Shown here in pieces: positions 1 to 64,000 of a DNA stretch of 64,000 bases (within the stretch, counting starts at the first letter, position 1; each line of letters begins with the position of its first letter). Position numbers and translations under genes: made by a program. The DNA is from Sphingobacterium spiritivorum ATCC 33861 (lineage in GTDB: Bacteria > Bacteroidota > Bacteroidia > Sphingobacteriales > Sphingobacteriaceae): contig NZ_GL379770.1 in the NCBI RefSeq assembly GCF_000143765.1, positions 1,452,903-1,516,902 of the forward strand, given 5' to 3'. The notes beneath the pieces are model-generated. The model was not told where the DNA came from. It saw nothing but the letters and a program-made list of their open reading frames with translations, and did no database searches.

Positions 1-1
1 T

Positions 2-334
2 TTTGTTGGTTTTTTACTTATCAGCGGACTGTATGACTCCGGTATTGGTCTTGTTATACTGGGTTTTGTTTGTATTGTAATAGCCGTGTTGGTGAATAAA
101 AAAAGTGATAAAATTATTCTGGATACTGTGACGGTATTGTTTTACATCATTGGATTTGTGCTTATGACAATGGGCTTTAATAAGTTTAAAATGGAAGATA
201 GCAGTATCCTTTTGATCTTTATTCTTATAGCTTCCTGTTCCCTGATGATTGTACATAACTATATCCTTTCCTTTATATCCATTCTGATCCTAAATGGTTG
301 TATATTCGGCCTGATCCTGACTAATGATGCCTAG
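2..334 (+). CDS. Membrane protein fragment, upstream part of an interrupted DUF4401-like gene (5' end outside window)
   Basis: The reading frame is open from the left edge and ends at a TAG at 332-334. It encodes very hydrophobic sequence with several membrane helices. The next gene begins four bases later in the same frame, and the two products read as one protein if the TAG is a sense codon (CAG would give Gln). The downstream half has the C-terminal style of DUF4401 proteins, usually over 300 residues. I infer that this is the upstream part of a DUF4401 gene split by a nonsense change. Function of the family is unknown. The true start lies outside the window. Confidence 0.6.
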   Translation, partial: FVGFLLISGLYDSGIGLVILGFVCIVIAVLVNKKSDKIILDTVTVLFYIIGFVLMTMGFNKFKMEDSSILLIFILIASCSLMIVHNYILSFISILILNGCIFGLILTNDA

Positions 335-337
335 AAT

Positions 338-901
338 ATGATTCATATTCAGATCGCTGTACTAACTGTGTTGGTCAGCTATACTATGCTGAATGAAGCG
401 AAGATCATTACGAGCACTAAAGTATTATCCCGACTTTATAAACCTGTAAGAGCCGGACTGATCTTTTCATTTTTGGTGCTGCTGATCTTTTTGGGTAAGA
501 AGGGAATGATCGCTCTTTCTCCGGAATATATATGGGTTTCCGCTGTGCTGATCTTTTTGGCAATAGGGTATTTGATGTTGAAGTTATCGGATATATTGCA
601 TGTTGCAGGTGTCATCCAAAGAACTGTAATTTGTATTCTTAGTATACTGGTTTTATTACCTACAGTATGGTCGCCTGCAATATCAGGAGCAATATTGATT
701 ATCCTTCTGAGCTTTTATGTGAATTATAAGACAGGACTGATTGCCGGAGTGATCGCTTTTATTTATTTTATTTCTCAGTATTACTACGATCTCAATTTTA
801 CATTACTGACTAAATCCATATTGCTGATCTCATTAGGAATTCTATTTCTGGCACTCTATTTATTTACCCGTAAAAGCCTGACTAAACATGAAAAAGTATA
901 A
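338..901 (+). CDS. DUF4401-like multi-pass membrane protein, downstream part of an interrupted gene
   Basis: 187 residues, almost entirely membrane helices, ending in a short basic tail. The YYYDLNFTLL stretch near residue 150 resembles the C-terminal part of DUF4401 proteins of Bacteroidota, which sit in operons with DUF2157 and GDYXXLXY proteins, as here. The ATG at 338 lies four bases past an in-frame TAG, so this may be a reinitiated product or just the 3' half of a broken gene. Its end overlaps the next gene by 14 bases, as expected for an operon. No enzymatic motif is visible. Family assignment is from memory of the pattern. Confidence 0.6.
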   Translation: MIHIQIAVLTVLVSYTMLNEAKIITSTKVLSRLYKPVRAGLIFSFLVLLIFLGKKGMIALSPEYIWVSAVLIFLAIGYLMLKLSDILHVAGVIQRTVICILSILVLLPTVWSPAISGAILIILLSFYVNYKTGLIAGVIAFIYFISQYYYDLNFTLLTKSILLISLGILFLALYLFTRKSLTKHEKV

Positions 902-1382
902 GTGGTTTATCATACTCTTTAATCTGCTTCTGTTGCTGGGGTATTTTACATATTCGATCCGAGCGAAAGAAGAAATATTGGATGAAGGTCAGTTGGTTTT
1001 ATTAGAGCTGGCACCCGTCGATCCGCGTTCACTTATGCAGGGGGATTATATGAACCTGCGTTATGCTATTTCGAGGGATATAGATACGGAAACCGAAAAA
1101 TTATCAAGAAGGGGATATTGTGTTATAAAAATTGATGGGCATGGAGTAGGGAAGAAGGTTCGTTTTCAACGGGATCCCAGTCCGTTAGATAAAGGTGAAT
1201 ATCTGATTAAGTATACATCGCCGAATGAATGGATTATCAATATCGGAGCGGAATCTTTTTTCTTTCAGGAAGGGCATGCTGAAAAATATGAACGCGCAAA
1301 ATACGGGGCATTAAGGATCGATAAAAACGGTAATAGTCTGTTAGTGGGTTTATATGATCAGGGGCATAAAGAAATAAAGTAA
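888..1382 (+). CDS. GDYXXLXY domain protein
   Basis: 164 residues with one N-terminal membrane helix (about 5-23) and a soluble remainder, probably periplasmic. The signature GDYMNLRY is at about 52-59 and defines the GDYXXLXY family, of unknown function. The gene starts inside the end of the preceding membrane-protein gene (14-bp overlap), so the two are translated from one message. The usual partners are DUF2157 and DUF4401 membrane proteins. Length and motif are complete, so this last gene of the operon looks intact even though the gene before it is interrupted. Confidence 0.85.
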   Translation: MKKYKWFIILFNLLLLLGYFTYSIRAKEEILDEGQLVLLELAPVDPRSLMQGDYMNLRYAISRDIDTETEKLSRRGYCVIKIDGHGVGKKVRFQRDPSPLDKGEYLIKYTSPNEWIINIGAESFFFQEGHAEKYERAKYGALRIDKNGNSLLVGLYDQGHKEIK

Positions 1383-1943
1383 CAGTAATTCCTATACGAA
1401 CAGGATATACATATCGTCAGACTATCTCGCTCAGGACTATAGAATCTGTCAGAGCCACTTGGTTAGCTAATTCTTGGCAGATCCGTGTGCCATCTTTTTA
1501 GTCTGAAGATCATTATTATTAGATACTTATCCCTTCTCTTTATTAAAATCTCTTTTATAGCATTGGTAAATAGTTCAATAGTTGTTGAGCTAATTGTTCA
1601 GTAGGCATTTTTTTAAGTTCTTTTATTCAAACATACACCTGCTACAAGCCTGTTTTCGCGACAGCAAGTTTTAAATTTCATAATTATCAATCCAATTTGA
1701 CAGCCTCTAAAGCTGCTGAAGCATATCTTATGCTTACTCCTTAAATAAAGATTAAATAGTTCAATCATAATGAGTTAATTATTCAATTTTCGAATGTTCA
1801 TTTCTTTTAGTTTAGCTCTGTATAATCATTATAACATAACCAATAGATTTTGTCAGGTAACAGAGCAGTGTGAATTTTGATCGTTCGAAAAAGTAAAATA
1901 ACAGAAATGGTTAGATAAATAACAAACACGAAATTACAAAATT
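1383..1943. other. 561-bp intergenic region with possible decayed minus-strand gene
   Basis: No intact gene is seen. On the minus strand, between about 1625 and 1420, one frame gives protein-like stretches (KELKKMPTEQLAQQLLNYLP and later CQELANQVALTDSIVLSEIV) separated by many stops, which could be the debris of a small helical or helix-turn-helix protein. The rest is AT-rich leader DNA for the GH30 gene. Confidence 0.3.
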
Positions 1944-3440
1944 ATGAAAACACAAAAATTAAAGATTGCCCTCGGCTTAGCGTTTGCGATGTCGGTCCTG
2001 GGTAGTTGCGAAAAAAAGGATCTGGTAAATGATAAACTTTTGAATCAGAATGCTCTTGCTCAGACAAACGGAGTGGTGGATGTGGTGCTGGACTGGAATC
2101 AGACTTACCAGAAAATTGAGGGATTCGGTGCTTTCGGAGGAAGAATTACTCCGTTTTTTGAATCGGGTAAAAGAGATAGTATAATGGAATATTTGTGGGG
2201 GAATACCGGCTTACATCTGAATATGCTGAGAGGGAAGGTGCTGCACACCTATCCGTTTAATCAGCAAACTAAAGTTGTAACGATTCAGCCGGCCGGTGTG
2301 GATATCAATATTGATGTGAACAGCACACAATACCAATCTCTTACGGAAGATCAGAAAGAACATCTGGGACAGTTGTGGATTCTGAAAACTGCAAAACAGC
2401 GCCATCAGGTTCCGATTATCTTTGCAAGTACCTGGACACCGCCTTTGTATATGAAAACGAATCCTAACAGTATAAGCGGTAAGTTTTTTAATGGTTTAAA
2501 CTTTAATACTTCGTCGACTACATTTGCAAATTATCTGGCCGGATTTACGAAAGCTTATAAAGAGGCAGGAATCGATTTTTACGGGATTTCTCCGAGCAAT
2601 GAGCCGGAAAATGTATTTTCAGATTGGGATGCTTCCTATTGGAAACCAAAAAATCTGGGTGAGTTTATAACCAATAATCTAAGACCGGCCCTGAATCGTG
2701 AAGGGTTACAAAGTGTCAAGATCATTTCTTCAGAAAATGCAGCATGGGGTACCGCAAATAGTTTCCTGTCTTCTATGGATAAGAGTAAAGTAGATATACT
2801 TGCAGGGCATGGTTATGTGGAAATTGGGGATTTGATTTTCGGACAACGCGGTCTGAACCAAAATCCACAAATCTGGAATTACGCTACCGGAAATAAACCG
2901 GTCTGGGTGACAGAAGCCTCTGACGATAGTGGCGTCTATGATAATACCATGACAGGAGGACTCAAACTGGCTAAAAATATGCATAAATTTTTGGCTGAAT
3001 GTAATGTAAATTCATATGTGTACTGGTTAGGTATGCTGGCTATCCGAAACAATGAATCACTGATCTGTACCAACAGTGACGGAACGCTTGATTTTCCGAA
3101 GACATACGATGTGATGGGGCACTATTCACGGTTTATTAATGCCGGATACTATAGATTTAAAGCAACCTCAACTGGCGGAAGTAATATTATGGTATCTGCA
3201 TATAAAGATCCTGTTTCAGGCAAATTTACATGTGTAGTAATTAATAGCGGTACTACTGCTGCTAATTGTAAAATCAAACTTCAGGGCTTTGGAGTAAGTA
3301 GTCTCCAGAATTATCAGACTACAGATTCAAGTGCTGGTCACTGGCCTGCGGGAACTGTCGTAAATGCAGATGCTTCAGGGGAGTTGTCAGTAACTTTGCC
3401 GGCAAAAAGTATAACGACGTATACAGGAATTAAGAATTAG
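1944..3440 (+). CDS. GH30-family glycoside hydrolase, lipoprotein
   Basis: 498 residues. A lipoprotein signal ends at Cys22 (VLGSC), so the enzyme is probably anchored in the outer membrane. The family core follows: QKIEGFGAFGG (about 56-66), a TWTPPLYMK strand (163-171), SPSNEPEN with the likely acid/base Glu220, and VWVTEAS with the likely nucleophile Glu324. A beta-sandwich tail of about 100 residues closes the protein, as in GH30 glucosylceramidases and glucuronoxylanases. The substrate cannot be told from sequence alone; a beta-linked plant or microbial glycan is likely. It stands alone, with a 500-bp leader and a strong terminator behind it. Confidence 0.88.
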   Translation: MKTQKLKIALGLAFAMSVLGSCEKKDLVNDKLLNQNALAQTNGVVDVVLDWNQTYQKIEGFGAFGGRITPFFESGKRDSIMEYLWGNTGLHLNMLRGKVLHTYPFNQQTKVVTIQPAGVDINIDVNSTQYQSLTEDQKEHLGQLWILKTAKQRHQVPIIFASTWTPPLYMKTNPNSISGKFFNGLNFNTSSTTFANYLAGFTKAYKEAGIDFYGISPSNEPENVFSDWDASYWKPKNLGEFITNNLRPALNREGLQSVKIISSENAAWGTANSFLSSMDKSKVDILAGHGYVEIGDLIFGQRGLNQNPQIWNYATGNKPVWVTEASDDSGVYDNTMTGGLKLAKNMHKFLAECNVNSYVYWLGMLAIRNNESLICTNSDGTLDFPKTYDVMGHYSRFINAGYYRFKATSTGGSNIMVSAYKDPVSGKFTCVVINSGTTAANCKIKLQGFGVSSLQNYQTTDSSAGHWPAGTVVNADASGELSVTLPAKSITTYTGIKN

Positions 3441-3453
3441 GTAAGGAATATTT

Positions 3454-3500
3454 AGACATAAAGCTCAGTTTCTGGAAAGGAACTGAGCTTTATGTCTTTT
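3454..3500 (+). terminator. Rho-independent terminator after the GH30 gene
   Basis: A perfect 17-bp inverted repeat (3454-3470 and 3481-3497) around a 10-base loop ends in a T run. It lies 14 bases after the GH30 stop and can serve genes from both sides, including the minus-strand gene ending at 3532. Confidence 0.9.
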
Positions 3501-3531
3501 AGTAGGGCTGCATCTGATAACAGATATGTCA

Positions 3532-3840
3532 TCAGGTGCTTTTGTTTTTATATTTCAGTTCCAGATTAAGAATGATATCACGTTTTTTACCTTCTATCAG
3601 AGATAAATTGCCGACTACAAATACTCCTTTTTTTCCATTGGTTGGGTTAGAAATACCATACACAGTGGACTCATCATCAGGATTTGACGAACCTTCATAC
3701 CGGTAAAGATAATCGATCTGGTATTCTTCTGTATTGCTATATATTTCATCGAATTCTATATTGTAATCTATATTGTATCCCATCTGCTGTAGTTTCGCTA
3801 ATGCGACATCTGCCGTTTCGTAATTGTGTCTGGTTTCCAT
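3532..3840 (-). CDS. Small conserved Bacteroidota protein
   Basis: 102 residues, soluble, no signal peptide. The pattern of an N-terminal helix, an acidic middle part, then YRYEGSSNPDDESTVYGIS (about 46-64) and a GKKGVFV strand resembles a small Bacteroidota family that databases often label, probably wrongly, as phosphoribosylpyrophosphate synthetase. It lacks the length and PRPP-binding loop of a real PRPP synthetase. Function unknown. It is transcribed alone, divergent from the lipoprotein gene at 4042. Confidence 0.7.
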   Translation of the reverse strand: METRHNYETADVALAKLQQMGYNIDYNIEFDEIYSNTEEYQIDYLYRYEGSSNPDDESTVYGISNPTNGKKGVFVVGNLSLIEGKKRDIILNLELKYKNKST

Positions 3841-3992
3841 ATTTATATTGATTGTTGTTTATTAATAACAATCAACTTAGCTTTTCTGTTTTTACATGAA
3901 CGAAAACGGGTCTAATAGCTAAAATGAGCTTTTTTTTGTTGAAAAATATTGTCGTTTATTTAGTTTTTGATTTCTTTATTATTTTTGTTTTG

Positions 3993-4000
3993 TAAATTTG
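3993..4000 (+). promoter_or_regulatory. Bacteroidota -7 element TAAATTTG
   Basis: Matches TAnnTTTG. It lies 42 bp before the ATG at 4042 and downstream of the alternative upstream start at 3967, which supports 4042 as the true start. A TTTG at 3966-3969 is a possible -33 element with slightly long spacing. Confidence 0.5.
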
Positions 4001-4041
4001 ATTTTATATTTATATCTTTTGTTAATATAAAACATGTTATT

Positions 4042-4392
4042 ATGAATTTTAGAGTTAAATTATTGTCATTGTTCGGTGTGGTGTTGCTGAGTATGGCTTG
4101 TATGAAAGAAGAACGGGATGTCGTAAGGCAGGTGGAAATGATTGTTGCATCTAAATATACAACATGTGAACCCTCATATGGTGTTAAAGTATCCGATTGT
4201 CTGATAGTAACTGAGGCTAAAAATAATAATACTTATTATTTAGCTAAAAGTGAAATTCCCGGATTTAGTTACGAACTCGGATATGAGTATAGAATTCTGG
4301 TAAAAGCTACAAAGTTAGCAAATCCACCTATGGATTCAGGTGACACAGAATTTGAACTTATAAAAGTTATTTCCAAAACAAAGGTTAATTGA
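4042..4392 (+). CDS. Small lipoprotein, function unknown
   Basis: 116 residues from the ATG at 4042. The signal peptide MNFRVKLLSLFGVVLLSMAC ends in a lipobox-like SMAC. The mature part of about 97 residues has a CEPSYG..SDC pair of cysteines that may form a disulphide, then a beta-rich stretch ending in lysines. I chose 4042 over an in-frame codon at 3967 because only 4042 puts the signal peptide at the N-terminus and lies after the -7 element. It precedes another lipoprotein gene by 33 bp, so they probably share a message. No family recognised. Confidence 0.7.
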   Translation: MNFRVKLLSLFGVVLLSMACMKEERDVVRQVEMIVASKYTTCEPSYGVKVSDCLIVTEAKNNNTYYLAKSEIPGFSYELGYEYRILVKATKLANPPMDSGDTEFELIKVISKTKVN

Positions 4393-4425
4393 TCGTTATA
4401 AAAGCTCTCCTAAGTTGATACAAAA

Positions 4426-5610
4426 ATGAAACCATCCATCTATTATATAAAGTTGATGATATTTATATTACTGAATACAAGCCTGCTACTTTCCTGTTCC
4501 AGGCAGGATATAAAACCCCCTGATAATCCGGAAGAGAGAGGCATACTATTGGAACTCGATTCTACAAAATTTCCGGTTGTCAAAAAAGATACTGTAGTAA
4601 AGAGTGTATATGATATTCTTTATCAGTTGGATGGTCTGCAGTTTTATATAAAAGCATATGATAACTTAGTTTTACAGAGCTATGGTAAAGGAAAAAATCT
4701 GCTTCTGGAACCCATAGCGCCTGATGACGACTCGCAGTTGTTTTATTTTAAGTTTTCTCCTCCATCTTCTGATAATCCTTATATGCTCTACTCAGTAAAA
4801 GAAAATACAGCAATAGGTGTCGGAGCATATGCCAAAAGTCCGGACCAGTATTTTCCGTTTACCCAACGATCCGGCAGACCTTCTTCATTTGGTTTTTCAT
4901 GGATTCCGGTTTTAAATCCAGAAAGAACAGCTTACTATTTAGACAGTCGGGATGTATCGGGTACAGTTGTGATAGATGGAAAACCAAAGCCATTTAATTA
5001 TAGTATAAGAGCAGAGTATGGTAGATTGTTTATGGGGAAAAGGGACTTTATACAATATCTGAATTTTGTATTTGTTCCCAATGAGGAGTTTATATTGGAG
5101 AGTATACAGCTGGATACAACAGGTGGAAAGATCACCAATTCAAGAATAACCCGAATTGATTATGGTTTGAGGGTAAACACCAGATCTACAGAATTCAGGG
5201 AAAATGTGTTGCTGAGAGATACACTAAAAAGTGAATTTTCAATTCAGGAGACATTTGATGGAATAAGTTTTAAAAAAAACAAAAATGTTGAATTAGAAAC
5301 TGATTTGCCCAGAGTAAGCTCTTCTGCTGGCATGAATTCTTTTGGAAAGAAGGAAAAAATAAAGATGAATTATGGTCCAAAGCCTTATCGTACCATTGTT
5401 ACTACCTACCCGATGGAGATTGTAATACCGGCATATTCTTGGTTTTCATATGATTTATGGATAGTACAGCATACTGTTGAATTAAAGTACAAAGCTGTAT
5501 ATCGGGGTGTCAAATCAGGTAAGAGCATAAATGTTTCGGGCGTTTACAGCGGATATGATTTTTCTAATCCGTATTTAGAAGTATATACAAGACCCAATAA
5601 AACAAATTGA
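4426..5610 (+). CDS. Lipoprotein, function unknown
   Basis: 394 residues. The signal MKPSIYYIKLMIFILLNTSLLLSC gives a good lipobox (LLSC). The mature protein is rich in aromatic and beta-forming stretches with no catalytic motif that I recognise. The YDILYQLDGLQFYIKAYDNLVLQS stretch at about 60-83 could be a ricin-B-like or other carbohydrate-binding fold, but this is only an impression. It is the second gene of a two-lipoprotein operon and no terminator separates it from its neighbour. Conservation with any named family is not apparent. Confidence 0.7.
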   Translation: MKPSIYYIKLMIFILLNTSLLLSCSRQDIKPPDNPEERGILLELDSTKFPVVKKDTVVKSVYDILYQLDGLQFYIKAYDNLVLQSYGKGKNLLLEPIAPDDDSQLFYFKFSPPSSDNPYMLYSVKENTAIGVGAYAKSPDQYFPFTQRSGRPSSFGFSWIPVLNPERTAYYLDSRDVSGTVVIDGKPKPFNYSIRAEYGRLFMGKRDFIQYLNFVFVPNEEFILESIQLDTTGGKITNSRITRIDYGLRVNTRSTEFRENVLLRDTLKSEFSIQETFDGISFKKNKNVELETDLPRVSSSAGMNSFGKKEKIKMNYGPKPYRTIVTTYPMEIVIPAYSWFSYDLWIVQHTVELKYKAVYRGVKSGKSINVSGVYSGYDFSNPYLEVYTRPNKTN

Positions 5611-5768
5611 ATAAATCACTAATATTTCCGACAGTTAGAAGTTAAAAGATAAGTGTTTTTAGACCTGATACAGCTTTATTAATAGCTATATTTTTTATAA
5701 TTTTAGAGGGTTAGCATATAATGGTGGAATGCTAATGATATTCTTAATAAAAGAGCTGTTAATAAGAT

Positions 5769-6206
5769 ATGAAGAAAATAATATTTAGATTTTCGCTGAT
5801 TAACATTGGGCTGGGTATTGTGTTGTTTTTGCTTTACAGAGTTATTATTGACAGATTAAATCCCCCTGATACAACAACTTTGGAAAAAATCTATACTGTT
5901 ATGGATATTTTCATGCAGATCATTTTGTCTTCAGTTTATCTTGTTGCAATAGCTGTCAGTTCATTATTGTTTTTTCTAAATCAAATAGACCGAATCAGGA
6001 ATAATTATTACTTGTCCTTTCTGACCTTTTCGGGATTACCTCTCTTTTTTGTTCTTTTCGTAGGTGTTAATATAGCACTTGACATTCATCAGTATGATAT
6101 TATACCCTCTTCTATAAAAATGCTGTTAGGCTTTTCAATACTTTATTTGTTATGTACAATTATTGAATTTTTAATTTTCAGATCAAAAATTAAAAAGTAT
6201 AATTAA
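5769..6206 (+). CDS. Four-helix membrane protein, function unknown
   Basis: 145 residues with four predicted membrane helices (about 7-25, 45-68, 78-103 and 115-138) and a basic C-terminus (RSKIKKYN). No motif or family is recognised. It stands 158 bp after the lipoprotein gene, so it may have its own promoter in this AT-rich gap. AT content is higher than in the surrounding core genes. It could be an accessory gene. Confidence 0.6.
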   Translation: MKKIIFRFSLINIGLGIVLFLLYRVIIDRLNPPDTTTLEKIYTVMDIFMQIILSSVYLVAIAVSSLLFFLNQIDRIRNNYYLSFLTFSGLPLFFVLFVGVNIALDIHQYDIIPSSIKMLLGFSILYLLCTIIEFLIFRSKIKKYN

Positions 6207-6360
6207 CATCTGTATTAGTAGGGGGTAATAGCTATATGATTTTTATTTTTCGTTACTGAAAGATCTTTTTAGTTGGCGAAATAGTATTCTATATTTCGTA
6301 TAGGTGTGACATCTGAAAGAACTAAACTAAATTCGGATTGAACTCAGACTACAGTTTCAC

Positions 6361-6380
6361 GTTCGAATCTGGAATTGCGG
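6361..6380. repeat. Short REP-like fragment, inverted partner at 7531-7547
   Basis: GTTCGAATCTGGAATTGCGG here is matched in inverted orientation by GCAATTCCAGATTC at 7531-7544 (14 bases exact). Both pieces flank the tRNA-Arg/YceI/tRNA-Ser block and may be the debris of an interspersed repeat. Confidence 0.35.
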
Positions 6381-6425
6381 ATTAAATCCAAAAGTTTTAG
6401 TAAAATAGAACGGCCATAAATAAGC

Positions 6426-6462
6426 AAAAACCCCACTTAACATGATGTTAAGTGGGGTTTTT
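6426..6462. terminator. Bidirectional terminator downstream of tRNA-Arg
   Basis: A-run, 12-bp perfect stem CCCCACTTAACA / TGTTAAGTGGGG with a 3-base loop, then a T-run. On the minus strand it lies just behind tRNA-Arg. Confidence 0.9.
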
Positions 6463-6463
6463 G

Positions 6464-6537
6464 TACGCCCATCAGGATTCGAACCTGAGACCGACGGTTT
6501 AGAAAACCGTTGCTCTATCCAGCTGAGCTATGGGCGC
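6464..6537 (-). tRNA. tRNA-Arg (anticodon TCT)
   Basis: On the minus strand a 74-base cloverleaf runs from GCGCCCATAGCTCAG to GGTTCGAATCCTGATGGGCGT plus discriminator A. Acceptor, D, anticodon (CTTCTAAA region, anticodon TCT) and T arms all pair, with a G-U at the acceptor end. It reads AGA codons. No CCA is encoded. Confidence 0.95.
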
Positions 6538-6678
6538 GTCCCTTTCGGTGATGCAAAACTACTCAAATCCGCTATATTTCCAAAAAAAATGAATACTTTT
6601 TTTATGCCGATATATTAAGTCATTGCCTGTCAAGGCAATTATTTCTCTCGCCTGTCAGAACAACTCCCTTATCTTTTT

Positions 6679-6732
6679 TGTTATAATATGACATATAAAA
6701 AACAAATATATATGTTATAACATTTACTTTTG
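6679..6732 (+). promoter_or_regulatory. YceI promoter with possible operator
   Basis: A -7 element TACTTTTG sits at 6725-6732, 22 bp before the start. Directly upstream is the perfect palindrome TGTTATAACA (6713-6722), and a half copy TGTTATAA lies 34 bp earlier (6679-6686), about three helical turns away. The arrangement looks like a repressor site covering the promoter. The regulator is not identified. Confidence 0.45.
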
Positions 6733-6754
6733 TATGGAAAATTAAAATAAAAAT

Positions 6755-7282
6755 ATGGCAACTATCTGGAATCTAGACTCTGCTCACAGTGAATTGGAGT
6801 TTAAAGTAAAACACATGATGATTTCAAATGTAAAAGGACTTTTTCAAGACTTTGAAATCGAATTAGAAGGAAATGGTGAAGATTTGACCTCAGCAACTAT
6901 TAAAGCAGCTATCAAAACCGACTCCATTAATACTAAAAATGAACAACGCGATCAACATTTAAAAAGCGGAGACTTTTTTGATGCGGCCAATTATCCTGAG
7001 ATAAAGTTTGTATCGACTTCCATTGTGAAGAAATCAGAAGATGAATTTGCAGTAACAGGAGATTTAACGATCAAGGATGTGACCAAACCTATTACGTTAG
7101 ATGTGGATTTCGGAGGCATTGCTGTAGATCCATGGGGCAATAGTAAAGCCGGATATACCTTTTCAGGTAAAATAAACAGAAGTGATTTTGGCCTGACATG
7201 GAATGCGGCATTAGAAACCGGTGGAGTAATGGTCAGTGAAGAGGTAAAAATATCAGGTGACATTCAATTTTCAAAAAGCTAA
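6755..7282 (+). CDS. YceI family protein
   Basis: 175 residues, one YceI lipocalin-like beta-barrel domain over the full length: WNLDSAHSELEFKVKHMMIS at 5-24, the DSINTKNEQRDQHLKSGDFF region near 66-85 with the conserved NxxRDxHLxSxDFFD pattern, and a closing VKISGDIQF. YceI barrels bind long isoprenoid or fatty molecules. This copy has no signal peptide, so it should be cytoplasmic, as in many Bacteroidota. It is a single gene with its own promoter, lying between two tRNA genes. Confidence 0.93.
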   Translation: MATIWNLDSAHSELEFKVKHMMISNVKGLFQDFEIELEGNGEDLTSATIKAAIKTDSINTKNEQRDQHLKSGDFFDAANYPEIKFVSTSIVKKSEDEFAVTGDLTIKDVTKPITLDVDFGGIAVDPWGNSKAGYTFSGKINRSDFGLTWNAALETGGVMVSEEVKISGDIQFSKS

Positions 7283-7338
7283 TAATCAGCTTGATTCATA
7301 ATTAAAAGCATATTTTAGCCATAAATTCTAAAATATTA

Positions 7339-7369
7339 TTTGGTAGAATAGAGAAAATTTGTACTTTTG
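7339..7369 (+). promoter_or_regulatory. tRNA-Ser promoter
   Basis: TTTG (7339-7342), 19 bp, TACTTTTG (7362-7369), then the tRNA four bases later. It is a textbook match to the Bacteroidota housekeeping consensus. Confidence 0.85.
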
Positions 7370-7373
7370 TCGC

Positions 7374-7458
7374 GGAGAGTTGGCAGAGTGGTCGAATGCG
7401 GCAGTCTTGAAAACTGTTGACTGTCACAGGTCCGGGGGTTCGAATCCCTCACTCTCCG
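7374..7458 (+). tRNA. tRNA-Ser (anticodon TGA)
   Basis: An 85-base class II tRNA: acceptor GGAGAGT/ACTCTCC, long variable arm, anticodon loop CTTGAAAA (TGA), T arm GGGGGTTCGAATCCC, discriminator G. It reads UCA codons. It is followed by an accessory patch with transposase debris and a toxin-antitoxin-like pair. Confidence 0.96.
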
Positions 7459-7461
7459 CAG

Positions 7462-7491
7462 AAACCTTCATCGAAAGATGAAGGTTTTTTT
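7462..7491 (+). terminator. Terminator of tRNA-Ser
   Basis: 11-bp stem AAACCTTCATC / GATGAAGGTTT with a GAAA tetraloop, then a T run. Confidence 0.92.
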
Positions 7492-7651
7492 ATGCAATGT
7501 CCCGCCGTTTTTTGATGCAAGATATAGACAGCAATTCCAGATTCTAACCTGAAGCGGTGGCCGGGTTCGAACATTATCGTTGCGGGTTGCGCATGGGGAT
7601 GAGGGACGCAACAAATCCTGAACGCTCCGCAAGTAGCAATACAAAAAGGTT

Positions 7652-7687
7652 AAAAAACCGCTAAACTTAATTGTTTAGCGGTTTTTT
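7652..7687. terminator. Orphan bidirectional terminator hairpin
   Basis: A 15-bp stem (7652-7666 with 7673-7687), flanked by A and T runs, with no intact gene directly upstream. It lies between tRNA-Ser and the transposase remnant. The GC-richer stretch before it (about 7550-7640) has no recognisable gene. Confidence 0.75.
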
Positions 7688-7817
7688 CTTTTATGCGGTA
7701 ATCAGGTTAAGTATTAAACCCCAATCCGGAGGTGTCCTTCGAGGTGTCACCACATTTGTGGAGATATCAGAGACACCTCCAAGTCCAAAGCATCGGATCA
7801 TGTTCAAAAGTTGTGGA

Positions 7818-8165
7818 CTAAGCAAATAATTTGGTTAGCCTGAATAGAAAAAAGTTAATATCCCCAACACCTGTAAACTAACTTCTCAAAGCTTTTAGTT
7901 TAGCATTGAATGACTCTGCTGAAGCATTGGTACTTTTGTTATCAAAGTAATGTAGGATAGGGATGATGGGTAACGATAGATCTGGCCATGCTTTCAAAAG
8001 ATGATATTCCTGAAACTTCTATCTGATTGTGCCCTAGTCCTAATTTGGTAAAAGCAACTTTCTTATCCCTGCATTTATTGACTATTACTCAAAACTGGTC
8101 TCATATATACTGAGCTGTTCAGATATGTTGTTAGGAAATACGATCCAGGACTCAGTATTGATGTT
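7818..8165 (-). pseudogene. Decayed ISAon1-type transposase remnant
   Basis: Minus-strand translation gives, in order, ESWIVFPNNISEQLSIYETS, a broken middle, then FDNKSTNASAESFNAKLKAL, an in-frame TAG and GDINFFLFRLTKLFA followed by the stop at 7818-7820. These are landmark stretches of the ISAon1/ISL3-like DDE transposases of Bacteroidota. The piece keeps the conserved STNASAESFNAK block but carries stops, frameshifts and a large internal deletion, so it is dead. The 9-bp inverted repeat GGAGGTGTC / GACACCTCC near 7730-7780 may be leftover end sequence. No target duplication was found. Confidence 0.8.
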
Positions 8166-8443
8166 TCCGTACTTATTTTTACTACACAAAAAATATGCAA
8201 AGTTAACGGATAAGAATAATTGTATTTGTTTAATGGATTCGTCAGTACTTCATTATCTTGGTATTTGCTGGCTGTGGGGTTTTCTTTTTTTCTTGGGGTG
8301 AGTATTTACTTATTTTTCAGAACAGAGAAGATGGCGGTTTGGTAATATGATTTAGAAGATAGCAAACTTATATAAAAAAATCTTCTTCAATTTGCTCTTA
8401 TGAAATTATCCAGTCAATAAATAATAATGTAAGCAAAAATGTT

Positions 8444-8451
8444 TATATTTG
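8444..8451 (+). promoter_or_regulatory. -7 element TATATTTG directly before the antitoxin-like start
   Basis: Only four bases separate this TAnnTTTG match from the ATG at 8456. Transcription would begin at or beside the start codon, giving a leaderless message. No clear -33 element is seen. Confidence 0.5.
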
Positions 8452-8455
8452 TATT

Positions 8456-8958
8456 ATGATTAAGCAATTTGAAAAATATAAAGGAATACATCCGGGTATT
8501 GTAATTGACAGAGAATTAAAAAAACGTTCTATCAAGCAACGTCCTTTTGCTTTGTCTTTAGAGGAACATCCTCAAACCTTTAATGCTATTACCAAAGGTA
8601 AAAGAGGTATCAGCACGGCATTAGCATTGAAGATTGAGCGAGAACTTGGGTTAGAAGAGGGTACTTTGGTGATATTGCAAGCCTATTATGATATCCAAAA
8701 AATCAAAGAAAAAGAAATCAAAAGAACTCCTGATCTGCATATCCTGAGTAAAGCTTTATTTTGGGATACGGTTATTCAACACATAGATTGGAAACGACAG
8801 TACAGAGCCGTGATTCAGCGTGTTTTTGAACGTGGAAATGAGAATGATAAAAACGAGATCATTCGCTTTTATGGTGCTGAAAAAGTAAAACAAGCTTTGG
8901 AGGATTCTAATATAAGAAGTCCATATACCATATACAGACCCAATAAAACTACAGACTA
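8456..8958 (+). CDS. HTH antitoxin-like protein with C-terminal DUF6922-like domain
   Basis: 167 residues; the stop codon ends at 8959. The N-terminal part (about 10-75) looks like a HigA/XRE-type DNA-binding domain (HPGIVIDRELKKRSIKQRPF then GISTALALKIERELGLEEGT). The C-terminal part (about 95-145) has LFWDTVIQHIDWKRQYRAVI, QRVFERG and the IIRFYGAEKV pattern of DUF6922, a domain often encoded beside AbiEii nucleotidyltransferases. Its stop is separated from the AbiEii gene by two bases, so the pair is one unit. I infer an antitoxin or autoregulator role. The classical AbiEi antitoxin fold is not what is seen here. Confidence 0.75.
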
Positions 8959-8961
8959 ATT

Positions 8962-9609
8962 ATGATGTATTATAACACCGTCAATGATCTATTAAGAAAC
9001 ACATTGATTACGCTAATGGAGTCTTCTGTGTTTGAGTCTTTTCGTTTGGTGGGCGGTACGGCATTAAGTCTTCAATTAGGACATCGTTTGTCAGTAGATA
9101 TAGATTTGTTTAGTGATGCTCTGTATGGCTCTATTGATTTTAAGGCTATTGATGAATTTATTGAGAAAACATTTCCCTACCACTATCATTTTTCAAATCT
9201 AGATCCAGCAATGGGTAAATCTTACAGTGTGGGTACAGATAAAGACAATGTGGTAAAATTAGATGTGTTTTATACGGATACTTTCATACAACTTCCTTTG
9301 ATTACGGATGAAATCAGAATGGCTACTACCGAAGAAATCATTGCCATGAAAATAGATGTGGTACAACGTATAGGTCGTAAGAAAGATTTCTGGGATTTGC
9401 ATGAGCTGCTATCCCAATACAATATTTCTACCATGCTTTCTCTCCATCAACAACGTTACCCTTACACACACGATCAAGAACTAATACTTAACAACCTCAT
9501 CAATTTTGAGCTTGCTGATGATGATTTTGATCCAATCTGTTTAAGAGGTAAATATTGGGAATTTATAAAGGAGGATATTGTTGATGCGGTGAGGGCATAT
9601 AAAGCTTGA
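8962..9609 (+). CDS. AbiEii/AbiGii-family nucleotidyltransferase, toxin-like
   Basis: 215 residues. The nucleotidyltransferase signature is clear: LVGGTALSLQLGHRLSVDID (29-48) with the metal-binding DID at 46-48, the KLDVFYTD strand near 99-106, and GRKKDFWDLHELL (138-150), the conserved R-K-D..DL helix of the family. AbiEii enzymes of Streptococcus act as toxins in abortive infection; related MenT enzymes modify tRNA ends. The gene starts two bases after the HTH-DUF6922 gene. All visible catalytic positions are kept, so it should be active. The gene pair lies near a tRNA and transposase debris, in line with horizontal gain. Confidence 0.85.
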   Translation: MMYYNTVNDLLRNTLITLMESSVFESFRLVGGTALSLQLGHRLSVDIDLFSDALYGSIDFKAIDEFIEKTFPYHYHFSNLDPAMGKSYSVGTDKDNVVKLDVFYTDTFIQLPLITDEIRMATTEEIIAMKIDVVQRIGRKKDFWDLHELLSQYNISTMLSLHQQRYPYTHDQELILNNLINFELADDDFDPICLRGKYWEFIKEDIVDAVRAYKA

Positions 9610-9719
9610 CATATAGATATTTCAAAGCATCATCTATTGTTGTTTCAGCAATCGTCTGACAAAATTCTATAATAAGTTGCATTTCCTTTGATTAAACCTT
9701 TGACAACAGTTAAAATGTA

Positions 9720-9747
9720 AGCTAATGTGAGAATTTTCACATTAGCT
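9720..9747. terminator. Terminator-like hairpin between convergent genes
   Basis: Perfect 11-bp stem AGCTAATGTGA (9720-9730) / TCACATTAGCT (9737-9747) with a 6-base loop, at the 3' end of the minus-strand gene at 9746. The right arm plus flank, TTCACATTAGCTATTC, recurs exactly at 10800-10815. Confidence 0.6.
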
Positions 9748-10648
9748 ATTCTACTATAATCTTCAAAGAATTGGACTGTGCGGGAATTTTATTTTTTGTA
9801 CGTAGAGTTTCATCGGAGCCAAGCAGTTCTTCTTTAAAAGCTTCCGCATAGGGGTAAATTTTATAATCAAACCGGCTTTGGGGAATTGTGAAAATTCCTT
9901 TTTCTTTAGCGACCATTTTCATATTGAAGATTCGGTTTTTAATATAAAGCTGACCATCCAATGTTGCCATACGCTTACCGATATCATTTACATTCCAATC
10001 ATAATTTGCGACATTAAAGTGTGCGTCTATATATTTTTTGAAACCTAGAATACCAACCTCATAATCTACATTACCTGAATCAATGATGGCAAACAGAGCT
10101 TCAGGAGCTCCCTTTTTTACTAAGTCTTCCGGAGTAAATTTAGAAATCTGTGAGAATTTTGAATATTCGTACAAAGCGAGCCTGATGGTATCATCGATAT
10201 TGTAGCGATCCTTGTCTGTTTCTAATACCAATTTTACGGCGTTGATGTCCACATCTTGTTTTTCTACAACTTCTATAATCTCTGCACTGCTTTTATAAAT
10301 CTTTCCGTCTATTTTTGCTTCTATAATGGGGAGATCTGATTTTCCTAATGATCCTGCTTCAAAAGTGATGTCGTAAAAATATAAATCAGCTTGTGATTCC
10401 ATTTCTCTTTCAATTTCTGAGCCCTCAAGTTCTTTGTAGTTATCTTTGTCCGATGAATGTACTTTAATACTTCCGGTTTCCGGTTTATTTTTAAAGAATA
10501 ATCTTAACGCAACAGATTTATTCAATTCGACCTTAGGCTGAAAGACCAACCATATCATCTCTTGTTCTTGTTTTTGAGCAGATCCACTGCAAAATGTTAG
10601 GGTGAATAGTAAAGACAGATATAAAAGATGACAGCTAATTATTTTCAT
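9746..10648 (-). CDS. Exported protein, function unknown
   Basis: 300 residues with an N-terminal signal (MKIISCHLLYLSLLFTLTFC; Cys20 could be lipidated). The mature part has repeated beta-strand-like stretches and charged segments (for example VEKQDVDINAVKLVLETDKD near 127-146), which suggests immunoglobulin-like domains. No known family is recognised. It lies 228 bp beyond the end of the outer-membrane barrel gene on the same strand, in its own AT-rich gap, so it may be read separately. Confidence 0.65.
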   Translation of the reverse strand: MKIISCHLLYLSLLFTLTFCSGSAQKQEQEMIWLVFQPKVELNKSVALRLFFKNKPETGSIKVHSSDKDNYKELEGSEIEREMESQADLYFYDITFEAGSLGKSDLPIIEAKIDGKIYKSSAEIIEVVEKQDVDINAVKLVLETDKDRYNIDDTIRLALYEYSKFSQISKFTPEDLVKKGAPEALFAIIDSGNVDYEVGILGFKKYIDAHFNVANYDWNVNDIGKRMATLDGQLYIKNRIFNMKMVAKEKGIFTIPQSRFDYKIYPYAEAFKEELLGSDETLRTKNKIPAQSNSLKIIVE

Positions 10649-10876
10649 TTTTTAAGTGATTTAATACATTTATAATCCTTTTAAACATAAATATAATATA
10701 TTCTTTAGATATGCCGATCTGTTAAGCAGGTATCTGTAAGGGATTTGCAATTATGATTGTGTGATTGATAACGCATAAACAGATGCTTCTGTAATAGTCT
10801 TCACATTAGCTATTCAGCATAGTTTTAACCCTATAAGAGGGATTTTTGTTTATAATAACCGATAAAATTGCAGTGA

Positions 10877-13288
10877 CTATAATTTATAGCTGTATCCCAA
10901 CCGTACGACCTGAGTTTCATAATAATCTTTACTGGCATAATAAAAAGTATTACCCTGGATAGTCTTTTTAATAACCATCGTATTTAACAGATCACTTGCA
11001 TTAAGAAAGAGTTCTCCTTTGCCCTTTTGAACAGCTTTTTTGAGACCTAAATCGATTGAAAACCGGCTTTGTATTTTTCCTTGCGGAATAATATCTGGTG
11101 CAAGGTAGACCGCTGTCAATTGTGCATCAAGTCCTTTTGGGAAATGAAAATTATTATTAATCTTCAGCGTTCCCGAAAACATACGTTGTTCGTCTGCATG
11201 AAAACTGTGCGTAACAGGGTAAAGGTTTTCGACGGTAAAGGCATTGATCTGATTGCGGTACATATTACCATTGATATCTAAGGCATAAGTGTCAGAAAAT
11301 TTTTGATGAAACATGGCTTCCAATCCGGAATTATAGCTTCTGCCTGCATTCTGAAAAATGGCATAGATCAGATTGCTTCCAGGTACAGTAGTCGATATAC
11401 GTGAAATGGTACCATCAGCAAAGCGATGATATAAGGCTGTATAAATATAACCTTTGGTCCAGTCACTGCGGTACCCGAGTTCAAATGAATTGGTGAACTG
11501 CGGAAGTAAAGCGGGATTACCAACCTTGATAATCTCTGCATCATCATATTTCGGAAATATCCGTATATCTACTTCGTTAGGTCTGTCCACTCTTCTGTTG
11601 TAAAACAATGAAAATTTGTTTTGAGGATTTATCTTGTATGCCAGTCTGATATTCGGAAAAGGCTGTGTGTAATTGTATCCGTCACTTTTGTATGTCGGAT
11701 GCAGCGGGTTTACATCATACTGCAGGTCTACATATTCCATTCGAAGACCAATTTCTGCTTCAATCTTTTCGTTTTCAAAGATGTAATTTCCATATGCAGC
11801 AGGGATTATCTCCCTGTAAGTCGCCCAACCACCGGCATTGCTGTCTAATGGGGAATGGAGTCCCGGGATAAAGAGCATATCGGTAGGAATGCGCCTGTGT
11901 CTGAATTTCAACCCTCCTTCTATTCGCCCGTATTTAAGAGGTCTTACATAGTCAATATTCAGATCCGTTACCTGCTCATCAGATATCAGTTTGAAAGCAT
12001 CTTTACCCGTATAATCAGGCATGATATTGTCAAAGAAGTATTTTTCATCTTCACGGTGGAAGGTATAGTTCAGCCCGACGTTTAGTGTATGTCCGGCTTC
12101 CTTAAACTTGTGCTGATAATTAGCTGTAGCCATAACAGTCGTTTTGAGCTCGTCTTCTAAAAATTGCCACAGTCTGAGCCGCTCAGAAAGATCCGCATTA
12201 AAAAAGGGTTCGTCACCACGGTCTATTATCTTTTCACTGCCGAAAAGTCCGGATACGGTCAATGTATTTTGCTCGTTTATCGTCCAATCCAGTCCCATTC
12301 TTGACGTAAAGTAGTTTGTATTCCTGTTGCGTTTGGTTTGTTGACGGATTGTTGTACCGTCATCGTATACACGGTCTACAAATTCATTTTTATTTAACGT
12401 ATGTGTGTAGAGATTATCTACAGATAGAAAGGCATTGACTTTATTCTTGCGATAGTTAAGGGAAAGAGAAGGATTGATCTTTGGGGTAAACGTATACTGT
12501 GGCCGGATGGTCGGCAAATTGGCCTGACGCACCCACAATGCTCCGGCACCTGTAGTTAATCCAATCTTACCGTTTAATCCTTCTTTCTTCTCTTTTTTCA
12601 TAATAATATTGATAATACCTGCATTTCCATTTGCATCATATTTGGACGAAGGGTTATTGATGATTTCAACACGTTCAATAGCTGATGCCGGAATATTATC
12701 CAGTCCTGTCTGGCTGCCAAATCCGGTCATAGCAGTCTGCTTGCCATCAATAAGAATAGCAACTTTGTCATTGCCTCTGAGCTGTACTTTTCCCTCCTGA
12801 GTACTTACTCCCGGGAGATTTTGCAATGCCTGTAATATGGATCCTCCGGTCTGACTCAGGTTATCGGCAACTGTAAATGTTTTTTTATACATCTTATGAC
12901 TTATTCCTGACTGTTGCCCGGTTACTGTTACTTCGTCCAACATGTGTTCATCGTATTCCAGATTAATATTTGCTACATCCAGATATTCGGAAAGGCTGCC
13001 CACATATAGATTCTGTTGCTGATTTTTATATCCGACAAGTGAAACCGACAACTGGTAATTACCAGGTTTAATATGAGATAAGGTGAAACGTCCCTGTTCA
13101 TCGGAAACAGTTCCTGATACAAACTTGTTGTCAGATGCAGTGCTAAGGGTTATAGTTACATAAGGTAAGTGTTCTTTGCCGGCCTGTGCTCTTATTGTTC
13201 CTGATACAGTTACCGAACTTATCTGCGCGTAGCTGGTATTTATCAGTAGAAATAGAAAAATTAAGAAAGAAAGGATTCTGCGATGCAT
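10877..13288 (-). CDS. Outer-membrane beta-barrel receptor with CarboxypepD-type N-domain and plug
   Basis: 803 residues. Signal peptide about 1-21; CarboxypepD_reg-like domain about 27-105; plug-like domain about 125-235, with LQALQNLPGVSTQEGKVQLR and the IERVEIINNPSSKYDANGNA stretch; then a long barrel (OMP_b-brl_3 style) ending in YSYKL. This is the TonB-receptor-like class of Bacteroidota; no clear SusC signature or SusD neighbour is seen, so the ligand is unknown. It follows the PAP2 gene by 51 bp on the same strand, and the two probably form one transcript under the two-component system upstream. Confidence 0.85.
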   Translation of the reverse strand: MHRRILSFLIFLFLLINTSYAQISSVTVSGTIRAQAGKEHLPYVTITLSTASDNKFVSGTVSDEQGRFTLSHIKPGNYQLSVSLVGYKNQQQNLYVGSLSEYLDVANINLEYDEHMLDEVTVTGQQSGISHKMYKKTFTVADNLSQTGGSILQALQNLPGVSTQEGKVQLRGNDKVAILIDGKQTAMTGFGSQTGLDNIPASAIERVEIINNPSSKYDANGNAGIINIIMKKEKKEGLNGKIGLTTGAGALWVRQANLPTIRPQYTFTPKINPSLSLNYRKNKVNAFLSVDNLYTHTLNKNEFVDRVYDDGTTIRQQTKRNRNTNYFTSRMGLDWTINEQNTLTVSGLFGSEKIIDRGDEPFFNADLSERLRLWQFLEDELKTTVMATANYQHKFKEAGHTLNVGLNYTFHREDEKYFFDNIMPDYTGKDAFKLISDEQVTDLNIDYVRPLKYGRIEGGLKFRHRRIPTDMLFIPGLHSPLDSNAGGWATYREIIPAAYGNYIFENEKIEAEIGLRMEYVDLQYDVNPLHPTYKSDGYNYTQPFPNIRLAYKINPQNKFSLFYNRRVDRPNEVDIRIFPKYDDAEIIKVGNPALLPQFTNSFELGYRSDWTKGYIYTALYHRFADGTISRISTTVPGSNLIYAIFQNAGRSYNSGLEAMFHQKFSDTYALDINGNMYRNQINAFTVENLYPVTHSFHADEQRMFSGTLKINNNFHFPKGLDAQLTAVYLAPDIIPQGKIQSRFSIDLGLKKAVQKGKGELFLNASDLLNTMVIKKTIQGNTFYYASKDYYETQVVRLGYSYKL

Positions 13289-13339
13289 GTGTTTTAGATT
13301 TATATCGTTTCAAAAAAATGGGGAATGATAGTTCGTGTT

Positions 13340-14080
13340 TTAGTAACTTTCTTCCATATACCGTTTATAAGCTATTGCCTCTTTTTGTTTTTTTGTTAAT
13401 CTGTAGTGATGTGTCCAATAGCTTGCTTTCATGGATAATATTCCTATGGCAGCACCCACAAGCACATCACTGATGTAATGCCTGTTATTGACCATACGGA
13501 ATGTGCCTACAGAAGCTGCTACACCATATGCAGCGTATGGCATCCAATGAAATTTGTCTTTGTATTCTTCACTAAGAAAAGTTGCTGCAGCGAATGCCTG
13601 AGCTGTATGACCGGAAGGGAAGGATTCGTAGTTGGATCCGTCAGGACGTTGCTGATGGATAGTTTTTTTCATAATGTAGGTAATACCCGCCATAGCAGCT
13701 TCACCTTTGATTAGTATTGCTGTCCGGTTATATAGATCCGTTTTTGAGGCGATTCCTAATCCATCCAGACTGTAAGCGGCAAGGATAGGGGAGAATTGCA
13801 GAAAATCGTCTATATGCGTACGAAATCTGGGAATATGTTCATTTCGTTCTTCTACAATTTCATTTTTAAAAGATTCAGGCCCATTACCGTTTAGTGCTAT
13901 ACCGGATATCAGCAAAGCTCCCGGAATATAGAGTTGACGGAACTGGAAATGAGGTTTTGAGATTGCGGAATTATATAAGATCTGTGTACTATCGGTACTC
14001 AAGGTCTGCTGACGATATTGTGCTGAAACGCTGATACAGATCAGATGAAAAATGCTGAGAAGCCAGAATCGATTTACCAT
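13340..14080 (-). CDS. PAP2-family phosphatase, exported or membrane-bound
   Basis: 246 residues with signal peptide MVNRFWLLSIFHLICISVSA. All three PAP2 phosphatase motifs are present: K138 to RP at 145-146, PSGH at 155-158, and R195-x5-H201-x3-D205. The active site should face the periplasm, acting on a lipid phosphate. Such genes next to an OmpR-type two-component system often dephosphorylate lipid A or undecaprenyl-pyrophosphate, but the substrate here is inferred only. The gene follows the histidine kinase gene by 51 bp, and a direct-repeat box lies in that gap. Confidence 0.9.
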   Translation of the reverse strand: MVNRFWLLSIFHLICISVSAQYRQQTLSTDSTQILYNSAISKPHFQFRQLYIPGALLISGIALNGNGPESFKNEIVEERNEHIPRFRTHIDDFLQFSPILAAYSLDGLGIASKTDLYNRTAILIKGEAAMAGITYIMKKTIHQQRPDGSNYESFPSGHTAQAFAAATFLSEEYKDKFHWMPYAAYGVAASVGTFRMVNNRHYISDVLVGAAIGILSMKASYWTHHYRLTKKQKEAIAYKRYMEESY

Positions 14081-14108
14081 TGTTTGTTTTTATTACAATG
14101 ATAAAAGC

Positions 14109-14132
14109 CAATTTTGAAGAAATTTTGAATTT
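14109..14132 (-). promoter_or_regulatory. Direct-repeat box upstream of the PAP2 gene, likely response-regulator site
   Basis: CAATTTTGAA-N4-TTTTGAATTT on the plus strand; the TTTTGAA units start 11 bp apart. The same 20 defined positions recur at 16139-16162 before the response-regulator gene. An 11-bp spaced direct repeat is the standard site shape for OmpR/PhoB-type regulators. It lies 29 bp before the PAP2 start. Confidence 0.6.
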
Positions 14133-15418
14133 TAGAAAGCTATACGGAAACAGTGAAGATTATTGTCAAAACGGTACGTAATATCCCATTTTTGTCTTTT
14201 ACAGATTTCCTTAATAATCGGGAGTCCAAGTCCGCTTCCGGAGCTTTCGGATGTAGTACCGGAAAAGCGGTTAAACAACAGATCCTGTCGTAGGGGGCTA
14301 TTGCCGGAGTTGCTGACCTCTAAAAACTGAGAATTTAGAGTCAGCGTAATATTCCCGCCGGGTCTGGTATGCCTTATGGCATTGATAATTATATTGTTGA
14401 GCAGAATTTCAATAAGTGTGGTGTTTCCGCTTTTTATGATCTGAGGACTTATTTTTTCTGTGATCGTAAGTTCTTTCTGATCTGCATGTTCCTGCAGAAC
14501 AAGGAGGGATTGACGGATCATCAGACTTATATCCAGATCTTCGCGATCGTCAAATTGTAAGTTTTCAATTTTTGCCAGTAAAAGTAAATTTTTATTGATG
14601 CGTGCACTACGGCTAAGCGCCTTATTAATATCTTCAATAATGTGGTATTGTTCTTCCGTAAGTTGCTGCTGCTGCAGGAGAAGATCCAGTTTGTTTTTCA
14701 TGATGGCCAGAGGCGTTTGCAGTTCATGAGAAGCATTTTCTGTAAATTCTTTCTGAGATTTGAATACAGTAATGTTATGTTCAAGTAGTTTGGTTAGTGC
14801 GGCATTCAATTCTTCAAACTCTACGGTGTCACTTTTATCAAATTCAATAGTTGTTTGTGTATTCAGGTTAAAGGTCTTGAGTTTGGATAATGTACTTCTA
14901 AAAGGTGTCCACAGATTTATAGAAAGTCTTTTGTTTAAGATCAGGAAACCTACGACAAGAATCATGAAGAATAATAACGTAACTATAGCAATAGCAATCA
15001 CTGTTTCTTCAGTCTCTTCCACATTGGTTTCTACCGTAAGGATATAGGGCTGACCGTTGATCCTGATTATGCGTTGCAAGACTCTGAAACGGTCAATCTC
15101 TTCATGTTCGGTATATGGATTTGTTTTCCGTATGGTATATGTGCTGTCTGCCGGAATCCGTGTATCGGTGAACGGATGAAGATTGGTTCCCGGCTGTATA
15201 CTGTTCCAGAGCCTGATGCTCTCGGACAATTGTTGTTTACTGAGATTAAGTTTATTGAGTTGATTTTCAGTTCGGTCTGCTACAATTTCGTTATGCTCAT
15301 CCAGCTCACTTAACCATATGCCATCTACCAGGAAATAATAGATCGGAATACTGGAAAGCAGTACTACTAATGAGTATATAATAAATGGTTTTATGGATTT
15401 ACTAAGTAATTTTTTCAT
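14132..15418 (-). CDS. Sensor histidine kinase
   Basis: About 428 residues from the ATG at 15418; the ATGA there overlaps the stop of the response-regulator gene, and an upstream ATG at 15427 would add three residues. Two membrane helices (about 11-30 and 140-163) flank a periplasmic sensor of about 105 residues. Then come the H box ENASHELQTPLAIMKNKLDL (phospho-acceptor His about 231), the N box NNIIINAIRHTRPGG and the G box GSGLGLPIIKEI. A classical HAMP domain is not obvious. It pairs with the regulator encoded immediately upstream. Confidence 0.93.
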   Translation of the reverse strand: MKKLLSKSIKPFIIYSLVVLLSSIPIYYFLVDGIWLSELDEHNEIVADRTENQLNKLNLSKQQLSESIRLWNSIQPGTNLHPFTDTRIPADSTYTIRKTNPYTEHEEIDRFRVLQRIIRINGQPYILTVETNVEETEETVIAIAIVTLLFFMILVVGFLILNKRLSINLWTPFRSTLSKLKTFNLNTQTTIEFDKSDTVEFEELNAALTKLLEHNITVFKSQKEFTENASHELQTPLAIMKNKLDLLLQQQQLTEEQYHIIEDINKALSRSARINKNLLLLAKIENLQFDDREDLDISLMIRQSLLVLQEHADQKELTITEKISPQIIKSGNTTLIEILLNNIIINAIRHTRPGGNITLTLNSQFLEVSNSGNSPLRQDLLFNRFSGTTSESSGSGLGLPIIKEICKRQKWDITYRFDNNLHCFRIAF

Positions 15419-16089
15419 CCTTCCCATTTGTATCCACTGCCGTAGATGGTTTTTAGATAAGATCCGCTATGCGCATCCTGTAATTTTTTCTTCAGATTTT
15501 TAATGTGTGCGTAAATAAAATCATGATTGTCCAGCATATCTGCCACATCACCGGAAAGATGTTCTGCAAGCGTACTTTTTGAAATCACTTTATTCTTATT
15601 CCCGATAAAATAAAGCAGAAGATCAAGTTCTTTTTTTGTAAAGGGTACCGCATGATCCCCTACAGATACGGTTTTGGCTAACAGATCGATCTGAAGTTCG
15701 TTTTGTACAATAATATTGGAATTTTGAAATTGCTTACGTCGTATTACAGCATAAATGCGGGCGACCAACTCCGACAGATGAAAAGGCTTGGTCAGATAAT
15801 CGTCTGCTCCGATCTGTAACCCTTTGATTTTGTCATCAAGTGCATCTTTGGCTGAGATGATAATAACTCCATCTTGTTTTTCCTGCTCCTTCAAAGTCTG
15901 CAATACATGCATTCCATTGCCATCCGGAAGCATAATGTCCAATAAAATACAGTCATAATCAAATCCGGCTATTTTTTCCTGAGCCATCTGAAAAGTGGAT
16001 GCAAATTCACAGCGATAACCTTGCTGGCCGAGATAGTCAGCAATGCTTTTTGCAAGCTCGTATTCATCTTCTATGATCAGGATCTTCAT
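15415..16089 (-). CDS. OmpR/PhoB-family response regulator
   Basis: 224 residues. Receiver domain with acidic pocket ED at 7-8, phospho-acceptor Asp51 (DCILLDIMLPDGNG), and Lys101 in YLTKPF. The winged-helix DNA-binding domain covers about 125-224, ending TIYGSGYKWEG. The stop codon overlaps the kinase start (ATGA), so the pair is translationally coupled. A direct-repeat box 50 bp upstream matches one before the PAP2 gene, which suggests autoregulation and control of the phosphatase and barrel genes. Confidence 0.95.
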   Translation of the reverse strand: MKILIIEDEYELAKSIADYLGQQGYRCEFASTFQMAQEKIAGFDYDCILLDIMLPDGNGMHVLQTLKEQEKQDGVIIISAKDALDDKIKGLQIGADDYLTKPFHLSELVARIYAVIRRKQFQNSNIIVQNELQIDLLAKTVSVGDHAVPFTKKELDLLLYFIGNKNKVISKSTLAEHLSGDVADMLDNHDFIYAHIKNLKKKLQDAHSGSYLKTIYGSGYKWEG

Positions 16090-16138
16090 TTTTAGACTGT
16101 AGGGTTGTCAATTATTCCTTTGATGCAAATTAAACATT

Positions 16139-16162
16139 CAATTTTGAATTCTTTTTGAATTT
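16139..16162 (-). promoter_or_regulatory. Direct-repeat box upstream of the response-regulator gene
   Basis: CAATTTTGAA-N4-TTTTGAATTT, identical in its defined positions to the box at 14109-14132. It lies 50 bp before the response-regulator start and suits autoregulation by an OmpR-type protein. Confidence 0.6.
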
Positions 16163-16250
16163 GGATAATATGTATCATAAATATTAAGATACTAATAATA
16201 TCATTTGTGGACACAATAGTCATAGATGTCATAGTATTATATAGGACCTA

Positions 16251-16664
16251 TCACCATATAATCACCAGTGTTCCGGCTACAATCAGCAGACCACCTACTA
16301 TTGTTTTGACATCTACAGGTTCTTTAAGGAGCCAAAAAGAGAGACCTATAGCGATAGCGACACTTAACTTATCAATAGGGGCTACTTTGGAAACATCTCC
16401 TGTCTGTAAAGCTTTAAAATAAAACAACCAGGATAATCCGGTCGCTATGCCGGATAGTGTTAGAAATAACCAGTTTTCTTTATTCAGCGTTTTTACTTCT
16501 TTGATCTCGCCACTCAACAGTACAATACCCCAGGCAATAAACAACACGACCAGAGTACGTATTGCGGTTGCAAGGTTACTGTTGACTCCTTTTACGCCGA
16601 TCTTAGCCAGAATAGCAGTCAGAGCAGCAAACAGGGCAGAGAGTAAAGCATAGTATTTCCACAT
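16251..16664 (-). CDS. Half-size EamA/DMT-family transporter
   Basis: 137 residues with five membrane helices and the EamA pattern: LLSALFAALTAILAKIG at 7-23, SGIATGLSWLFYFKALQTGD at 76-95 (the conserved S..YF.AL..G block), and LLKEP before the last helix. Full DMT exporters have two such repeats, so a one-repeat protein must dimerise; proteins of this size are common in bacteria. Substrate unknown. It follows the DKNYY lipoprotein gene by 17 bp on the same strand and is probably the last gene of that three-gene operon. Confidence 0.85.
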   Translation of the reverse strand: MWKYYALLSALFAALTAILAKIGVKGVNSNLATAIRTLVVLFIAWGIVLLSGEIKEVKTLNKENWLFLTLSGIATGLSWLFYFKALQTGDVSKVAPIDKLSVAIAIGLSFWLLKEPVDVKTIVGGLLIVAGTLVIIW

Positions 16665-16681
16665 GGCTTTGGTTGATTTTT

Positions 16682-17773
16682 TTAATACAATTTACCGGAC
16701 TGATCCTGAAGCCGGATTTTGCTTTCTTTTCTGACGTACTTAAACTGGTTTCCCTTATTGTCTGCGAAATCAAAATTTTTGTCGTCAATTTTATGAAATG
16801 AAGCCGGATCTGGGACATGTACGATGTCTGTTCCGCTGTACACATGATCCTTGTCTTTGCCGATCGCCAGGTACAGATTTTGGTAAGTTGCCGCATCTGC
16901 TCCATCTATAATGTCCTCCTGATAGTAAACCTTGTTTTTATCTTTTGCTACAAAAAAACTGGTCGAAATAAAGAGTATTTCAAAGGATGATGCATCTGCT
17001 TCATTACGATGAAAAAGATTTCCGTCTACAATCACCTTCTTGTCTATACATACAACATTATTATGAAGCACCCGGACATCCTTGCTGTTTTGAATTTGTT
17101 GTTCTGCTAACTGGCCGGCATAGAAGAGTAAGGTATTGTGATTAAGCAGAATATAACGGTTTGTCAATGAATCTATACTTATCGGGACATACTTTGTTGG
17201 TTTTATAAGCCTGTTTTCATTGATGTAAAGCGTATTCTTATCCGCAGAAAACGATTTATTGATAATGCTGTAAGTGGCATAATCTACATCTAAGGGTTCA
17301 TTGTTGTAAAAATAACGGCTTTTGTCTTTAGCCCATTGCTGGTTTGGAGCAGCCAGGGGAATGTAAGTTTTCGGATCTGCCAGACGGACGATATTCCACT
17401 GGTTTCTGTCTTCAGGATTGCCTGGGCGACCTGGTTCGGTGGAATAGTTTTTCGAATAGTAAACATGGTCTTTATCCTTAAAAAGACCATTCTCCAGATA
17501 AAAAGAGGAGTAATCTACCTGCTTCTGTGCATATCCTTTATAATAGATATGCGCTTTATCTTTTGCAACATCAGCCGATAATACCTGAAAAGTGTTTTTA
17601 TCAGCACCGGTTTCAACAGAGCCTCGTTCAAATGAATTGCCCCCGGGGATGTAATAAATCTTTCCGGATTTGATGTAATAATTTTCTGAGACAGCATCTA
17701 TCTGTTCAGCGCAGGAAAAGAGTATTCCTAACTGTGAACATGATATCAGGGTATATAAAATCTTTCTAAGCAT
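16682..17773 (-). CDS. DKNYY-repeat lipoprotein
   Basis: 363 residues from the ATG at 17773; this start puts the lipoprotein signal MLRKILYTLISCSQLGILFSC at the N-terminus, while a longer reading frame to 17854 would bury it and run into the upstream gene. The mature part holds repeated blocks of the DKNYY type (KDKAHIYYKG, KDKDHVYYSK, KDKSRYFYNN, KDKNKVYYQE, KDKDHVYSG), each with D-K-x-x-h-Y-Y. The family is a surface or periplasmic repeat domain of unknown function. It sits in the middle of a minus-strand operon. Confidence 0.85.
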   Translation of the reverse strand: MLRKILYTLISCSQLGILFSCAEQIDAVSENYYIKSGKIYYIPGGNSFERGSVETGADKNTFQVLSADVAKDKAHIYYKGYAQKQVDYSSFYLENGLFKDKDHVYYSKNYSTEPGRPGNPEDRNQWNIVRLADPKTYIPLAAPNQQWAKDKSRYFYNNEPLDVDYATYSIINKSFSADKNTLYINENRLIKPTKYVPISIDSLTNRYILLNHNTLLFYAGQLAEQQIQNSKDVRVLHNNVVCIDKKVIVDGNLFHRNEADASSFEILFISTSFFVAKDKNKVYYQEDIIDGADAATYQNLYLAIGKDKDHVYSGTDIVHVPDPASFHKIDDKNFDFADNKGNQFKYVRKESKIRLQDQSGKLY

Positions 17774-17825
17774 AGGGAATGTCTTTTTATATAAATCTAT
17801 ACAGAAAGCTATCTGTTTTGATTCT

Positions 17826-18485
17826 TTATTCCGGGAAAACCGTTTCCGTACCACCGGATACAGATTCCTGCTGGTTGCGTTTTGAATTTCTCTCCATTGC
17901 TATGATCTCCAGTACTTCGCTTTGTGCTTCATTTTTCCTTATCATGAAAAATGAAGTACGGTTTTTTTTGTCATTCCACTGATAATAGGAGCGTTCTGAA
18001 TCTTCTATCTGATTTCCTTCCTGATCAATAAACACGGATCCGGATTTGTCATCCTGATCCCTGTAAAATAATGGGGATCCATACTTCTCTTTGAAAACCT
18101 TTATCATTTCCTCGACCAGATCCTTTCCTGAGATTCTTAATTCATACCGGAAGATAACTTTAGTTTTTTTATCATAAAAAATGGAAATGTTTCTGAATTT
18201 ATGGCTCAGGTCAATGCTGTATAATTCTGCAGGAACATCTTTTTTGAGCGTAAATTCTTCAAAATCAATTTTGGAACTGGAAGCCTTGTTATTATTGTCT
18301 TTAAGAGACATTCCCCATATTTCCAGAGTCTTATCTATAGTCTTGCCAAAGCGTATATCCGAAAGTGTTGCCATCTGATTGGATTGGGCAGGATTCCTGC
18401 CCGGATTTTTATCCGGATATGTATTGCAGGATATTATTAACAATACCAATACGATGCTTACCCATAAAGGTGACCTTATCTTCAT
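17826..18485 (-). CDS. Lipoprotein, function unknown
   Basis: 219 residues. The signal MKIRSPLWVSIVLVLLIISC gives a clear lipobox (IISC). The mature protein has an IRFGKTIDKTLEIWG segment and a VIFRYELRIS strand, then a helix around KVFKEKYGSPLFYRDQDD, which resembles periplasmic proteins that read out structured folds, but no named family is recognised. It is the first gene of the operon with the DKNYY lipoprotein (52 bp away) and the EamA transporter. Confidence 0.65.
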   Translation of the reverse strand: MKIRSPLWVSIVLVLLIISCNTYPDKNPGRNPAQSNQMATLSDIRFGKTIDKTLEIWGMSLKDNNNKASSSKIDFEEFTLKKDVPAELYSIDLSHKFRNISIFYDKKTKVIFRYELRISGKDLVEEMIKVFKEKYGSPLFYRDQDDKSGSVFIDQEGNQIEDSERSYYQWNDKKNRTSFFMIRKNEAQSEVLEIIAMERNSKRNQQESVSGGTETVFPE

Positions 18486-18628
18486 ATACGTTCTAAAAAT
18501 TCGTTTTTCGCTTATTTCTAATCAAAAATAAATTATTGTATCGGTATTTGTTCCGTTTTGTTAAACTCATTTTACTAAACTTGACTTTGATTTAATATAC
18601 GTATACATTTAATACATATCTGATAGCT

Positions 18629-18658
18629 TTTGATATGGGAGAAATTTGTATAAGTTTG
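18629..18658 (+). promoter_or_regulatory. Promoter of the GNAT gene
   Basis: TTTG (18629-18632), 18 bp, TAAGTTTG (18651-18658). The ATG at 18664 begins five bases after the -7 element, so the message is probably leaderless. The position also rules out a TTG start at 18646, which lies upstream of the -7 element. Confidence 0.6.
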
Positions 18659-18663
18659 CAAAT

Positions 18664-19137
18664 ATGATTTTTAGAGTTGCAGAAGAGGCTGATATTGAGC
18701 AAATACAGCACCTGAGACACTTCGTTAATGGAAATATCTCCACAGACCCAGACCCTGTGTCAGATAAAGATATGGCATCCCGGATTTCTGAAAAAGGAAA
18801 GGGCTGGATTTGTCTTGTAAAAGGACAGTTGGCCGGATTTGCAATTGTAGATTTAAAAGAAAAGTATGTTTGGGCATTATATGTTCATCCTGAATATACG
18901 GAAAATGAAATTGAAAAAAAGCTCCATCGTCTGATGGCAAGCTGGTATTTCGAAAAAACAAAAGATAAGCTGACGCTTCGTATTACTCCGGATACACTAA
19001 CAGAACAGTTTTATGAATTGCAGGGATGGTCACCTGCTGTAAACTGTGATACCTCAGAAATCAGTATGGAATTAAATTATGCGGACTGGCAAAAAGGAGC
19101 CTTCTTTAACAGGGATAATTATTCTGTTTCCCGGTAG
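18664..19137 (+). CDS. GNAT-family N-acetyltransferase
   Basis: 157 residues from the ATG at 18664. The GNAT order is visible: FRVAEEADIEQIQHLRH at the N-terminus, the GWICLVKGQLAGFAIVDLKE strands (about 40-60), then YVWALYVHPEYTENEIEKKL (about 63-82), where the acetyl-CoA loop should be. The usual Q/RxxGxG/A motif is weak here (TENEIEKKL), so activity is not certain. C-terminal LRITPDTLTEQFYELQGW is typical of the fold. The substrate is unknown. It stands alone with its own promoter. Confidence 0.75.
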   Translation: MIFRVAEEADIEQIQHLRHFVNGNISTDPDPVSDKDMASRISEKGKGWICLVKGQLAGFAIVDLKEKYVWALYVHPEYTENEIEKKLHRLMASWYFEKTKDKLTLRITPDTLTEQFYELQGWSPAVNCDTSEISMELNYADWQKGAFFNRDNYSVSR

Positions 19138-19292
19138 AACAGCCAGACGAAGTATATATTTCAACTTGTAGCATCTATTGAATATTGAGTTTGGACTATC
19201 TGTTTTTAACAAAACTGTACCAGTCTGATCATCCGAATTAAAACTATTTTTGTATAAAAACACATTACACATACTCTTATTATATCCGATAA

Positions 19293-20015
19293 ATGAATAT
19301 ATATGATCTTCTCATAAATGACAAAGAAAAGGTGTCCTTAGCAGATATCTTTCTGGAGGACAGTAGTAAACAATCATTTGTTCAGCTGATCAAGGAACAT
19401 ACGTATATTGAGGAATTACATACATATGGTCTGCCCGTAAATAACAAGATATTACTGCATGGAAGTTCGGGTTGTGGAAAGACAATGACGGCAAAGGCAA
19501 TTGCAAAAGAGCTGGATAAGAATATACTGATCCTGAATCTAAGTAATATTGTATGTTCCAGAATAGGAGAGACTTCTCAGAATATCAAGCAGGTATTTGA
19601 TAAAGCAGGCAGAGAAAAGGCTGTCTTATTTTTGGACGAATTTGATCAGATAGGCAAAGCGCGAGGTAATGATGATAAGGATGTAGGTGAAATGCGCAGA
19701 CTGGTCAATACCTTGATACAGCTGATAGACTATTATCCCGAAAATGCCTTACTGCTGTGTGCTACGAATCATGCTGAGATCATAGATACCGCATTATTAC
19801 GACGGTTTCAGTTGAGGGTGAATTTTGAAATGCCTTCCAAAAAAGTTTTGGATACCTATTACGATAAATTGTTAGCTGCTTTTCCGGAAGATCTGCAATA
19901 CATTGATCGTAAATACAATATTTCATTTGCGGAAGCTAAAGATCATACATTTACTCTTGTAAAAGCGAAGCTGATCAGGGAATTGGAGGCCGGCAAAAAA
20001 AGTGTACGGGTATGA
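19293..20015 (+). CDS. AAA-family ATPase
   Basis: 240 residues, essentially one AAA module. Walker A GSSGCGKT at 57-64, Walker B VLFLDE at 111-116, sensor-1 region CATNHAE, and the arginine-finger-like LLRRF near 165. Proteins of this kind resemble the ATPase core of FtsH and related proteases but lack a protease or substrate domain. A partner or substrate is not obvious. Its last four bases overlap the start of the YggS gene (ATGA), so the two are co-translated. Confidence 0.85.
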   Translation: MNIYDLLINDKEKVSLADIFLEDSSKQSFVQLIKEHTYIEELHTYGLPVNNKILLHGSSGCGKTMTAKAIAKELDKNILILNLSNIVCSRIGETSQNIKQVFDKAGREKAVLFLDEFDQIGKARGNDDKDVGEMRRLVNTLIQLIDYYPENALLLCATNHAEIIDTALLRRFQLRVNFEMPSKKVLDTYYDKLLAAFPEDLQYIDRKYNISFAEAKDHTFTLVKAKLIRELEAGKKSVRV

Positions 20016-20746
20016 GTCAGGAAATAATAGATAATATCGCCCTAATACAGGCACGTATAGCTCAGGCATGTACTGCAGCCGGCCGGGACAGAAGTGAAGT
20101 CAAACTCTTGCTGGCGACTAAAACTGTGCCTGCAGACCGTATAAAAGCGGCTCTGCAGGCTGGTCATACACTGATCGCTGAAAATAAAGTGCAGGAAATC
20201 AAAGAAAAATACGAGGCCTTAAAAGATATCCCGCACGTCAATCATTTTATCGGACATCTGCAGACGAATAAGGTCAAGGATCTGCTGAAATATGATATTA
20301 CCTGTGTTCAGTCGCTTGATCGCGCAGAGCTTGCTCAAAAGCTCCATCAGCGATTAAAAGCCGAAAACAGGACTATAGAGGTATTTATACAGGTCAATAC
20401 ATCCTTTGAAGAAAGCAAATTTGGAGTAAGTCCTCACAAGGTTGTCGATCTCGTCAAAGAAGTGGCTCTGCTGGATACGTTAAAAATAAAAGGACTGATG
20501 ACAATTGGTTTGCTGAGCACGGAGTCCGAAAAGGTGAGGCAATGTTTTCGTTTGTTAAAAGAAATTCAGCAACAGATTATAGCTTTGGATATTCCCCATG
20601 TGGAAATGCGTGAATTGTCTATGGGGATGAGCGGAGATCTGGAGACAGCTATCGCGGAAGGTGCTACGATAGTACGTGTAGGAACTGCCATTTTCGGGCA
20701 GCGACCTACTGCAGACAGTTATTACTGGAACGAAAAGGGCGATTAA
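20012..20746 (+). CDS. yggS: YggS-family PLP-binding protein
   Basis: 244 residues, the usual family length. The PLP lysine is in LLLATKT (Lys37); other signatures are [28 protein letters not shown] (the conserved HFIGxLQxNK), [15 protein letters not shown] and the C-terminal [20 protein letters not shown] block with VRVGTAIFG. YggS/PLPBP controls pyridoxal-phosphate homeostasis rather than catalysing a reaction. It overlaps the AAA ATPase gene by four bases and precedes an amidotransferase gene by 13 bp. Confidence 0.95.
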
Positions 20747-20759
20747 AATTATTCCTTAT

Positions 20760-21494
20760 ATGCATATTCATTTTGTACAACATGAACACTTCGAAGCACC
20801 GGGAGCTTATCTGCTATGGGCTATGGAGCGACAGTATACCGTTAGTTTTTCAAAGCTATATGACGGAGATCTTTTGCCGGATAAGGTAGACGATATAGAT
20901 CTGTTGATCGTGATGGGAGGACCTCAGAGTCCCAACACCACTATCAGGGAATGCCCGCACTTTGATGCTGAAGCTGAAATCTTTTTGATACAACAATGTG
21001 CAGCACATGGCAAGGCGGTGGTCGGTGTATGTCTGGGCGCCCAACTTATTGGAGAGGCAATGGGTGGGAAATATGCTCACAGTCCGGAGAAGGAAATCGG
21101 AGTTTTTCCGATGATGCTTACTCCCGAAGGTCTGCAGGATGAAAAGATCGCTCATTTTGGTACGGTAGTGACCGTAGGCCACTGGCATAATGATATGCCC
21201 GGGCTTACTACAGAAAGCAAAAGACTGGCCAGCAGTGAGGGCTGTCCAAGACAAATAGTCGCTTATGGGAATTTGCTGTACGGGTTTCAGTGCCATATGG
21301 AGCTTACACCTGAGGTGGTAGAATTGTTGATCGCTGCTGATGAAGAGCTCTTAAACTGTAATCATACGCATCGGTTTATACAGAAACCGGAGGACATAAG
21401 AAGCTATGACTTTACCGAAATGAACAGCAAATTGTATGGTTTTTTGGATAAGCTGATGATGGAGTACGCACAGAAAGTATCGTATACCGATTAA
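20760..21494 (+). CDS. Class I glutamine amidotransferase-like protein
   Basis: 244 residues, one GATase domain. The nucleophile elbow is VVGVCLGAQLIGEAMGG with Cys91; the other triad members are His179 and Glu181 in GFQCHMELTPEV. VMGGPQSPN (51-59) is the oxyanion-strand motif of GMP-synthase-like GATases. No synthase domain follows, so it belongs to the stand-alone group, some of which hydrolyse gamma-glutamyl compounds. The natural substrate is unknown. It is third in a gene row with AAA and YggS. Confidence 0.9.
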   Translation: MHIHFVQHEHFEAPGAYLLWAMERQYTVSFSKLYDGDLLPDKVDDIDLLIVMGGPQSPNTTIRECPHFDAEAEIFLIQQCAAHGKAVVGVCLGAQLIGEAMGGKYAHSPEKEIGVFPMMLTPEGLQDEKIAHFGTVVTVGHWHNDMPGLTTESKRLASSEGCPRQIVAYGNLLYGFQCHMELTPEVVELLIAADEELLNCNHTHRFIQKPEDIRSYDFTEMNSKLYGFLDKLMMEYAQKVSYTD

Positions 21495-21580
21495 TCTGAA
21501 GACTATTTCTAAATACACATTGAAGCTAAAGCGCAATTTTTTATATTTAAGTCTGATTTAAAGAATTAGATTATTTATAT

Positions 21581-22210
21581 ATGTTGCGTAGGGTATTATT
21601 TATCCTTTTCGGTGTCCTGGCGCTGGCCATCGGACTCTATCCGATTATGTATGCTTTTGTAGAACCGAAGTATACTTTTCTGGGAACTAAAACTCCGGAA
21701 ATACTTCATGATATCATATGGAAGGCTGCTTTTATTACGCATATTATTTTTGGCGGGATCTCTCTGCTTATAGGATGGAGACAATTCGGTTCAAAATTCC
21801 GGGATAATCATATTCGTTTGCATAAAAGTATTGGAAAGATATATGTAGCCTGTGTTGTGATGAGTTCTGTATCCGGAATATATATGGGTTTTTATGCCAA
21901 CGGAGGTATTATTGCATCTTCAGGGTTTATCAGTTTAGGTATAATCTGGCTGCTTACCACATGCTTTGCCCTTTCTCAAATCAGAAAAGGCAATATAGAG
22001 AAACACCAGCAGTTGATGACCTATAGTTATGCCTGCACCTTTGCTGCGGTAACGCTCCGGTTGTGGTTTCCCTCTCTCATTGCACTGACAGGAGACCCTG
22101 TAAACTCATATCTTGCTGTAGCCTGGTTGTGCTGGGTGCCAAATGTCATTGTAGCTTATTTTATAAATAAACAAAGATTAAATACGAAGAAATTATCCCT
22201 GCAACTGTAA
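21581..22210 (+). CDS. DUF2306 membrane protein
   Basis: 209 residues with about six membrane helices. The family blocks are seen: FITHIIFGGISLLIGWRQFG (51-70), HIRLHKSIGKIYV (80-92), and EKHQQLMTYSYACTFAAVTL near 147-166, with conserved histidines that could bind haem or metal. DUF2306 proteins are of unknown function and resemble cytochrome-b-like four-helix bundles. It is 86 bp after the amidotransferase gene and convergent with a methyltransferase gene 16 bp away, with no clear terminator between. Confidence 0.85.
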   Translation: MLRRVLFILFGVLALAIGLYPIMYAFVEPKYTFLGTKTPEILHDIIWKAAFITHIIFGGISLLIGWRQFGSKFRDNHIRLHKSIGKIYVACVVMSSVSGIYMGFYANGGIIASSGFISLGIIWLLTTCFALSQIRKGNIEKHQQLMTYSYACTFAAVTLRLWFPSLIALTGDPVNSYLAVAWLCWVPNVIVAYFINKQRLNTKKLSLQL

Positions 22211-22226
22211 CTAGTAACTGTTGTAA

Positions 22227-23129
22227 TCAGCTTGCATAAGGATTCTCCGGAATATACACCAGACGATAACCTTCCTGCTTCAGATAATGGATAGTTGCAT
22301 TGTCCGGCATTGTTTTAAAGATAACGGATACCAGTGTCTGAGCCGGAACAAGTCTTAATCTGACCAGAAAATCACGAAATGTTTTTTTACATTTTGTTTT
22401 CATAAATAGCATAGCCTTGTTTTTATGTGAAACATATTCCGCTCCTTTAAACCAGAAGTTAGGGTTGATTTTTTTAAAGGCGACTAATCGCAATCCCAGA
22501 CCTGCCGCTATTTTCTCAAATTCCCGCTCAGACACCTTGTACACAAAATTTCCTACAGGCTCATAAGAAAACCGGTTTTTCCATATTCTGCGCATAATCG
22601 TTTTGTTGTTAGCAAAGAGATTATTCAGAAATTGCAGGAGTGGCATTTTAGTAACCGGATCCTGTGGTTCCATAATTACTATTCCGGATCGGGCTACACG
22701 CAACATTTCATATACTGCCATGTAAGGTCTGGGGAAGTGATGATAGGATTCTTTACACAGCACATAATCAAAGCTCTCATCCGGAAAGGTTATTTTTTCA
22801 GCATTTTGAGCCGAACAGGAAGAGATAATACCTTCTTGCTTTGCTACAGTAAGAAAATCCGTATTCAGATCTGTGGCCAATGCCTCATTTCCGGATTTTA
22901 GAATATATTGGGCATCGAATCCGTATGCATCGCCTATCGTAAGCCATCTGCCGCTTTTATTTGCTAATAAAGGATTCAGACAAGAAAAGAAAATATCCTG
23001 TAGCCATACGGAAAGATTGTCTTTATCTGCTTCCCGGTTTCTTTTGTACAGATCTGTTTTTGACTCTGCTGAGGGAAAGTGTTTGTTGTACCATTCATTG
23101 TGTCTTTCGTAACTGCTTTTATAGAACAT
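22227..23129 (-). CDS. Class I SAM-dependent methyltransferase
   Basis: 300 residues. The SAM-binding region is WLTIGDAYGFDAQYILKSG (about 64-82), a D-Y-G variant of the GxGxG loop, with ATDLNTDFL as motif II and FPDESFDYVLCKESYHHFPR (115-134) as motif IV, as in the UbiE-like group. A C-terminal region of about 130 residues follows with no known domain; its hydrophobic and basic content may serve membrane binding or substrate choice. Substrate unknown. It is transcribed alone, divergent from the ECF sigma gene. Confidence 0.85.
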   Translation of the reverse strand: MFYKSSYERHNEWYNKHFPSAESKTDLYKRNREADKDNLSVWLQDIFFSCLNPLLANKSGRWLTIGDAYGFDAQYILKSGNEALATDLNTDFLTVAKQEGIISSCSAQNAEKITFPDESFDYVLCKESYHHFPRPYMAVYEMLRVARSGIVIMEPQDPVTKMPLLQFLNNLFANNKTIMRRIWKNRFSYEPVGNFVYKVSEREFEKIAAGLGLRLVAFKKINPNFWFKGAEYVSHKNKAMLFMKTKCKKTFRDFLVRLRLVPAQTLVSVIFKTMPDNATIHYLKQEGYRLVYIPENPYAS

Positions 23130-23291
23130 ATCATAAGGCTTTATTATGATTACGGTGCTGAACAGATAAACGTTGGTGAAAAAGGATTGAAATGGAAAAA
23201 ATAAAAATTTTTAAATTTACCCAACGTTCTGCATCTCCCTTACGTAATACTAATATTAATGCAAAGAAAAACTGGCCGCTATATCAATTGA

Positions 23292-23864
23292 ATGAATCTT
23301 TTTTTTAGTAGGGATAACAAATTAGTGAAAGGCTGTAAAGCCAATAAGCGTCAGGCTCAGGAAGTTTTATATAAGCTTTATTATGAAGATATGCTGCGAT
23401 TGTGCTTTCGTTACCTGAGATCCGATGACTTAGCTTTGGAAGCTCTGAATAGTGGTTTTCTGAAAATATTTCAGAATATTAATACATTCGATCCTCAAAA
23501 GGGGGATTTAGGCGCCTGGATCCGTACAATTATGGTGAGATCCTGTATTGATCTGAGCAGAAAAGAAGCACGGTTTAATTATTCCGCTATTCAGGACGTA
23601 ACCGAAGAAGTGTACATAGAGCCTTCAGTTTTAGATAAATTATTTGCAGAAGACCTTCTGAAGCTTATCAGGCTGTTACCTGTGGCTACACAGATTGTGT
23701 TCAATCTTTCTGTCATAGACGGTTATTCTCATCAGGAGATTGCAGAACAGTTGGGGATTAGTGAAGGCACTTCCCGCTGGCATCTCTCAGAAGCAAAAAA
23801 ACAATTGCGGACCATGTTAAAAAACGCAACAATTGATAACCCTCTGAAAAATCCAGGATCATGA
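23292..23864 (+). CDS. ECF-family RNA polymerase sigma factor
   Basis: 190 residues. Region 2: LYKLYYEDMLRLCFRYLRSD (about 27-46), then FLKIFQNINTFDPQKGDLGA with WIRTIMVRSCIDLSRK. Region 4: LIRLLPVATQIVFNLSVIDG, YSHQEIAEQLGISEGTSRWH. This is the style of Bacteroidota ECF sigmas paired with a downstream membrane gene. The stop overlaps the ATG of the next gene (ATGA), so the two are coupled, and the partner is the likely anti-sigma or signal protein. Confidence 0.93.
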   Translation: MNLFFSRDNKLVKGCKANKRQAQEVLYKLYYEDMLRLCFRYLRSDDLALEALNSGFLKIFQNINTFDPQKGDLGAWIRTIMVRSCIDLSRKEARFNYSAIQDVTEEVYIEPSVLDKLFAEDLLKLIRLLPVATQIVFNLSVIDGYSHQEIAEQLGISEGTSRWHLSEAKKQLRTMLKNATIDNPLKNPGS

Positions 23865-25255
23865 AAAATTCAGTATGGTATCATAAACTTTGGCGCGAAA
23901 AGTTAAACAAACTGGAGATCAAGGAATCTTCTGATGCCGCATGGGAAGGAATGAAAAGTACACTGGATCAATACATTCCTGCAGATGTGCCGCTTGCCGG
24001 AAGTTCTGCAGTATCTGTTGTTTCAAAAATATGGAAATTAATAGGTTATATCGTTCCGACAGTTGCTGTAATATCTACTGTAGCTTACGTGTATGTTTCT
24101 GAGAAAAAAGAATCTAAATCTGTACCGGAGAAGACAAAGGAGATATATGCTGATTCTGTTGTTAACAAAATTTACACAGAAAATGAAGGGAATAGGACAG
24201 AGGCTGATAGGGATTCTGATGTAAATCGCTCCCAGATTCCAAACTCTACTATTTTACAAAGTCACTCCGTATTCAAACCATCCACACCTGCTATTCTGAA
24301 AAGTAGTCATAGGGATATGTATAATAATGTCCCGGAGGAATATAATAATCCGGTGGATATGCCTGCACCGTTTTCTCAAAGAGATCACATCGTGCAAACT
24401 GATAATTCTATTCTGTTTAATCACCCTCAAAACGGAGTTGTGTATAACATTAAATTAGAGGTTACTCCAGGGACATCTTTGTCCGGGACTAATTTAGGAT
24501 TACGATATAATAAACAGAGGGAGCGAAAACCTGTTCTTATTACTGACTATTCGAATAAGGAGCAGCAAAAGAAGAGGAGAGGTGCAAAAGAAAAGAGGAA
24601 AAATAATATATACTACACATCTCCGGGAAATAATAAGCAAATAAAATTTGAAAACTCCGGATCAGGGGGAAATTCATCCTATGACTTCGGATTGGAGACC
24701 GGAGGGAATGCAGGCACACAAGGGACCAATTTTTATGCCGGTGTTTTTGGTAAACTTGCTTTGAATAACAAATGGGCTGTAAGCCTGGGACTGAATGTGA
24801 ACAGTAGCCGAAAAGTATCGGGAGAATTTTCTCATCCCAGTTATTTCAGGCCGGATTCGCTACGTTATGCATTTATCGTAAGGGACAGCAGAAAGCTTGC
24901 GAATATAGATATCCCGTTAAAGGTAGACTACAGACTTTCGGATCGTATTTCGCTAAATACAGGTGTCATTATTGATATTCCGGTAAAGCAATCTTCTGAA
25001 ATAACAAGATTAGGGCCTGTCTATGATGTACGGGATACGCTACGCCACGGTCAGGAAATAAATTCGGCTCTGGCAAATACAAATGCAAATAATGTGAATA
25101 TCGGACTGTCCGGAGGAGTTACTTTACATCTGCGCAGCTTTGATATTAAGGGAAGTTATCAGTTACTCAATCCTTACCGTGTCAGTAACGCATTAGGATC
25201 TTATAAAGCGAACAATGGATTTTTTAGGTTAGGTGTAGGTTACAGATTTAAATAA
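23861..25255 (+). CDS. Anti-sigma-like N-terminus, one membrane helix and C-terminal outer-membrane-barrel-like domain
   Basis: 464 residues. There is no signal peptide at the start: about 60 soluble residues (KLWREKLNKLEIKESSDAAW) precede one membrane helix near 61-84, then a long polar linker (about 85-270). The last part (about 285-464) has alternating strands and ends in FFRLGVGYRFK, typical of a porin-like barrel. The N-terminal half fits a sigma-binding role and the gene is coupled to the ECF sigma gene by a 4-bp overlap. How one chain could span from cytoplasm to outer membrane is unclear. Function is inferred from position. Confidence 0.65.
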   Translation: MKNSVWYHKLWREKLNKLEIKESSDAAWEGMKSTLDQYIPADVPLAGSSAVSVVSKIWKLIGYIVPTVAVISTVAYVYVSEKKESKSVPEKTKEIYADSVVNKIYTENEGNRTEADRDSDVNRSQIPNSTILQSHSVFKPSTPAILKSSHRDMYNNVPEEYNNPVDMPAPFSQRDHIVQTDNSILFNHPQNGVVYNIKLEVTPGTSLSGTNLGLRYNKQRERKPVLITDYSNKEQQKKRRGAKEKRKNNIYYTSPGNNKQIKFENSGSGGNSSYDFGLETGGNAGTQGTNFYAGVFGKLALNNKWAVSLGLNVNSSRKVSGEFSHPSYFRPDSLRYAFIVRDSRKLANIDIPLKVDYRLSDRISLNTGVIIDIPVKQSSEITRLGPVYDVRDTLRHGQEINSALANTNANNVNIGLSGGVTLHLRSFDIKGSYQLLNPYRVSNALGSYKANNGFFRLGVGYRFK

Positions 25256-25280
25256 GGATTACAAATTCGTTTATGGCTGT

Positions 25281-25288
25281 TATATTTG
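25281..25288 (+). promoter_or_regulatory. -7 element TATATTTG of the Crp-like gene
   Basis: A TAnnTTTG match 34 bp before the start at 25323. Confidence 0.45.
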
Positions 25289-25322
25289 CAGCATATTCTG
25301 ACGAATCTAACAGTCAGAATTT

Positions 25323-25916
25323 ATGTATTTACCTATGGAACATCCTACAGCCGAAAAAATTAAAGAAATATTCGATCCTTTTTACAAAGCCGATATTCAT
25401 ATCTGGACAGAATTTGCAAAATGTGTACAGCTCCGTACATTTGAAAAGAATGAAATCATAAAAGATTATCATAAAACGGAAAGGTACATTAATATTTTGG
25501 TATCAGGCTCAGCTGCTCACTTTGTTTTGTCGGGAGAAAAAGAAGTATGTATCAATCTTTATTATGAGAAGCAGATTTTCAGTGATTATCTGTCATTTCT
25601 AATGCAGTCATCAACTGTTATCAAGACGCTGGCTCTGGAAGCCTCCATAATCTGGTCTATAAACTTTGCGGATTTACATGCCTTATATTTACGGTCTTCG
25701 ACAGGGATTTTTATTGGCAAAGCTATTTCAGATGCTATGTTTATACGCAAACAATCTGAACAGATAAATTTGCTGACACTTTCTCCAACGGAAAGATACC
25801 TGAAACTGATAAAGGAACGTCCGGAAGTCTTTCAAAGAACATCTTTGAAGATTATCTGCTCTTATCTGGGGATTACTGCTGAAAGTTTGAGCAGAATCAG
25901 AAAAAAAATAGCCTGA
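25323..25916 (+). CDS. Crp/Fnr-family regulator
   Basis: 197 residues; a second ATG four codons later is also possible. An N-terminal cyclic-nucleotide-binding-type barrel (about 25-120, with TFEKNEIIKDYHKTERYINI and NILVSGSA) is followed by a long helix and a short C-terminal helix-turn-helix (RTSLKIICSYLGITAESLSR, about 170-189). The PxGExxG..R phosphate cassette for cAMP is not present, so another ligand or none is likely. The gene downstream encodes a CPBP protease 78 bp away with its own -7 element. Targets are unknown. Confidence 0.88.
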   Translation: MYLPMEHPTAEKIKEIFDPFYKADIHIWTEFAKCVQLRTFEKNEIIKDYHKTERYINILVSGSAAHFVLSGEKEVCINLYYEKQIFSDYLSFLMQSSTVIKTLALEASIIWSINFADLHALYLRSSTGIFIGKAISDAMFIRKQSEQINLLTLSPTERYLKLIKERPEVFQRTSLKIICSYLGITAESLSRIRKKIA

Positions 25917-25962
25917 TTATCATTTCTTATCTATCGTCAATTTTTTAGCGGAATCATATCTA

Positions 25963-25970
25963 TACTTTTG
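25963..25970 (+). promoter_or_regulatory. -7 element TACTTTTG of the CPBP protease gene
   Basis: TAnnTTTG match 24 bp before the ATG at 25995. A T-rich stretch about 20 bp upstream may act as the -33 region. Confidence 0.5.
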
Positions 25971-25994
25971 AAACCGTATTCAAACCGATAAAAA

Positions 25995-26693
25995 ATGAAA
26001 AATAAAGTCAATTATTTAGCCGTTTTAACTTTTTATATTATAGCTGTTGCACTTCGTTATCTGACCAATAAAACAGATTTATTAGAGGATGTTCCCGGTA
26101 GTTTTATTAAAGTATTGCTGCAAGCATCGGGGCCAGCCATCGGAGCTCTGGTCGTATTTTACGTCTTTAAGATAAAACCTGTACTGACTCTCAAAGGAAA
26201 TTACAAAAGCATACTCATTCCTTTTCTCTTATACTGGGCGCTGCCTATTGTTTTGATCTTAGGAGTTGAATATTTTATAAAAGGTACAGTTTCCTTTGCC
26301 GCTATTTCCGCAATTTTAATTTACGGACTTTTGGAAGAGATAGGCTGGCGTGGATTTTTGCAGCGTGAGCTAAAACCTTTGCCTGAATTTTTGAATATTC
26401 TACTGGTGGCCACATTATGGTTTATCTGGCATCTGAATTTTGATCTGACTTCTTCCAATTTGTTGTTTTTCGGAATTCTGGTTTTAGGATCCTGGGGAAT
26501 TGGAAAAGTAGCGGACAATACATTCTCTTTACTTGCTGTATCGGCTATTCATTCGCTTAATAACTTTTTCCCTGAAATGAATACCACTAAAATATGTATT
26601 CTGCTGATTTTGTTATCTGTATGGGGCACTGCCCTCGTAATTCGGAAAAGAAACGTAAAGAATAAGGGCAGCGAAGAGAGTGTCATAGCCTGA
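25995..26693 (+). CDS. CPBP-family intramembrane metalloprotease
   Basis: 232 residues with seven or eight membrane helices. The catalytic motifs are complete: EEIGWRG (Glu114, Glu115, Arg119), the FIWHLNFD helix (His146) and the late HSLNNF stretch near 190. This is the CAAX protease / bacteriocin-processing family, which cuts proteins inside the membrane. The substrate is unknown and no bacteriocin gene is nearby. It follows a Crp-like regulator gene that might control it. Confidence 0.92.
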   Translation: MKNKVNYLAVLTFYIIAVALRYLTNKTDLLEDVPGSFIKVLLQASGPAIGALVVFYVFKIKPVLTLKGNYKSILIPFLLYWALPIVLILGVEYFIKGTVSFAAISAILIYGLLEEIGWRGFLQRELKPLPEFLNILLVATLWFIWHLNFDLTSSNLLFFGILVLGSWGIGKVADNTFSLLAVSAIHSLNNFFPEMNTTKICILLILLSVWGTALVIRKRNVKNKGSEESVIA

Positions 26694-26792
26694 ATAATTT
26701 ATTTTATCAGGTTTTAATTCTTCGATGACGGGAAAATTTTAATTTTGACGGAAATTGCTACATTTACCTCTAATCAATATTAAACATCCTAC

Positions 26793-27680
26793 ATGAAAAA
26801 AATTAGTATCATCACGATTTTAACAGCATTGTTTGCTACTCCATCATTTGCACAATATAAATCCGAAAGCGATACATTGATGCTTGCCATTAATGAGCAA
26901 AACACCATTTCGGTAAAAGGAGTATTTAATAAGAAGGATACACTTAATCTTAATTTTGATACCGGCACTACTGAGCTTGTTTTAACCAACAATACGATGG
27001 CAACAAAGCTTAAATCAAAAATTAACCTTTACAATACCGCTTATCCATTAGAACTCGGCCATAATCTGTACACAACCAAAGTGTATGATGCGCAATTGAG
27101 CGGGCACGGAACTGACGGACGTTTTGGTTGGGATTTATTTAAAGGAAAAGCTGTTGAGCTCAATTATGACAAAGGTATCATGGTCGTACATAATCAATTG
27201 CCGGTAGCCGTAAATAAAGATAAAACCTATTCAAAGCATAATATAGTTTTCTATAAGGAGTTATTTTTTATGGAAACACGCCTCCGACACAGCGGTGTAA
27301 CGGTAACGGATACTATATTATTTGATACCGGATATCAACGAACGCTTATGCTGAACAGTGATCTGTTGACTGCTCAAAAATTTCCTTACAAAAAAATGAA
27401 AGAAATAAAACGTGTGCTGATGAAAGGCGCACAGGGCAATGAAATCCCGGTAGTGACTGCTAATCTGAGCACTTTGAAAATCGGCCGTCACACCTTAAAA
27501 AATATCCCCGCACAAATAGCCAATGCCAATAAACCTTTCAAGGAAAAGGATATTCATGTCTTAGGTAACGAGGTTTTAAAGCGGTTTAATGTTTTTTTAG
27601 ATTTTCAGGATAACAACATTTACCTTCAGCCAAATAAGTACTACAATCTGGCTTATATTGAAGCTAAGCGATCAAAGTAA
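26793..27680 (+). CDS. Retropepsin-like aspartic protease, exported
   Basis: 295 residues with signal peptide MKKISIITILTALFATPSFA. Two DTG signatures are present, LNFDTGTTELVL (Asp56) and ILFDTGYQRTLML (Asp178), spaced like the two lobes of a fused-dimer retropepsin-type protease; the closing DFQDNNIYLQPN strand is typical. It should work in the periplasm or outside. The target is unknown. The gene is alone, and a terminator hairpin separates it from the convergent nitrilase gene. Confidence 0.85.
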   Translation: MKKISIITILTALFATPSFAQYKSESDTLMLAINEQNTISVKGVFNKKDTLNLNFDTGTTELVLTNNTMATKLKSKINLYNTAYPLELGHNLYTTKVYDAQLSGHGTDGRFGWDLFKGKAVELNYDKGIMVVHNQLPVAVNKDKTYSKHNIVFYKELFFMETRLRHSGVTVTDTILFDTGYQRTLMLNSDLLTAQKFPYKKMKEIKRVLMKGAQGNEIPVVTANLSTLKIGRHTLKNIPAQIANANKPFKEKDIHVLGNEVLKRFNVFLDFQDNNIYLQPNKYYNLAYIEAKRSK

Positions 27681-27814
27681 TTTTTTATCTATCTGATTTG
27701 TCATCAGGAACCTATATGGGAAAGGATGTCTCGACTGCTGATGGACAGAAACTGAAAATCGTAGAACAGTAAGCTTTGTTTTTTGTCAGTCATTTGAAAC
27801 AAATTATTGTCTGT

Positions 27815-27855
27815 AAATAAAGCCCGTCCGACGAAAGAGACAGGCTTTATCTTTT
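27815..27855. terminator. Terminator between convergent genes
   Basis: Imperfect stem ATAAAGCC-CGTC / GAC-A-GGCTTTAT flanked by A-rich and T-rich ends, placed between the aspartic-protease gene and the nitrilase gene. Confidence 0.7.
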
Positions 27856-27887
27856 ACTGATTTTTTGAATCTGAACGGGTATGTTCA

Positions 27888-28844
27888 TTAACTATTGTCT
27901 GAATGTAACCAGACTACTTTTTGCGTTGGTTCATGTTGCTGACCGATAATATCACGGTAGAGATCGGGGCGTCGGGCGTTGAGATAGCGATTTCCACCGG
28001 CCTGTATTAGTTTTTCGGGTGTTAGTATTGCAGTGACAAAACTATCGTCAAATGTATGACATTCGGCCAGAATATCCCCGAATGGATCTAAAATCATAGA
28101 ACAGCCATTTTTTAACTGATCGTCATCCATACCGGTAGGGTTTGAGAAAACGACATAAACGGCATTGTCATAAGCCCGGGCAGGTAGCCATTTCATGAGC
28201 CAGCTGCGTCCTTTCATTCCGTCAAATTCCAGACGTAGGGAGATCGGATCGTTTTCACGGTTTTGCCAAAGCTGAGGGTCTACAAAACCTGCTCCTGGTC
28301 TGGATGAAGGTGTGCACATGGTCACATGTGGCATAAAGATAATATCAGCTCCCAATAATTTTGTCGTACGTACATTCTCAATGACATTGTTATCATAGCA
28401 AATCAAAATACCGCATTTCCATCCTTTAATTTCAAAAATAGTATAGTTCTGTCCTGCTGTTAAGTGGGGATTGATAAAAGGGTGCAGCTTCCGGTGTTTT
28501 GCAATTAAGCCATTTTTGTCTATACAGATGTAAGGCTTGTATAAATTGTCGTTTTCATCCTTTTCAAACAAACCCGCAAGAATGATGATGTCATATCTGG
28601 CCGCTATAGCGATCAGCTGACGGGTACTTTCACCGTCGGGAACACGTTCGGCAATAGCAAGCATTTGCTGCTTATCTAAATTTCGCGCAAAAGTATAACC
28701 TGTAATAGAACATTCATGGAAGGCGATCACGTCAGCGCCTTGGGATGCTGCTTCTTTTGCCAGTCGCTCGATGACAGCCAGATTATAGGCTTTATCTGCA
28801 CTTTTATGCTCAAACTGTGCCGTTGCAATTTTTAATTTGTCCAT
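27888..28844 (-). CDS. Carbon-nitrogen hydrolase (nitrilase superfamily)
   Basis: 318 residues. The Glu-Lys-Cys triad is seen: FHECSITGY (Glu44), KHRKLHPF (Lys119) and CGILICYDN (Cys149). These enzymes hydrolyse amide or nitrile bonds of small molecules. The long C-terminal part, with MKGRSWLMKWLPARAYDNAV, matches amidase-type members rather than NIT/FHIT ones. The natural substrate is not clear. The gene is 41 bp behind an AraC-type regulator gene on the same strand, which probably controls it. Confidence 0.92.
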   Translation of the reverse strand: MDKLKIATAQFEHKSADKAYNLAVIERLAKEAASQGADVIAFHECSITGYTFARNLDKQQMLAIAERVPDGESTRQLIAIAARYDIIILAGLFEKDENDNLYKPYICIDKNGLIAKHRKLHPFINPHLTAGQNYTIFEIKGWKCGILICYDNNVIENVRTTKLLGADIIFMPHVTMCTPSSRPGAGFVDPQLWQNRENDPISLRLEFDGMKGRSWLMKWLPARAYDNAVYVVFSNPTGMDDDQLKNGCSMILDPFGDILAECHTFDDSFVTAILTPEKLIQAGGNRYLNARRPDLYRDIIGQQHEPTQKVVWLHSDNS

Positions 28845-28885
28845 ATCTCTTTGATTGATCTAACGACAAAACTAATTCAAGGCCG

Positions 28886-29725
28886 TTAGGTAAAATTGTA
28901 CAAACCCGACATAGCATCAGGACCTTCCTTAAATTCCATAAAATTTACGGCGAGTCTATTTGTGCTGTTCAGATATTCAGTAGGTGTGATACCTGTATAT
29001 TTTTTAAATGCTTTTATGAGATGGGACTGATCAAAATATCCTGATTGATAGCAAATCGTAGTCAAACTGGTTTCTGGAGTTTTAGTGCGAAGCAACTTCA
29101 AAAAGGAGTGGAGCTGGACGATACTACCAAATTTTTTGGGACTCATGCCGACCTGTTCCGCAAATATCCTTTCTACGTGCCGCTCGGTATAGCCGCTATA
29201 GCGGACCAGTTGTTCGACAGTCACCAGGCCTTTGTGATGAGTAATATGTTGTAATGCCGATGAAAGTAAAGTATGACCCGGAGACTCGCTTTGAATGGCT
29301 AATTCGTAGAAGAATGTGTTTAATGCATTTACTTTTTCCGTTGACTGTTTAAGATGTCGAAGGCTGTCGTAGAGTTTTTGTGCCGGCTGTCCAAATACAT
29401 CCTGTGTGGAAACAATCTGCTCCTTTAGTTCACGGGCGGATATGCCCAGCAACTTGTAGAGTCCATCCGGCTGGAATACGATAATAATAAAGGATGTCTG
29501 TTCCGTCAAAGCAAGATCTTGAAAATTACTGATCTGACCATACAAAAATGAAGAGGGTAGATGTTGGCTATGGTCTGTCGTTAAATGAACTTGTTCGAGA
29601 AGAAATACAATTCCAGTGTTGCCATCAGAAAACAGACGAAGTGTTTTATGCGGATCACCAACATTTTCTAGGAAGAGATAATGTTTGATATAGGGAGCTA
29701 ACACTTCTGCTGGGAGTACCTGCAT
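28886..29725 (-). CDS. AraC-family transcriptional regulator
   Basis: 279 residues. The N-terminal sensor domain (about 1-140) starts with LPAEVLAPYIKHYLFLENVG, in the style of the DUF6597-type domain. The C-terminal AraC DNA-binding domain includes VTVEQLVRYSGYTERHVERI and the TTICYQSGYFDQSHLIKAFK signature with KYTGITPTEYL. It is located directly upstream of the nitrilase gene (41-bp gap), so it likely regulates that enzyme in response to its substrate. The ligand is unknown. Confidence 0.93.
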   Translation of the reverse strand: MQVLPAEVLAPYIKHYLFLENVGDPHKTLRLFSDGNTGIVFLLEQVHLTTDHSQHLPSSFLYGQISNFQDLALTEQTSFIIIVFQPDGLYKLLGISARELKEQIVSTQDVFGQPAQKLYDSLRHLKQSTEKVNALNTFFYELAIQSESPGHTLLSSALQHITHHKGLVTVEQLVRYSGYTERHVERIFAEQVGMSPKKFGSIVQLHSFLKLLRTKTPETSLTTICYQSGYFDQSHLIKAFKKYTGITPTEYLNSTNRLAVNFMEFKEGPDAMSGLYNFT

Positions 29726-29904
29726 GATTTAATTCGTGAATTACATCCCAAATGTACCTATTTCTCGTTCCATTAATTAATGATTTAGATTTTATTAAAA
29801 ATAGACAGAACTAGGGCTATCAGTTTCGTTTTGGTTTTTTTTAAAATAAGCTTATACAGTTGAAAATTCATTCAAAAAAGAAAGGTATCAGCTTTAATTT
29901 AATG

Positions 29905-30345
29905 CTATTCTTTTAACTTTCTGAAAATACCCGATGCTGCTTCCAGATCGATCGCTTCCATATCCATGAGCTTCAGGGACTTGACCATGTGCAGCGTGGT
30001 TGTCTTGTATTTTTGGAAATGTTCGGTCTTCAAATGCGACTCATAGGCTTTTTGGTCTTTGTACATTTCCAGTATCCGCACCTGGGCAGCATTATCCTTT
30101 TGGTACATCGGGAAGATAGCAATAACACCCGTCTCCAGCCTTACGGATGCCTCCGCTTCGTATTTCAGGATCGCTTTGTATTCTTCCAAATGTTCGGGAT
30201 GTATCTCGATTTCTGAAATGCGTATAATCATATCCTTTTGTTGGGCAAAGGTTACGCTACCCATACAGAGACAAGCCAATGCCGTGAGGGCAACCTGTAA
30301 AGACCGCCGAAAGTAAATGCGGTATTGAAAATTATATTTAATCAT
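29905..30345 (-). CDS. Antibiotic biosynthesis monooxygenase (ABM) domain protein, exported
   Basis: 146 residues. A signal-like start (about 1-35, with LQVALTALACLCMGSVTFAQ) precedes a single ABM domain from about 40: IRISEIEIHPEHLEEYKAIL, EAEASVRLETGVIAIFPM and the ILEMYKDQKAYESHLKTEHF helix. Relatives act as quinol monooxygenases or small ligand binders. An exported version is less common. Directly upstream on the same strand lies the 3' debris of another gene (30356-30475), so an operon partner may have been lost. Confidence 0.85.
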   Translation of the reverse strand: MIKYNFQYRIYFRRSLQVALTALACLCMGSVTFAQQKDMIIRISEIEIHPEHLEEYKAILKYEAEASVRLETGVIAIFPMYQKDNAAQVRILEMYKDQKAYESHLKTEHFQKYKTTTLHMVKSLKLMDMEAIDLEAASGIFRKLKE

Positions 30346-30355
30346 ATTATCTGTT

Positions 30356-30475
30356 TTACTTGCTCATTTCTGAAAGTACGGCTATTGCGGTAATTGCATG
30401 TTCTTCTTTTATCACCTTTTTGATGATGTCAAATGCTGTTTTAAGCTCTGTGGGTTCTTATTCCTCGATTGCTGC
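30356..30475 (-). pseudogene. 3' remnant of a small gene upstream of the ABM gene
   Basis: On the minus strand EPTELKTAFDIIKKVIKEEH and then AITAIAVLSEMSK end at a proper stop (30356-30358), 10 bp before the ABM start. There is no start codon, and a TAA lies just before this stretch, so only the last about 35 codons of a gene appear to remain. The family is not recognised. Confidence 0.4.
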
Positions 30476-30520
30476 AATCTAGATAATAATTCTGTAAGAT
30501 AAAAAAAGATTGAGTATACA

Positions 30521-30554
30521 AAAAAAGAGTCCAATTTTGGATTGGACTCTTTTT
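30521..30554. terminator. Bidirectional terminator behind tRNA-Ser (GCT)
   Basis: 14-bp stem AAAAAGAGTCCAAT / ATTGGACTCTTTTT with a 5-base loop, 9 bp from the tRNA end. Confidence 0.92.
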
Positions 30555-30562
30555 AATGTTGT

Positions 30563-30650
<88 letters not shown>

Positions 30651-30774
30651 GTGTTTCAACGATGCAAACATAACGCTAATATTTCATTCCGCAAAGCCTC
30701 TAAATGCTTTTTTTGAAAAAAAATAAAGAGCTTTTAAATAAACTTCTGAGGTTCAATTTGTTTCTGAAATATAA

Positions 30775-32904
30775 TTAATCAGATTTTTTTTTGCTCAGAT
30801 CGTAATCGATGCGTACATGGTAAATACTCTTCAACATGGACTTAAATATACGTGCAGCTTCGGTAATATCCTTCATTGTAATATTACTGTCGATAAACTG
30901 GCGTTGTGCTACTTTATGATCTATAATTTTATCGACCAGATCATTAATAGATTGTTCGGTATGCTCCTTCATACTGCGTGAAGCTGCTTCTACCGAATCG
31001 GCCATCATCAGCACAGCTGTTTCTTTCGAAAAGGGGATAGGTCCCGGATAACGGAACAGGGATTCGTCTACCAGCTTGTCCGGATTATTCTTGAGAAACA
31101 TATTATAAAAATAATCTACACGCGTTGTACCGTGATGTGTTTTGATAAAGTCTACTACTACTTCAGGAAGCAGATTTTTACGTGCTATTTCGATTCCTTT
31201 GAGTACGTGTGATATAATGACCTGCGCACTCTGTTCAGGAGTAAGTTCGTCATGCGGATTATGACCTGAGATCTGATTTTCGATAAAATACTGCGGATTG
31301 ATCATCTTACCCACATCATGGTATAAAGCACCTGCTCTTACCATAAGCGGATTCCCCCCAATCTTATAAATAGCCGCTTCAGCCAGATTGGCTACCTGTA
31401 GTGAGTGTTGGAAAGTTCCCGGAGCTTTCAGCGACAGTTCCCGCAACAGCTTTGAATTACTGTTGGTCAGTTCCATCAGGGTAAGGTCAGAGACAATACC
31501 AAACAGGCGTTCAAAAGCGTAAATCAGCGGATAGGCCAGCAAGGTAAGACCCACACTCACAATAAAGGGTGCGATTTCGCTCCAGTAAATATTGCTGAAG
31601 GATCCGTTACGGGTCAGGCCAAGGCCAATATAGGCAACCAGATAAGTGGCTAATATAATAAGACTGGAGATCAGAAATTGTTCACGTTTGACCAGTGTCT
31701 TGATGCTGTAAATGGATACCATTCCGGTCACGAACTGAAGAAACACGAATTCGTAACTGTTGGGTACAAATAAGGCAGCGATAAGTACCATCAGCAGGTG
31801 TATATTCAGAGCCACACGGGTGTCAAATAAGATCCGTATGATGATCGGTACGCCACAGTACGGAATGTAGTAGAGACTTGGAATTTTGAGATTGACACAC
31901 CAGGAAAGTACACCCAGCATGGAGATAATAACGATAAATATAATGGTCAGCAACCTGTTGTTGTAGTATATGTCCTTGCGGAAGAAATACAGGAATACCA
32001 TCAGCAAGGTAATACAAAGGGAGATAATCATAAACTGTCCTAGAACTACATAGTTCTGATTACCGCTGATTTTGGCTTCATCTTCATACACCTTACGCAG
32101 AGATTCCAGACGCTGGTAGGTTTCATTGTTGATAATTTTATCTTTCTCTGCTATCAATTCTCCTTTTTGGACTACTCCTCTGGTCGTTGAGATATTCGCC
32201 AGAGCTGTCTGTTCCATTTTATTGGTCAGATTCTCATTGAAAATATAATTGATCGTGATGTAATTTTTCAGGAGCTCCAGCAGCCACTTTTTATGTGTGA
32301 TCTTACCCATTCTGGACAGAGACAATTCGATATAATTATAAGCCGTCTCGATCGTGTAGCTGTCAATGGTGTTTTTCTGCTGAGCGATATTGTCACTGAC
32401 GAGTGTAAAGTTGTATTGTTTGGCTGCATCAGAAGTATTCCCGCTGTCTCCATCTCTGTTTTGATATCGGTTATTCAGGGATATGACTCCTTTAGCGTAA
32501 ATACGGGCAAGCAGATCCGAACCGACAGCTCTGTAATCGGCCATATTATCTTTGAGCGAATCCATCTGACTGGTCTGCCACTTTTCGGCCAGATCGGTAT
32601 TGAACTGATCTATCTGTTCTTTGGCTGTGCTGGCACTCAGATTATAAATAGGCTGTATGGTGTGCAGGATATTTTTGCGATCAAGATTAAGCTCTTCCTG
32701 CGTCTTCAGAACTGCAAAATTATAAGGAGAGATCAGATTGTCGTGATTCCATACCTTACCTTTTTCAAATTCGTAACGGAATCGCGGTTGCTTAGGTAAG
32801 AATATGCAGATCAGTACAATAGTCAGCAAGACCATTCCATACTTAATCAATACTGCATTTTTTTCTGATTGTTCTCGTTGATATTTAATTTTTAATCTCG
32901 CCAC
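30775..32904 (-). CDS. pgpH: 7TM-HD family phosphodiesterase, PgpH-type
   Basis: 709 residues. One N-terminal helix (about 20-37), an extracytoplasmic 7TMR-HDED-type region (about 45-280), seven membrane helices (about 285-465) and a cytoplasmic HD domain with TFQHSLQVANLAEAA (His500), ALYHDVGKM (His529, Asp530), the ISHVLKGIEIARK helix and ETAVLMMADSVEAASR. This is the architecture of PgpH, which hydrolyses cyclic di-AMP. It is divergent from rpe. A -7-like element lies at 32932-32939 on the minus strand. Confidence 0.93.
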   Translation of the reverse strand: MARLKIKYQREQSEKNAVLIKYGMVLLTIVLICIFLPKQPRFRYEFEKGKVWNHDNLISPYNFAVLKTQEELNLDRKNILHTIQPIYNLSASTAKEQIDQFNTDLAEKWQTSQMDSLKDNMADYRAVGSDLLARIYAKGVISLNNRYQNRDGDSGNTSDAAKQYNFTLVSDNIAQQKNTIDSYTIETAYNYIELSLSRMGKITHKKWLLELLKNYITINYIFNENLTNKMEQTALANISTTRGVVQKGELIAEKDKIINNETYQRLESLRKVYEDEAKISGNQNYVVLGQFMIISLCITLLMVFLYFFRKDIYYNNRLLTIIFIVIISMLGVLSWCVNLKIPSLYYIPYCGVPIIIRILFDTRVALNIHLLMVLIAALFVPNSYEFVFLQFVTGMVSIYSIKTLVKREQFLISSLIILATYLVAYIGLGLTRNGSFSNIYWSEIAPFIVSVGLTLLAYPLIYAFERLFGIVSDLTLMELTNSNSKLLRELSLKAPGTFQHSLQVANLAEAAIYKIGGNPLMVRAGALYHDVGKMINPQYFIENQISGHNPHDELTPEQSAQVIISHVLKGIEIARKNLLPEVVVDFIKTHHGTTRVDYFYNMFLKNNPDKLVDESLFRYPGPIPFSKETAVLMMADSVEAASRSMKEHTEQSINDLVDKIIDHKVAQRQFIDSNITMKDITEAARIFKSMLKSIYHVRIDYDLSKKKSD

Positions 32905-32931
32905 AGGATGTCAATTTGCTTTATTTAGAAA

Positions 32932-32939
32932 CAAATGTA
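32932..32939 (-). promoter_or_regulatory. -7 element of the pgpH gene
   Basis: TACATTTG on the minus strand, 27 bp before the start at 32904. Confidence 0.45.
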
Positions 32940-33032
32940 ATTAATATTTGAGTCTTTCGGAGATTCCGGTTTGGGTTTGTCTTCTAATATTCAGTTTTTT
33001 GATTAAAGATTCGGATATCCTGCAGACTTCCG

Positions 33033-33040
33033 TATCTTTG
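33033..33040 (+). promoter_or_regulatory. -7 element TATCTTTG of rpe
   Basis: TAnnTTTG match 26 bp before the ATG at 33067. It overlaps an alternative GTG at 33040, so that upstream start cannot lie in this transcript. Confidence 0.55.
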
Positions 33041-33066
33041 TGCGATATAATAAAATTATAGAATTA

Positions 33067-33747
33067 ATGTCTCTTCAAAAACACCTTATTGCACCTTCGG
33101 TGCTTGCAGCAGATTTCGCCAAACTGTATGATGATATTCAAATGGTAAACAACAGTGAAGCAGATTGGTTTCACATTGATATCATGGATGGTGTATTCGT
33201 TCCTAATATTTCATTTGGATTTCCGGTTATGCAGGCTATTGCTAAACACGCAACAAAGCCATTGGATGTACATCTGATGATCGTTGATCCGGATCGTTAC
33301 CTCAAAGTATGTAAAGATTCAGGTGCTGCTGTCATTACTGTTCATTATGAAGCATGTACGCATCTGCACAGAACGCTTGCTGCTATTAAGGAATTGGGAT
33401 GTAAGGCTGGTGTGGCGCTAAATCCGCATACTCCTGTCTCGTTATTGAAAGATGTTATTCGCGATATTGATCTGGTCTGTCTTATGTCTGTAAATCCGGG
33501 ATTCGGGGGACAGAAATTTATAGAGCAGACTTACAATAAAATAAAAGAACTGCGTATGCTGGCAGCAGGAGTCAACGACAATCTGCTGATCGAAATAGAT
33601 GGGGGAGTAGGGCATCAGAATATTGGTGCATTATTACGTGCAGGAGCTGATGTACTGGTTGCCGGAAGTTCGGTTTTTGCAGCTGAAAATCCGACGCAGA
33701 CTATTGCTGATCTTAAAGCTGTTGATCCGCAATTGCAACAGATATAA
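33067..33747 (+). CDS. rpe: Ribulose-phosphate 3-epimerase
   Basis: 226 residues from the ATG at 33067, chosen because the family begins near HLIAPSVLAADFAKL and a promoter lies upstream. A TIM barrel with all landmarks: WFHIDIMDGVFVPNISFG (metal-binding His and the catalytic Asp), LDVHLMIVDP, SVNPGFGGQKF and LLIEIDGGVG (second catalytic Asp). It interconverts ribulose 5-phosphate and xylulose 5-phosphate in the pentose-phosphate pathway. It stands alone, followed by a terminator. Confidence 0.97.
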   Translation: MSLQKHLIAPSVLAADFAKLYDDIQMVNNSEADWFHIDIMDGVFVPNISFGFPVMQAIAKHATKPLDVHLMIVDPDRYLKVCKDSGAAVITVHYEACTHLHRTLAAIKELGCKAGVALNPHTPVSLLKDVIRDIDLVCLMSVNPGFGGQKFIEQTYNKIKELRMLAAGVNDNLLIEIDGGVGHQNIGALLRAGADVLVAGSSVFAAENPTQTIADLKAVDPQLQQI

Positions 33748-33770
33748 GCCTGCAACAGAAAAGATTAGTG

Positions 33771-33803
33771 AAAGAGCCTTTCTCCGGAAATGGCTCTTTT
33801 TTT
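33771..33803 (+). terminator. Terminator after rpe
   Basis: Stem AAAGAGCC / GGCTCTTT with an internal TTT/AAA extension, then seven Ts. Confidence 0.85.
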
Positions 33804-33998
33804 ATGAATGGAGGTAGCGTTAATGATTAATTACTTTGATGTGATAAAATTGATTTCGAATATGTTAAGAGTTGTTTTATTTTAATGTGCTGAAAATAAG
33901 ATGATTATGTTTTTATCCTGCTTGCTTTATAAATTGTTTAGAATTTTTCCAAATTAGGCTGACGGGGCTTAAAAGTCATATTTGGCCATGAAATTTTG

Positions 33999-34006
33999 TA
34001 TTTTTG
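33999..34006 (+). promoter_or_regulatory. -7 element TATTTTTG of the aconitase gene
   Basis: TAnnTTTG match 66 bp before the ATG, which leaves an untranslated leader of about 60 bases. The 325-bp gap after rpe holds only this and the rpe terminator. Confidence 0.5.
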
Positions 34007-34072
34007 TGCAAATTTTAAATAAAGCTTATTTCGGTAAGCATTTCTGTTGAAGTAAATTAAAATAATAAACAA

Positions 34073-36340
34073 ATGGCTTTTGATATAGAAATGATTAAAA
34101 AGGTATACAGCCAATATGACGAGCGTATCACTGCGGCTCGTAAAGTGGTGAATAAACCTTTGACGTTATCTGAGAAAATTTTGTATGCTCACTTATGGGA
34201 CGGTAATGCTTCTCAGGCATATGAACGCGGAACTTCTTACGTTGATTTTGCTCCGGATCGTGTTGCGATGCAGGATGCAACAGCTCAAATGGCCTTGTTG
34301 CAGTTTATGCAGGCGGGACGTCCTAAAGTAGCGGTACCTTCTACAGTACATTGTGATCACCTGATTCAGGCTAAAGAAGGCGCAGAAAAGGATTTGACCC
34401 GTGCAAAACAAGAAAGTTCGGAAGTTTTCAATTTCTTAAGTTCTGTATCAAATAAATATGGTATTGGTTTCTGGAAACCGGGTGCAGGTATCATTCACCA
34501 GGTTGTGTTGGAGAACTATGCTTTTCCGGGTGGTATGATGATCGGTACAGACTCTCATACGGTGAATGCCGGAGGTCTTGGTATGATCGCTATTGGTGTC
34601 GGTGGTGCTGATGCATGCGATGTAATGGCCGGATTGCCATGGGAGCTTAAATTCCCTAAACTTATTGGTGTTAAATTAACGGGTAAACTTAGTGGATGGA
34701 CATCTCCAAAAGATGTGATCCTGAAGGTAGCGGGTATCCTTACTGTAAAAGGTGGTACAGGCGCTATTGTAGAATATTTCGGTGAAGGTGCTACTTCTAT
34801 GTCTTGTACCGGTAAAGGTACTATCTGTAATATGGGTGCTGAGATCGGTGCCACTACTTCTACTTTCGGTTACGATGAATCTATGGAGCGTTACTTACGT
34901 GCCACTGACCGTGCTGAGGTAGCTGATGCCGCAAATACTATTAAAGAACATCTTACAGCTGATGCTGAAGTATATGCTGATCCTGAAACTTATTTTGATC
35001 AGGTAATCGAAATCAACCTTTCTGAACTGGAGCCAAGTCTTAACGGTCCGTTCACTCCGGATTTGTATACCCCTATTTCACGTATGCGTGAAGAGGCTCA
35101 GAAAAACGGATGGCCTTTGACAGTAGAATGGGGATTGATCGGATCATGTACCAACTCTTCTTACGAAGATTTATCCAGAGCTGCTTCTATTGCTAAACAA
35201 GCCGTAGATAAAGGTTTGGTTACAAAAGCTGAGTTCGGTATTAATCCGGGATCAGAACAGGTGCGTTTTACAGCAGACCGTGATGGTTTATTGAAAACAT
35301 TTGAAGAGTTAAATGCTACTGTATTTACCAATGCCTGCGGTCCTTGTATCGGTATGTGGGATCGTGTAGGAGCTGACAAGCAAGAGAAAAATACAATTGT
35401 ACACTCTTTCAACCGTAACTTTGCTAAACGTGCGGATGGTAACCCTAACACGTTTGCATTTGTAACTTCTCCTGAAATGGTTGCGGCTATCGCAATCTCC
35501 GGTGATCTGGGCTTCAATCCGCTGACAGATACACTGACTAACAGTAAAGGTGAGCAGGTAAAACTGGATCCTCCTGTTGGGGATGAATTGCCAACTAAAG
35601 GATTTGCAGTAGATGATCCGGGATATCAGGCTCCGGCTGCTGATGGTTCATCAGTAGTGGTAGCTGTCAGTCCTGAATCTGATCGTCTTCAGTTACTGGA
35701 ACCTTTCGCGGCATGGGAAGGCACAGACCTTAAAGGATTGAAACTGTTGATCAAAGCTAAAGGTAAATGTACAACTGACCATATCTCTATGGCGGGTCCA
35801 TGGTTGAAATACCGTGGTCACCTGGACAATATCTCTAATAATATGCTGATCGGAGCTGTAAACTTCTTCAATGAAAAAACAGACTCGGTTAAAAATCAAT
35901 TGACAGGCGCATATGGTCCGGTTCCGGCTACTCAACGTGATTACAAAGCTGCAGGTATCGGTTCTATCGTTGTAGGTGATGAAAACTACGGTGAAGGTTC
36001 TTCACGCGAGCATGCTGCAATGGAACCTCGTCATCTGGGTGTACGTGCAGTACTGGTGAAATCTTTTGCCCGTATTCATGAGACTAACCTGAAAAAACAA
36101 GGTATGTTGGGACTGACTTTTGCAAATAAGGAAGATTACGATAAAATCCGTGAAAACGATACTATCGATATCATTGGTCTGACTACATTCACTCCAAATA
36201 CTCCTTTGACATTGGTGCTTCACCACGAAGATGGTACGCAGGAAGAGATTCTGGCAAACCATACGTATAATGAACAACAGATCGGCTGGTTCAAAGCCGG
36301 TGGTGCATTGAACATCATTCGTCAAAATCAAGCAAAATAA
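34073..36340 (+). CDS. acn: Aconitate hydratase
   Basis: 755 residues, the length of mitochondrial-type aconitases. The three iron-sulphur cysteines are in [11 protein letters not shown] and [24 protein letters not shown] and [17 protein letters not shown] (catalytic Ser and Arg) complete the active site, with the swivel domain at about 560-755. It converts citrate to isocitrate in the TCA cycle. Codon use is visibly biased to GGT, GCT, CGT and GAA, unlike its neighbours, as expected for a highly expressed gene. A terminator follows. Confidence 0.97.
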
Positions 36341-36349
36341 ATTAGTTTA

Positions 36350-36381
36350 TTTGCTTATACTTTTACAGCCTGGTACTTTTG
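36350..36381 (+). promoter_or_regulatory. Consensus promoter of the outer-membrane protein gene, inside a terminator
   Basis: TTTG (36350-36353), 20 bp, TACTTTTG (36374-36381), 22 bp before the ATG at 36404. The -7 element makes up part of the stem and the loop of the aconitase terminator hairpin. Confidence 0.75.
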
Positions 36382-36394
36382 TGCCAGGTTTTTT
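36369..36394 (+). terminator. Terminator after the aconitase gene
   Basis: 8-bp stem CCTGGTAC / GTGCCAGG (one G-U pair) with a short T loop, followed by six Ts. It overlaps the -7 element of the next gene. Confidence 0.8.
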
Positions 36395-36403
36395 ATTATA
36401 ACA

Positions 36404-37288
36404 ATGAGAAAAATATTATTGTCGTTAACTGCCGCTGCATTATGCTTGTCATCGGTATCTGCCCAGGAAATGGGAGATAGAAATTCAGAAATAGGTAAAA
36501 GCATTTTTAAAACAAAATATTCAAGGACTGAAAGTAATAAGGGAAAGATATTCGTTCATTGGGGTTACAACTTTTCTTCCTATGCCAAGTCTGATATTAC
36601 GTTCAAAGGACCCGGGTACAACTTTACACTACATGATGTAAAGGCCGGAGACCGACCGACCAAACTTTCGATGACTTATCTTGATCCGGGACGTCTGACT
36701 ATTCCTCAGTTTAATTTTCATTTTGGTTATTTTATAAAGGATAACTATTCTCTTTCTCTGGGATGGGATCATATGAAATATGTAGTGGATATTCCGCAAA
36801 GAGTTAAAATTTCAGGTTTTATTGATCCGGAAATCTCTTCACCGGGTATTCCTACGGGAGATAAAGCCGGTAGTTACAATGGTGAGATGATCACTGTAGA
36901 CTCCAGTATGCTGACCTTTGAGCATACCGATGGTTATAACTTTGCTGCTCTGGGACTGGAACGCTATGATGATATAATTGTCAACAGACAGGGTAAACAG
37001 GTGCTGACAATGGAATCTGGGGTAGAGGCCGGTTTGCTTATTCCGCGTTCAGATGTGCATCTTTTTGGTGAAGGCGCTAATCATTTCTGGAATATTGCCG
37101 GATATGGCGGAGCTGCAAAAGTTGGGTTACAGTATCGTTTTTACAAAGGGCTGTATCTGCAAGGTAGTTTTAAAACCGGCTATACGGAATTGACGAATAT
37201 CCGTACTACGGGAAGGAGAGGTGTAGATAAAGCGCAGCAAGGCATCTGGTTCTTCGAAAATTATTGGGTTCTGGGATTCCGGTTCTAG
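36404..37288 (+). CDS. Exported outer-membrane-barrel-like protein
   Basis: 294 residues with signal peptide MRKILLSLTAAALCLSSVSA. Strands rich in aromatic residues alternate (VHWGYNFSSYAKSDITFKGP, FNFHFGYFIKDNYSLSLGWD, LYLQGSFKTGYTEL), and the last residues FENYWVLGFRF end in a terminal Phe, the usual outer-membrane insertion signal. No family name is certain. It has its own consensus promoter embedded in the aconitase terminator and a strong terminator behind. Confidence 0.75.
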   Translation: MRKILLSLTAAALCLSSVSAQEMGDRNSEIGKSIFKTKYSRTESNKGKIFVHWGYNFSSYAKSDITFKGPGYNFTLHDVKAGDRPTKLSMTYLDPGRLTIPQFNFHFGYFIKDNYSLSLGWDHMKYVVDIPQRVKISGFIDPEISSPGIPTGDKAGSYNGEMITVDSSMLTFEHTDGYNFAALGLERYDDIIVNRQGKQVLTMESGVEAGLLIPRSDVHLFGEGANHFWNIAGYGGAAKVGLQYRFYKGLYLQGSFKTGYTELTNIRTTGRRGVDKAQQGIWFFENYWVLGFRF

Positions 37289-37306
37289 GAACAATCCTAA
37301 AGGATC

Positions 37307-37347
37307 AAAGGCAGAAGAGATTCCGGGAAATATCTTCTGCCTTTTTT
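37307..37347. terminator. Terminator between convergent genes
   Basis: Stem AAAGGCAGAAGA / TCTTCTGCCTTT with AT-rich extension, followed by a T run; placed between the barrel gene and the MBL-fold gene. Confidence 0.88.
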
Positions 37348-37352
37348 TGTTT

Positions 37353-38189
37353 TTAAATATCCGAAAGACGGAAGGTATCTTTCAATCGTATTCCTTTCTC
37401 TGTATGCTGCAGTGTACAGCATTCATTCACGGGATCGTGTTCCAGAAACAGAATATATTCCTGATCAGCAATCTCTTCCCAGTAACTTTTGCGCTCTTGC
37501 ATTGTTGTGAGCGGGCGTACATCATAACTCATCACATAGGGAATAGGTATATGTCCTACAGAGGGGAGAAGATCGGCCATGTATAGGATTGTTTTTCCTT
37601 TGTACCGGATTTGGGGTAGCATCATGGCTTCTGTATGTCCGTTGGCTATGCGGATGTCGATGTGTTCCGTAAGCGCTTGTCCTTCTCCGATAAATCTCAG
37701 CTGTCCGCTTTCTTGTATAGGAAGTATATTCTCTGCCAGAAAAGATGCTTTTTCCCGTGGATTCGGATCAACAGTAGCCCAGTTCCAGTGTTTTTCATTG
37801 CTCCAGTATGTTGCATTTGCAAAGGAGGGGATCAGCTTATCTCCGTCCCTCACGATGGCACCTCCGCAATGATCAAAATGGAGGTGTGTAAGAAATACAT
37901 CTGTGATATCCTGTCTGTTGTAACCGTATTTGGCTAATGACTTGTCCAGTGTATCATCTCCGTGCAGATCGTAGTGACCAAAGAATTTTGCATCCTGTTT
38001 GTCCCCTAATCCTGTATCGACAAGTATTAATCTGGATCCGTCTTCTATCAGTAAGAGACGGGTGGCCCAGGTACATAAGTTTTTTTCGTCTGCCGGATTT
38101 GTACGTTGCCAAAGGGACTTTGGAACGACGCCGAACATAGCGCCACCATCAAGTTTAAAAAAACCGGTATCAATCGTGTGTAGTTGCAT
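37353..38189 (-). CDS. MBL-fold metallo-hydrolase
   Basis: 278 residues. The zinc motif is THLHFDHCGG (His102, His104, Asp106, His107), with ILVDTGLGD before it, the GHTEAMM histidine near 193 and FLEHDPV near 255. Members with this order include AHL-lactonase-like and other small-molecule hydrolases; the substrate is not set. There is no signal peptide. The next gene on this strand is a LysR regulator, which lies upstream (53 bp) and may control it. Confidence 0.9.
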   Translation of the reverse strand: MQLHTIDTGFFKLDGGAMFGVVPKSLWQRTNPADEKNLCTWATRLLLIEDGSRLILVDTGLGDKQDAKFFGHYDLHGDDTLDKSLAKYGYNRQDITDVFLTHLHFDHCGGAIVRDGDKLIPSFANATYWSNEKHWNWATVDPNPREKASFLAENILPIQESGQLRFIGEGQALTEHIDIRIANGHTEAMMLPQIRYKGKTILYMADLLPSVGHIPIPYVMSYDVRPLTTMQERKSYWEEIADQEYILFLEHDPVNECCTLQHTEKGIRLKDTFRLSDI

Positions 38190-38242
38190 ATGCTAAATTT
38201 AACATAAATGATTTAATGCATCAAATAAAACAAATCGGCTTT

Positions 38243-39136
38243 TCACTTGTGTGTTTTGTCCTTGTAAAATGATTTGTATTCATCTATTATTAAATCTCTA
38301 AATGCTGATAATGCCGGATGCTTACTTTCTTTGTCAAAAGCCAATACTGTTTCTGTGTATACAGGCGCTGCCGCAAGAGGGCTAAAGCGGATCTGCAGAT
38401 GCCGGGCCTGATGTTGCACAGATTGCGGCACCAGAGCTGCCGCCAGTCCGCTTGATACGAGTTCTAAAATGGATTGCATTGTATTGCATTCATGCAGGAC
38501 ATGCGGATCAAAACCCAGGTAATGGCAGTAACTTACAAATTGCCGGTAATACTCAGGTGCATACTCTTTACTATACGAGACATAAGCTAATTCACTTAGC
38601 TTACCGGAAGTTGTATTAAAATCAGGAGTTGTTGCCAGACAGAAGGATTCTTTTAATAATGTACGGGTACTCAGCTGATCTGACAGGATTGGTGTGCGTA
38701 CAATTCCCAAATCAAGTTTACCATTTTCTAATGCTGTGAGTTGTTTCTGAGTGGACGTTTCATACAGGCATACATGGAGATATGGATAGCGCTCCTTCAC
38801 CATTTTGAGCAAACGCGCCAATAATGCTTTAGGAGTAGAGCTGATGTATCCTAATCTGAATGTTCCGGATACAGCATCCTGTATCTGTCTGGCCTTGATT
38901 TTGGCATTATCCAAAAGACGTAGAATATCCTGGGTTTCCTTCAGAAAGTATGCTCCTGCCGGAGTCAGGTTTACACGTTTATTGTTACGCTCAAACAGTA
39001 CAACTCCCAGTTCCTCTTCCAGATCTTTGATTTGCCTGCTCAGCGGAGGTTGGGATATAAACAATCTTTCTGCAGCCTTTCCAAAATGAAGTTCTTCTGC
39101 TAAAATAGCGAAATAATGAAGATGTCTTAATTCCAT
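38243..39136 (-). CDS. LysR-family transcriptional regulator
   Basis: 297 residues. N-terminal winged helix MELRHLHYFAILAEELHFGK with AAERLFISQPPLSRQIKDLE, then a periplasmic-binding-protein-like effector domain from about 90 (GTFRLGYISSTPKALLARLL). The family normally controls a divergent gene: here a methyltransferase gene starts 89 bp away on the other strand, with an inverted repeat between them. The MBL-fold gene downstream could also belong to the unit. The effector is unknown. Confidence 0.95.
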   Translation of the reverse strand: MELRHLHYFAILAEELHFGKAAERLFISQPPLSRQIKDLEEELGVVLFERNNKRVNLTPAGAYFLKETQDILRLLDNAKIKARQIQDAVSGTFRLGYISSTPKALLARLLKMVKERYPYLHVCLYETSTQKQLTALENGKLDLGIVRTPILSDQLSTRTLLKESFCLATTPDFNTTSGKLSELAYVSYSKEYAPEYYRQFVSYCHYLGFDPHVLHECNTMQSILELVSSGLAAALVPQSVQHQARHLQIRFSPLAAAPVYTETVLAFDKESKHPALSAFRDLIIDEYKSFYKDKTHK

Positions 39137-39158
39137 GATACGTTAAAGGTATTGATTG

Positions 39159-39205
39159 TTGATAAAATTAGTATTTTTAAGGTATTATCAATGTGTTTAT
39201 TTTTG
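39159..39205 (+). promoter_or_regulatory. Divergent LysR control region and methyltransferase promoter
   Basis: Inverted repeat TTGATAA (39159-39165) / TTATCAA (39185-39191) with 19 bp between, ending seven bases before a TATTTTTG -7 element (39198-39205). The site would cover the -33 region of the methyltransferase promoter and fits a LysR operator. Confidence 0.5.
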
Positions 39206-39225
39206 AAATATAAATCAGCGATGGT

Positions 39226-39939
39226 ATGGAACACAAATCAACATTAAGAGAGATAGAAGAACGTTTTGATCAGGACGTTACCCGGTTTTCGAATCTGGAT
39301 ACGGGACAGCAGACCACTTTGGATGCGCTGTATAATATGGAATTGATTACAGATGGTATTGCAGCGAGTTATGCACAACTCGGAGATGTGCTGGATGTAG
39401 GATGCGGGGCAGGTAATTATCCGGTCAAGTTGTTGTCAAAAGTCAGGAACCCTAATATAACCTTAGTCGATCTCAGTCAACCTATGCTGGATAAGGCTGT
39501 AGAACGTATACAACCGCTTACATCAGGAAGGGTGGATGCCATCAAGGCTGACTTTCAGACTCTGGAATTTCCTGCGGGGAGTTTCGATGTCATTGTGGCC
39601 ACGGCGGTTTTGCATCACTTAAGAACAGATGCCGACTGGGAATCCGCATTTGCAAAATTTTATCAATGGCTTCGTCCGGGAGGTAGCATCTGGATTTTTG
39701 ATCTGCTTATCCAGCAGGAAGCAGGTATACAGCAATTGATCTATAAAGAGCGTTATGGAGCCTATTTGAAAGGGCTTAAAGATGAAGCGTATCGTGACCA
39801 TGTGTTTGCGTATATTGAAAAAGAAGATACTCCGCAGACTCTGGTTTATCAGCTGGATCTGCTACGTCTGGCAGGGTTCAAATCTGTAGATGTACTGCAC
39901 AAAAATCTTTGTTTTGCTTCCTTCGTGGCATTCAGATAA
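39226..39939 (+). CDS. Class I SAM-dependent methyltransferase
   Basis: 237 residues. Motif I VLDVGCGAGNYPVKLL (about 62-77), motif II LVDLSQP, motif IV FPAGSFDVIVATAVLHHLRT (about 110-129), and post-motif LRPGGSIWIFDLL. This matches small-molecule methyltransferases of the UbiE/Tam type. It is divergent from a LysR gene and probably controlled by it. The substrate is unknown. A hairpin lies directly after the stop codon. Confidence 0.92.
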   Translation: MEHKSTLREIEERFDQDVTRFSNLDTGQQTTLDALYNMELITDGIAASYAQLGDVLDVGCGAGNYPVKLLSKVRNPNITLVDLSQPMLDKAVERIQPLTSGRVDAIKADFQTLEFPAGSFDVIVATAVLHHLRTDADWESAFAKFYQWLRPGGSIWIFDLLIQQEAGIQQLIYKERYGAYLKGLKDEAYRDHVFAYIEKEDTPQTLVYQLDLLRLAGFKSVDVLHKNLCFASFVAFR

Positions 39940-39958
39940 ACTGTCATATTAGCATTGC

Positions 39959-39998
39959 AGGTGATGCCGGTTCGCTATTATGGCGTCACCTTTCTTTT
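39959..39998. terminator. Terminator-like hairpin between convergent genes
   Basis: AGGTGATGCC / GGCGTCACCT, 10-bp stem with one mismatch and a 13-base loop, followed by a T-rich tail. It overlaps the last codons of the minus-strand lipoprotein gene. Confidence 0.6.
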
Positions 39999-40652
39999 GT
40001 CTTTTTTGATATACTTGATTGTATTTCCATTGATTTGAAAATAGTCTGTTTCTACCCATTTCCAACTTTTTCCTTCGCGCATATTGTGACCGCTTACTAT
40101 AAAGTTCACGGTTAATTTGTCACCTTCTTTCTTAAATGATATTTCGTCAAATGTATTTTGTATTGTTGCTCCATCCGGAATAGTCGGGCAGCCCTGGAGT
40201 TCTTCCAGTACAACTTTATCGTCTTTGAACCACTTTTTGAGAAACCCTATATGCTGTTCAGAACACTGATATCCGAGCTGAAGAGCTGTAAGTATCTTAC
40301 ATTTCAGATTGCTACGATCATCTTTATAGGGGCCGTCCCACTGGCATTCATTTCCTATAAAAGTCGCTACGTAACCTATTGCCGCACGTTCGGAATCCGA
40401 AAGATTTTTTGCAAGATCCTCATCGATCCTGATCATATTGAAGGTGTCTTTTAATTCATCATCATACTGATCTTCCCGCCAAAGAAATTTCTGTTCGGCT
40501 GTTTGTTCAGGCTCATCTTTTACGACGGGAGCCTGTAAAGAATCCTTTGCTATATTTGTGGTATCTGAATGTATGTTTGTCTTATCCTCTACCGGACGTG
40601 CATTACATGCAAGCAGGCTTAGGGAGAATAGCAGATAATATATATTTTTCAT
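39978..40652 (-). CDS. Lipoprotein, function unknown
   Basis: 224 residues. Signal MKNIYYLLFSLSLLAC with lipobox LLAC. After a low-complexity linker (about 20-50, rich in T, D, K and P) a compact domain follows with several cysteines (IGNECQWDGPYK, LKCKILTALQLGYQCSEQHI, ELQGCPTIPD), which may form disulphides. The end KYIKKDKRKVTP is basic. No family is recognised. It follows the nitronate monooxygenase gene by 12 bp, so the two may share a message, although a role in common is not evident. Confidence 0.7.
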   Translation of the reverse strand: MKNIYYLLFSLSLLACNARPVEDKTNIHSDTTNIAKDSLQAPVVKDEPEQTAEQKFLWREDQYDDELKDTFNMIRIDEDLAKNLSDSERAAIGYVATFIGNECQWDGPYKDDRSNLKCKILTALQLGYQCSEQHIGFLKKWFKDDKVVLEELQGCPTIPDGATIQNTFDEISFKKEGDKLTVNFIVSGHNMREGKSWKWVETDYFQINGNTIKYIKKDKRKVTP

Positions 40653-40664
40653 AGGTCTATGGAT

Positions 40665-41732
40665 TTATGTATCCTGAGATTCGACTTCATGGATCAGATT
40701 ACGTAGTATCTCTGCTGTAGAGGCAGTGCTGAAAGGATAAGGCGACTGACCTACCCATATACTGACAAAGTCTGGATTCTGATTCGTTTTTGATGCTAAC
40801 CGCAAAGGCGCGGTCAGCTTATTCTGATAGGGGTATGGAAGTATATTTCCGGATGCCTCTGCTTCCTTAGAAAAAAGGTTGCGGATTCCCCGGGCATATC
40901 TTCCTGTAAAGCTGTTGGTCAGTACTACATCTTTGCTTTTCAGCTGCTGTAACAGCTCTTTTTCAAAAGGCTTTAATATACTTTCTTTAGCTGTCAGCAA
41001 CAGACTTCCGACCTGAAATCCACAAGCTCCTAATGTATGAACTGCGCGAAGACTACGGGCATTATAGATCCCTCCTGCATAGATGACAGGAACGCGCACA
41101 TGCTCCAGTACCTGACTTAATAAAGAAAATCCTCCTACCAGAGGTAGAGAATCGTCTATAAAACTTCCTCGATGTCCGCCTGCTTCTATACCTTGTACAC
41201 AGATAATATCTATTCCTGAGCGCTCAAGCGCTAGAGCTTCATCCAGACTGGTACAGGTACCGATAAGAATGCTGCCGTTTTGCTTGAACAGGGATATGAC
41301 GGCAGCATCCGGATTTCCGAAAGTAAAACTTACAATGGGACATTTCTCTTCCAGAATAGCTGCTATCTGTTGATGATAGCTGTGTAGTTGCAACTGTTCC
41401 AGACTTGGGAGTTCAGCCTTCAAATTGTGTTTTTGAGCCAGATCCTGTATAAAAGACCGCGCGGTATTATATTTTGAAATGAGCTGATCGGTCACGGGTG
41501 GGATAGCGTGAGCAAAGAAATTGACTGCAAAGGGTTCAGAAGTTAAAGCTCTCGTCTGACGAATAGCTGCTGAACATTGTTCTGCTGTAAGATCTCCAAG
41601 CGCCAGCGAACCCAGGCATCCTGCTGCAGAAGCTGCGGCTACCATCTCAGGGCTGGTTACCCCTAACATAGGAGCCTGAACAATGGGATGAATTATTCCT
41701 AACAATTCGGTAATCTCATTTTTCCATTTCAT
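40665..41732 (-). CDS. Nitronate monooxygenase family protein
   Basis: 355 residues, FMN-binding TIM barrel. Seen: [20 protein letters not shown] at the N-terminus, FAVNFFAH, VCVQGIEAGGHRGSF (the catalytic-His region GxEAGGHRG, about 178-192), VIYAGGIYNARSL and GACGFQVGSLLL. These enzymes oxidise alkyl nitronates such as propionate 3-nitronate, a detoxification role. All expected landmarks are present. The gene is alone except for a small lipoprotein gene 12 bp behind. Confidence 0.92.
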   Translation of the reverse strand: MKWKNEITELLGIIHPIVQAPMLGVTSPEMVAAASAAGCLGSLALGDLTAEQCSAAIRQTRALTSEPFAVNFFAHAIPPVTDQLISKYNTARSFIQDLAQKHNLKAELPSLEQLQLHSYHQQIAAILEEKCPIVSFTFGNPDAAVISLFKQNGSILIGTCTSLDEALALERSGIDIICVQGIEAGGHRGSFIDDSLPLVGGFSLLSQVLEHVRVPVIYAGGIYNARSLRAVHTLGACGFQVGSLLLTAKESILKPFEKELLQQLKSKDVVLTNSFTGRYARGIRNLFSKEAEASGNILPYPYQNKLTAPLRLASKTNQNPDFVSIWVGQSPYPFSTASTAEILRNLIHEVESQDT

Positions 41733-42206
41733 ATTTCTAAAAATACTAAGAATAGTTTGGGTTCAGTTATGATTTTTAGAAATCATGTAATAAGTGTTTT
41801 TTAAGCTTATTACCATTTACCATTGTTTATACGACGAATAAAATGAGGGCTCTGAATATAATCTTTACTTTGCGACTTCTTTTCTTAAAAATGTACCGCC
41901 TTCTAAGGATACAAATGAATCAGTTATGTAAATTTTTATCTACAATTAATTTGTTTTACATGTAGATCTGCATCTACACGATATAGCTGTATTATTGTTG
42001 TGACAGTGTTTTTGGCGTTTGCTCGGGTTTAATATTATTTCCTGTGGGTAAAAATAAACTAAGATAGCTTTATATTTGCGTTATAACTTTTAATACTCTG
42101 ATTATTATCTATTGTGTTTCTGAATACACTTAGAAGTTATACAGTTGATTTGGCACTAACGAACGAAAATCAAAAAGAATTATTTATTTAAGATAAGTTG
42201 AGGGAT
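41733..42206. other. 474-bp AT-rich intergenic region
   Basis: No gene is seen. It holds the inverted repeat TGTAGAT-N4-ATCTACA (41961-41978) and a TATATTTG -7-like element (42071-42078), about 130 bp before the next start. This may be the promoter of the following gene, with a long leader. Confidence 0.4.
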
Positions 42207-42734
42207 ATGAAGTATTCTTTACTGAACAAACAGGATGTCGTAAGAAAGATTGTTTCGGGTGAATTGTTATTAAAGGAGGCGATGGTTGAATATAATATCA
42301 AATCGGAAAGAACCATCATAAGGTGGCTGGATGAATATCAACGAAAACAGCAAAGAGAAAAGGAAAAGGAAATGAGTTCGACGAAAGATTCTATAATCTA
42401 TGCAGAACTTTCTTGTCGTGTATTGCCTTCAAAATTACTGGAGAATTTTGAACTAATACGAATAGTGGAAAAAGAAAAGGCCCTATTCTTTTATTTAGAA
42501 GAATATGAAAAAGCACCGCGTGGTTTTGAAAAAGATTTATTGATACCTAAAGGTTTTTTAGATTCTATAATTATTCAGGATTTCCCGATTCGTGGTCAAA
42601 AATCATTTTTATGTCTGAAAAGAAGAAAATGGATTATTGACGGACTTGATAAAATGGTCTACAGTAAATGGGACGATTTTACAACATTAGTAAGAGTTAC
42701 AAATGAATTTGGTGAATATATGAAGAGTGGATAG
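42207..42734 (+). CDS. HTH protein with ISAon1-transposase-N-terminal-like domain
   Basis: 175 residues from the ATG at 42207. Residues about 5-43 form a transposase-style helix-turn-helix (NKQDVVRKIVSGELLLKEAM then VEYNIKSERTIIRWLDEYQR), followed by a charged coiled linker. The rest resembles the small N-terminal ORF of ISAon1 elements: LLENFELIRI, FFYLEE, IIIQDFPIRGQKSFLCLKRR, WDDF and a closing VTNEFGEYMK. No catalytic ORF follows and no terminal repeats are seen. I infer a domesticated transposase part, perhaps now a DNA-binding regulator. Confidence 0.6.
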   Translation: MKYSLLNKQDVVRKIVSGELLLKEAMVEYNIKSERTIIRWLDEYQRKQQREKEKEMSSTKDSIIYAELSCRVLPSKLLENFELIRIVEKEKALFFYLEEYEKAPRGFEKDLLIPKGFLDSIIIQDFPIRGQKSFLCLKRRKWIIDGLDKMVYSKWDDFTTLVRVTNEFGEYMKSG

Positions 42735-42835
42735 TGTTTACGGTTTGAACAGCTTTATATCAGGAAAGTAATACGAGTTGTTTCAGATAGTTTGGAGAAA
42801 TTCTCAATAATAAATTAAAAGATTTAAATGCTAAA

Positions 42836-43768
42836 ATGAAGAATACGTATTTATCAGGTATTGGATTAATCATTTTCTTATTGGTCGTCTTTGATTCTTG
42901 CAATAATGGTCATACAAGGAAACAGGAAGAAAAGCTGGATACTATCGATAGTATGAATACAAACGCTGTCTCTTCTGTAAGAAAGTTAGCTATAGGAAAT
43001 TTTTGGGATGATTTTGATTTTAATGATGAAGAATTTTACAAGCGTGATGGTGAGCAGGCTATTGCTGATTTTATAGGTCTTTTTCCATCTTCTTCACCTG
43101 AAGAAATTCAAAAAGCTGTATTCAGAATGCTAAGTAAGGCAGAAAGTAATCCACAGGCATTTGCTTTTTTTCAGGGTCTGTTTAAAAAATATTTATATGA
43201 TCCGAATTCTCCTTTGCGTAATGATATGTATTACGAACCCGTAATCGGTTATTTGATACATTCAGATAAGGTTTCTGCTATTGAAAAGAATACATATGAG
43301 CAATTATTGAAGACAGTCAAAAAAAATAAAGTAGGGACTGCGGCGACCTCATTTTCTGTTGCGTTACAATCCGGTAGAGAGGTTCGGTTGGAAGAAATTG
43401 ATGCTCCGTTTCTACTACTGATTTTTTATGAACCTGATTGCAACAGTTGTAAGAGCATCATTGAAAAAATGAAGAATATTCCGGAACTGAATGAATTGAT
43501 TGACAATAAGAAACTACTAAAGATACTGGCTGTATATGCTGTAGGCAATGAAGAGATATGGAAAGATTATTTTCCGTATATGCCGGGTAACTGGATTAAC
43601 GCAATAGATAAAAACAAACATATTATTACTCGTAATCTGTATGACCTGAAGGCTTCTCCCACTATGTATTTATTGGATCAACGTAAGCATGTCATTTTGA
43701 AGGACAGCGATTTGGGGCATGTAATGTATTTTCTTACAAATAATAAAGGTTTAACCAGTGTAATGTGA
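42836..43768 (+). CDS. DUF5106 and thioredoxin-like lipoprotein
   Basis: 310 residues. Signal with a possible lipobox (LVVFDSC, Cys22). A DUF5106-like helical domain covers about 55-165 (FWDDFDFNDEEFYKRDGEQA, then FFQGLFKKYLYDPNSPLRND), and a thioredoxin-like fold follows with the CNSC active site (Cys202, Cys205) in FYEPDCNSCKSIIEKM. Similar two-domain proteins of Bacteroidota act in periplasmic redox work. It lies before a WecA-type transferase gene (39 bp), though a shared function is not clear. Confidence 0.85.
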   Translation: MKNTYLSGIGLIIFLLVVFDSCNNGHTRKQEEKLDTIDSMNTNAVSSVRKLAIGNFWDDFDFNDEEFYKRDGEQAIADFIGLFPSSSPEEIQKAVFRMLSKAESNPQAFAFFQGLFKKYLYDPNSPLRNDMYYEPVIGYLIHSDKVSAIEKNTYEQLLKTVKKNKVGTAATSFSVALQSGREVRLEEIDAPFLLLIFYEPDCNSCKSIIEKMKNIPELNELIDNKKLLKILAVYAVGNEEIWKDYFPYMPGNWINAIDKNKHIITRNLYDLKASPTMYLLDQRKHVILKDSDLGHVMYFLTNNKGLTSVM

Positions 43769-43807
43769 GTGTGAATAAAGTATTCTGAAATTATAAAAAA
43801 TGACTAG

Positions 43808-45034
43808 ATGGAAGTTTTAATAGTATTTGTAATTCCTTTTGTTTTAGCCGTGCTATTGAGTAAGGTGATGATTCCTTACATTATGCTTGTTACATACAGG
43901 AAGAGATTGTTTGATCCGGTAGATCCGCGCAAACATCATCAACGTATTATACCTCGATTGGGTGGGGTGGCTTTTGCTCCTATACAATGCTGTGTACTTG
44001 TCATTACTTTAGTGGTGCTTTACAAAATGGGGCCATATTCACTGGATTTGAATATTGATGTAAAACCCTGGATTATAGTGCCGATGCTGATGATGCTCGT
44101 CTGCGGTCTGGTGATTCTTTTTCTGGTAGGAATAGCGGATGACCTTATCGGAATGGATTACAAATGGAAATTTACGGCCCAATTACTTGTCGCTTCGCTT
44201 TTACCTATATCGGGTTTGTGGATCAACGATATGTATGGTATTCTTTTTATCACATCCTTATCGCCATGGGTAGGCATACCACTGACCATGTTTGCGGTGG
44301 TTCTTATTATTAATGCTGTCAATCTGATGGATGGTCTGGATGGTCTTTGTTCAGGCATAGTAGCTATAGGTGCGGTTGTGTTGGGAGCTATGTTTATTTT
44401 TTACGGTGCCTGGTTGCACGCGATGTTTGCTTTTATAACCGCAGGTGTATTACTTCCGTTTTTTTATTTCAATGTGTTTGGTATTGCACACCGCCGCCGG
44501 CAGATATTTATGGGGGATACGGGGAGCCTCACACTAGGATATTCCATTGCTTTTCTTGCTATTAGTTTTGCTATGAATAATGCTGATATTAAGCCATTTT
44601 CAGAAGGAGCTATTGTTGCCGCTTTTTCTACTTTAATTGTACCTGTGTTTGATGTGGCCCGGGTGATGTTCATCCGTTGGAGAATGGGAAAATCATTGTT
44701 TAAGCCAGATCGTAACCATCTTCATCATAAATTGTTGCAGGTAGGGATGTCGCACCGTCAGGCTATGCTGACGATATTAGGTATGGCGTTGTTTTTTTGC
44801 CTGATTAATGGATTAGCAGTTCATTTTATCAGTAATAACATTGTGGTGCTGGCAGACATTGTATTATGGATATGTTTTCAGTACGCTTTTGATAGAATCG
44901 GAAAAATGAGATCAAGCAAATTGATAAAGGATAAAGTGAAGGATAATACAATAGTTCTTTCAGATGAAAATAAAACAAGGAATGAGAGTTTATACATGAA
45001 TGCTGATGAGTCACTTGGTGCATTTTCAGAATAG
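43808..45034 (+). CDS. WecA/TagO-type undecaprenyl-phosphate sugar-1-phosphate transferase
   Basis: 408 residues with about 11 membrane helices. Family motifs: GIADDLIGMDYKWKFTAQLL (catalytic Asp pair), NLMDGLDGLCSG, the MGDTGSLTLGYSIAF loop, and the cytoplasmic RNHLHHKLLQVGMSHRQA loop. It moves a sugar-1-phosphate, probably GlcNAc or a relative, to undecaprenyl phosphate and so starts a surface glycan. The next gene is a truncated sugar epimerase 24 bp on, as at the beginning of polysaccharide gene clusters; the rest of such a cluster is missing here. Confidence 0.93.
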   Translation: MEVLIVFVIPFVLAVLLSKVMIPYIMLVTYRKRLFDPVDPRKHHQRIIPRLGGVAFAPIQCCVLVITLVVLYKMGPYSLDLNIDVKPWIIVPMLMMLVCGLVILFLVGIADDLIGMDYKWKFTAQLLVASLLPISGLWINDMYGILFITSLSPWVGIPLTMFAVVLIINAVNLMDGLDGLCSGIVAIGAVVLGAMFIFYGAWLHAMFAFITAGVLLPFFYFNVFGIAHRRRQIFMGDTGSLTLGYSIAFLAISFAMNNADIKPFSEGAIVAAFSTLIVPVFDVARVMFIRWRMGKSLFKPDRNHLHHKLLQVGMSHRQAMLTILGMALFFCLINGLAVHFISNNIVVLADIVLWICFQYAFDRIGKMRSSKLIKDKVKDNTIVLSDENKTRNESLYMNADESLGAFSE

Positions 45035-45058
45035 AAATAGAAATTAAAAGATCTGCTG

Positions 45059-45829
45059 ATGAAAATAGTGATAATAGGAGGTTCCGGTTTTGTAGGAACA
45101 CAATTGATCGATCTTTTATTAAAAACTACAAATTACCAAATTGTAAATGTAGATAAGAATGAAAGTAAAAGATTTGCGGATATAACCGTATTAACGAATA
45201 TTCTTGATAAAGAATTATTGTGCAACCGCTTGTCAGGATCTGATATAGTGATTTTATTGGCTGCTGAACATCGGGATGATGTAACTCCCACATCCCTTTA
45301 TTACGATGTAAATGTGCAGGGGATGAAAAATACGTTGCAGGCTATGAAGACTAATGGGATAAAGCGTATCATTTTTACCAGTTCGGTAGCTATATATGGC
45401 CTGAATAAAGCTAATCCTGATGAATCTTTTTCTGCAGATCCTTTCAATCATTACGGGAAGAGCAAGTGGCAGGCAGAGCAGGTCCTTCAGGAATGGTATA
45501 AATCGCATTCGGACTGGAACATAAATATTGTACGGCCTACTGTTATTTTCGGAGAGGGAAACCGGGGTAATGTATATAATCTGTTATATCAGATTGCCAG
45601 TGGCAAATTTATGATGATAGGAAAAGGTAATAATCAAAAGTCTATGTCCTATATCGGAAATATTATTGCTTTTATTAAGTTTGTACCGGTACATCCGCAG
45701 CTTCATTATAAGAGTAAGCATACCATTTATAAGAGCCACCCTTTACGACATCTATTTTGGCTGATTCTGCCTGTGCCCCTGTCGCGCTGGCTGTTGCCTG
45801 CACAGATCCTACCACTGTACCTGTCGTAG
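45059..45829 (+). pseudogene. NAD-dependent sugar epimerase, 3'-truncated
   Basis: The first 208 residues are a normal extended SDR epimerase: GGSGFVG (8-14), the ILLAAEHRDD strand, TSSVAIYG, the catalytic YGKSK (132-136), and RPTVIFG. After AFIKF (ending at 45682) the frame runs into antisense sequence of a fimbrillin gene (VPVHPQLHYKSKHTIY...), giving 48 foreign residues before a stop. About 100 C-terminal residues, part of the substrate pocket, are lost. It should be inactive or altered. It likely worked with the WecA-type transferase encoded before it. Confidence 0.85.
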
Positions 45830-46196
45830 CATTCACTACGACTACTCTGTACTTATACCCGTCTGTCATATTGGCCGCACGTTGCTTACTGTTAGATGGT
45901 GCTGTCTGAGCTTTGATAGGGCCGGATGTAACGGATACTTCAGCACTGATATTTCCAAGCTGCAACAGCTGGCTTTCGCTGTCTGTATTAGTTTCGGGTA
46001 ATGATGCCTGATATTTTGACGGAGTACCTTCGGATGCTTCTTCAATACCATTTATTGAAAAGGCTAACTGAGCCACCTGATCCGGTGAAACCTGTTTTTC
46101 TACTTCTTTTTTAGAACAACTACTTAAAATCAGCAGGCTACATAAGAAGAGTAGAACTCGTGTATAGGTTTTTATTTTATTATTCTTAGTGTACAT
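45675..46196 (-). pseudogene. Fimbrillin-type lipoprotein gene, 3'-truncated copy
   Basis: 173 residues. Lipoprotein signal (LLILSSC, Cys27) and the first third of a fimbrillin family domain: NISAEVSVTSGPIKAQT, SKQRAANMTDGYKYRVVVVN, AKIDVVKGGSYKWYAYSYNE. It matches the complete copy at 48163-49725 closely up to AADVPV and then stops after two odd residues, where the DNA changes to the opposite-facing epimerase gene. About 350 C-terminal residues are missing. It is the third gene of the second cassette copy and may be a silent donor or just debris. Confidence 0.88.
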
Positions 46197-46220
46197 AACT
46201 TGTATTAATGATTGATAATA

Positions 46221-46406
46221 TTAAAATGTTAAATCTCTGCTTTCTGTGTCTGTAGTCCAGTCCTCTACCTTCGGATTTGCTGAATTGGTACCATCTCCTC
46301 CCGGTACCAACCTTGCAGATGAGGCTGCTATACCTTGCTCCAGCTCTATGATATTGCTAGTAATAGCAGGAGAGATGTAGTCTGTTTTATTATTTTTATT
46401 CATCAT
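46221..46406 (-). CDS. 61-residue conserved peptide, cassette copy 2
   Basis: 61 residues (a second ATG directly follows the first). Pattern: basic N-terminus MMNKNNK, YISPAI, a short strand, IAASSARLVPGG, then a polar tail NSANPKVEDWTTD ending DLTF. There is no signal peptide. The copy at 49757 differs in 11 positions that I count, mostly in the tail. Small peptides with a Y-x-x-P-x-I start are common beside fimbrillin genes of Bacteroidota; their role is unknown. It lies between the OmpA-like and fimbrillin genes with gaps of 24 and 36 bp. Confidence 0.75.
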   Translation of the reverse strand: MMNKNNKTDYISPAITSNIIELEQGIAASSARLVPGGDGTNSANPKVEDWTTDTESRDLTF

Positions 46407-46442
46407 GTTATAATTTTTATATAGTTTTTAAGTGGATATTAA

Positions 46443-47627
46443 TTATTCTGCAAATGCAATCACTGCACGGCTTAGTTTAGGATCATTATAATACATATTG
46501 TCTACACCTCCGGCAGCTACGGTGGCCAGTTGTCTTGCCGGTACAGCGAATTCGTTGACCAGTATGTTTTTTACGGCCTCAGCACGCGCCATACTCAGGC
46601 GTTGGTTGATTTCAGATGTTCCTGTTCCTTTATCTGCATATCCGGTGATCCGGTATACGACTTGCTGGTCTCCTTCCTTGATTACTTTTGCAAAGAATCC
46701 CAGATTTACACGGGTTTCATTAGAGATCTCACTACTGCCGATTTTGAAAGTGACCAGTATAGGTGCTGCCAGTATATTTTTATTCACGATGACGTTGGTC
46801 ATGGATTTGTTGCCCGCTTCTTCCAGTTGTTTACTTAGGGCATCATTGTTGGCCGCCAATTCATTTACTCTACGGCGCAGAGCATTGAGCTCTTCTTCAT
46901 CGTAGCTGATGACAGTTGTCTTACTTCTGTCCCATCCTCGTTTTTTGAATTTATAGGTCAATCCGATCAGCGCACTGAGATTTCCTTCCTCTTTACGTCC
47001 TCCGACTTCTCCGTCAAAGCGATCGTTGACCATACTACCTCTGATATCCAATGTCAGATCCAGTGCTTCAGCAAGTCTGAATGTATTGTAGAAACCCAGA
47101 TTCGCACTTACTTCCCGTTGTTTGGGTGCATCATTGGTGACCATCCACCCAGCTCCCAGATACGGACTTATGGTGTAAATGCGATCGGGATTATATCCGC
47201 TAAACAGATTGGAAAGATTGAATAGCATATCTCCGTAGACATGATAGTAGTTAAACTTTTGTTTATCCAGCCATTTGGAAGCATCGTATACTTCTCCTGT
47301 AGAATGGCTCCCGTTTTGTGTCAGTCCTTTGATCTGATATCCTCCGGCTCCGATACGTAAGCCTAATCCGGGAGAAAACCATTTTCCAAGATGCAGGCCA
47401 AAGTGAGGCGTCAGATTCTCAGATAACGGAGCCTGTTTGTTGTGATCCCCGAAATAAAGCTGTGTCCCTGCGCCTGCGCCCAGAAACCAGTTGCTCCAGA
47501 AAGTATTCGTGATTACTTTGTATTTGTTGTTATCTACAACAACAGTTGTATCTTTTCGGATTGTTTGCTGACTATACCCAGTCAGAGAAATGCATAATGC
47601 AATAAAAAGTAAACTTATTATTCTCAT
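46443..47627 (-). CDS. OmpA-family outer-membrane protein, cassette copy 2
   Basis: 394 residues. Signal peptide about 1-19; an eight-strand-like barrel about 30-235 (NTFWSNWFLGAGAGTQLYFG, HFGLHLGKWFSPGLGLRIGA); a short coiled coil (EEELNALRRRVNELAANND); and an OmpA-like peptidoglycan-binding domain about 290-394 with ITGYADKGTG (Asp) and LSMARAEAVKNIL (Arg). It should anchor the outer membrane to peptidoglycan and may hold the fimbrial lipoprotein encoded downstream. I count 18 differences from the copy at 49979-51163. Confidence 0.92.
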   Translation of the reverse strand: MRIISLLFIALCISLTGYSQQTIRKDTTVVVDNNKYKVITNTFWSNWFLGAGAGTQLYFGDHNKQAPLSENLTPHFGLHLGKWFSPGLGLRIGAGGYQIKGLTQNGSHSTGEVYDASKWLDKQKFNYYHVYGDMLFNLSNLFSGYNPDRIYTISPYLGAGWMVTNDAPKQREVSANLGFYNTFRLAEALDLTLDIRGSMVNDRFDGEVGGRKEEGNLSALIGLTYKFKKRGWDRSKTTVISYDEEELNALRRRVNELAANNDALSKQLEEAGNKSMTNVIVNKNILAAPILVTFKIGSSEISNETRVNLGFFAKVIKEGDQQVVYRITGYADKGTGTSEINQRLSMARAEAVKNILVNEFAVPARQLATVAAGGVDNMYYNDPKLSRAVIAFAE

Positions 47628-48162
47628 ATATTTAATATTATTATGTTTAAAGAAGTTGAAAAAATCTATTTTTTACATTATGCCTGTTGTATCAGACATA
47701 TTTAGTTAGTGTGTTGTGATAGGACAAAAATATGATTAGTGAGTTAAACTCGTAGAGGTGCTGTCCGTGATTTTTCATAGTCAAATCCGGAAAATGTTGT
47801 TTTAGAACGTTTAAAAAGAGGTAGTGTGGATGTATCTCTACAATTTTAACCTATATAATGAGGCTGTTCGTTGATAGTTTTCGGATGCAAATTATGATTT
47901 TGGGAGGGAATGGGTTGAAAAAGAGTTGTTTAATGTAGTTTAGAAGTATGTATGTTAACTGATAGATAGCGCATAAAGTCTGGGATTTACAGAGCCGCAT
48001 CATTTAACAGATATCTGTTCGGTTAATTCTTTTATATTATGAAACTAAGGTTTATCCTTTGGCATCAGTTGAGATCTTCATTTAAACAAGCAGATGCTGA
48101 TTTCCATATTGAGAAAATCAGCACCCTTTGTTTTTTACAGTGTATGTAAGTTATCAGTACCG
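47628..48162. other. 535-bp intergenic region between cassette copies
   Basis: No gene is seen. On the minus strand a TATTTTTG -7 element (47732 to 47725) lies about 98 bp before the OmpA-like gene of copy 2. A weak hairpin GCTGATTT / AAATCAGC near 48095-48122 follows the complete fimbrillin gene and may end its transcript, but it lacks a T run. Confidence 0.4.
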
Positions 48163-49725
48163 CTATGTTGTTATATCTCTTACACAACGGATATTTTCAT
48201 AATCATTTCTGTTCCAGAAATTATATAGTGTTGCATCTGATATGTTATCACTCACTTCGAAGCCATAAAATTGATATCCGTTACTGTTTCGGTCTGAAGT
48301 CCAGTAATTGCCATCTCCGCCCGGGTAATATTGAAACGAATTCCTTCCATCCATATTAAACTGCACCCAAACATTGTTATTTCCTTTGAAACGTACGTAT
48401 CCACCGTTATTAGTTTTATCTACAACCTGCCTGTTCACTCCTGTTATACTTATTAACTGATTAAAATCAGCTCGTGTAGGCATACGCCAGGTATTGACGG
48501 GTAGTACTTTTGCACATGCATCAGCATACGCTCCGTTATTAGAATAATCTGTGTTGGGAAGTGTAGCGCCCCATGCCCAAAAATCACTTCTGTACCACGA
48601 ATTGAAGGGTCTTGGCGTAGTATCATCAGGTCTTATAAGGTATTGTCCGCCCTGATAGTAGAGATTACCTGTTGCCCAAAGCAGATTTCCTGTTATGCCA
48701 CCACTTGGTTGTATACGTATATTCGTAATTATTTCCTTTCCTATAGCGGGTTTGATGCTATTAAAGTTGACCGTTGTGGATGTGGTTATCAGATCTGTAG
48801 TACCCACGCGCAATTGGTTTATATCTACAATAAAAGGATTGACCGCTGTAGTGCCCATCGTGTAGAATGAGGCTTGCCTGACACTGCCTGTTGCTGTTCC
48901 TGCGACCGGGAAATCTGCAAAGGGGATAGTACCTGAAGTAGTATGAGCAGCACCAGGAGCCCATGCTACTGTACCCGCCAGGACATTCAGAGAAAATGTA
49001 CCTGAGGTAAAATAATTATTGCTGCCTAACGTAGCAGTTAATGCAGTAATTGCTTCATTTCTCAGGCTGGCATCTAGACGTACAGTTACCTTTGCCAATG
49101 CATGTTTGAAGGTAATAGGAATCTGCTTGTCCTGTTGACCGGCACCAGTGCCTGCCGTGACTGTACCCTGTGCATACAGCAGATCCTTATCATAGGATGG
49201 TGTAAAGACCGGATTTACCTCATCGGATAGTACCGGCACATCTGCAGCTTCGTTATAGGAGTAGGCGTACCAGTAGTAAGTGCCCCCTTTTACGACGTCT
49301 ATTTTAGCGGTTTCAACCTGTGCTGATCCATCTGTTTTTGCTGTTGCCTGTACAGCACCTACCAGATCTCCGTTAGCATCCAGTACTACTACTCTGTATT
49401 TGTATCCATCGGTCATATTCGCAGCACGTTGTTTACTGTTGAAGGATTCTGTTTGAGTTGCGATCGGTCCGGATGTAACAGATACTTCAGCACTAAAATT
49501 ACCGAGTTGTAACAACTGACTTTCACTGCCGGCATTCTGACTCGACAATGCTGCTGTGGCTTTTGAAGGATTTGTATTCCGGACTTCATCGATACCGGTT
49601 ACTGTAAACGACAACTGGTTAGCTACATCAGATGTAACATCGTTTTTGGAGCAACCGCTTAAGATAATCAGAAAGCAAAGGTAGAACAGTCCAAATGACA
49701 CTGGTTTATTATTATGTATTTTCAT
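48163..49725 (-). CDS. Fimbrillin-family lipoprotein with C-terminal FISUMP-like domain, complete copy
   Basis: 520 residues. Lipoprotein signal with LILSGC (Cys25). The N-terminal fimbrillin part (about 35-345) has NFSAEVSVTSGPIATQT, DGYKYRVVVLDANGDLVGAV and ITFKHALAKVTVRLD, the HALAK stretch being typical of Mfa/FimA-like proteins. The C-terminal part (about 347-518) has LPVNTWRMPTRADFNQLISI, NYWTSDRN, QFYGFEVSD and YENIRCVRD, the pattern of FISUMP domains. This suggests a pilus-tip or surface adhesin. It is the third gene of an OmpA / peptide / fimbrillin cassette. Confidence 0.85.
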   Translation of the reverse strand: MKIHNNKPVSFGLFYLCFLIILSGCSKNDVTSDVANQLSFTVTGIDEVRNTNPSKATAALSSQNAGSESQLLQLGNFSAEVSVTSGPIATQTESFNSKQRAANMTDGYKYRVVVLDANGDLVGAVQATAKTDGSAQVETAKIDVVKGGTYYWYAYSYNEAADVPVLSDEVNPVFTPSYDKDLLYAQGTVTAGTGAGQQDKQIPITFKHALAKVTVRLDASLRNEAITALTATLGSNNYFTSGTFSLNVLAGTVAWAPGAAHTTSGTIPFADFPVAGTATGSVRQASFYTMGTTAVNPFIVDINQLRVGTTDLITTSTTVNFNSIKPAIGKEIITNIRIQPSGGITGNLLWATGNLYYQGGQYLIRPDDTTPRPFNSWYRSDFWAWGATLPNTDYSNNGAYADACAKVLPVNTWRMPTRADFNQLISITGVNRQVVDKTNNGGYVRFKGNNNVWVQFNMDGRNSFQYYPGGDGNYWTSDRNSNGYQFYGFEVSDNISDATLYNFWNRNDYENIRCVRDITT

Positions 49726-49756
49726 GTGTATTACTTTAATTGAAGGTTAATCATGT

Positions 49757-49942
49757 TTAAAAAGTTAGATCTTTATCTATTTTCTCAGTAGTCCAGTCCT
49801 CTACCTGCGGATTTGCTGAATTGGTACCTGTTCCTCCCGGTACCAACCTTGCAGATGAGGCCGCGATACTCTGCTCCAGATCTATAGTATTGCTAATAAT
49901 AGCAGGAGAGATGTAGTCTGTTTTATTATTTTTATTCATCAT
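49757..49942 (-). CDS. 61-residue conserved peptide, cassette copy 1
   Basis: 61 residues with the same design as the copy at 46221: YISPAI, then DLEQSIAASSARLVPGG, a polar stretch NSANPQVEDWTTEK and end DLTF. The tail (about 53-58) is the most changed part between copies, while the IAASSARLVPGG core is unchanged. No signal, no known domain. It lies 31 bp before the complete fimbrillin gene and 36 bp after the OmpA-like gene, so it is translated within the operon. It could be a minor surface subunit, a chaperone-like factor or a peptide precursor. Confidence 0.75.
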   Translation of the reverse strand: MMNKNNKTDYISPAIISNTIDLEQSIAASSARLVPGGTGTNSANPQVEDWTTEKIDKDLTF

Positions 49943-49978
49943 GTTATAATTTTCATATAGTTTTTAAGTGGATATTAA

Positions 49979-51163
49979 TTATTCTGCAAAAGCGATTACA
50001 GCACGGCTTAGTTTAGGATCATTATAATACATATTGTCTACACCTCCGGCAGCTACGGTGGCCAGTTGTCTTGCCGGTACAGCGAATTCGTTGACCAGTA
50101 TGTTTTTTACGGCCTCAGCACGCGCCATACTCAGACGCTGGTTGATCTCCGGTGTTCCTGTTCCTTTATCGGCATATCCTGTGATCCGGTATACGACTTG
50201 CTGGTCTCCTTCCCTGATTACTTTTGCAAAGAATCCCAGATTGACACGGGTCTCATTAGAGACCTCACTATTGCCGATTTTGAAAGTGACCAGTATAGGT
50301 GCTGCCAGTAAATTTTTATTCACGATAACGTTGGTCATGGATTTGTTGCCCGCTTCTTCCAGTTGTTTACTTAGAGCATCATTGTTGGCCGCTAGTTCAT
50401 TTACTCTACGGCGCAGAGCATTGAGCTCTTCTTCATCGTAGCTGATGACAGTTGTCTTACTTCTGTCCCATCCGCGTTTTTTGAATTTGTAGGTCAGTCC
50501 GATCAGTGCACTCAGTGCTCCTTCCTCTTTACGCCCGCCTGTTTCTCCGTCAAAGCGGTCGTTGACCATACTTCCGCGAATATCCAGCGTGAGATCTAAT
50601 GCCTCTGCAAGTCCGAACGTATTATATATACCCAGATTAGCACTTACTTCACGTTGTTTGGGTGCATCATTAGTGACCATCCATCCGACGCCCAGATACG
50701 GACTTATGTTGTAAATGCGATCGGGATTATATCCGCTAAACAGATTGGAAAGGTTGAATAGCATATCTCCGTAGACATGATAGTAGTTAAACTTTTGTTT
50801 ATCCAGCCATTTGGAAGCATCGTATACTTCTCCTGTAGAATGGCTCCCGTTTTGTGTCAGTCCTTTGATCTGATATCCTCCGGCTCCGATACGTAAGCCT
50901 AATCCGGGAGAAAACCATTTTCCAAGATGCAGGCCAAAGTGAGGCGTCAGATTCTCAGATAAAGGAGCCTGTTTGTTGTGATCCCCGAAATAAAGCTGTG
51001 CACCTGCTCCGGCTCCCAGAAACCAGTTGCTCCAGAAGGTATTGGTAATGACCTTGTACTTGCTGTTGTCTGTGACGACAGTTGTATCTTTTCGGATACT
51101 TTGCTGAGCAGATCCCGTCACGGAAATGCATAATGCAATAAAAAGTAAACTGATGATTCTCAT
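49979..51163 (-). CDS. OmpA-family outer-membrane protein, cassette copy 1
   Basis: 394 residues, same architecture as the copy at 46443: signal peptide, barrel to about 235, coiled coil, then the OmpA-like peptidoglycan-binding domain with GYADKGTGTPEINQRLSMAR. I count 18 residue differences, six of them clustered in the first 35 residues. It is the first gene of the complete cassette and its promoter should lie in the 517-bp gap before the GH27 gene. A shared signal-to-surface role with the peptide and fimbrillin is inferred from order only. Confidence 0.92.
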   Translation of the reverse strand: MRIISLLFIALCISVTGSAQQSIRKDTTVVTDNSKYKVITNTFWSNWFLGAGAGAQLYFGDHNKQAPLSENLTPHFGLHLGKWFSPGLGLRIGAGGYQIKGLTQNGSHSTGEVYDASKWLDKQKFNYYHVYGDMLFNLSNLFSGYNPDRIYNISPYLGVGWMVTNDAPKQREVSANLGIYNTFGLAEALDLTLDIRGSMVNDRFDGETGGRKEEGALSALIGLTYKFKKRGWDRSKTTVISYDEEELNALRRRVNELAANNDALSKQLEEAGNKSMTNVIVNKNLLAAPILVTFKIGNSEVSNETRVNLGFFAKVIREGDQQVVYRITGYADKGTGTPEINQRLSMARAEAVKNILVNEFAVPARQLATVAAGGVDNMYYNDPKLSRAVIAFAE

Positions 51164-51680
51164 TTAGTAATTAGATATAGTATTGAGATATGTGTTTTTA
51201 ATGAAAACAAAATTATATTGTTTAAATTAAAATAAATTGTTTGTGTGAATTATTTTTAGGTGTCAAAACTTAAAAAGAACATTAATATACGATATAGAAG
51301 AGCTGGTATAGATAAACAGCTACAATTTTAATGTAAAAAATGCAGCTGTTTATTGATAAAGATTTGAGTTGATTAAAGGATTTAGTATGTTTTAAATCCT
51401 GTCTGCGTTATCATCATGAACGACTTGATAAGGTGTTATAATAGTAATTTGTTAATTAGTCTTTACTTATTATTTTTTACTTTTTGAGTATATTACTTTT
51501 TCATAGTTTTATATTTTATTTTTAAGAAAGTTTAAATTGATAGTTATGCAAATTATTGTATATGTATTATAGTATTAATGTTTCGGTATTTTTTAAATGC
51601 TTCTGATGCCGGCAGTTATAGTTTTACAGAAAATAATTTGATATGTTTGGATTTAATGTATAAGTGTATATATTTATGTC
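51164..51680. promoter_or_regulatory. 517-bp divergent, very AT-rich promoter region
   Basis: It separates the cassette (minus) from the GH27 gene (plus). TAATTTTG on the minus strand (51215 to 51208) is a -7 candidate for the cassette, and TATGTTTG (51642-51649) one for the GH27 gene. No gene is seen inside. Confidence 0.45.
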
Positions 51681-52847
51681 ATGAAACTTAAATTTTGTGC
51701 CTTTGCTGTAGTCCTGTTGACGCAGTTATGCAATCTAAACACTTATGGACAATCTGCTAAAGCGCCGATAATGGGGTGGAGCAGTTGGAATAGTTTCCGT
51801 GTTCACATTGATGAAAAATTGATTAAAGAACAGGCGGATGCTCTGATTTCTTCCGGTTTGTATAAAGCAGGATATCGGTATATCAATGTTGATGATGGTT
51901 ATTTTGGAGGCCGGGATAAGAATGGGAAACTGTATGTTGACAGTACAAAATTTCCTAATGGGATGGGAGCTATTGCAGCTTACGTACATAGCAAAGGTTT
52001 AAAGGCAGGATTATACTCAGAGGGAGGTAAGAATACCTGTGGATCGATGTGGGATAATGATACCAAAGGTGTAGGAGTAGGAATGTACGGGCATGAAAAA
52101 GAAGACGCAGAGTTATTTTTCGGCGAATGGAATTTTGATTTTATTAAAGTGGACTGGTGTGGCGGACAGGAAATGAAATTAAATGAGGAAGAACAATATA
52201 CTAAGATTGTGAAAGCTGTTAAAGAAGTCAAGCCAGAAGCTGGTTTCAATCTTTGCCGCTGGCAGTTTCCGGGGGAATGGGCAATCAAATTAGTGGATTC
52301 ATGGCGGATCTCAGGAGATATACGTAATAATTTTGACTCGGTATTAGAAATCATAGATTTAAACAGAAATCTGTATAAATATTCTTCACCTGGACATTAT
52401 AATGATATGGATATGTTACAGGTTGGCAGAGGGATGAGCTATGAAGAAGATAAGACACATTTCTCTATGTGGTGTATGCTCAATTCACCTTTGATGGCAG
52501 GAAATGATCTGCGTACGATATCTAAGCAAACTATAGAAATATTGACCAATAAAGAATTAATTGCGTTGAATCAGGACAAGTTGTTCTACCAGGCCAGAAG
52601 TGTCCTTCGTGAAGGTAATATAGAAGTTTGGGAGAAGCTGCTGTCAAACAAAAAGAAGAAAGCAATAGCTATAATGAACCGTGAGAACAGGGCTGTTGAT
52701 TATACATTAGATGCGCGATCTGTTGGACTTACTGCAGGTAGTAATATACGCGATCTCTGGTTACACCGTTCATTAGGTAAGATTGGGAAGGAACGAAAAT
52801 TTACTATTCCTGCGCATGGTATTGTAGTGCTGGAGGTCAGTATCTGA
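51681..52847 (+). CDS. GH27 alpha-galactosidase-like glycoside hydrolase, exported
   Basis: 388 residues with signal peptide (about 1-23, ending in TYGQ). GH27 blocks: APIMGWSSWNSFR (28-40), YINVDDGYFGGRD (67-79), LKAGLYSEGGKNTCGS, then FIKVDWCGG with the nucleophile Asp158 and VDSWRISGDI with the acid/base Asp213. A beta-sandwich domain ends the protein. The family removes alpha-linked galactose or N-acetylgalactosamine from glycans. With the GH30 enzyme at 1944 it points to a glycan-feeding lifestyle. There is no SusCD pair next to it. Confidence 0.93.
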   Translation: MKLKFCAFAVVLLTQLCNLNTYGQSAKAPIMGWSSWNSFRVHIDEKLIKEQADALISSGLYKAGYRYINVDDGYFGGRDKNGKLYVDSTKFPNGMGAIAAYVHSKGLKAGLYSEGGKNTCGSMWDNDTKGVGVGMYGHEKEDAELFFGEWNFDFIKVDWCGGQEMKLNEEEQYTKIVKAVKEVKPEAGFNLCRWQFPGEWAIKLVDSWRISGDIRNNFDSVLEIIDLNRNLYKYSSPGHYNDMDMLQVGRGMSYEEDKTHFSMWCMLNSPLMAGNDLRTISKQTIEILTNKELIALNQDKLFYQARSVLREGNIEVWEKLLSNKKKKAIAIMNRENRAVDYTLDARSVGLTAGSNIRDLWLHRSLGKIGKERKFTIPAHGIVVLEVSI

Positions 52848-52874
52848 TATTATATCAAGCAGTCAGGTTAATAA

Positions 52875-53642
52875 ATGGCGAATATACAAAAGCTTATTGG
52901 AATAGGAACTACATTATTTATTGTTATCTGTTTAGGATCATTGTACTATTCCCTGGAAGTTTTTTATTATAGCGACTTTGGCTGTGGCTGTAGTTCAAAT
53001 TGCAGGGCCTATTATCCTGTTTTTACATCCAGATTTATAGGCTATATTTTTATCATTTGTTCAGCAGCTTTATTTATTGCTGGTATTTGGAGGATAAGGG
53101 GACTTTCGAGAGTATGGATAATTCCAGCAATGTTAATTTTCGGAGTTGCGTCCTATGGTAATGGATATATGGTTTTTAATAAAGGTAGTTGTGGTTTATC
53201 CTTAAATCGTACAATTTTTTTTATAAATCAGACCAAACTCGGCGATTTTGCTAAAGCAGATGCGGAAAGTATAAATATTGACAGTCTAAATGAGGGAAAA
53301 CTAAAAGGAAAATTATTAGGCTATGCACTAAACGGGAGGGAACTGACAGCCTTCAGGATTGATGCAGAGCCCTTAAAAATAAATACTGGTTTTCTGTTTT
53401 GGTATGTTCCTGACAGTATAATTATAAATGATATTTCTTACGGATTGAGTACATTAAGGAATATTGAAGCCGAAAATGTAAAAGGGCATTATGAATTTAT
53501 TGGTGGGCAGGGAATGGTTGAAAAGGACTTTTTGAACGAATTTGTGCTGACACAGAGAGAATTATCAGGCATTTTGAAGAACAAAAGAATAATAAATTCC
53601 AAAGACGGTACGACAAGGTTTTTATTTGAAATGGATGAATAG
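52875..53642 (+). CDS. Membrane protein, function unknown
   Basis: 255 residues. Four membrane helices in the first 110 residues, with a cysteine-rich external loop FGCGCSSNCRAYYPVF (about 36-51) that could bind metal or form disulphides. The C-terminal half is soluble with beta strands (KGKLLGYALNGRELTAFRID, IIINDISYGLSTLRNIEAEN). No family recognised. It follows the GH27 gene by 27 bp, so it may be its operon partner, but no functional link is visible. Confidence 0.65.
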   Translation: MANIQKLIGIGTTLFIVICLGSLYYSLEVFYYSDFGCGCSSNCRAYYPVFTSRFIGYIFIICSAALFIAGIWRIRGLSRVWIIPAMLIFGVASYGNGYMVFNKGSCGLSLNRTIFFINQTKLGDFAKADAESINIDSLNEGKLKGKLLGYALNGRELTAFRIDAEPLKINTGFLFWYVPDSIIINDISYGLSTLRNIEAENVKGHYEFIGGQGMVEKDFLNEFVLTQRELSGILKNKRIINSKDGTTRFLFEMDE

Positions 53643-53692
53643 ATAAGTATGGTCAAGGGATCAAAACCTTTAAATAAACCTCTAATCATAAG

Positions 53693-53727
53693 AAAAGCAA
53701 CCTAAAGTATATCTTTTAGATTGCTTG
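53693..53727. terminator. Hairpin between convergent genes
   Basis: AGCAACCTAAA / TTTAGATTGCT, 11-bp stem with one mismatch, between the membrane-protein gene and the DsbA-family gene. Confidence 0.55.
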
Positions 53728-53749
53728 ACCTATTATTTGCGTATTCTAT

Positions 53750-54481
53750 TTATTCACAATGTCCGTCCGGTGAACAGGAAGGACCGTCACTGACAATAAA
53801 AGGTGATATCGGATTTTTAGCAGCCCATTCAGCGAATGACTTATTCAATGTATCTGCAAATGCTTGTGTTGGTTGTGCTCCGGAAACAGCATATTTACGG
53901 TCAAAGACAAAGAATGGTACGCCTCTTACACCGATACTCTGTGCTTCCTGTATATCCTGCGTTACTCTGTATGCATATTCATCATTTGATAGTGCCTGTT
54001 CGATATCGTCTTCTGTCAGCCCGATTTCCTGCCCCAATGCGGAGAGTACTTTTCGATCAGCAATATCTTTACCTTCAGTAAAATAGGCTTTAAAAAAGCG
54101 CTCTTCAATTTCATCACCCAAACCTTTAGTCTTTGCAAATTGAATGACCCGATGCGCATTGAAAGAGTTGACGGTGACGACATGGTCAAAATCATAATCC
54201 AAACCCGCATTTTTTGCTGTTTGAGTTACCTGATCTAACATCGCATGTACCTGATTGGCAGGCATACCCTTCCGTTGGACAAGATATTGTATATGATCAA
54301 ATTCTTCTTTTTCAGGCAATGTAGGATCTAACTGAAAACTTTTCCAGATAATCTCTATATTTTCAGAATTAGCAAATTTGGACAATGCGCCTTCAAAATT
54401 ACGTTTCCCGATATAGCAAAACGGACACATGATATCGCTCCATATCTCGACCTGCATTTTACTTGTTTGAATTGTATTCAT
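53750..54481 (-). CDS. DsbA-family oxidoreductase, FrnE-type
   Basis: 243 residues without signal peptide. The active site is WSDIMCPFCYIGKRNFEGAL with Cys19 and Cys22; the helical insert (HIQYLVQRKGMPANQVHAML) and the late IGVRGVPFFVFDRKYAVSGA (cis-Pro loop) define the FrnE branch of DsbA-like thioredoxin folds. The C-terminal tail CSPDGHCE has two further cysteines. These proteins are cytoplasmic and help in disulphide exchange, for example in polyketide or stress pathways. The gene stands alone. Confidence 0.93.
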   Translation of the reverse strand: MNTIQTSKMQVEIWSDIMCPFCYIGKRNFEGALSKFANSENIEIIWKSFQLDPTLPEKEEFDHIQYLVQRKGMPANQVHAMLDQVTQTAKNAGLDYDFDHVVTVNSFNAHRVIQFAKTKGLGDEIEERFFKAYFTEGKDIADRKVLSALGQEIGLTEDDIEQALSNDEYAYRVTQDIQEAQSIGVRGVPFFVFDRKYAVSGAQPTQAFADTLNKSFAEWAAKNPISPFIVSDGPSCSPDGHCE

Positions 54482-54621
54482 TTTTTTTAGTTCTAAAATA
54501 CCGAGGCAAATTTAACGAATTCAGTAAGGATGTTAGGGTCTTTCAATAGACTTCAAACGGCACTCCTTTGTAATGTTGCAATTACATGATTTGTCCATTA
54601 CAAGCATATGACAAATATGAT

Positions 54622-54984
54622 TTATTTAAATTTTTTGACCAGAAGTATTTGATCATCATTAAGAGGCAGGTAACCATATTCGTATACAAACATATATATC
54701 TTACCCGCTGTTGTTTTATACTGATGTGTAAAATAATCAAATTGAAATCCAGCTTCATTAAGATCTGTTTTACCCACTTTTACCTTATGGTCTTCTGTCA
54801 GTGCTTCCATCAGAATTTTCCTGTTTTTGCGCAAAATAGTATTGACTGTTCGTACATAAATCGTTTGGTCACTATTTAATCGGTTGTTGTAATTATTTCG
54901 GCAGCCATCATCACAAAATCGTTTGTCTGATCTTCCTTTTAAAGGACTGTTGCATTCTATGCATACTCTTTCTGCTATTTTCAT
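54622..54984 (-). CDS. Small zinc-ribbon protein
   Basis: 120 residues. The N-terminal zinc-binding part is CIECNSPLKGRSDKRFCDDG with one more Cys, a C-x2-C-x13-C-x3-C arrangement (about 8-28), followed by a helix (YNNRLNSDQTIYVRTVNTIL) and a beta-rich C-terminus (IYMFVYEYGYLPL). The ribbon resembles DUF2116-like or transposase-associated zinc ribbons, but the protein seems a conserved stand-alone type. It is divergent from ssb, and the two share a promoter region with a 10-bp repeat array. A role in DNA binding is inferred. Confidence 0.75.
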   Translation of the reverse strand: MKIAERVCIECNSPLKGRSDKRFCDDGCRNNYNNRLNSDQTIYVRTVNTILRKNRKILMEALTEDHKVKVGKTDLNEAGFQFDYFTHQYKTTAGKIYMFVYEYGYLPLNDDQILLVKKFK

Positions 54985-55004
54985 GTATATGCAGCTTTTC
55001 TAAC

Positions 55005-55054
55005 CGTTTATAAACGCTTATAAACGTTTATAAATGGTAATAAATGTTTAATTA
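55005..55054. repeat. Five 10-bp tandem repeats between the zinc-ribbon gene and ssb
   Basis: Units: CGTTTATAAA, CGCTTATAAA, CGTTTATAAA, TGGTAATAAA, TGTTTAATTA. The first three are nearly identical and contain the palindromic TTTATAAA core. The period of ten places each unit on the same DNA face. The array lies 21 bp before the zinc-ribbon start and 119 bp before ssb. Likely a regulator-binding array. Confidence 0.7.
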
Positions 55055-55172
55055 CCGGATATTACTGTTCGCCTTCTGCAACTTTGTATCAGTGCTTCGG
55101 AAGTGAATAGTAATCACTTTACAGAATCAGGAAGTTAATTAATTTTTTTTACTTATTCAAAATTTTATTGTT

Positions 55173-55568
55173 ATGAACACTTTAAGAAACAGTATTCAAT
55201 TAGTAGGCAGATTAGGGATCGATCCTGTAATCAAAGCCACAGCCAAAGGATCAAAAATGGCTCAGCTCCGTTTAGCGACCAATGAAGTATATAAAAATGC
55301 GCAGGGTGAATGGGTGGAGAATGTACTCTGGCATAATCTGGTTGTATGGGGCAATCTTACTCAGGTAGTAGAGCATAAATGCTTTAAAGGTACACAAATC
55401 ATGATAGAGGGAATGCTTACATACCGGGATTATGAAGATAAGGATGGAAATAAGAAGTTCGTTACTGAAGTCAAAGTCAGACAATTACAGATACTGGATA
55501 AAAACAGTAATCCCAGAGATCATGCTGATCTGCTGCAGGAACAGGTAGAGCAGGACTTACCTTTCTGA
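55173..55568 (+). CDS. ssb: Single-stranded DNA-binding protein
   Basis: 131 residues. One OB fold: NSIQLVGRLGIDPVIKATAK, KMAQLRLATNEVYKNAQGEW, then TQVVEHKCFKGTQIMIEGML and RDYEDKDGNKKFVTEVKVRQ. The tail is acidic and ends EQDLPF, the interaction tip of bacterial SSBs. The length is shorter than E. coli Ssb, so it could be a second, special copy. It is divergent from a zinc-ribbon gene across a repeat array, which may be a common control site. Confidence 0.95.
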   Translation: MNTLRNSIQLVGRLGIDPVIKATAKGSKMAQLRLATNEVYKNAQGEWVENVLWHNLVVWGNLTQVVEHKCFKGTQIMIEGMLTYRDYEDKDGNKKFVTEVKVRQLQILDKNSNPRDHADLLQEQVEQDLPF

Positions 55569-55735
55569 GTGGTTGATCTGATTGTCGGATACAGGTATCT
55601 GCGAATAATACTATTTTTATTCCGGGTACCTGTTGTTAAAGTCCAGATAATTTCTGACCTTAAAAATCGCTTTTTCCTAAACAAATATTGTACAATATGT
55701 GTTATGTAAGCGTCACTGTTTAATATTTTATACAT

Positions 55736-56020
55736 ATGGAAATAAGGAATTCTAGTAACGGAAGAAATGGTGTGTTTACAGCGTATATTGATGATCAGCA
55801 AAGCGGTCAGATGCATTATGAAGAAGGCGAGGACAGACTAATTATTGACAGCACAGAAGTAGATTCTCATTTTGAAGGTCAGGGAGTTGGCAAAAAGCTG
55901 GTATTGGAAGCAGTAGATTATGCACGCAAGAATGATCTGAAAATTGTTGCGCAATGTCCGTTTGCGAAATCTGTTTTTGATAAAACTCCTGCTTTTCAGG
56001 ATGTATTAGCTGCAGACTAA
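55736..56020 (+). CDS. Small GNAT-like acetyltransferase
   Basis: 94 residues, the short COG2388/YjdJ-type. GVFTAYIDDQQSGQMHYEEG (about 11-30), LIIDSTEVDSHFEGQGVGKK with the acetyl-CoA loop GQGVGKKL (46-53), and IVAQCPFAKSVFDKTPAFQD. Members are near-minimal GNAT proteins and the substrate is not known. The gene is alone, between ssb and the L,D-transpeptidase gene. Confidence 0.9.
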   Translation: MEIRNSSNGRNGVFTAYIDDQQSGQMHYEEGEDRLIIDSTEVDSHFEGQGVGKKLVLEAVDYARKNDLKIVAQCPFAKSVFDKTPAFQDVLAAD

Positions 56021-56137
56021 ATAACCTGCGGATTCGTGCAGTACAGCACTGATCGGCAAATGATTTTTGTGGATATAAAGCTGCAATTTTCAAGTTCTAC
56101 TGTTCTTTTATGTCTAATCTGAATTACTGGCAATCAA

Positions 56138-56172
56138 TTTGAGGTATAGCCATACAACAAGTGGTATATTTG
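56138..56172 (+). promoter_or_regulatory. Promoter of the L,D-transpeptidase gene
   Basis: TTTG (56138-56141), 23 bp, TATATTTG (56165-56172), 20 bp before the ATG. The spacing is a little longer than usual. Confidence 0.5.
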
Positions 56173-56192
56173 CCCACTTTTGAATAAGACAT

Positions 56193-57659
56193 ATGAGGAA
56201 GATACAATTTGGAATTTTTTTGTTGTTAGTATTATGGTTTATAAGTTCATGTAATACCGATAGAGAAGAAACTTTTGGCGATGAACTCGCTAAAGTATTT
56301 CAGCAAAAGGGGTACAGGAATTTTGATACCACTGCATATTTAGCCGTATTTAAGCAAGAACTCTCAAAGAATAAAAGTCAGCTTCATAATCCAAAGTGGG
56401 TTACCGAATTTGCTGATTCTACTTCAGGGATGACTTTTATCAGCAGAAATCTTAGCAGGGGCATAGTTGATACACTATGTATGTATCTTGAGCAGTCAGA
56501 TAAACACGGTTTATCTGCGGCATACTTTCATACAAATCAGATCAAAGAAAGCTTTGATAAATTAAATACTGTGAAATCAGGTAAAGTAGAGGATATCTAT
56601 CCTTTACTCGCTAAACTTGATTTACTTGCAACAGACGGATATATTACTTATATCAGTATTCTGAGGGGTGGGGCTGTGAATCCAAAACAATTATACGGCC
56701 GCTATTTTGAGAAAATGCATAAAGTAACCAAGCAGGAGGCCCGTAGAGTTCTGGACAGCACTGATGTTAAGGAGTATCTGGCCGATATACAGCCTAAGAA
56801 TTCCTATTACCTGAAATTGCAAGAGCTGTTGCAAAAAGGCGGACTTAATAAAGAAGACAAGGAAAACATCTGTCTCACGCTGGAAAAATTACGCTGGATG
56901 GGCAAAGATTTCCCGGAGAAATATGTTGTTGTGAATATTCCTGAACAAAAACTACGTATGGTAGACAACCGGAAGACAAAGGATGTCATGAATGTATGTG
57001 TAGGGGAGACAATTTACGGCCCTTATGCAAGAAGAGCAGGAGCAACAGACAATCATGAGACACCGGTATTAAGTGGTGAACTGGATCGTATGCAGGTCAA
57101 TCCCGTGTGGAATATTCCCGTAAGTATTGTTAAGAAGGAACTTATTTCCAGCCTCCGCTCTAATCCAAACTATCTGGAATCCCGTAATATGGTGGCCTAT
57201 AATAAAAAAGGTCAGATGGTCGATCCAAATACGGTAGACTGGTCTTCGGACTCGGTATTAAATTTTAAATTCAAACAGAATCCCGGAGCAGATAACTCTT
57301 TAGGAAACATCAAATTTATATTTTCAAATCCTTATTCCATTTATCTTCACGATACGCCAGCCAAACAAATGTTTTCTGCAAAGAACAGAGCTGTGAGTCA
57401 CGGATGTGTAAGGGTAGAAAGACCTGCAGCACTGGCAGCATTTTTAGTAAATGATGACAAGAAAGCCGAACAGATTGCAACTGAAATTGCAGATACCCTT
57501 AATAAAAGCCGCTGGGTAATGATGAAAAAAACAATTCCTGTATATATTACCTATTATACAACATGGGTAGATGATGACGGAAAATTATACAGGCTGCCGG
57601 ATATATACGGATATGATGAACGACTAAAAAAGGCAATGAAAAAGTATTATAGCCTTTAA
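56193..57659 (+). CDS. L,D-transpeptidase (YcbB/LdtD-type), lipoprotein
   Basis: 488 residues. Lipoprotein signal ending LWFISSC (Cys20). A scaffold region follows, then the YkuD catalytic domain from about 240: YVVVNIPEQKLRMVDN, NPVWNIPVSI, IYLHDTPAKQMFSAKNRAVS and SHGCVRVERP with the catalytic His403 and Cys405. The long insert and order match YcbB. It makes 3-3 cross-links in peptidoglycan or attaches lipoproteins. The peptidoglycan-binding domain is not clearly visible. It has its own promoter and terminator. Confidence 0.93.
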   Translation: MRKIQFGIFLLLVLWFISSCNTDREETFGDELAKVFQQKGYRNFDTTAYLAVFKQELSKNKSQLHNPKWVTEFADSTSGMTFISRNLSRGIVDTLCMYLEQSDKHGLSAAYFHTNQIKESFDKLNTVKSGKVEDIYPLLAKLDLLATDGYITYISILRGGAVNPKQLYGRYFEKMHKVTKQEARRVLDSTDVKEYLADIQPKNSYYLKLQELLQKGGLNKEDKENICLTLEKLRWMGKDFPEKYVVVNIPEQKLRMVDNRKTKDVMNVCVGETIYGPYARRAGATDNHETPVLSGELDRMQVNPVWNIPVSIVKKELISSLRSNPNYLESRNMVAYNKKGQMVDPNTVDWSSDSVLNFKFKQNPGADNSLGNIKFIFSNPYSIYLHDTPAKQMFSAKNRAVSHGCVRVERPAALAAFLVNDDKKAEQIATEIADTLNKSRWVMMKKTIPVYITYYTTWVDDDGKLYRLPDIYGYDERLKKAMKKYYSL

Positions 57660-57701
57660 TTAATAAGATTTCAGAATCACAACCTTCTGAAATTAAAACA
57701 C

Positions 57702-57737
57702 AAAATCGCATCGGGGTTTAGTCCGATGCGATTTTTT
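57702..57737. terminator. Bidirectional terminator between convergent genes
   Basis: 13-bp perfect stem AAAATCGCATCGG / CCGATGCGATTTT with an 8-base loop and T run. Confidence 0.92.
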
Positions 57738-57750
57738 ATACTCTTTCTGA

Positions 57751-58650
57751 TTACAATGTATCTTCTAATGCACGATCTAAAGTAGGAAACTTAAATTCAT
57801 AACCCAGTTGTCTGATCCGATCGTTAGAAAGTCTGGATCCTTTCAGGATCATATCAGCCTGTTCTCCTAATATAGTTTTAAGTATAAACTCAGGGACAGC
57901 AGGCAAGATTATACGTTTATGAAGATGTTGAGCCAGTTTATAAGTGAAATCCCTGTTGTTAACATGTTCAGATGCTACGGCATTGACAGGACCATTTACA
58001 TGCTGATGGTCCAGTGCAAAGGCGATAATACCTGTAATATCATCTATATGTATCCAGGGGAAATATTGTTTGCCATTACCTAAGGCTGTATTCAAATACA
58101 GGTTTGTTACACGCTTCAAAAGCGGGAGGGCACCCCCGTCTTTTGCCAAAACAATTGAAGTCCGGATTTTTACGACACGTTCAGCAAGGCCTTCATTTTC
58201 AAATTGATCCGCTTTTGCTTCCCAGTCTTTGGTTAGATCCGCAAGGAAATCATTGCCGGGGCTATCGGATTCTTTGAATACATGATCAGAAGTAACCATA
58301 CCGTAGTAACCACTGGCAGAACCGGATATAAATGTTTTGATTTGCTGGTTTCGTTTTTTCAACGTATCAAAGATAAGTTGCGCACTGTCTATACGGCTGC
58401 TTCTTAGATTATGCTTTTGTTTTGATGTCCATCGCTTGTCAAAAATATTTGCACCCGCAAGGTGAATAATATGCGCTACCTGATCAAATGCCTGTTCATC
58501 AATACGGTGCTGTTCAATATCCCACTCATATTCATTCGCAGTTTTTTTATGTCGCGTGAGATAACGTAATTCGTATTTATTACGTAACAGAGTAGTCAGA
58601 TGTTTTGCAACGAGTCCATTGGCTCCGCTTATAAGTACTATTTCTTTCAT
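57751..58650 (-). CDS. TIGR01777-family NAD(P)-dependent oxidoreductase
   Basis: 299 residues. Rossmann start LISGANGLVAKHL (5-17) with GxNGxxA in place of the usual GxxGxxG; IIHLAGANIFDKRW (about 61-74); FISGSASGYYG (about 108-118); YFPWIHIDDI, and a DUF1731-like tail with LKGSRLSNDRIRQLGYEFKF. Function of the family is not firmly known (plant homologues act in chloroplast division). It starts three bases after the stop of the lipoprotein gene, so the two are co-transcribed. Confidence 0.92.
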   Translation of the reverse strand: MKEIVLISGANGLVAKHLTTLLRNKYELRYLTRHKKTANEYEWDIEQHRIDEQAFDQVAHIIHLAGANIFDKRWTSKQKHNLRSSRIDSAQLIFDTLKKRNQQIKTFISGSASGYYGMVTSDHVFKESDSPGNDFLADLTKDWEAKADQFENEGLAERVVKIRTSIVLAKDGGALPLLKRVTNLYLNTALGNGKQYFPWIHIDDITGIIAFALDHQHVNGPVNAVASEHVNNRDFTYKLAQHLHKRIILPAVPEFILKTILGEQADMILKGSRLSNDRIRQLGYEFKFPTLDRALEDTL

Positions 58651-58653
58651 AGA

Positions 58654-59460
58654 TTAACAGTCAAATTGTCTGCTTGCTGTATATTGTTTAGTATAGCCTT
58701 CTGAAGATAGTAATACAACAACCCGCTCTTCTTCATAATCTCTTGGTACCTGAAAGACAAAATCCAGTTTACCGTCTCTATCCAGATCACCAACAAAAAC
58801 AAGTTCCATAAAGGTGTCATTGAATGAACTTTCGTTTAGCATAATTCCCTGATCCTTACCGTCAATGGATAATGTAAGGGAATAATCTTTTACTTCATGG
58901 AATTTCTCTTGTTTATCATCATCCAGAAGATGCGTTTCTGTAGATAGTATCTTTCCCAGACCTTTTAGAATATATTTACTTCCCTGAAAATCAAAAGATG
59001 CAGATTCCTTAGGCCATATCTTAGCTGCTGAAATTTTTAAGGAGTTTACTTTTCCTGTTTTTAACTGAGGAAAATCCAGATATACCAGTGTCTTATGTTT
59101 GGAGCTCAGGCTTTCTGTATTCATACCACTGCATTCATCGTAGCCTTTTTCGATTGTATAATCTGGTTTTGCTAATTCAAACTGACCATTCGCTTCATTT
59201 AAACTCAGCCACTGAGTGCCGGGAAGAAAATCAGATTTTTCATTTTCCTCTAACCTGTAAGTTCCGTCGAAAAACACATGGCTTTCTTTTATTTCAGAAG
59301 CTGGTGCCGGCTGCTGAATTACTTGCTGTAAAGTATCTGTAATACTATCTTTTTTAGGTTGATGTGATATCGTGTCGACTGTATTTCCGGATTTTGTTCC
59401 GGAAGACTGACATCCCATAGCAAGAATAATAACAGATGCGAAAAGACAATTTTTATACAT
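58654..59460 (-). CDS. Lipoprotein with FG-GAP-like C-terminus, function unknown
   Basis: 268 residues. Signal MYKNCLFASVIILAMGC (Cys17) with lipobox AMGC, then a threonine-rich linker. The C-terminal LVFVGDLDRDGKLDFVFQVP block (about 224-243) has the calcium-binding DLDRDGKLD loop of FG-GAP/VCBS repeats. The middle part is beta-rich and not recognised. It sits before the TIGR01777 gene (3-bp gap) and behind the REP-like repeat region. Confidence 0.75.
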   Translation of the reverse strand: MYKNCLFASVIILAMGCQSSGTKSGNTVDTISHQPKKDSITDTLQQVIQQPAPASEIKESHVFFDGTYRLEENEKSDFLPGTQWLSLNEANGQFELAKPDYTIEKGYDECSGMNTESLSSKHKTLVYLDFPQLKTGKVNSLKISAAKIWPKESASFDFQGSKYILKGLGKILSTETHLLDDDKQEKFHEVKDYSLTLSIDGKDQGIMLNESSFNDTFMELVFVGDLDRDGKLDFVFQVPRDYEEERVVVLLSSEGYTKQYTASRQFDC

Positions 59461-60156
59461 AAGTAGTAGTAGTTTATCATAAAGGTAAACAAATATCGCA
59501 TGTTAAGTAACAACGGAAGCGAAAAAATGGTGATCCATCACTGAGAAGCATAATAGAGGCACAAGCGGATGCTTGCGCCAGACAAATATCAAGGGTGAAA
59601 CCTGGTTAATTCCTAATCTAATCTAGCGCAAGCTTTAGCGGAGCGGTGCTTGTGATTTATGTCTATTGTATTACAATCTGAGACTTACGCCAGACTAATA
59701 CCAAGGTTTAAACTTGTTTAATTCTCTCCTTTTTAAGGAGAGATGCCCGCAGGGCAGAGAGGTTAAAAGTGATAATGGTTCTATGTATTACTATTGGTAG
59801 GATATCAACAGATGCAACAACGGCGTTTACTGCTGTTTACACTGGCAACACAATATAGGCACAAGCGGATGCTTGCGCCAGACAAATATCAAGGGTGAAA
59901 CCTGGTTAATTCCCCATCTAGCGCATGCTTTAGCGGAGCGGTGCTTGTGATGTATATCTATTGTATTACAATCTGAGACTTACGCCAGACTAATACCAAG
60001 GTTAACCTTGTTTAATTCTCTCCTTTTTAAGGAGAGATGCCCGCAGGGCAGAGAGGTTAAAAGTGATAATGGTGCTATGTATTACTATTGGTAGGGACAG
60101 CAACAGATGCATGAATCAGGTTTAAAGCTATCCCTACCAATAATTAGCTTTTATCT
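59461..60156. repeat. 696-bp intergenic region with two REP-like direct repeats
   Basis: Copy A covers 59557-59815 and copy B 59857-60110, offset by 300 bp and nearly identical apart from a 5-base difference near 59615 and a few changes. Each unit contains a hairpin GGCACAAGC-GGAT-GCTTGCGCC whose arms recur inverted as AGCGCAAGC and GTGCTTGTG, a perfect CTCTCCTT/AAGGAGAG hairpin and the palindrome TGCCCGCAGGGCA. No gene is seen. Confidence 0.8.
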
Positions 60157-61146
60157 TCAGGAGAGTGCTCGTTGCAGAATCTCGTAAGATCTGAGACGTT
60201 TGTCATCATCAAAGATATAAGATGTAGTCATGATTTCGTCCAGATGGTACATTTCAGCGAATGCATGGAGTTCTTTCCTTAAGGATTCTTCATTCCCGGT
60301 GAATGTACAGGAGACCATGCTTTGTACGGCTTGTTCTATTTCTGTGATACCGGCATAAATAGGTTGTTCTGTCGGTGGAGAAAGTGGCCTGCGGGTATTG
60401 GTAACTATACCTGCAAACAGATTGTACAAACTTGTTGCCAGATGTGCAGCCTCATCATTGCTGTCTGCTCCGATAACATTGACACATGCAATAGAATAAG
60501 GTTGCTGCAACTGTGTTGAAGGTTTAAAGTTTGTTTGATAAATCTCCATAGCACTTTTCAGCATAGCAGGAGCAAAGTGTGAGGCAAAAGCGTAAGGAAG
60601 TCCCAGTTCTGCTGCCAGATGAGCACTATCTGTACTCGAACCTAATATCCATAAGGGTACATGCTGCCCTTCAGCAGGAAATGCACGGACTTTAGCATTG
60701 AAATTGTCCTCACTAAAAAACTGTTGCAATGCTTTGACATCATCTGCGAAATAGAATTGCGTGTGCATATTATTGCGGCGAAGTGCCATAGCTGTTAGCT
60801 GATCGGTGCCGGGAGCTCTTCCTAATCCAAGATCAATTCGTCCCGGGTAAAGTGTTTCAAGTGTGCCGAACTGTTCAGCCACGACCAGAGGTGCATGATT
60901 GGGCAACATAATTCCTCCTGAACCTATTCTTAAGGTAGAAGTGTGAGCTGCGACATGACTGATCAGGATGACGGTTGCCGAACTGGCAATATATTCCATA
61001 TTATGATGCTCAGCAAGCCAAAGACGTTCGTAACCTAATGTTTCTATATGTTTTGCGGCAGTAACAACACGGTCAATTGCTTCTTTAGGGGTTCCTCCTT
61101 TTTTTACAGGAGCCAATTCCAAAGCAGAGAATTTGATTTTTTTCAT
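60157..61146 (-). CDS. LLM-class flavin-dependent oxidoreductase
   Basis: 329 residues from the ATG at 61146; a longer start at 61161 would add five residues. Luciferase-like barrel: MKKIKFSALELAPVKKGG, LGYERLWLAEHHNMEYIASS (about 38-57, the signature of the MsnO8 group), RIGSGGIMLPNHAPLVVAEQ, GRIDLGLGRAPGTDQLTAMA and LWILGSSTDSAHLAAELGLP. It uses FMNH2 and oxygen on an unknown substrate. It is last in a minus-strand row that includes a methyltransferase and aspartate kinase. Confidence 0.93.
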   Translation of the reverse strand: MKKIKFSALELAPVKKGGTPKEAIDRVVTAAKHIETLGYERLWLAEHHNMEYIASSATVILISHVAAHTSTLRIGSGGIMLPNHAPLVVAEQFGTLETLYPGRIDLGLGRAPGTDQLTAMALRRNNMHTQFYFADDVKALQQFFSEDNFNAKVRAFPAEGQHVPLWILGSSTDSAHLAAELGLPYAFASHFAPAMLKSAMEIYQTNFKPSTQLQQPYSIACVNVIGADSNDEAAHLATSLYNLFAGIVTNTRRPLSPPTEQPIYAGITEIEQAVQSMVSCTFTGNEESLRKELHAFAEMYHLDEIMTTSYIFDDDKRLRSYEILQRALS

Positions 61147-61196
61147 AGCATAAAGATACAAGTCCGATCAGGGAGAATTGTAATGAAAATGTAGGA

Positions 61197-62381
61197 TTAA
61201 TGTAATCTGGAGGCCATTATTACAATATAACTATTGTCCTGATCCTGAGTGAAAAACAGAAATTGTTCTCCTCCGTCCTTGATTTTCCAGCGTTTTCTGA
61301 GTTCCTCCGGTTTGTCCGGAAAGTTTTTGGCGATAATATTGGCCTGTCTGGGATAATCAGCTTTTTTAAAAGCAGCGTAGGGGAGTGTCTGCGTCACAGC
61401 AAATATTCTTCCTGGAAAGGAAGTTTTCAGTTCTGCACTTGTATACAGATGCGTGCTGGAATGTAATTTATGCAGTTGATATTGCTTACCGACAGTTTTA
61501 AATGCGCCGGCTTTGGTAATAGCTACATCCGGATCATACAGATAAGCCAGTGCAGTACTGTAGGAATTTGTTTCCTGACGTTCCTGCTGATAAGTAAAGC
61601 TGAGCTCTTGCTGACTGCCTTGAAACAGACGGACACTATGTATTTCCGGTTCTGCCTGATACCCCTTTTCCTGCACAAAGAGCAACTCTTTGCAATCGTT
61701 GTCTACGCTGATTACATAGACATCTTTTACATACTTCAAAGACGCCAGAGCTGTAGAAATATCCATTAACGGAGCGATTTTACTGATGATAGTCGTCGCT
61801 TTTGTGAAAAACAAGGTCTGAAGATCTGCAATATTAGGTTCGCAATCTGCTAACAGAAATACTTTTCGGGTGTTGACTCTTCGCGAAGGGTCAATATAGA
61901 TATAATCCAAGCTATTATCAGGCAGCTGTTCTAGATAAGCTACAGCATCTGTTGATACAAATTTTACATTTCTGACCCCTAATGTTTCAAAATTATGCTG
62001 GACAATTTCAGACAGGGCAGTATTGATTTCACAATGTGTCACCTGACTGGCTTTTGTAGCGAAAAAATAAGTATCTATACCGAAACCGCCGGTCATATCA
62101 AGGACTGTACTATCAGGTTTGATGATATTACACTTGAATTCTGCTGTCTGTTCGGAGGAGGATTGTTCTAGATTCAGTTTCTCCGGAAAATATATTCCCG
62201 GGGTATTTGCCCACTTCGGTAATTTTCGGGTGATACGTTGCCTTCCATCCAGCTGGGTAGCCAGTTCTGCAGAAGAGACAGCTGCAAAAGGACTTTTCTT
62301 CAGCGCAATTGCAGAAGGTGTCGCCTTACTGTTGTCCTGAAGAAATTGTTGAACTTCCTTTTGTAATATATTGTAATTCAA
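61197..62381 (-). CDS. Class I SAM methyltransferase, THUMP-like
   Basis: 394 residues. The SAM domain lies at about 90-200: VLDMTGGFGIDTYFFATKAS (loop GGFGID), VTHCEINTALSEIVQHNFET and the catalytic-type YIYIDPSRR. This resembles Bacteroidota proteins annotated as THUMP-like methyltransferases, probably acting on RNA. The C-terminal part (about 300-390) holds FAVTQTLPYAAFKKADYPRQ, which may be the THUMP-like region. It begins directly after the aspartate kinase stop (no gap), so the two are tightly coupled. Confidence 0.85.
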   Translation of the reverse strand: MNYNILQKEVQQFLQDNSKATPSAIALKKSPFAAVSSAELATQLDGRQRITRKLPKWANTPGIYFPEKLNLEQSSSEQTAEFKCNIIKPDSTVLDMTGGFGIDTYFFATKASQVTHCEINTALSEIVQHNFETLGVRNVKFVSTDAVAYLEQLPDNSLDYIYIDPSRRVNTRKVFLLADCEPNIADLQTLFFTKATTIISKIAPLMDISTALASLKYVKDVYVISVDNDCKELLFVQEKGYQAEPEIHSVRLFQGSQQELSFTYQQERQETNSYSTALAYLYDPDVAITKAGAFKTVGKQYQLHKLHSSTHLYTSAELKTSFPGRIFAVTQTLPYAAFKKADYPRQANIIAKNFPDKPEELRKRWKIKDGGEQFLFFTQDQDNSYIVIMASRLH

Positions 62382-63644
62382 TTATTTGTTTTTAACAAGC
62401 ATTTGACAGGTATAACTGTCTTTCAGCTCTTTAATAATTTCTTTATTCAGCAATACACGATCTATTGTTTCCTGATTGTAATAGCGTATAGTGATTAGTT
62501 CAAGACCTGATTCTACTGCCACTTTATATCTTTTCTCCAGTTCTTCAAGTAATGTCTTTACATTATCACCTGTATTGTCTACAGCTACAGAAAACTGGAT
62601 TGCGCTGTTATGCATCATATTGATCTTTATGCGGTGCAGGTGAAAAAGATTGAAGATATGGCTCAGATTGTCTTCTACGATAAATGAAAAATCACGGGGA
62701 GATATATTTATAAATACCTGATCGACCTTAAATATAAAAGAAGGAACAGGTAATGTCTGATTCGTGCTTTTGATCGTCGTACCCGGCTGCGTACTGTCTA
62801 TGAAAGAACGGACATGTAAGGCAATTTTCTTGTTTTGCAGCGGCTTGATGGTCTTGGGATGGATTACCGTTGCACCGTAATATGTTAATTCTATAGCATC
62901 CGTATAGGAAAGCTCTTGAATAAGCTGTGTCTTCTCAAACCATTTGGGGTCAGCATTCAGTACTCCGGGCACATCTTTCCATATGGTGACCGATTCTGCA
63001 TTCAGGCAGGCTGCAAATATCGCCGCTGAATAATCCGAACCTTCACGTCCAAGGGTAGTAGTGAAGTTTTCAGAAGTAGAGCCTATAAAACCTTGTGTGA
63101 TCAATACATAATCATCTAAAAGTATAGGAAGTTCTTCGCGAATTTTATCTTCTGTTTTCTCCCAGTCTACTTTTCCTTCACGATAGGTGTTGTCCGTGAA
63201 AATATAGTCACGTGCATCTGTCCATCTGGACCGAACGCCTACATGAGCGGCATATGCGGATATAATACGGGAGGAAAGAAGCTCGCCTAATGATACAATC
63301 TGATCATACAGGTAATCGTAAGTATCCAGTGGTTCTTCTTCCAGTATCCATTCAATTTCAACAAATGCATTTGCAATTTCGTCAAAAATCGGATGTGAAT
63401 GATCTGCAAATAACTGATCCAGAATAGAGAAGTGACTTTTTTTGACCTCATTCAGAAGTTCAAAGGCATCTCCGGATTGCTGAAAAAAAGTTTTGGTAAG
63501 TTCTTCTAAGGCATTAGTTGTTTTTCCGATGGCAGATACAACGACCAGAAGTGGTTCTTCTTTATATTTCAGAATAATGGAAGCCACATTCTTTATGCTT
63601 TCCGCATCTTTTACCGAAGCTCCTCCGAATTTGAATACTTGCAT
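62382..63644 (-). CDS. lysC: Aspartate kinase
   Basis: 420 residues, monofunctional. Amino-acid-kinase core: VFKFGGASVKDAESIKNVAS (3-22), the TTLGREGSDYSAAIFAACLN block (about 194-213), and VTIWKDVPGVLNADPKWF. ACT domains follow (about 300-420, with VFINISPRDFSFIVEDNLSH). It phosphorylates aspartate at the start of lysine, threonine and methionine synthesis. It lies in a compact operon with a DUF3298-like gene eight bases before and the methyltransferase directly behind. Confidence 0.96.
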   Translation of the reverse strand: MQVFKFGGASVKDAESIKNVASIILKYKEEPLLVVVSAIGKTTNALEELTKTFFQQSGDAFELLNEVKKSHFSILDQLFADHSHPIFDEIANAFVEIEWILEEEPLDTYDYLYDQIVSLGELLSSRIISAYAAHVGVRSRWTDARDYIFTDNTYREGKVDWEKTEDKIREELPILLDDYVLITQGFIGSTSENFTTTLGREGSDYSAAIFAACLNAESVTIWKDVPGVLNADPKWFEKTQLIQELSYTDAIELTYYGATVIHPKTIKPLQNKKIALHVRSFIDSTQPGTTIKSTNQTLPVPSFIFKVDQVFINISPRDFSFIVEDNLSHIFNLFHLHRIKINMMHNSAIQFSVAVDNTGDNVKTLLEELEKRYKVAVESGLELITIRYYNQETIDRVLLNKEIIKELKDSYTCQMLVKNK

Positions 63645-63652
63645 TGATATTA

Positions 63653-64000
63653 CTATGTTTTGGGTTGATTGCTACTAATTTGCTGAAGATATACTTTACC
63701 GGAATCGGTGAGCAGATGTTCAATTTCCTGGTAGGGGATGCGCAATGCGGTACTTCCTTCTACATAAGATTTGATTTCGTATGGATTGTAATAAAACAGC
63801 AGGCTGTCCTTTTCCAATGCAAAGTTTTCTGCTAAAGCATATTTTCCATCTTCAAAAAAATATTTTCCGGAGAGGTTTTCATTGTCTTTAAGACGTTCAG
63901 CTTTCCGAAAATATTTTTCCGCAATTTTAAGCAATTCTTTTTGTTTTTCCTTACTGATCAGGTCCGGTAAGGTGATTTTTTTATTGTTGAGGATGTCAAA
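63653..64000 (-). CDS. DUF3298/DUF4163-like protein, C-terminal part (5' end outside window)
   Basis: The frame is open to the right edge; only the last 115 residues are in the window. FFEDGKYALAENFALEKDSL then FYYNPYEIKSYVEGSTALRI and PYQEIEHLL form the typical end of DUF3298/RsiV-like periplasmic domains (the F-x-Y-N-P-Y-E-I motif is clear). The complete protein is probably an exported or lipoprotein of about 250-300 residues. It ends eight bases before the aspartate kinase start, in the same operon. Confidence 0.8.
   Translation of the reverse strand, partial: FDILNNKKITLPDLISKEKQKELLKIAEKYFRKAERLKDNENLSGKYFFEDGKYALAENFALEKDSLLFYYNPYEIKSYVEGSTALRIPYQEIEHLLTDSGKVYLQQISSNQPKT

What the first reader, a model, noticed from the sequence alone, without database searches (positions are those of the whole stretch)
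45059..46196. Two opposite-facing genes truncated at one junction (sugar epimerase and fimbrillin)
The epimerase frame is normal through residue 208 and then reads antisense fimbrillin sequence from about 45683. On the other strand the fimbrillin copy matches its complete paralogue up to AADVPV and then reads antisense epimerase sequence. Both genes lose their 3' parts at the same point, so a deletion or inversion joined unrelated loci. A WecA-type gene plus an epimerase usually open a polysaccharide cluster, so such a cluster may have been deleted here.
Basis: partly seen in the sequence, partly recalled or inferred. Interest (0 to 1): 0.72.

Follow-up and report, generated by a model that had tools for sequence, protein, structure and literature searches.

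The report
Scar of a deleted sugar-coat cluster
Two bacterial genes that are cut off at exactly the same point mark where this strain has most likely lost about 20,000 bases of DNA that two close relatives still carry, holding genes predicted to build a surface sugar coat; it is a clean but ordinary kind of deletion.

Summary
The epimerase is intact through residue 208 (45682); from 45683 the sequence is antisense fimbrillin, and that fimbrillin is intact through AADVPV. Two complete related genomes, G001 and G072, have the same flanking genes in the same order, with 20,931 and about 20,330 bp between the breakpoints and both genes full-length. In G001 the interval holds 17 ORFs, among them a flippase, glycosyltransferases, Gmd, a Wzy-like membrane protein, Wza, Wzc and a PqqD/ABC cassette. 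Full-length proteins named Sphingobacterium spiritivorum match both stubs at 100% (208 of 208, 171 of 171 residues), so the loss looks recent and strain-level. The fused 256-residue protein is recorded on 7 contigs, the longest 5,136,875 bp, which argues against misassembly. The join shows no microhomology and no flanking repeat; both relatives carry adjacent Ku and LigD, so end joining is the likely sealing step (inferred). Collinear flanks exclude inversion. The epimerase resembles Gnu (59% to E. coli), so the lost glycan was probably GalNAc-primed. A second OmpA/fimbrillin pair next door is intact.

The parts
43808..45034 (+). WecA-type initiating sugar-phosphate transferase, complete; left flank of the deletion
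   Evidence: PF00953 Glycos_transf_4, 112.7 bits against cut-off 27; same place next to the epimerase in G001 and G072
45059..45682 (+). 5' part (codons 1-208 of 320) of a Gnu-like UndPP-GlcNAc 4-epimerase gene
   Evidence: identical over 208 residues to complete P0002 and P0003; 61% to an E. coli RefSeq-annotated Gnu over 207 residues
45682..45683 (.). deletion junction; 20,931 bp (G001) or about 20,330 bp (G072, ends extrapolated a few bases beyond the blast blocks) lie here in relatives
   Evidence: base-level comparison; collinear blast blocks on both sides
45683..45829 (+). 48-codon out-of-family tail and stop of the epimerase frame, read from antisense fimbrillin
   Evidence: translation; matches the antisense of the G001 fimbrillin, residues 209-256
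45683..46196 (-). 5' part (codons 1-171 plus one base) of the cluster-linked fimbrillin-like lipoprotein gene
   Evidence: 100% to P0123 residues 1-171; 93.6% to the G001 orthologue
45675..45682 (-). last bases and stop of the fimbrillin stub, read from antisense epimerase
   Evidence: sequence
46221..46406 (-). 61-aa small ORF between OmpA and fimbrillin (ends ...PKVEDWTTDTESRDLTF); a like ORF is in the second window unit, G001 and G072
46443..47627 (-). OmpA-family protein, unit 1; right flank of the deletion
   Evidence: PF00691, 66.7 bits against cut-off 27.2; same position and orientation in G001 and G072
48163..49725 (-). intact second fimbrillin (unit 2), a divergent paralogue that survives
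   Evidence: PF13149 Mfa_like_1, 29.8 bits against cut-off 27; 98% to P0131
49979..51163 (-). OmpA-family protein, unit 2, 95.4% identical in protein to unit 1

Best explanation
The junction at 45682|45683 is most likely the scar of a single deletion of roughly 20-21 kb that removed a predicted surface-polysaccharide gene cluster, together with the last 112 codons of a Gnu-like epimerase gene and about the last two thirds of a fimbrillin gene, and that was likely sealed by end joining. Shown: both stubs, the exact junction, collinear flanks, the full-length genes and the intervening cluster in two complete relatives, full-length proteins named S. spiritivorum that match each stub at 100%, no microhomology at the join as judged from the relatives, and Ku plus LigD in both relatives. 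Inferred: that the window's strain is S. spiritivorum and that its direct ancestor carried a cluster like theirs; that a double-strand break with end loss was closed by Ku/LigD; that the Gnu and fimbrillin stubs are non-functional; that the strain no longer makes this glycan; that the surviving WecA can at most make UndPP-GlcNAc for other pathways; and that the intact OmpA/fimbrillin unit next door keeps that surface function. Why the deletion rose is unknown: relaxed selection in culture, or escape from a phage or predator that uses the coat, are both plausible.
For: G001 and G072 have the same left flank up to the epimerase and the same right flank from the fimbrillin, in the same orientations, with 20,931 and about 20,330 bp between the breakpoints. 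The G001 interval encodes a Wzx-type flippase (PF01943), glycosyltransferases, Gmd, Wza (PF02563) and Wzc (TIGR01007 above cut-off). Both stubs are 100% identical to the start of complete proteins named S. spiritivorum. The fused 256-aa protein stands on 7 contigs, the longest 5,136,875 bp. 0 of 93 genus genomes carry the junction. Shared runs near the two breakpoints are no longer than in random pairs, direct or inverted. Ku and LigD lie side by side in 2 of 2 relatives searched. tblastn of the 17 interval proteins finds nothing in the window at E 1e-3.
Against: The window's own assembly is not held, so a move of the cluster elsewhere in that genome, and Ku/LigD in that strain, could not be checked. 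No reads were available. The 7 contigs may be copies of one assembly. The ancestor's DNA at the breakpoints is known only from relatives, so 'no microhomology' is an inference from them; an AAAC shared by the two sides lies 4 bases off the join. In Mycobacterium smegmatis loss of ku/ligD raised large deletions (passages of PMC3519483), so Ku/LigD as a cause of deletion is not a given.
Confidence: 0.92

Rival explanations
1. Assembly error: two unlinked ends were joined by the assembler and the strain still has the cluster.
For: Own assembly and reads are not held. The interval in the relatives contains short dispersed repeats, which can confuse assemblers.
Against: The fused protein is on 7 contigs, the longest 5,136,875 bp, though these may be copies of one assembly. 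The two breakpoint surroundings share no repeat beyond chance. Flanks keep the order seen in relatives.
Confidence: 0.04
2. Inversion or reversible DNA switch between the epimerase and the fimbrillin.
For: Opposite-facing genes truncated at one point; a 10-base palindrome GTACCGGTAC lies at 45683-45692, its only exact copy in the window.
Against: An inversion would join the 5' part of one gene to the reversed interval, not 5' part to 5' part; the flanks are collinear with 20 kb missing. The palindrome is fimbrillin coding sequence (GTACTGGTAC in G001) and is absent from the epimerase breakpoint. Longest inverted matches between the breakpoint surroundings are 5 bases (within 50) and 9 or 8 bases (within 200) in G001 and G072, within the random range.
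Confidence: 0.02
3. Deletion by recombination between repeats or by a mobile element, not by end joining.
For: This is a common route for large bacterial deletions (recalled); an insertion element or repeat could have been lost together with the interval.
Against: No transposase among the 7 neighbouring proteins scanned (one upstream protein has an HTH_28 match below cut-off, and it is also in G001 and G072). Longest direct shared runs are 6 and 5 bases within 50 and 7 and 8 within 200 bases of the breakpoints in G001 and G072, against random means of 6.6, 6.7, 8.9 and 9.2.
Confidence: 0.15
4. The cluster was excised and reinserted elsewhere in the same chromosome.
For: Cannot be excluded without the own assembly.
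Against: No site-like repeat at the scar; none of the interval's 17 proteins is found in the rest of the 64-kb window, which is only a small part of the chromosome.
Confidence: 0.04

Closest known systems
Streptococcus pneumoniae R36A capsule-locus deletion (PMC8515895, passages read)
   Same: 7,505-bp deletion inside a surface-polysaccharide locus that leaves genes truncated at both ends (wzg/cps2A and wzy/cps2H); a laboratory lineage (recalled)
   Different: Other phylum, smaller, within the capsule operon; a 25-bp inverted fragment was left, while here the join is clean and the second partner is a fimbrillin gene on the opposite strand
Pseudomonas aeruginosa PcyII-10 phage-resistant deletion variants (PMC6467409, passages read)
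   Same: Deletions that remove O-antigen genes or galU; the authors found no direct repeat at all of the large ones and cite Shen et al. for large deletions through end joining
   Different: Selected in the laboratory by phage, and others there had repeats or 6-10 bp homology; for the present strain no selection is known
Gnu, UndPP-GlcNAc 4-epimerase, clade D of Cunneen et al. 2013 (PMC3682973, abstract, passages and section 15 read)
   Same: The intact G001 homologue is 59% identical over 316 residues to an E. coli protein annotated with this function between wcaM and galF; it stands beside a WecA-type gene
   Different: In the window only residues 1-208 of 320 remain, so the gene is a stub; activity was not tested
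Wzx/Wzy-dependent polysaccharide clusters with Wza/Wzc export (recalled as a class)
   Same: The interval in G001 has a flippase, glycosyltransferases, a Wzy-like membrane protein, Wza and Wzc
   Different: It also carries an S24-like/PqqD/NTP_transf_5/ABC/HprK-like cassette, and is bounded by an OmpA/fimbrillin unit

Membership tests
Gnu epimerase (clade D) | sequence kinship with Gnu | tested here: met
   59% over 316 residues to an E. coli RefSeq-annotated Gnu; no clade tree was built, so Gne/GnaB were not formally excluded
Gnu epimerase (clade D) | works with a WecA-type initiating transferase | tested here: met
   adjacent PF00953 gene, its homologue in the same place in G001 and G072; adjacency only, joint work not tested
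Gnu epimerase (clade D) | complete protein with C-terminal part | tested here: not met
   the window copy ends its kinship at residue 208 of 320
Gnu epimerase (clade D) | activity on UndPP-GlcNAc | not testable with these tools
   needs biochemistry
Wzx/Wzy-dependent glycan cluster (the lost interval, as seen in G001) | Wzx flippase | tested here: met
   PF01943, 31.9 bits against cut-off 28.2; 12 hydrophobic segments
Wzx/Wzy-dependent glycan cluster (the lost interval, as seen in G001) | Wzy polymerase | tested here: inconclusive
   424-aa protein with 9 hydrophobic segments but no Pfam match at 1e-5
Wzx/Wzy-dependent glycan cluster (the lost interval, as seen in G001) | Wza and Wzc export/length-control pair | tested here: met
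   PF02563, 67.6 bits against 28; TIGR01007, 133.2 bits against 108.05
Fimbrillin (PF13149 Mfa_like_1) | domain match over cut-off | tested here: inconclusive
   met by the intact paralogue (29.8 against 27); not by the 173-aa stub nor by the full-length G001 orthologue at E 0.01, which is linked to the paralogue by 53% identity
Ku/LigD end-joined deletion | no or minimal microhomology at the join | tested here: met
   0 bases against the G001 sequences on both sides; ancestor's own DNA not seen
Ku/LigD end-joined deletion | Ku and LigD present | tested here: inconclusive
   met in 2 of 2 relatives searched; the own genome is not held
Invertible (phase-variable) surface locus | inverted repeats at both ends and reciprocal junction | tested here: not met
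   inverted matches between breakpoints within the random range; flanks show loss, not inversion; reciprocal junction could not be sought in the own genome
Mobile-element deletion | insertion sequence or direct repeat at the scar | tested here: not met
   no repeat beyond chance, no transposase among 7 neighbouring proteins scanned

The most novel reading that the evidence does not exclude
A one-step coat switch: by one Ku/LigD-sealed deletion the strain dropped both its GalNAc-primed polysaccharide and the fimbrillin tied to that locus, and now presents the divergent second OmpA/fimbrillin unit on a bare surface. In this reading the glycan cluster and the OmpA/fimbrillin unit are one functional surface module, and the duplicated unit made its loss affordable.
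Probability: 0.12. Interest if true: 0.5.

Novelty: new member of a known kind. Interest (0 to 1): 0.3.

Why it matters
A sequenced Sphingobacterium strain, whose fused protein also sits on a chromosome-sized record, lacks at this locus a glycan cluster that close kin carry, so surface, phage or biofilm work on that strain may not represent the species. It also gives a base-exact example of a large deletion without repeats or microhomology in a group whose members carry Ku and LigD. As a phenomenon it is ordinary.

Tried and rejected
Inversion or a switch: rejected because both flanks are collinear. The 10-base palindrome at the join was considered as a recombination site and dropped: it is fimbrillin coding sequence and is not present at the other breakpoint. 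Dispersed hairpin repeats of about 45 bases, inside the G001 and G072 intervals and at 59718 and 60012 in the window, were considered as deletion mediators and dropped, because none lies at either breakpoint. Rfam on 37000-62000 gave 0 matches at gathering thresholds. The plasmid search gave only remote epimerase matches in 3 records. A scan of viral contigs for the junction gave 0. The search with the 173-aa stub gave one protein, P0121, a 141-aa fimbrillin that ends at a different place and is not this junction; the window's own 173-aa protein was not listed there. The 80 loci were listed but not analysed further. The solved-structure search found only GalE-like and other SDR proteins (24 sequences at E 1e-10) and was not used further. 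Paper searches: 'Sphingobacterium + capsular polysaccharide + fimbrillin' 0 papers; 'Sphingobacterium spiritivorum + genome' 87 and '+ polysaccharide' 34, of which I saw only the listings of 25 and 15; no paper on this deletion was seen in those listings. Further listings seen; four papers were opened in part.

Full report
What was checked. The two frames exist as described: 45059-45829 (+, 256 aa) and 45675-46196 (-, 173 aa). Pfam finds an epimerase in the first (PF01370, residues 3-212), nothing above a cut-off in the 173-aa stub, WecA-type PF00953 in 43808-45034, OmpA in 46443-47627, and fimbrillin-like PF13149 in the intact paralogue 48163-49725.

The junction. The own assembly is not held; the nearest held genome is G001, which shares 30% of the window's sampled 31-letter words. 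Compared with it, the window matches the epimerase side up to 45682 and the fimbrillin side from 45683 at base level; blast lets the two blocks overlap by three bases (45683-45685). Window ...AAGTTT|GTACCGGTAC... stands against epimerase ...CAATTT|CTAATAG and fimbrillin TTTGGTA|GTACTGGTAC in G001. The base before the join is not shared by the fimbrillin, and the first base after it is not shared by the epimerase; P0002-P0004 have Leu there, and a Leu codon cannot begin with G. So microhomology is 0 bases as far as relatives tell. An AAAC present on both sides lies 4 bases off the join and would need an extra small loss. Longest direct shared runs within 200 bases of the breakpoints are 7 (G001) and 8 (G072), random means 8.9 and 9.2; within 50 bases 6 and 5, random means 6.6 and 6.7. 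Inverted runs are 9 and 8 within 200 bases and 5 and 5 within 50, also within the random range.

What relatives have there. G001 has the epimerase full-length and the fimbrillin full-length, with 20,931 bp between the two breakpoints. G072 is a 5,135,302-bp chromosome whose epimerase and fimbrillin are letter for letter P0011 and P0125, both named S. spiritivorum; it has about 20,330 bp there (20,329 if the ends are extrapolated a few bases beyond the blast blocks, which stop at window 45675 and restart at 45690). Flanks are collinear on both sides: window 38265-45685 on G001 at 90.5%, 45683-47968 at 88.7%, 53678-59612 at 91.1%. Order and orientation are those of both relatives, which leaves deletion and excludes inversion.

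What lies in the interval. In G001, 17 complete ORFs on one strand: Wzx-type flippase; three GT2-type and three GT1-type glycosyltransferases; a 276-aa protein without a Pfam match; GDP-mannose 4,6-dehydratase; a 424-aa protein with 9 hydrophobic segments (Wzy-like, not proved); an S24-like peptidase (below cut-off); a 91-aa PqqD-like protein (domain shown on the G072 copy, 71% identical); NTP_transf_5; an ABC exporter; a protein weakly like HprK-related kinases (below cut-off); Wza and Wzc. G072 keeps the ends and the export and peptide cassette at 57-84% protein identity, while several genes in the middle differ, as is usual for such loci (recalled). G001 and G072 each have one further Wza-type match elsewhere, so a strain without this cluster may still export another polysaccharide.

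Within the named species. Of 7,998 scored proteins (120 listed), the best match to the fused frame is itself, P0001, 256 aa, on 7 contigs, the longest 5,136,875 bp. Next come complete 320-aa proteins named S. spiritivorum: P0002 (9 member sequences, 3 contigs) and P0003 (1 member, 2 contigs), identical over 208 of 208 residues, and P0004 (1 member, 6 contigs), 207 of 208. For the fimbrillin, a search with the G001 orthologue gave 11 proteins at E 1e-3 among 7,994 scored; P0123 (546 aa, S. spiritivorum, 1 contig) is identical to the stub over 171 residues. For four pairs (P0002/P0127, P0007/P0129, P0008/P0132, P0011/P0125) the longest contigs of epimerase and fimbrillin have the same length (498,554; 155,346; 237,865; 5,135,302), so they probably lie on one contig; only the last was seen directly, in G072. 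No single strain was shown to carry both P0002 or P0003 and P0123. That the window belongs to S. spiritivorum is inferred from these names and identities. The 7 contigs of P0001 may include copies of one assembly.

How widespread. A 271-base query over the junction matched 47 of 93 genus genomes, always on one side of the join: epimerase-side matches end at query base 130 or earlier, fimbrillin-side matches begin at 124 or later, the join being 123|124. The 30-base junction with up to 3 mismatches is in 0 of 93. The set holds one genome per species, so strains of S. spiritivorum are not counted by it. The full-length G001 epimerase finds a match at E 1e-60 in 49 of 93; 46 of the 49 cover at least residues 1-317 (three of these rows carry a stop flag with open frames of 317-318, probably the natural end), while G040 is split in two frames, G060 lacks the start and G100 the end. 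The cluster-linked fimbrillin at 68% or more is in 2 of 93 (G001, G072); the other 45 genomes with a match at E 1e-15 have identities up to 38%.

The epimerase. E. coli records with related DNA (1,305 of 5,426 genomes, 60-80% identity, none over 80% of the query; 12 listed) name it SDR oxidoreductase (8 of 12) or N-acetyl-alpha-D-glucosaminyl-diphospho-ditrans,octacis-undecaprenol 4-epimerase, that is Gnu (4 of 12, one of them marked as pseudogene). The G001 protein is 59% identical over 316 residues to an intact one of these lying between wcaM and galF; PMC3682973 places gnu upstream of the O-antigen cluster at a galF-linked locus. NCBIfam gives the G001 protein no match above a cut-off among the 25 families listed. 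With WecA next to it, the lost glycan was probably started with GalNAc (inference). The stub lacks residues 209-320 and is predicted dead.

How it arose. No repeat beyond chance at the scar and no transposase among 7 neighbouring proteins scanned. Ku (PF02735) and LigD (TIGR02776, above cut-off) matches lie 228 bases apart in both G001 and G072; in the 14 control genomes each family is over its cut-off in 1. A repeat-free join fits end joining; the paper on P. aeruginosa phage escape, for large deletions without direct repeats, cites Shen et al. on end joining (passages of PMC6467409). Against it, ku/ligD loss raised large deletions in M. smegmatis (passages of PMC3519483). The step stays inferred.

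The second unit. The window has two OmpA/61-aa ORF/fimbrillin units. G001 has one match to the window's second fimbrillin (53%), and G001 and G072 each have one match to the G001 fimbrillin at E 1e-15 and one OmpA gene beside it. The window's OmpA copies are 92.5% identical in DNA with blocks from 82 to 100%, which looks like gene conversion. The second fimbrillin is intact and 98% identical to P0131, named S. spiritivorum. It may have made loss of the first bearable (inference).

Standing. The R36A capsule-locus deletion (7,505 bp, genes truncated at both ends; passages of PMC8515895) is the closest known case. This is a new member of a known kind: well supported, moderate local value, low surprise.

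Noticed in passing
window 59718-59765 and 60012-60059; G001 and G072 intervals between Wzc and fimbrillin; G072 beyond the start of the OmpA gene: Dispersed intergenic repeat of about 45 bases with two hairpins (CTCTCC..GGAGAG and CCCGCAGGG), in arrays spaced about 118-147 bases in G001 and G072 and 294 in the window; REP-like, no Rfam match in the window.
   Followed up: partly
window 46221-46406 and 49757-49942: A 61-aa ORF (62 aa in G072) between OmpA and fimbrillin, strongly conserved in the two window units, G001 and G072 (shared core LEQ.IAASSA.LVPGG.GTNSANP.VEDWTT); no function assigned.
   Followed up: partly
window 46443-47627 and 49979-51163: Two OmpA-family genes with mosaic identity (82-100% in 99-base blocks), suggesting gene conversion between tandem units.
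   Followed up: partly
window 52875-53642: A 255-aa ORF stands where G001 and G072 have a 207/208-aa membrane protein gene (93% alike between them; looks like a CDP-alcohol phosphatidyltransferase, recalled): a second lineage-specific replacement 7 kb from the scar.
   Followed up: no
window 42198-42734: Small protein with a weak HTH_28 match (below cut-off) just upstream of the glycan locus, also present in G001 and G072: possibly a transposase-derived regulator of the locus.
   Followed up: no
G040:C1:2821414-2822269: The Gnu-like epimerase of another Sphingobacterium genome is split into two frames, so loss of this gene may recur in the genus.
   Followed up: no
protein P0121 (contig of 945,180 bases): A close relative's fimbrillin ends after 141 residues in ...ATASATRG, a different truncation of the same gene; may be a frameshift or a sequencing error.
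   Followed up: partly
G001 L113:151-669 to L112:16195-17208: S24-like/PqqD/NTP_transf_5/ABC/HprK-like cassette inside a polysaccharide cluster; the PqqD-like protein (scanned as its G072 copy) is nearest to lasso-peptide chaperones but far below their cut-offs.
   Followed up: no
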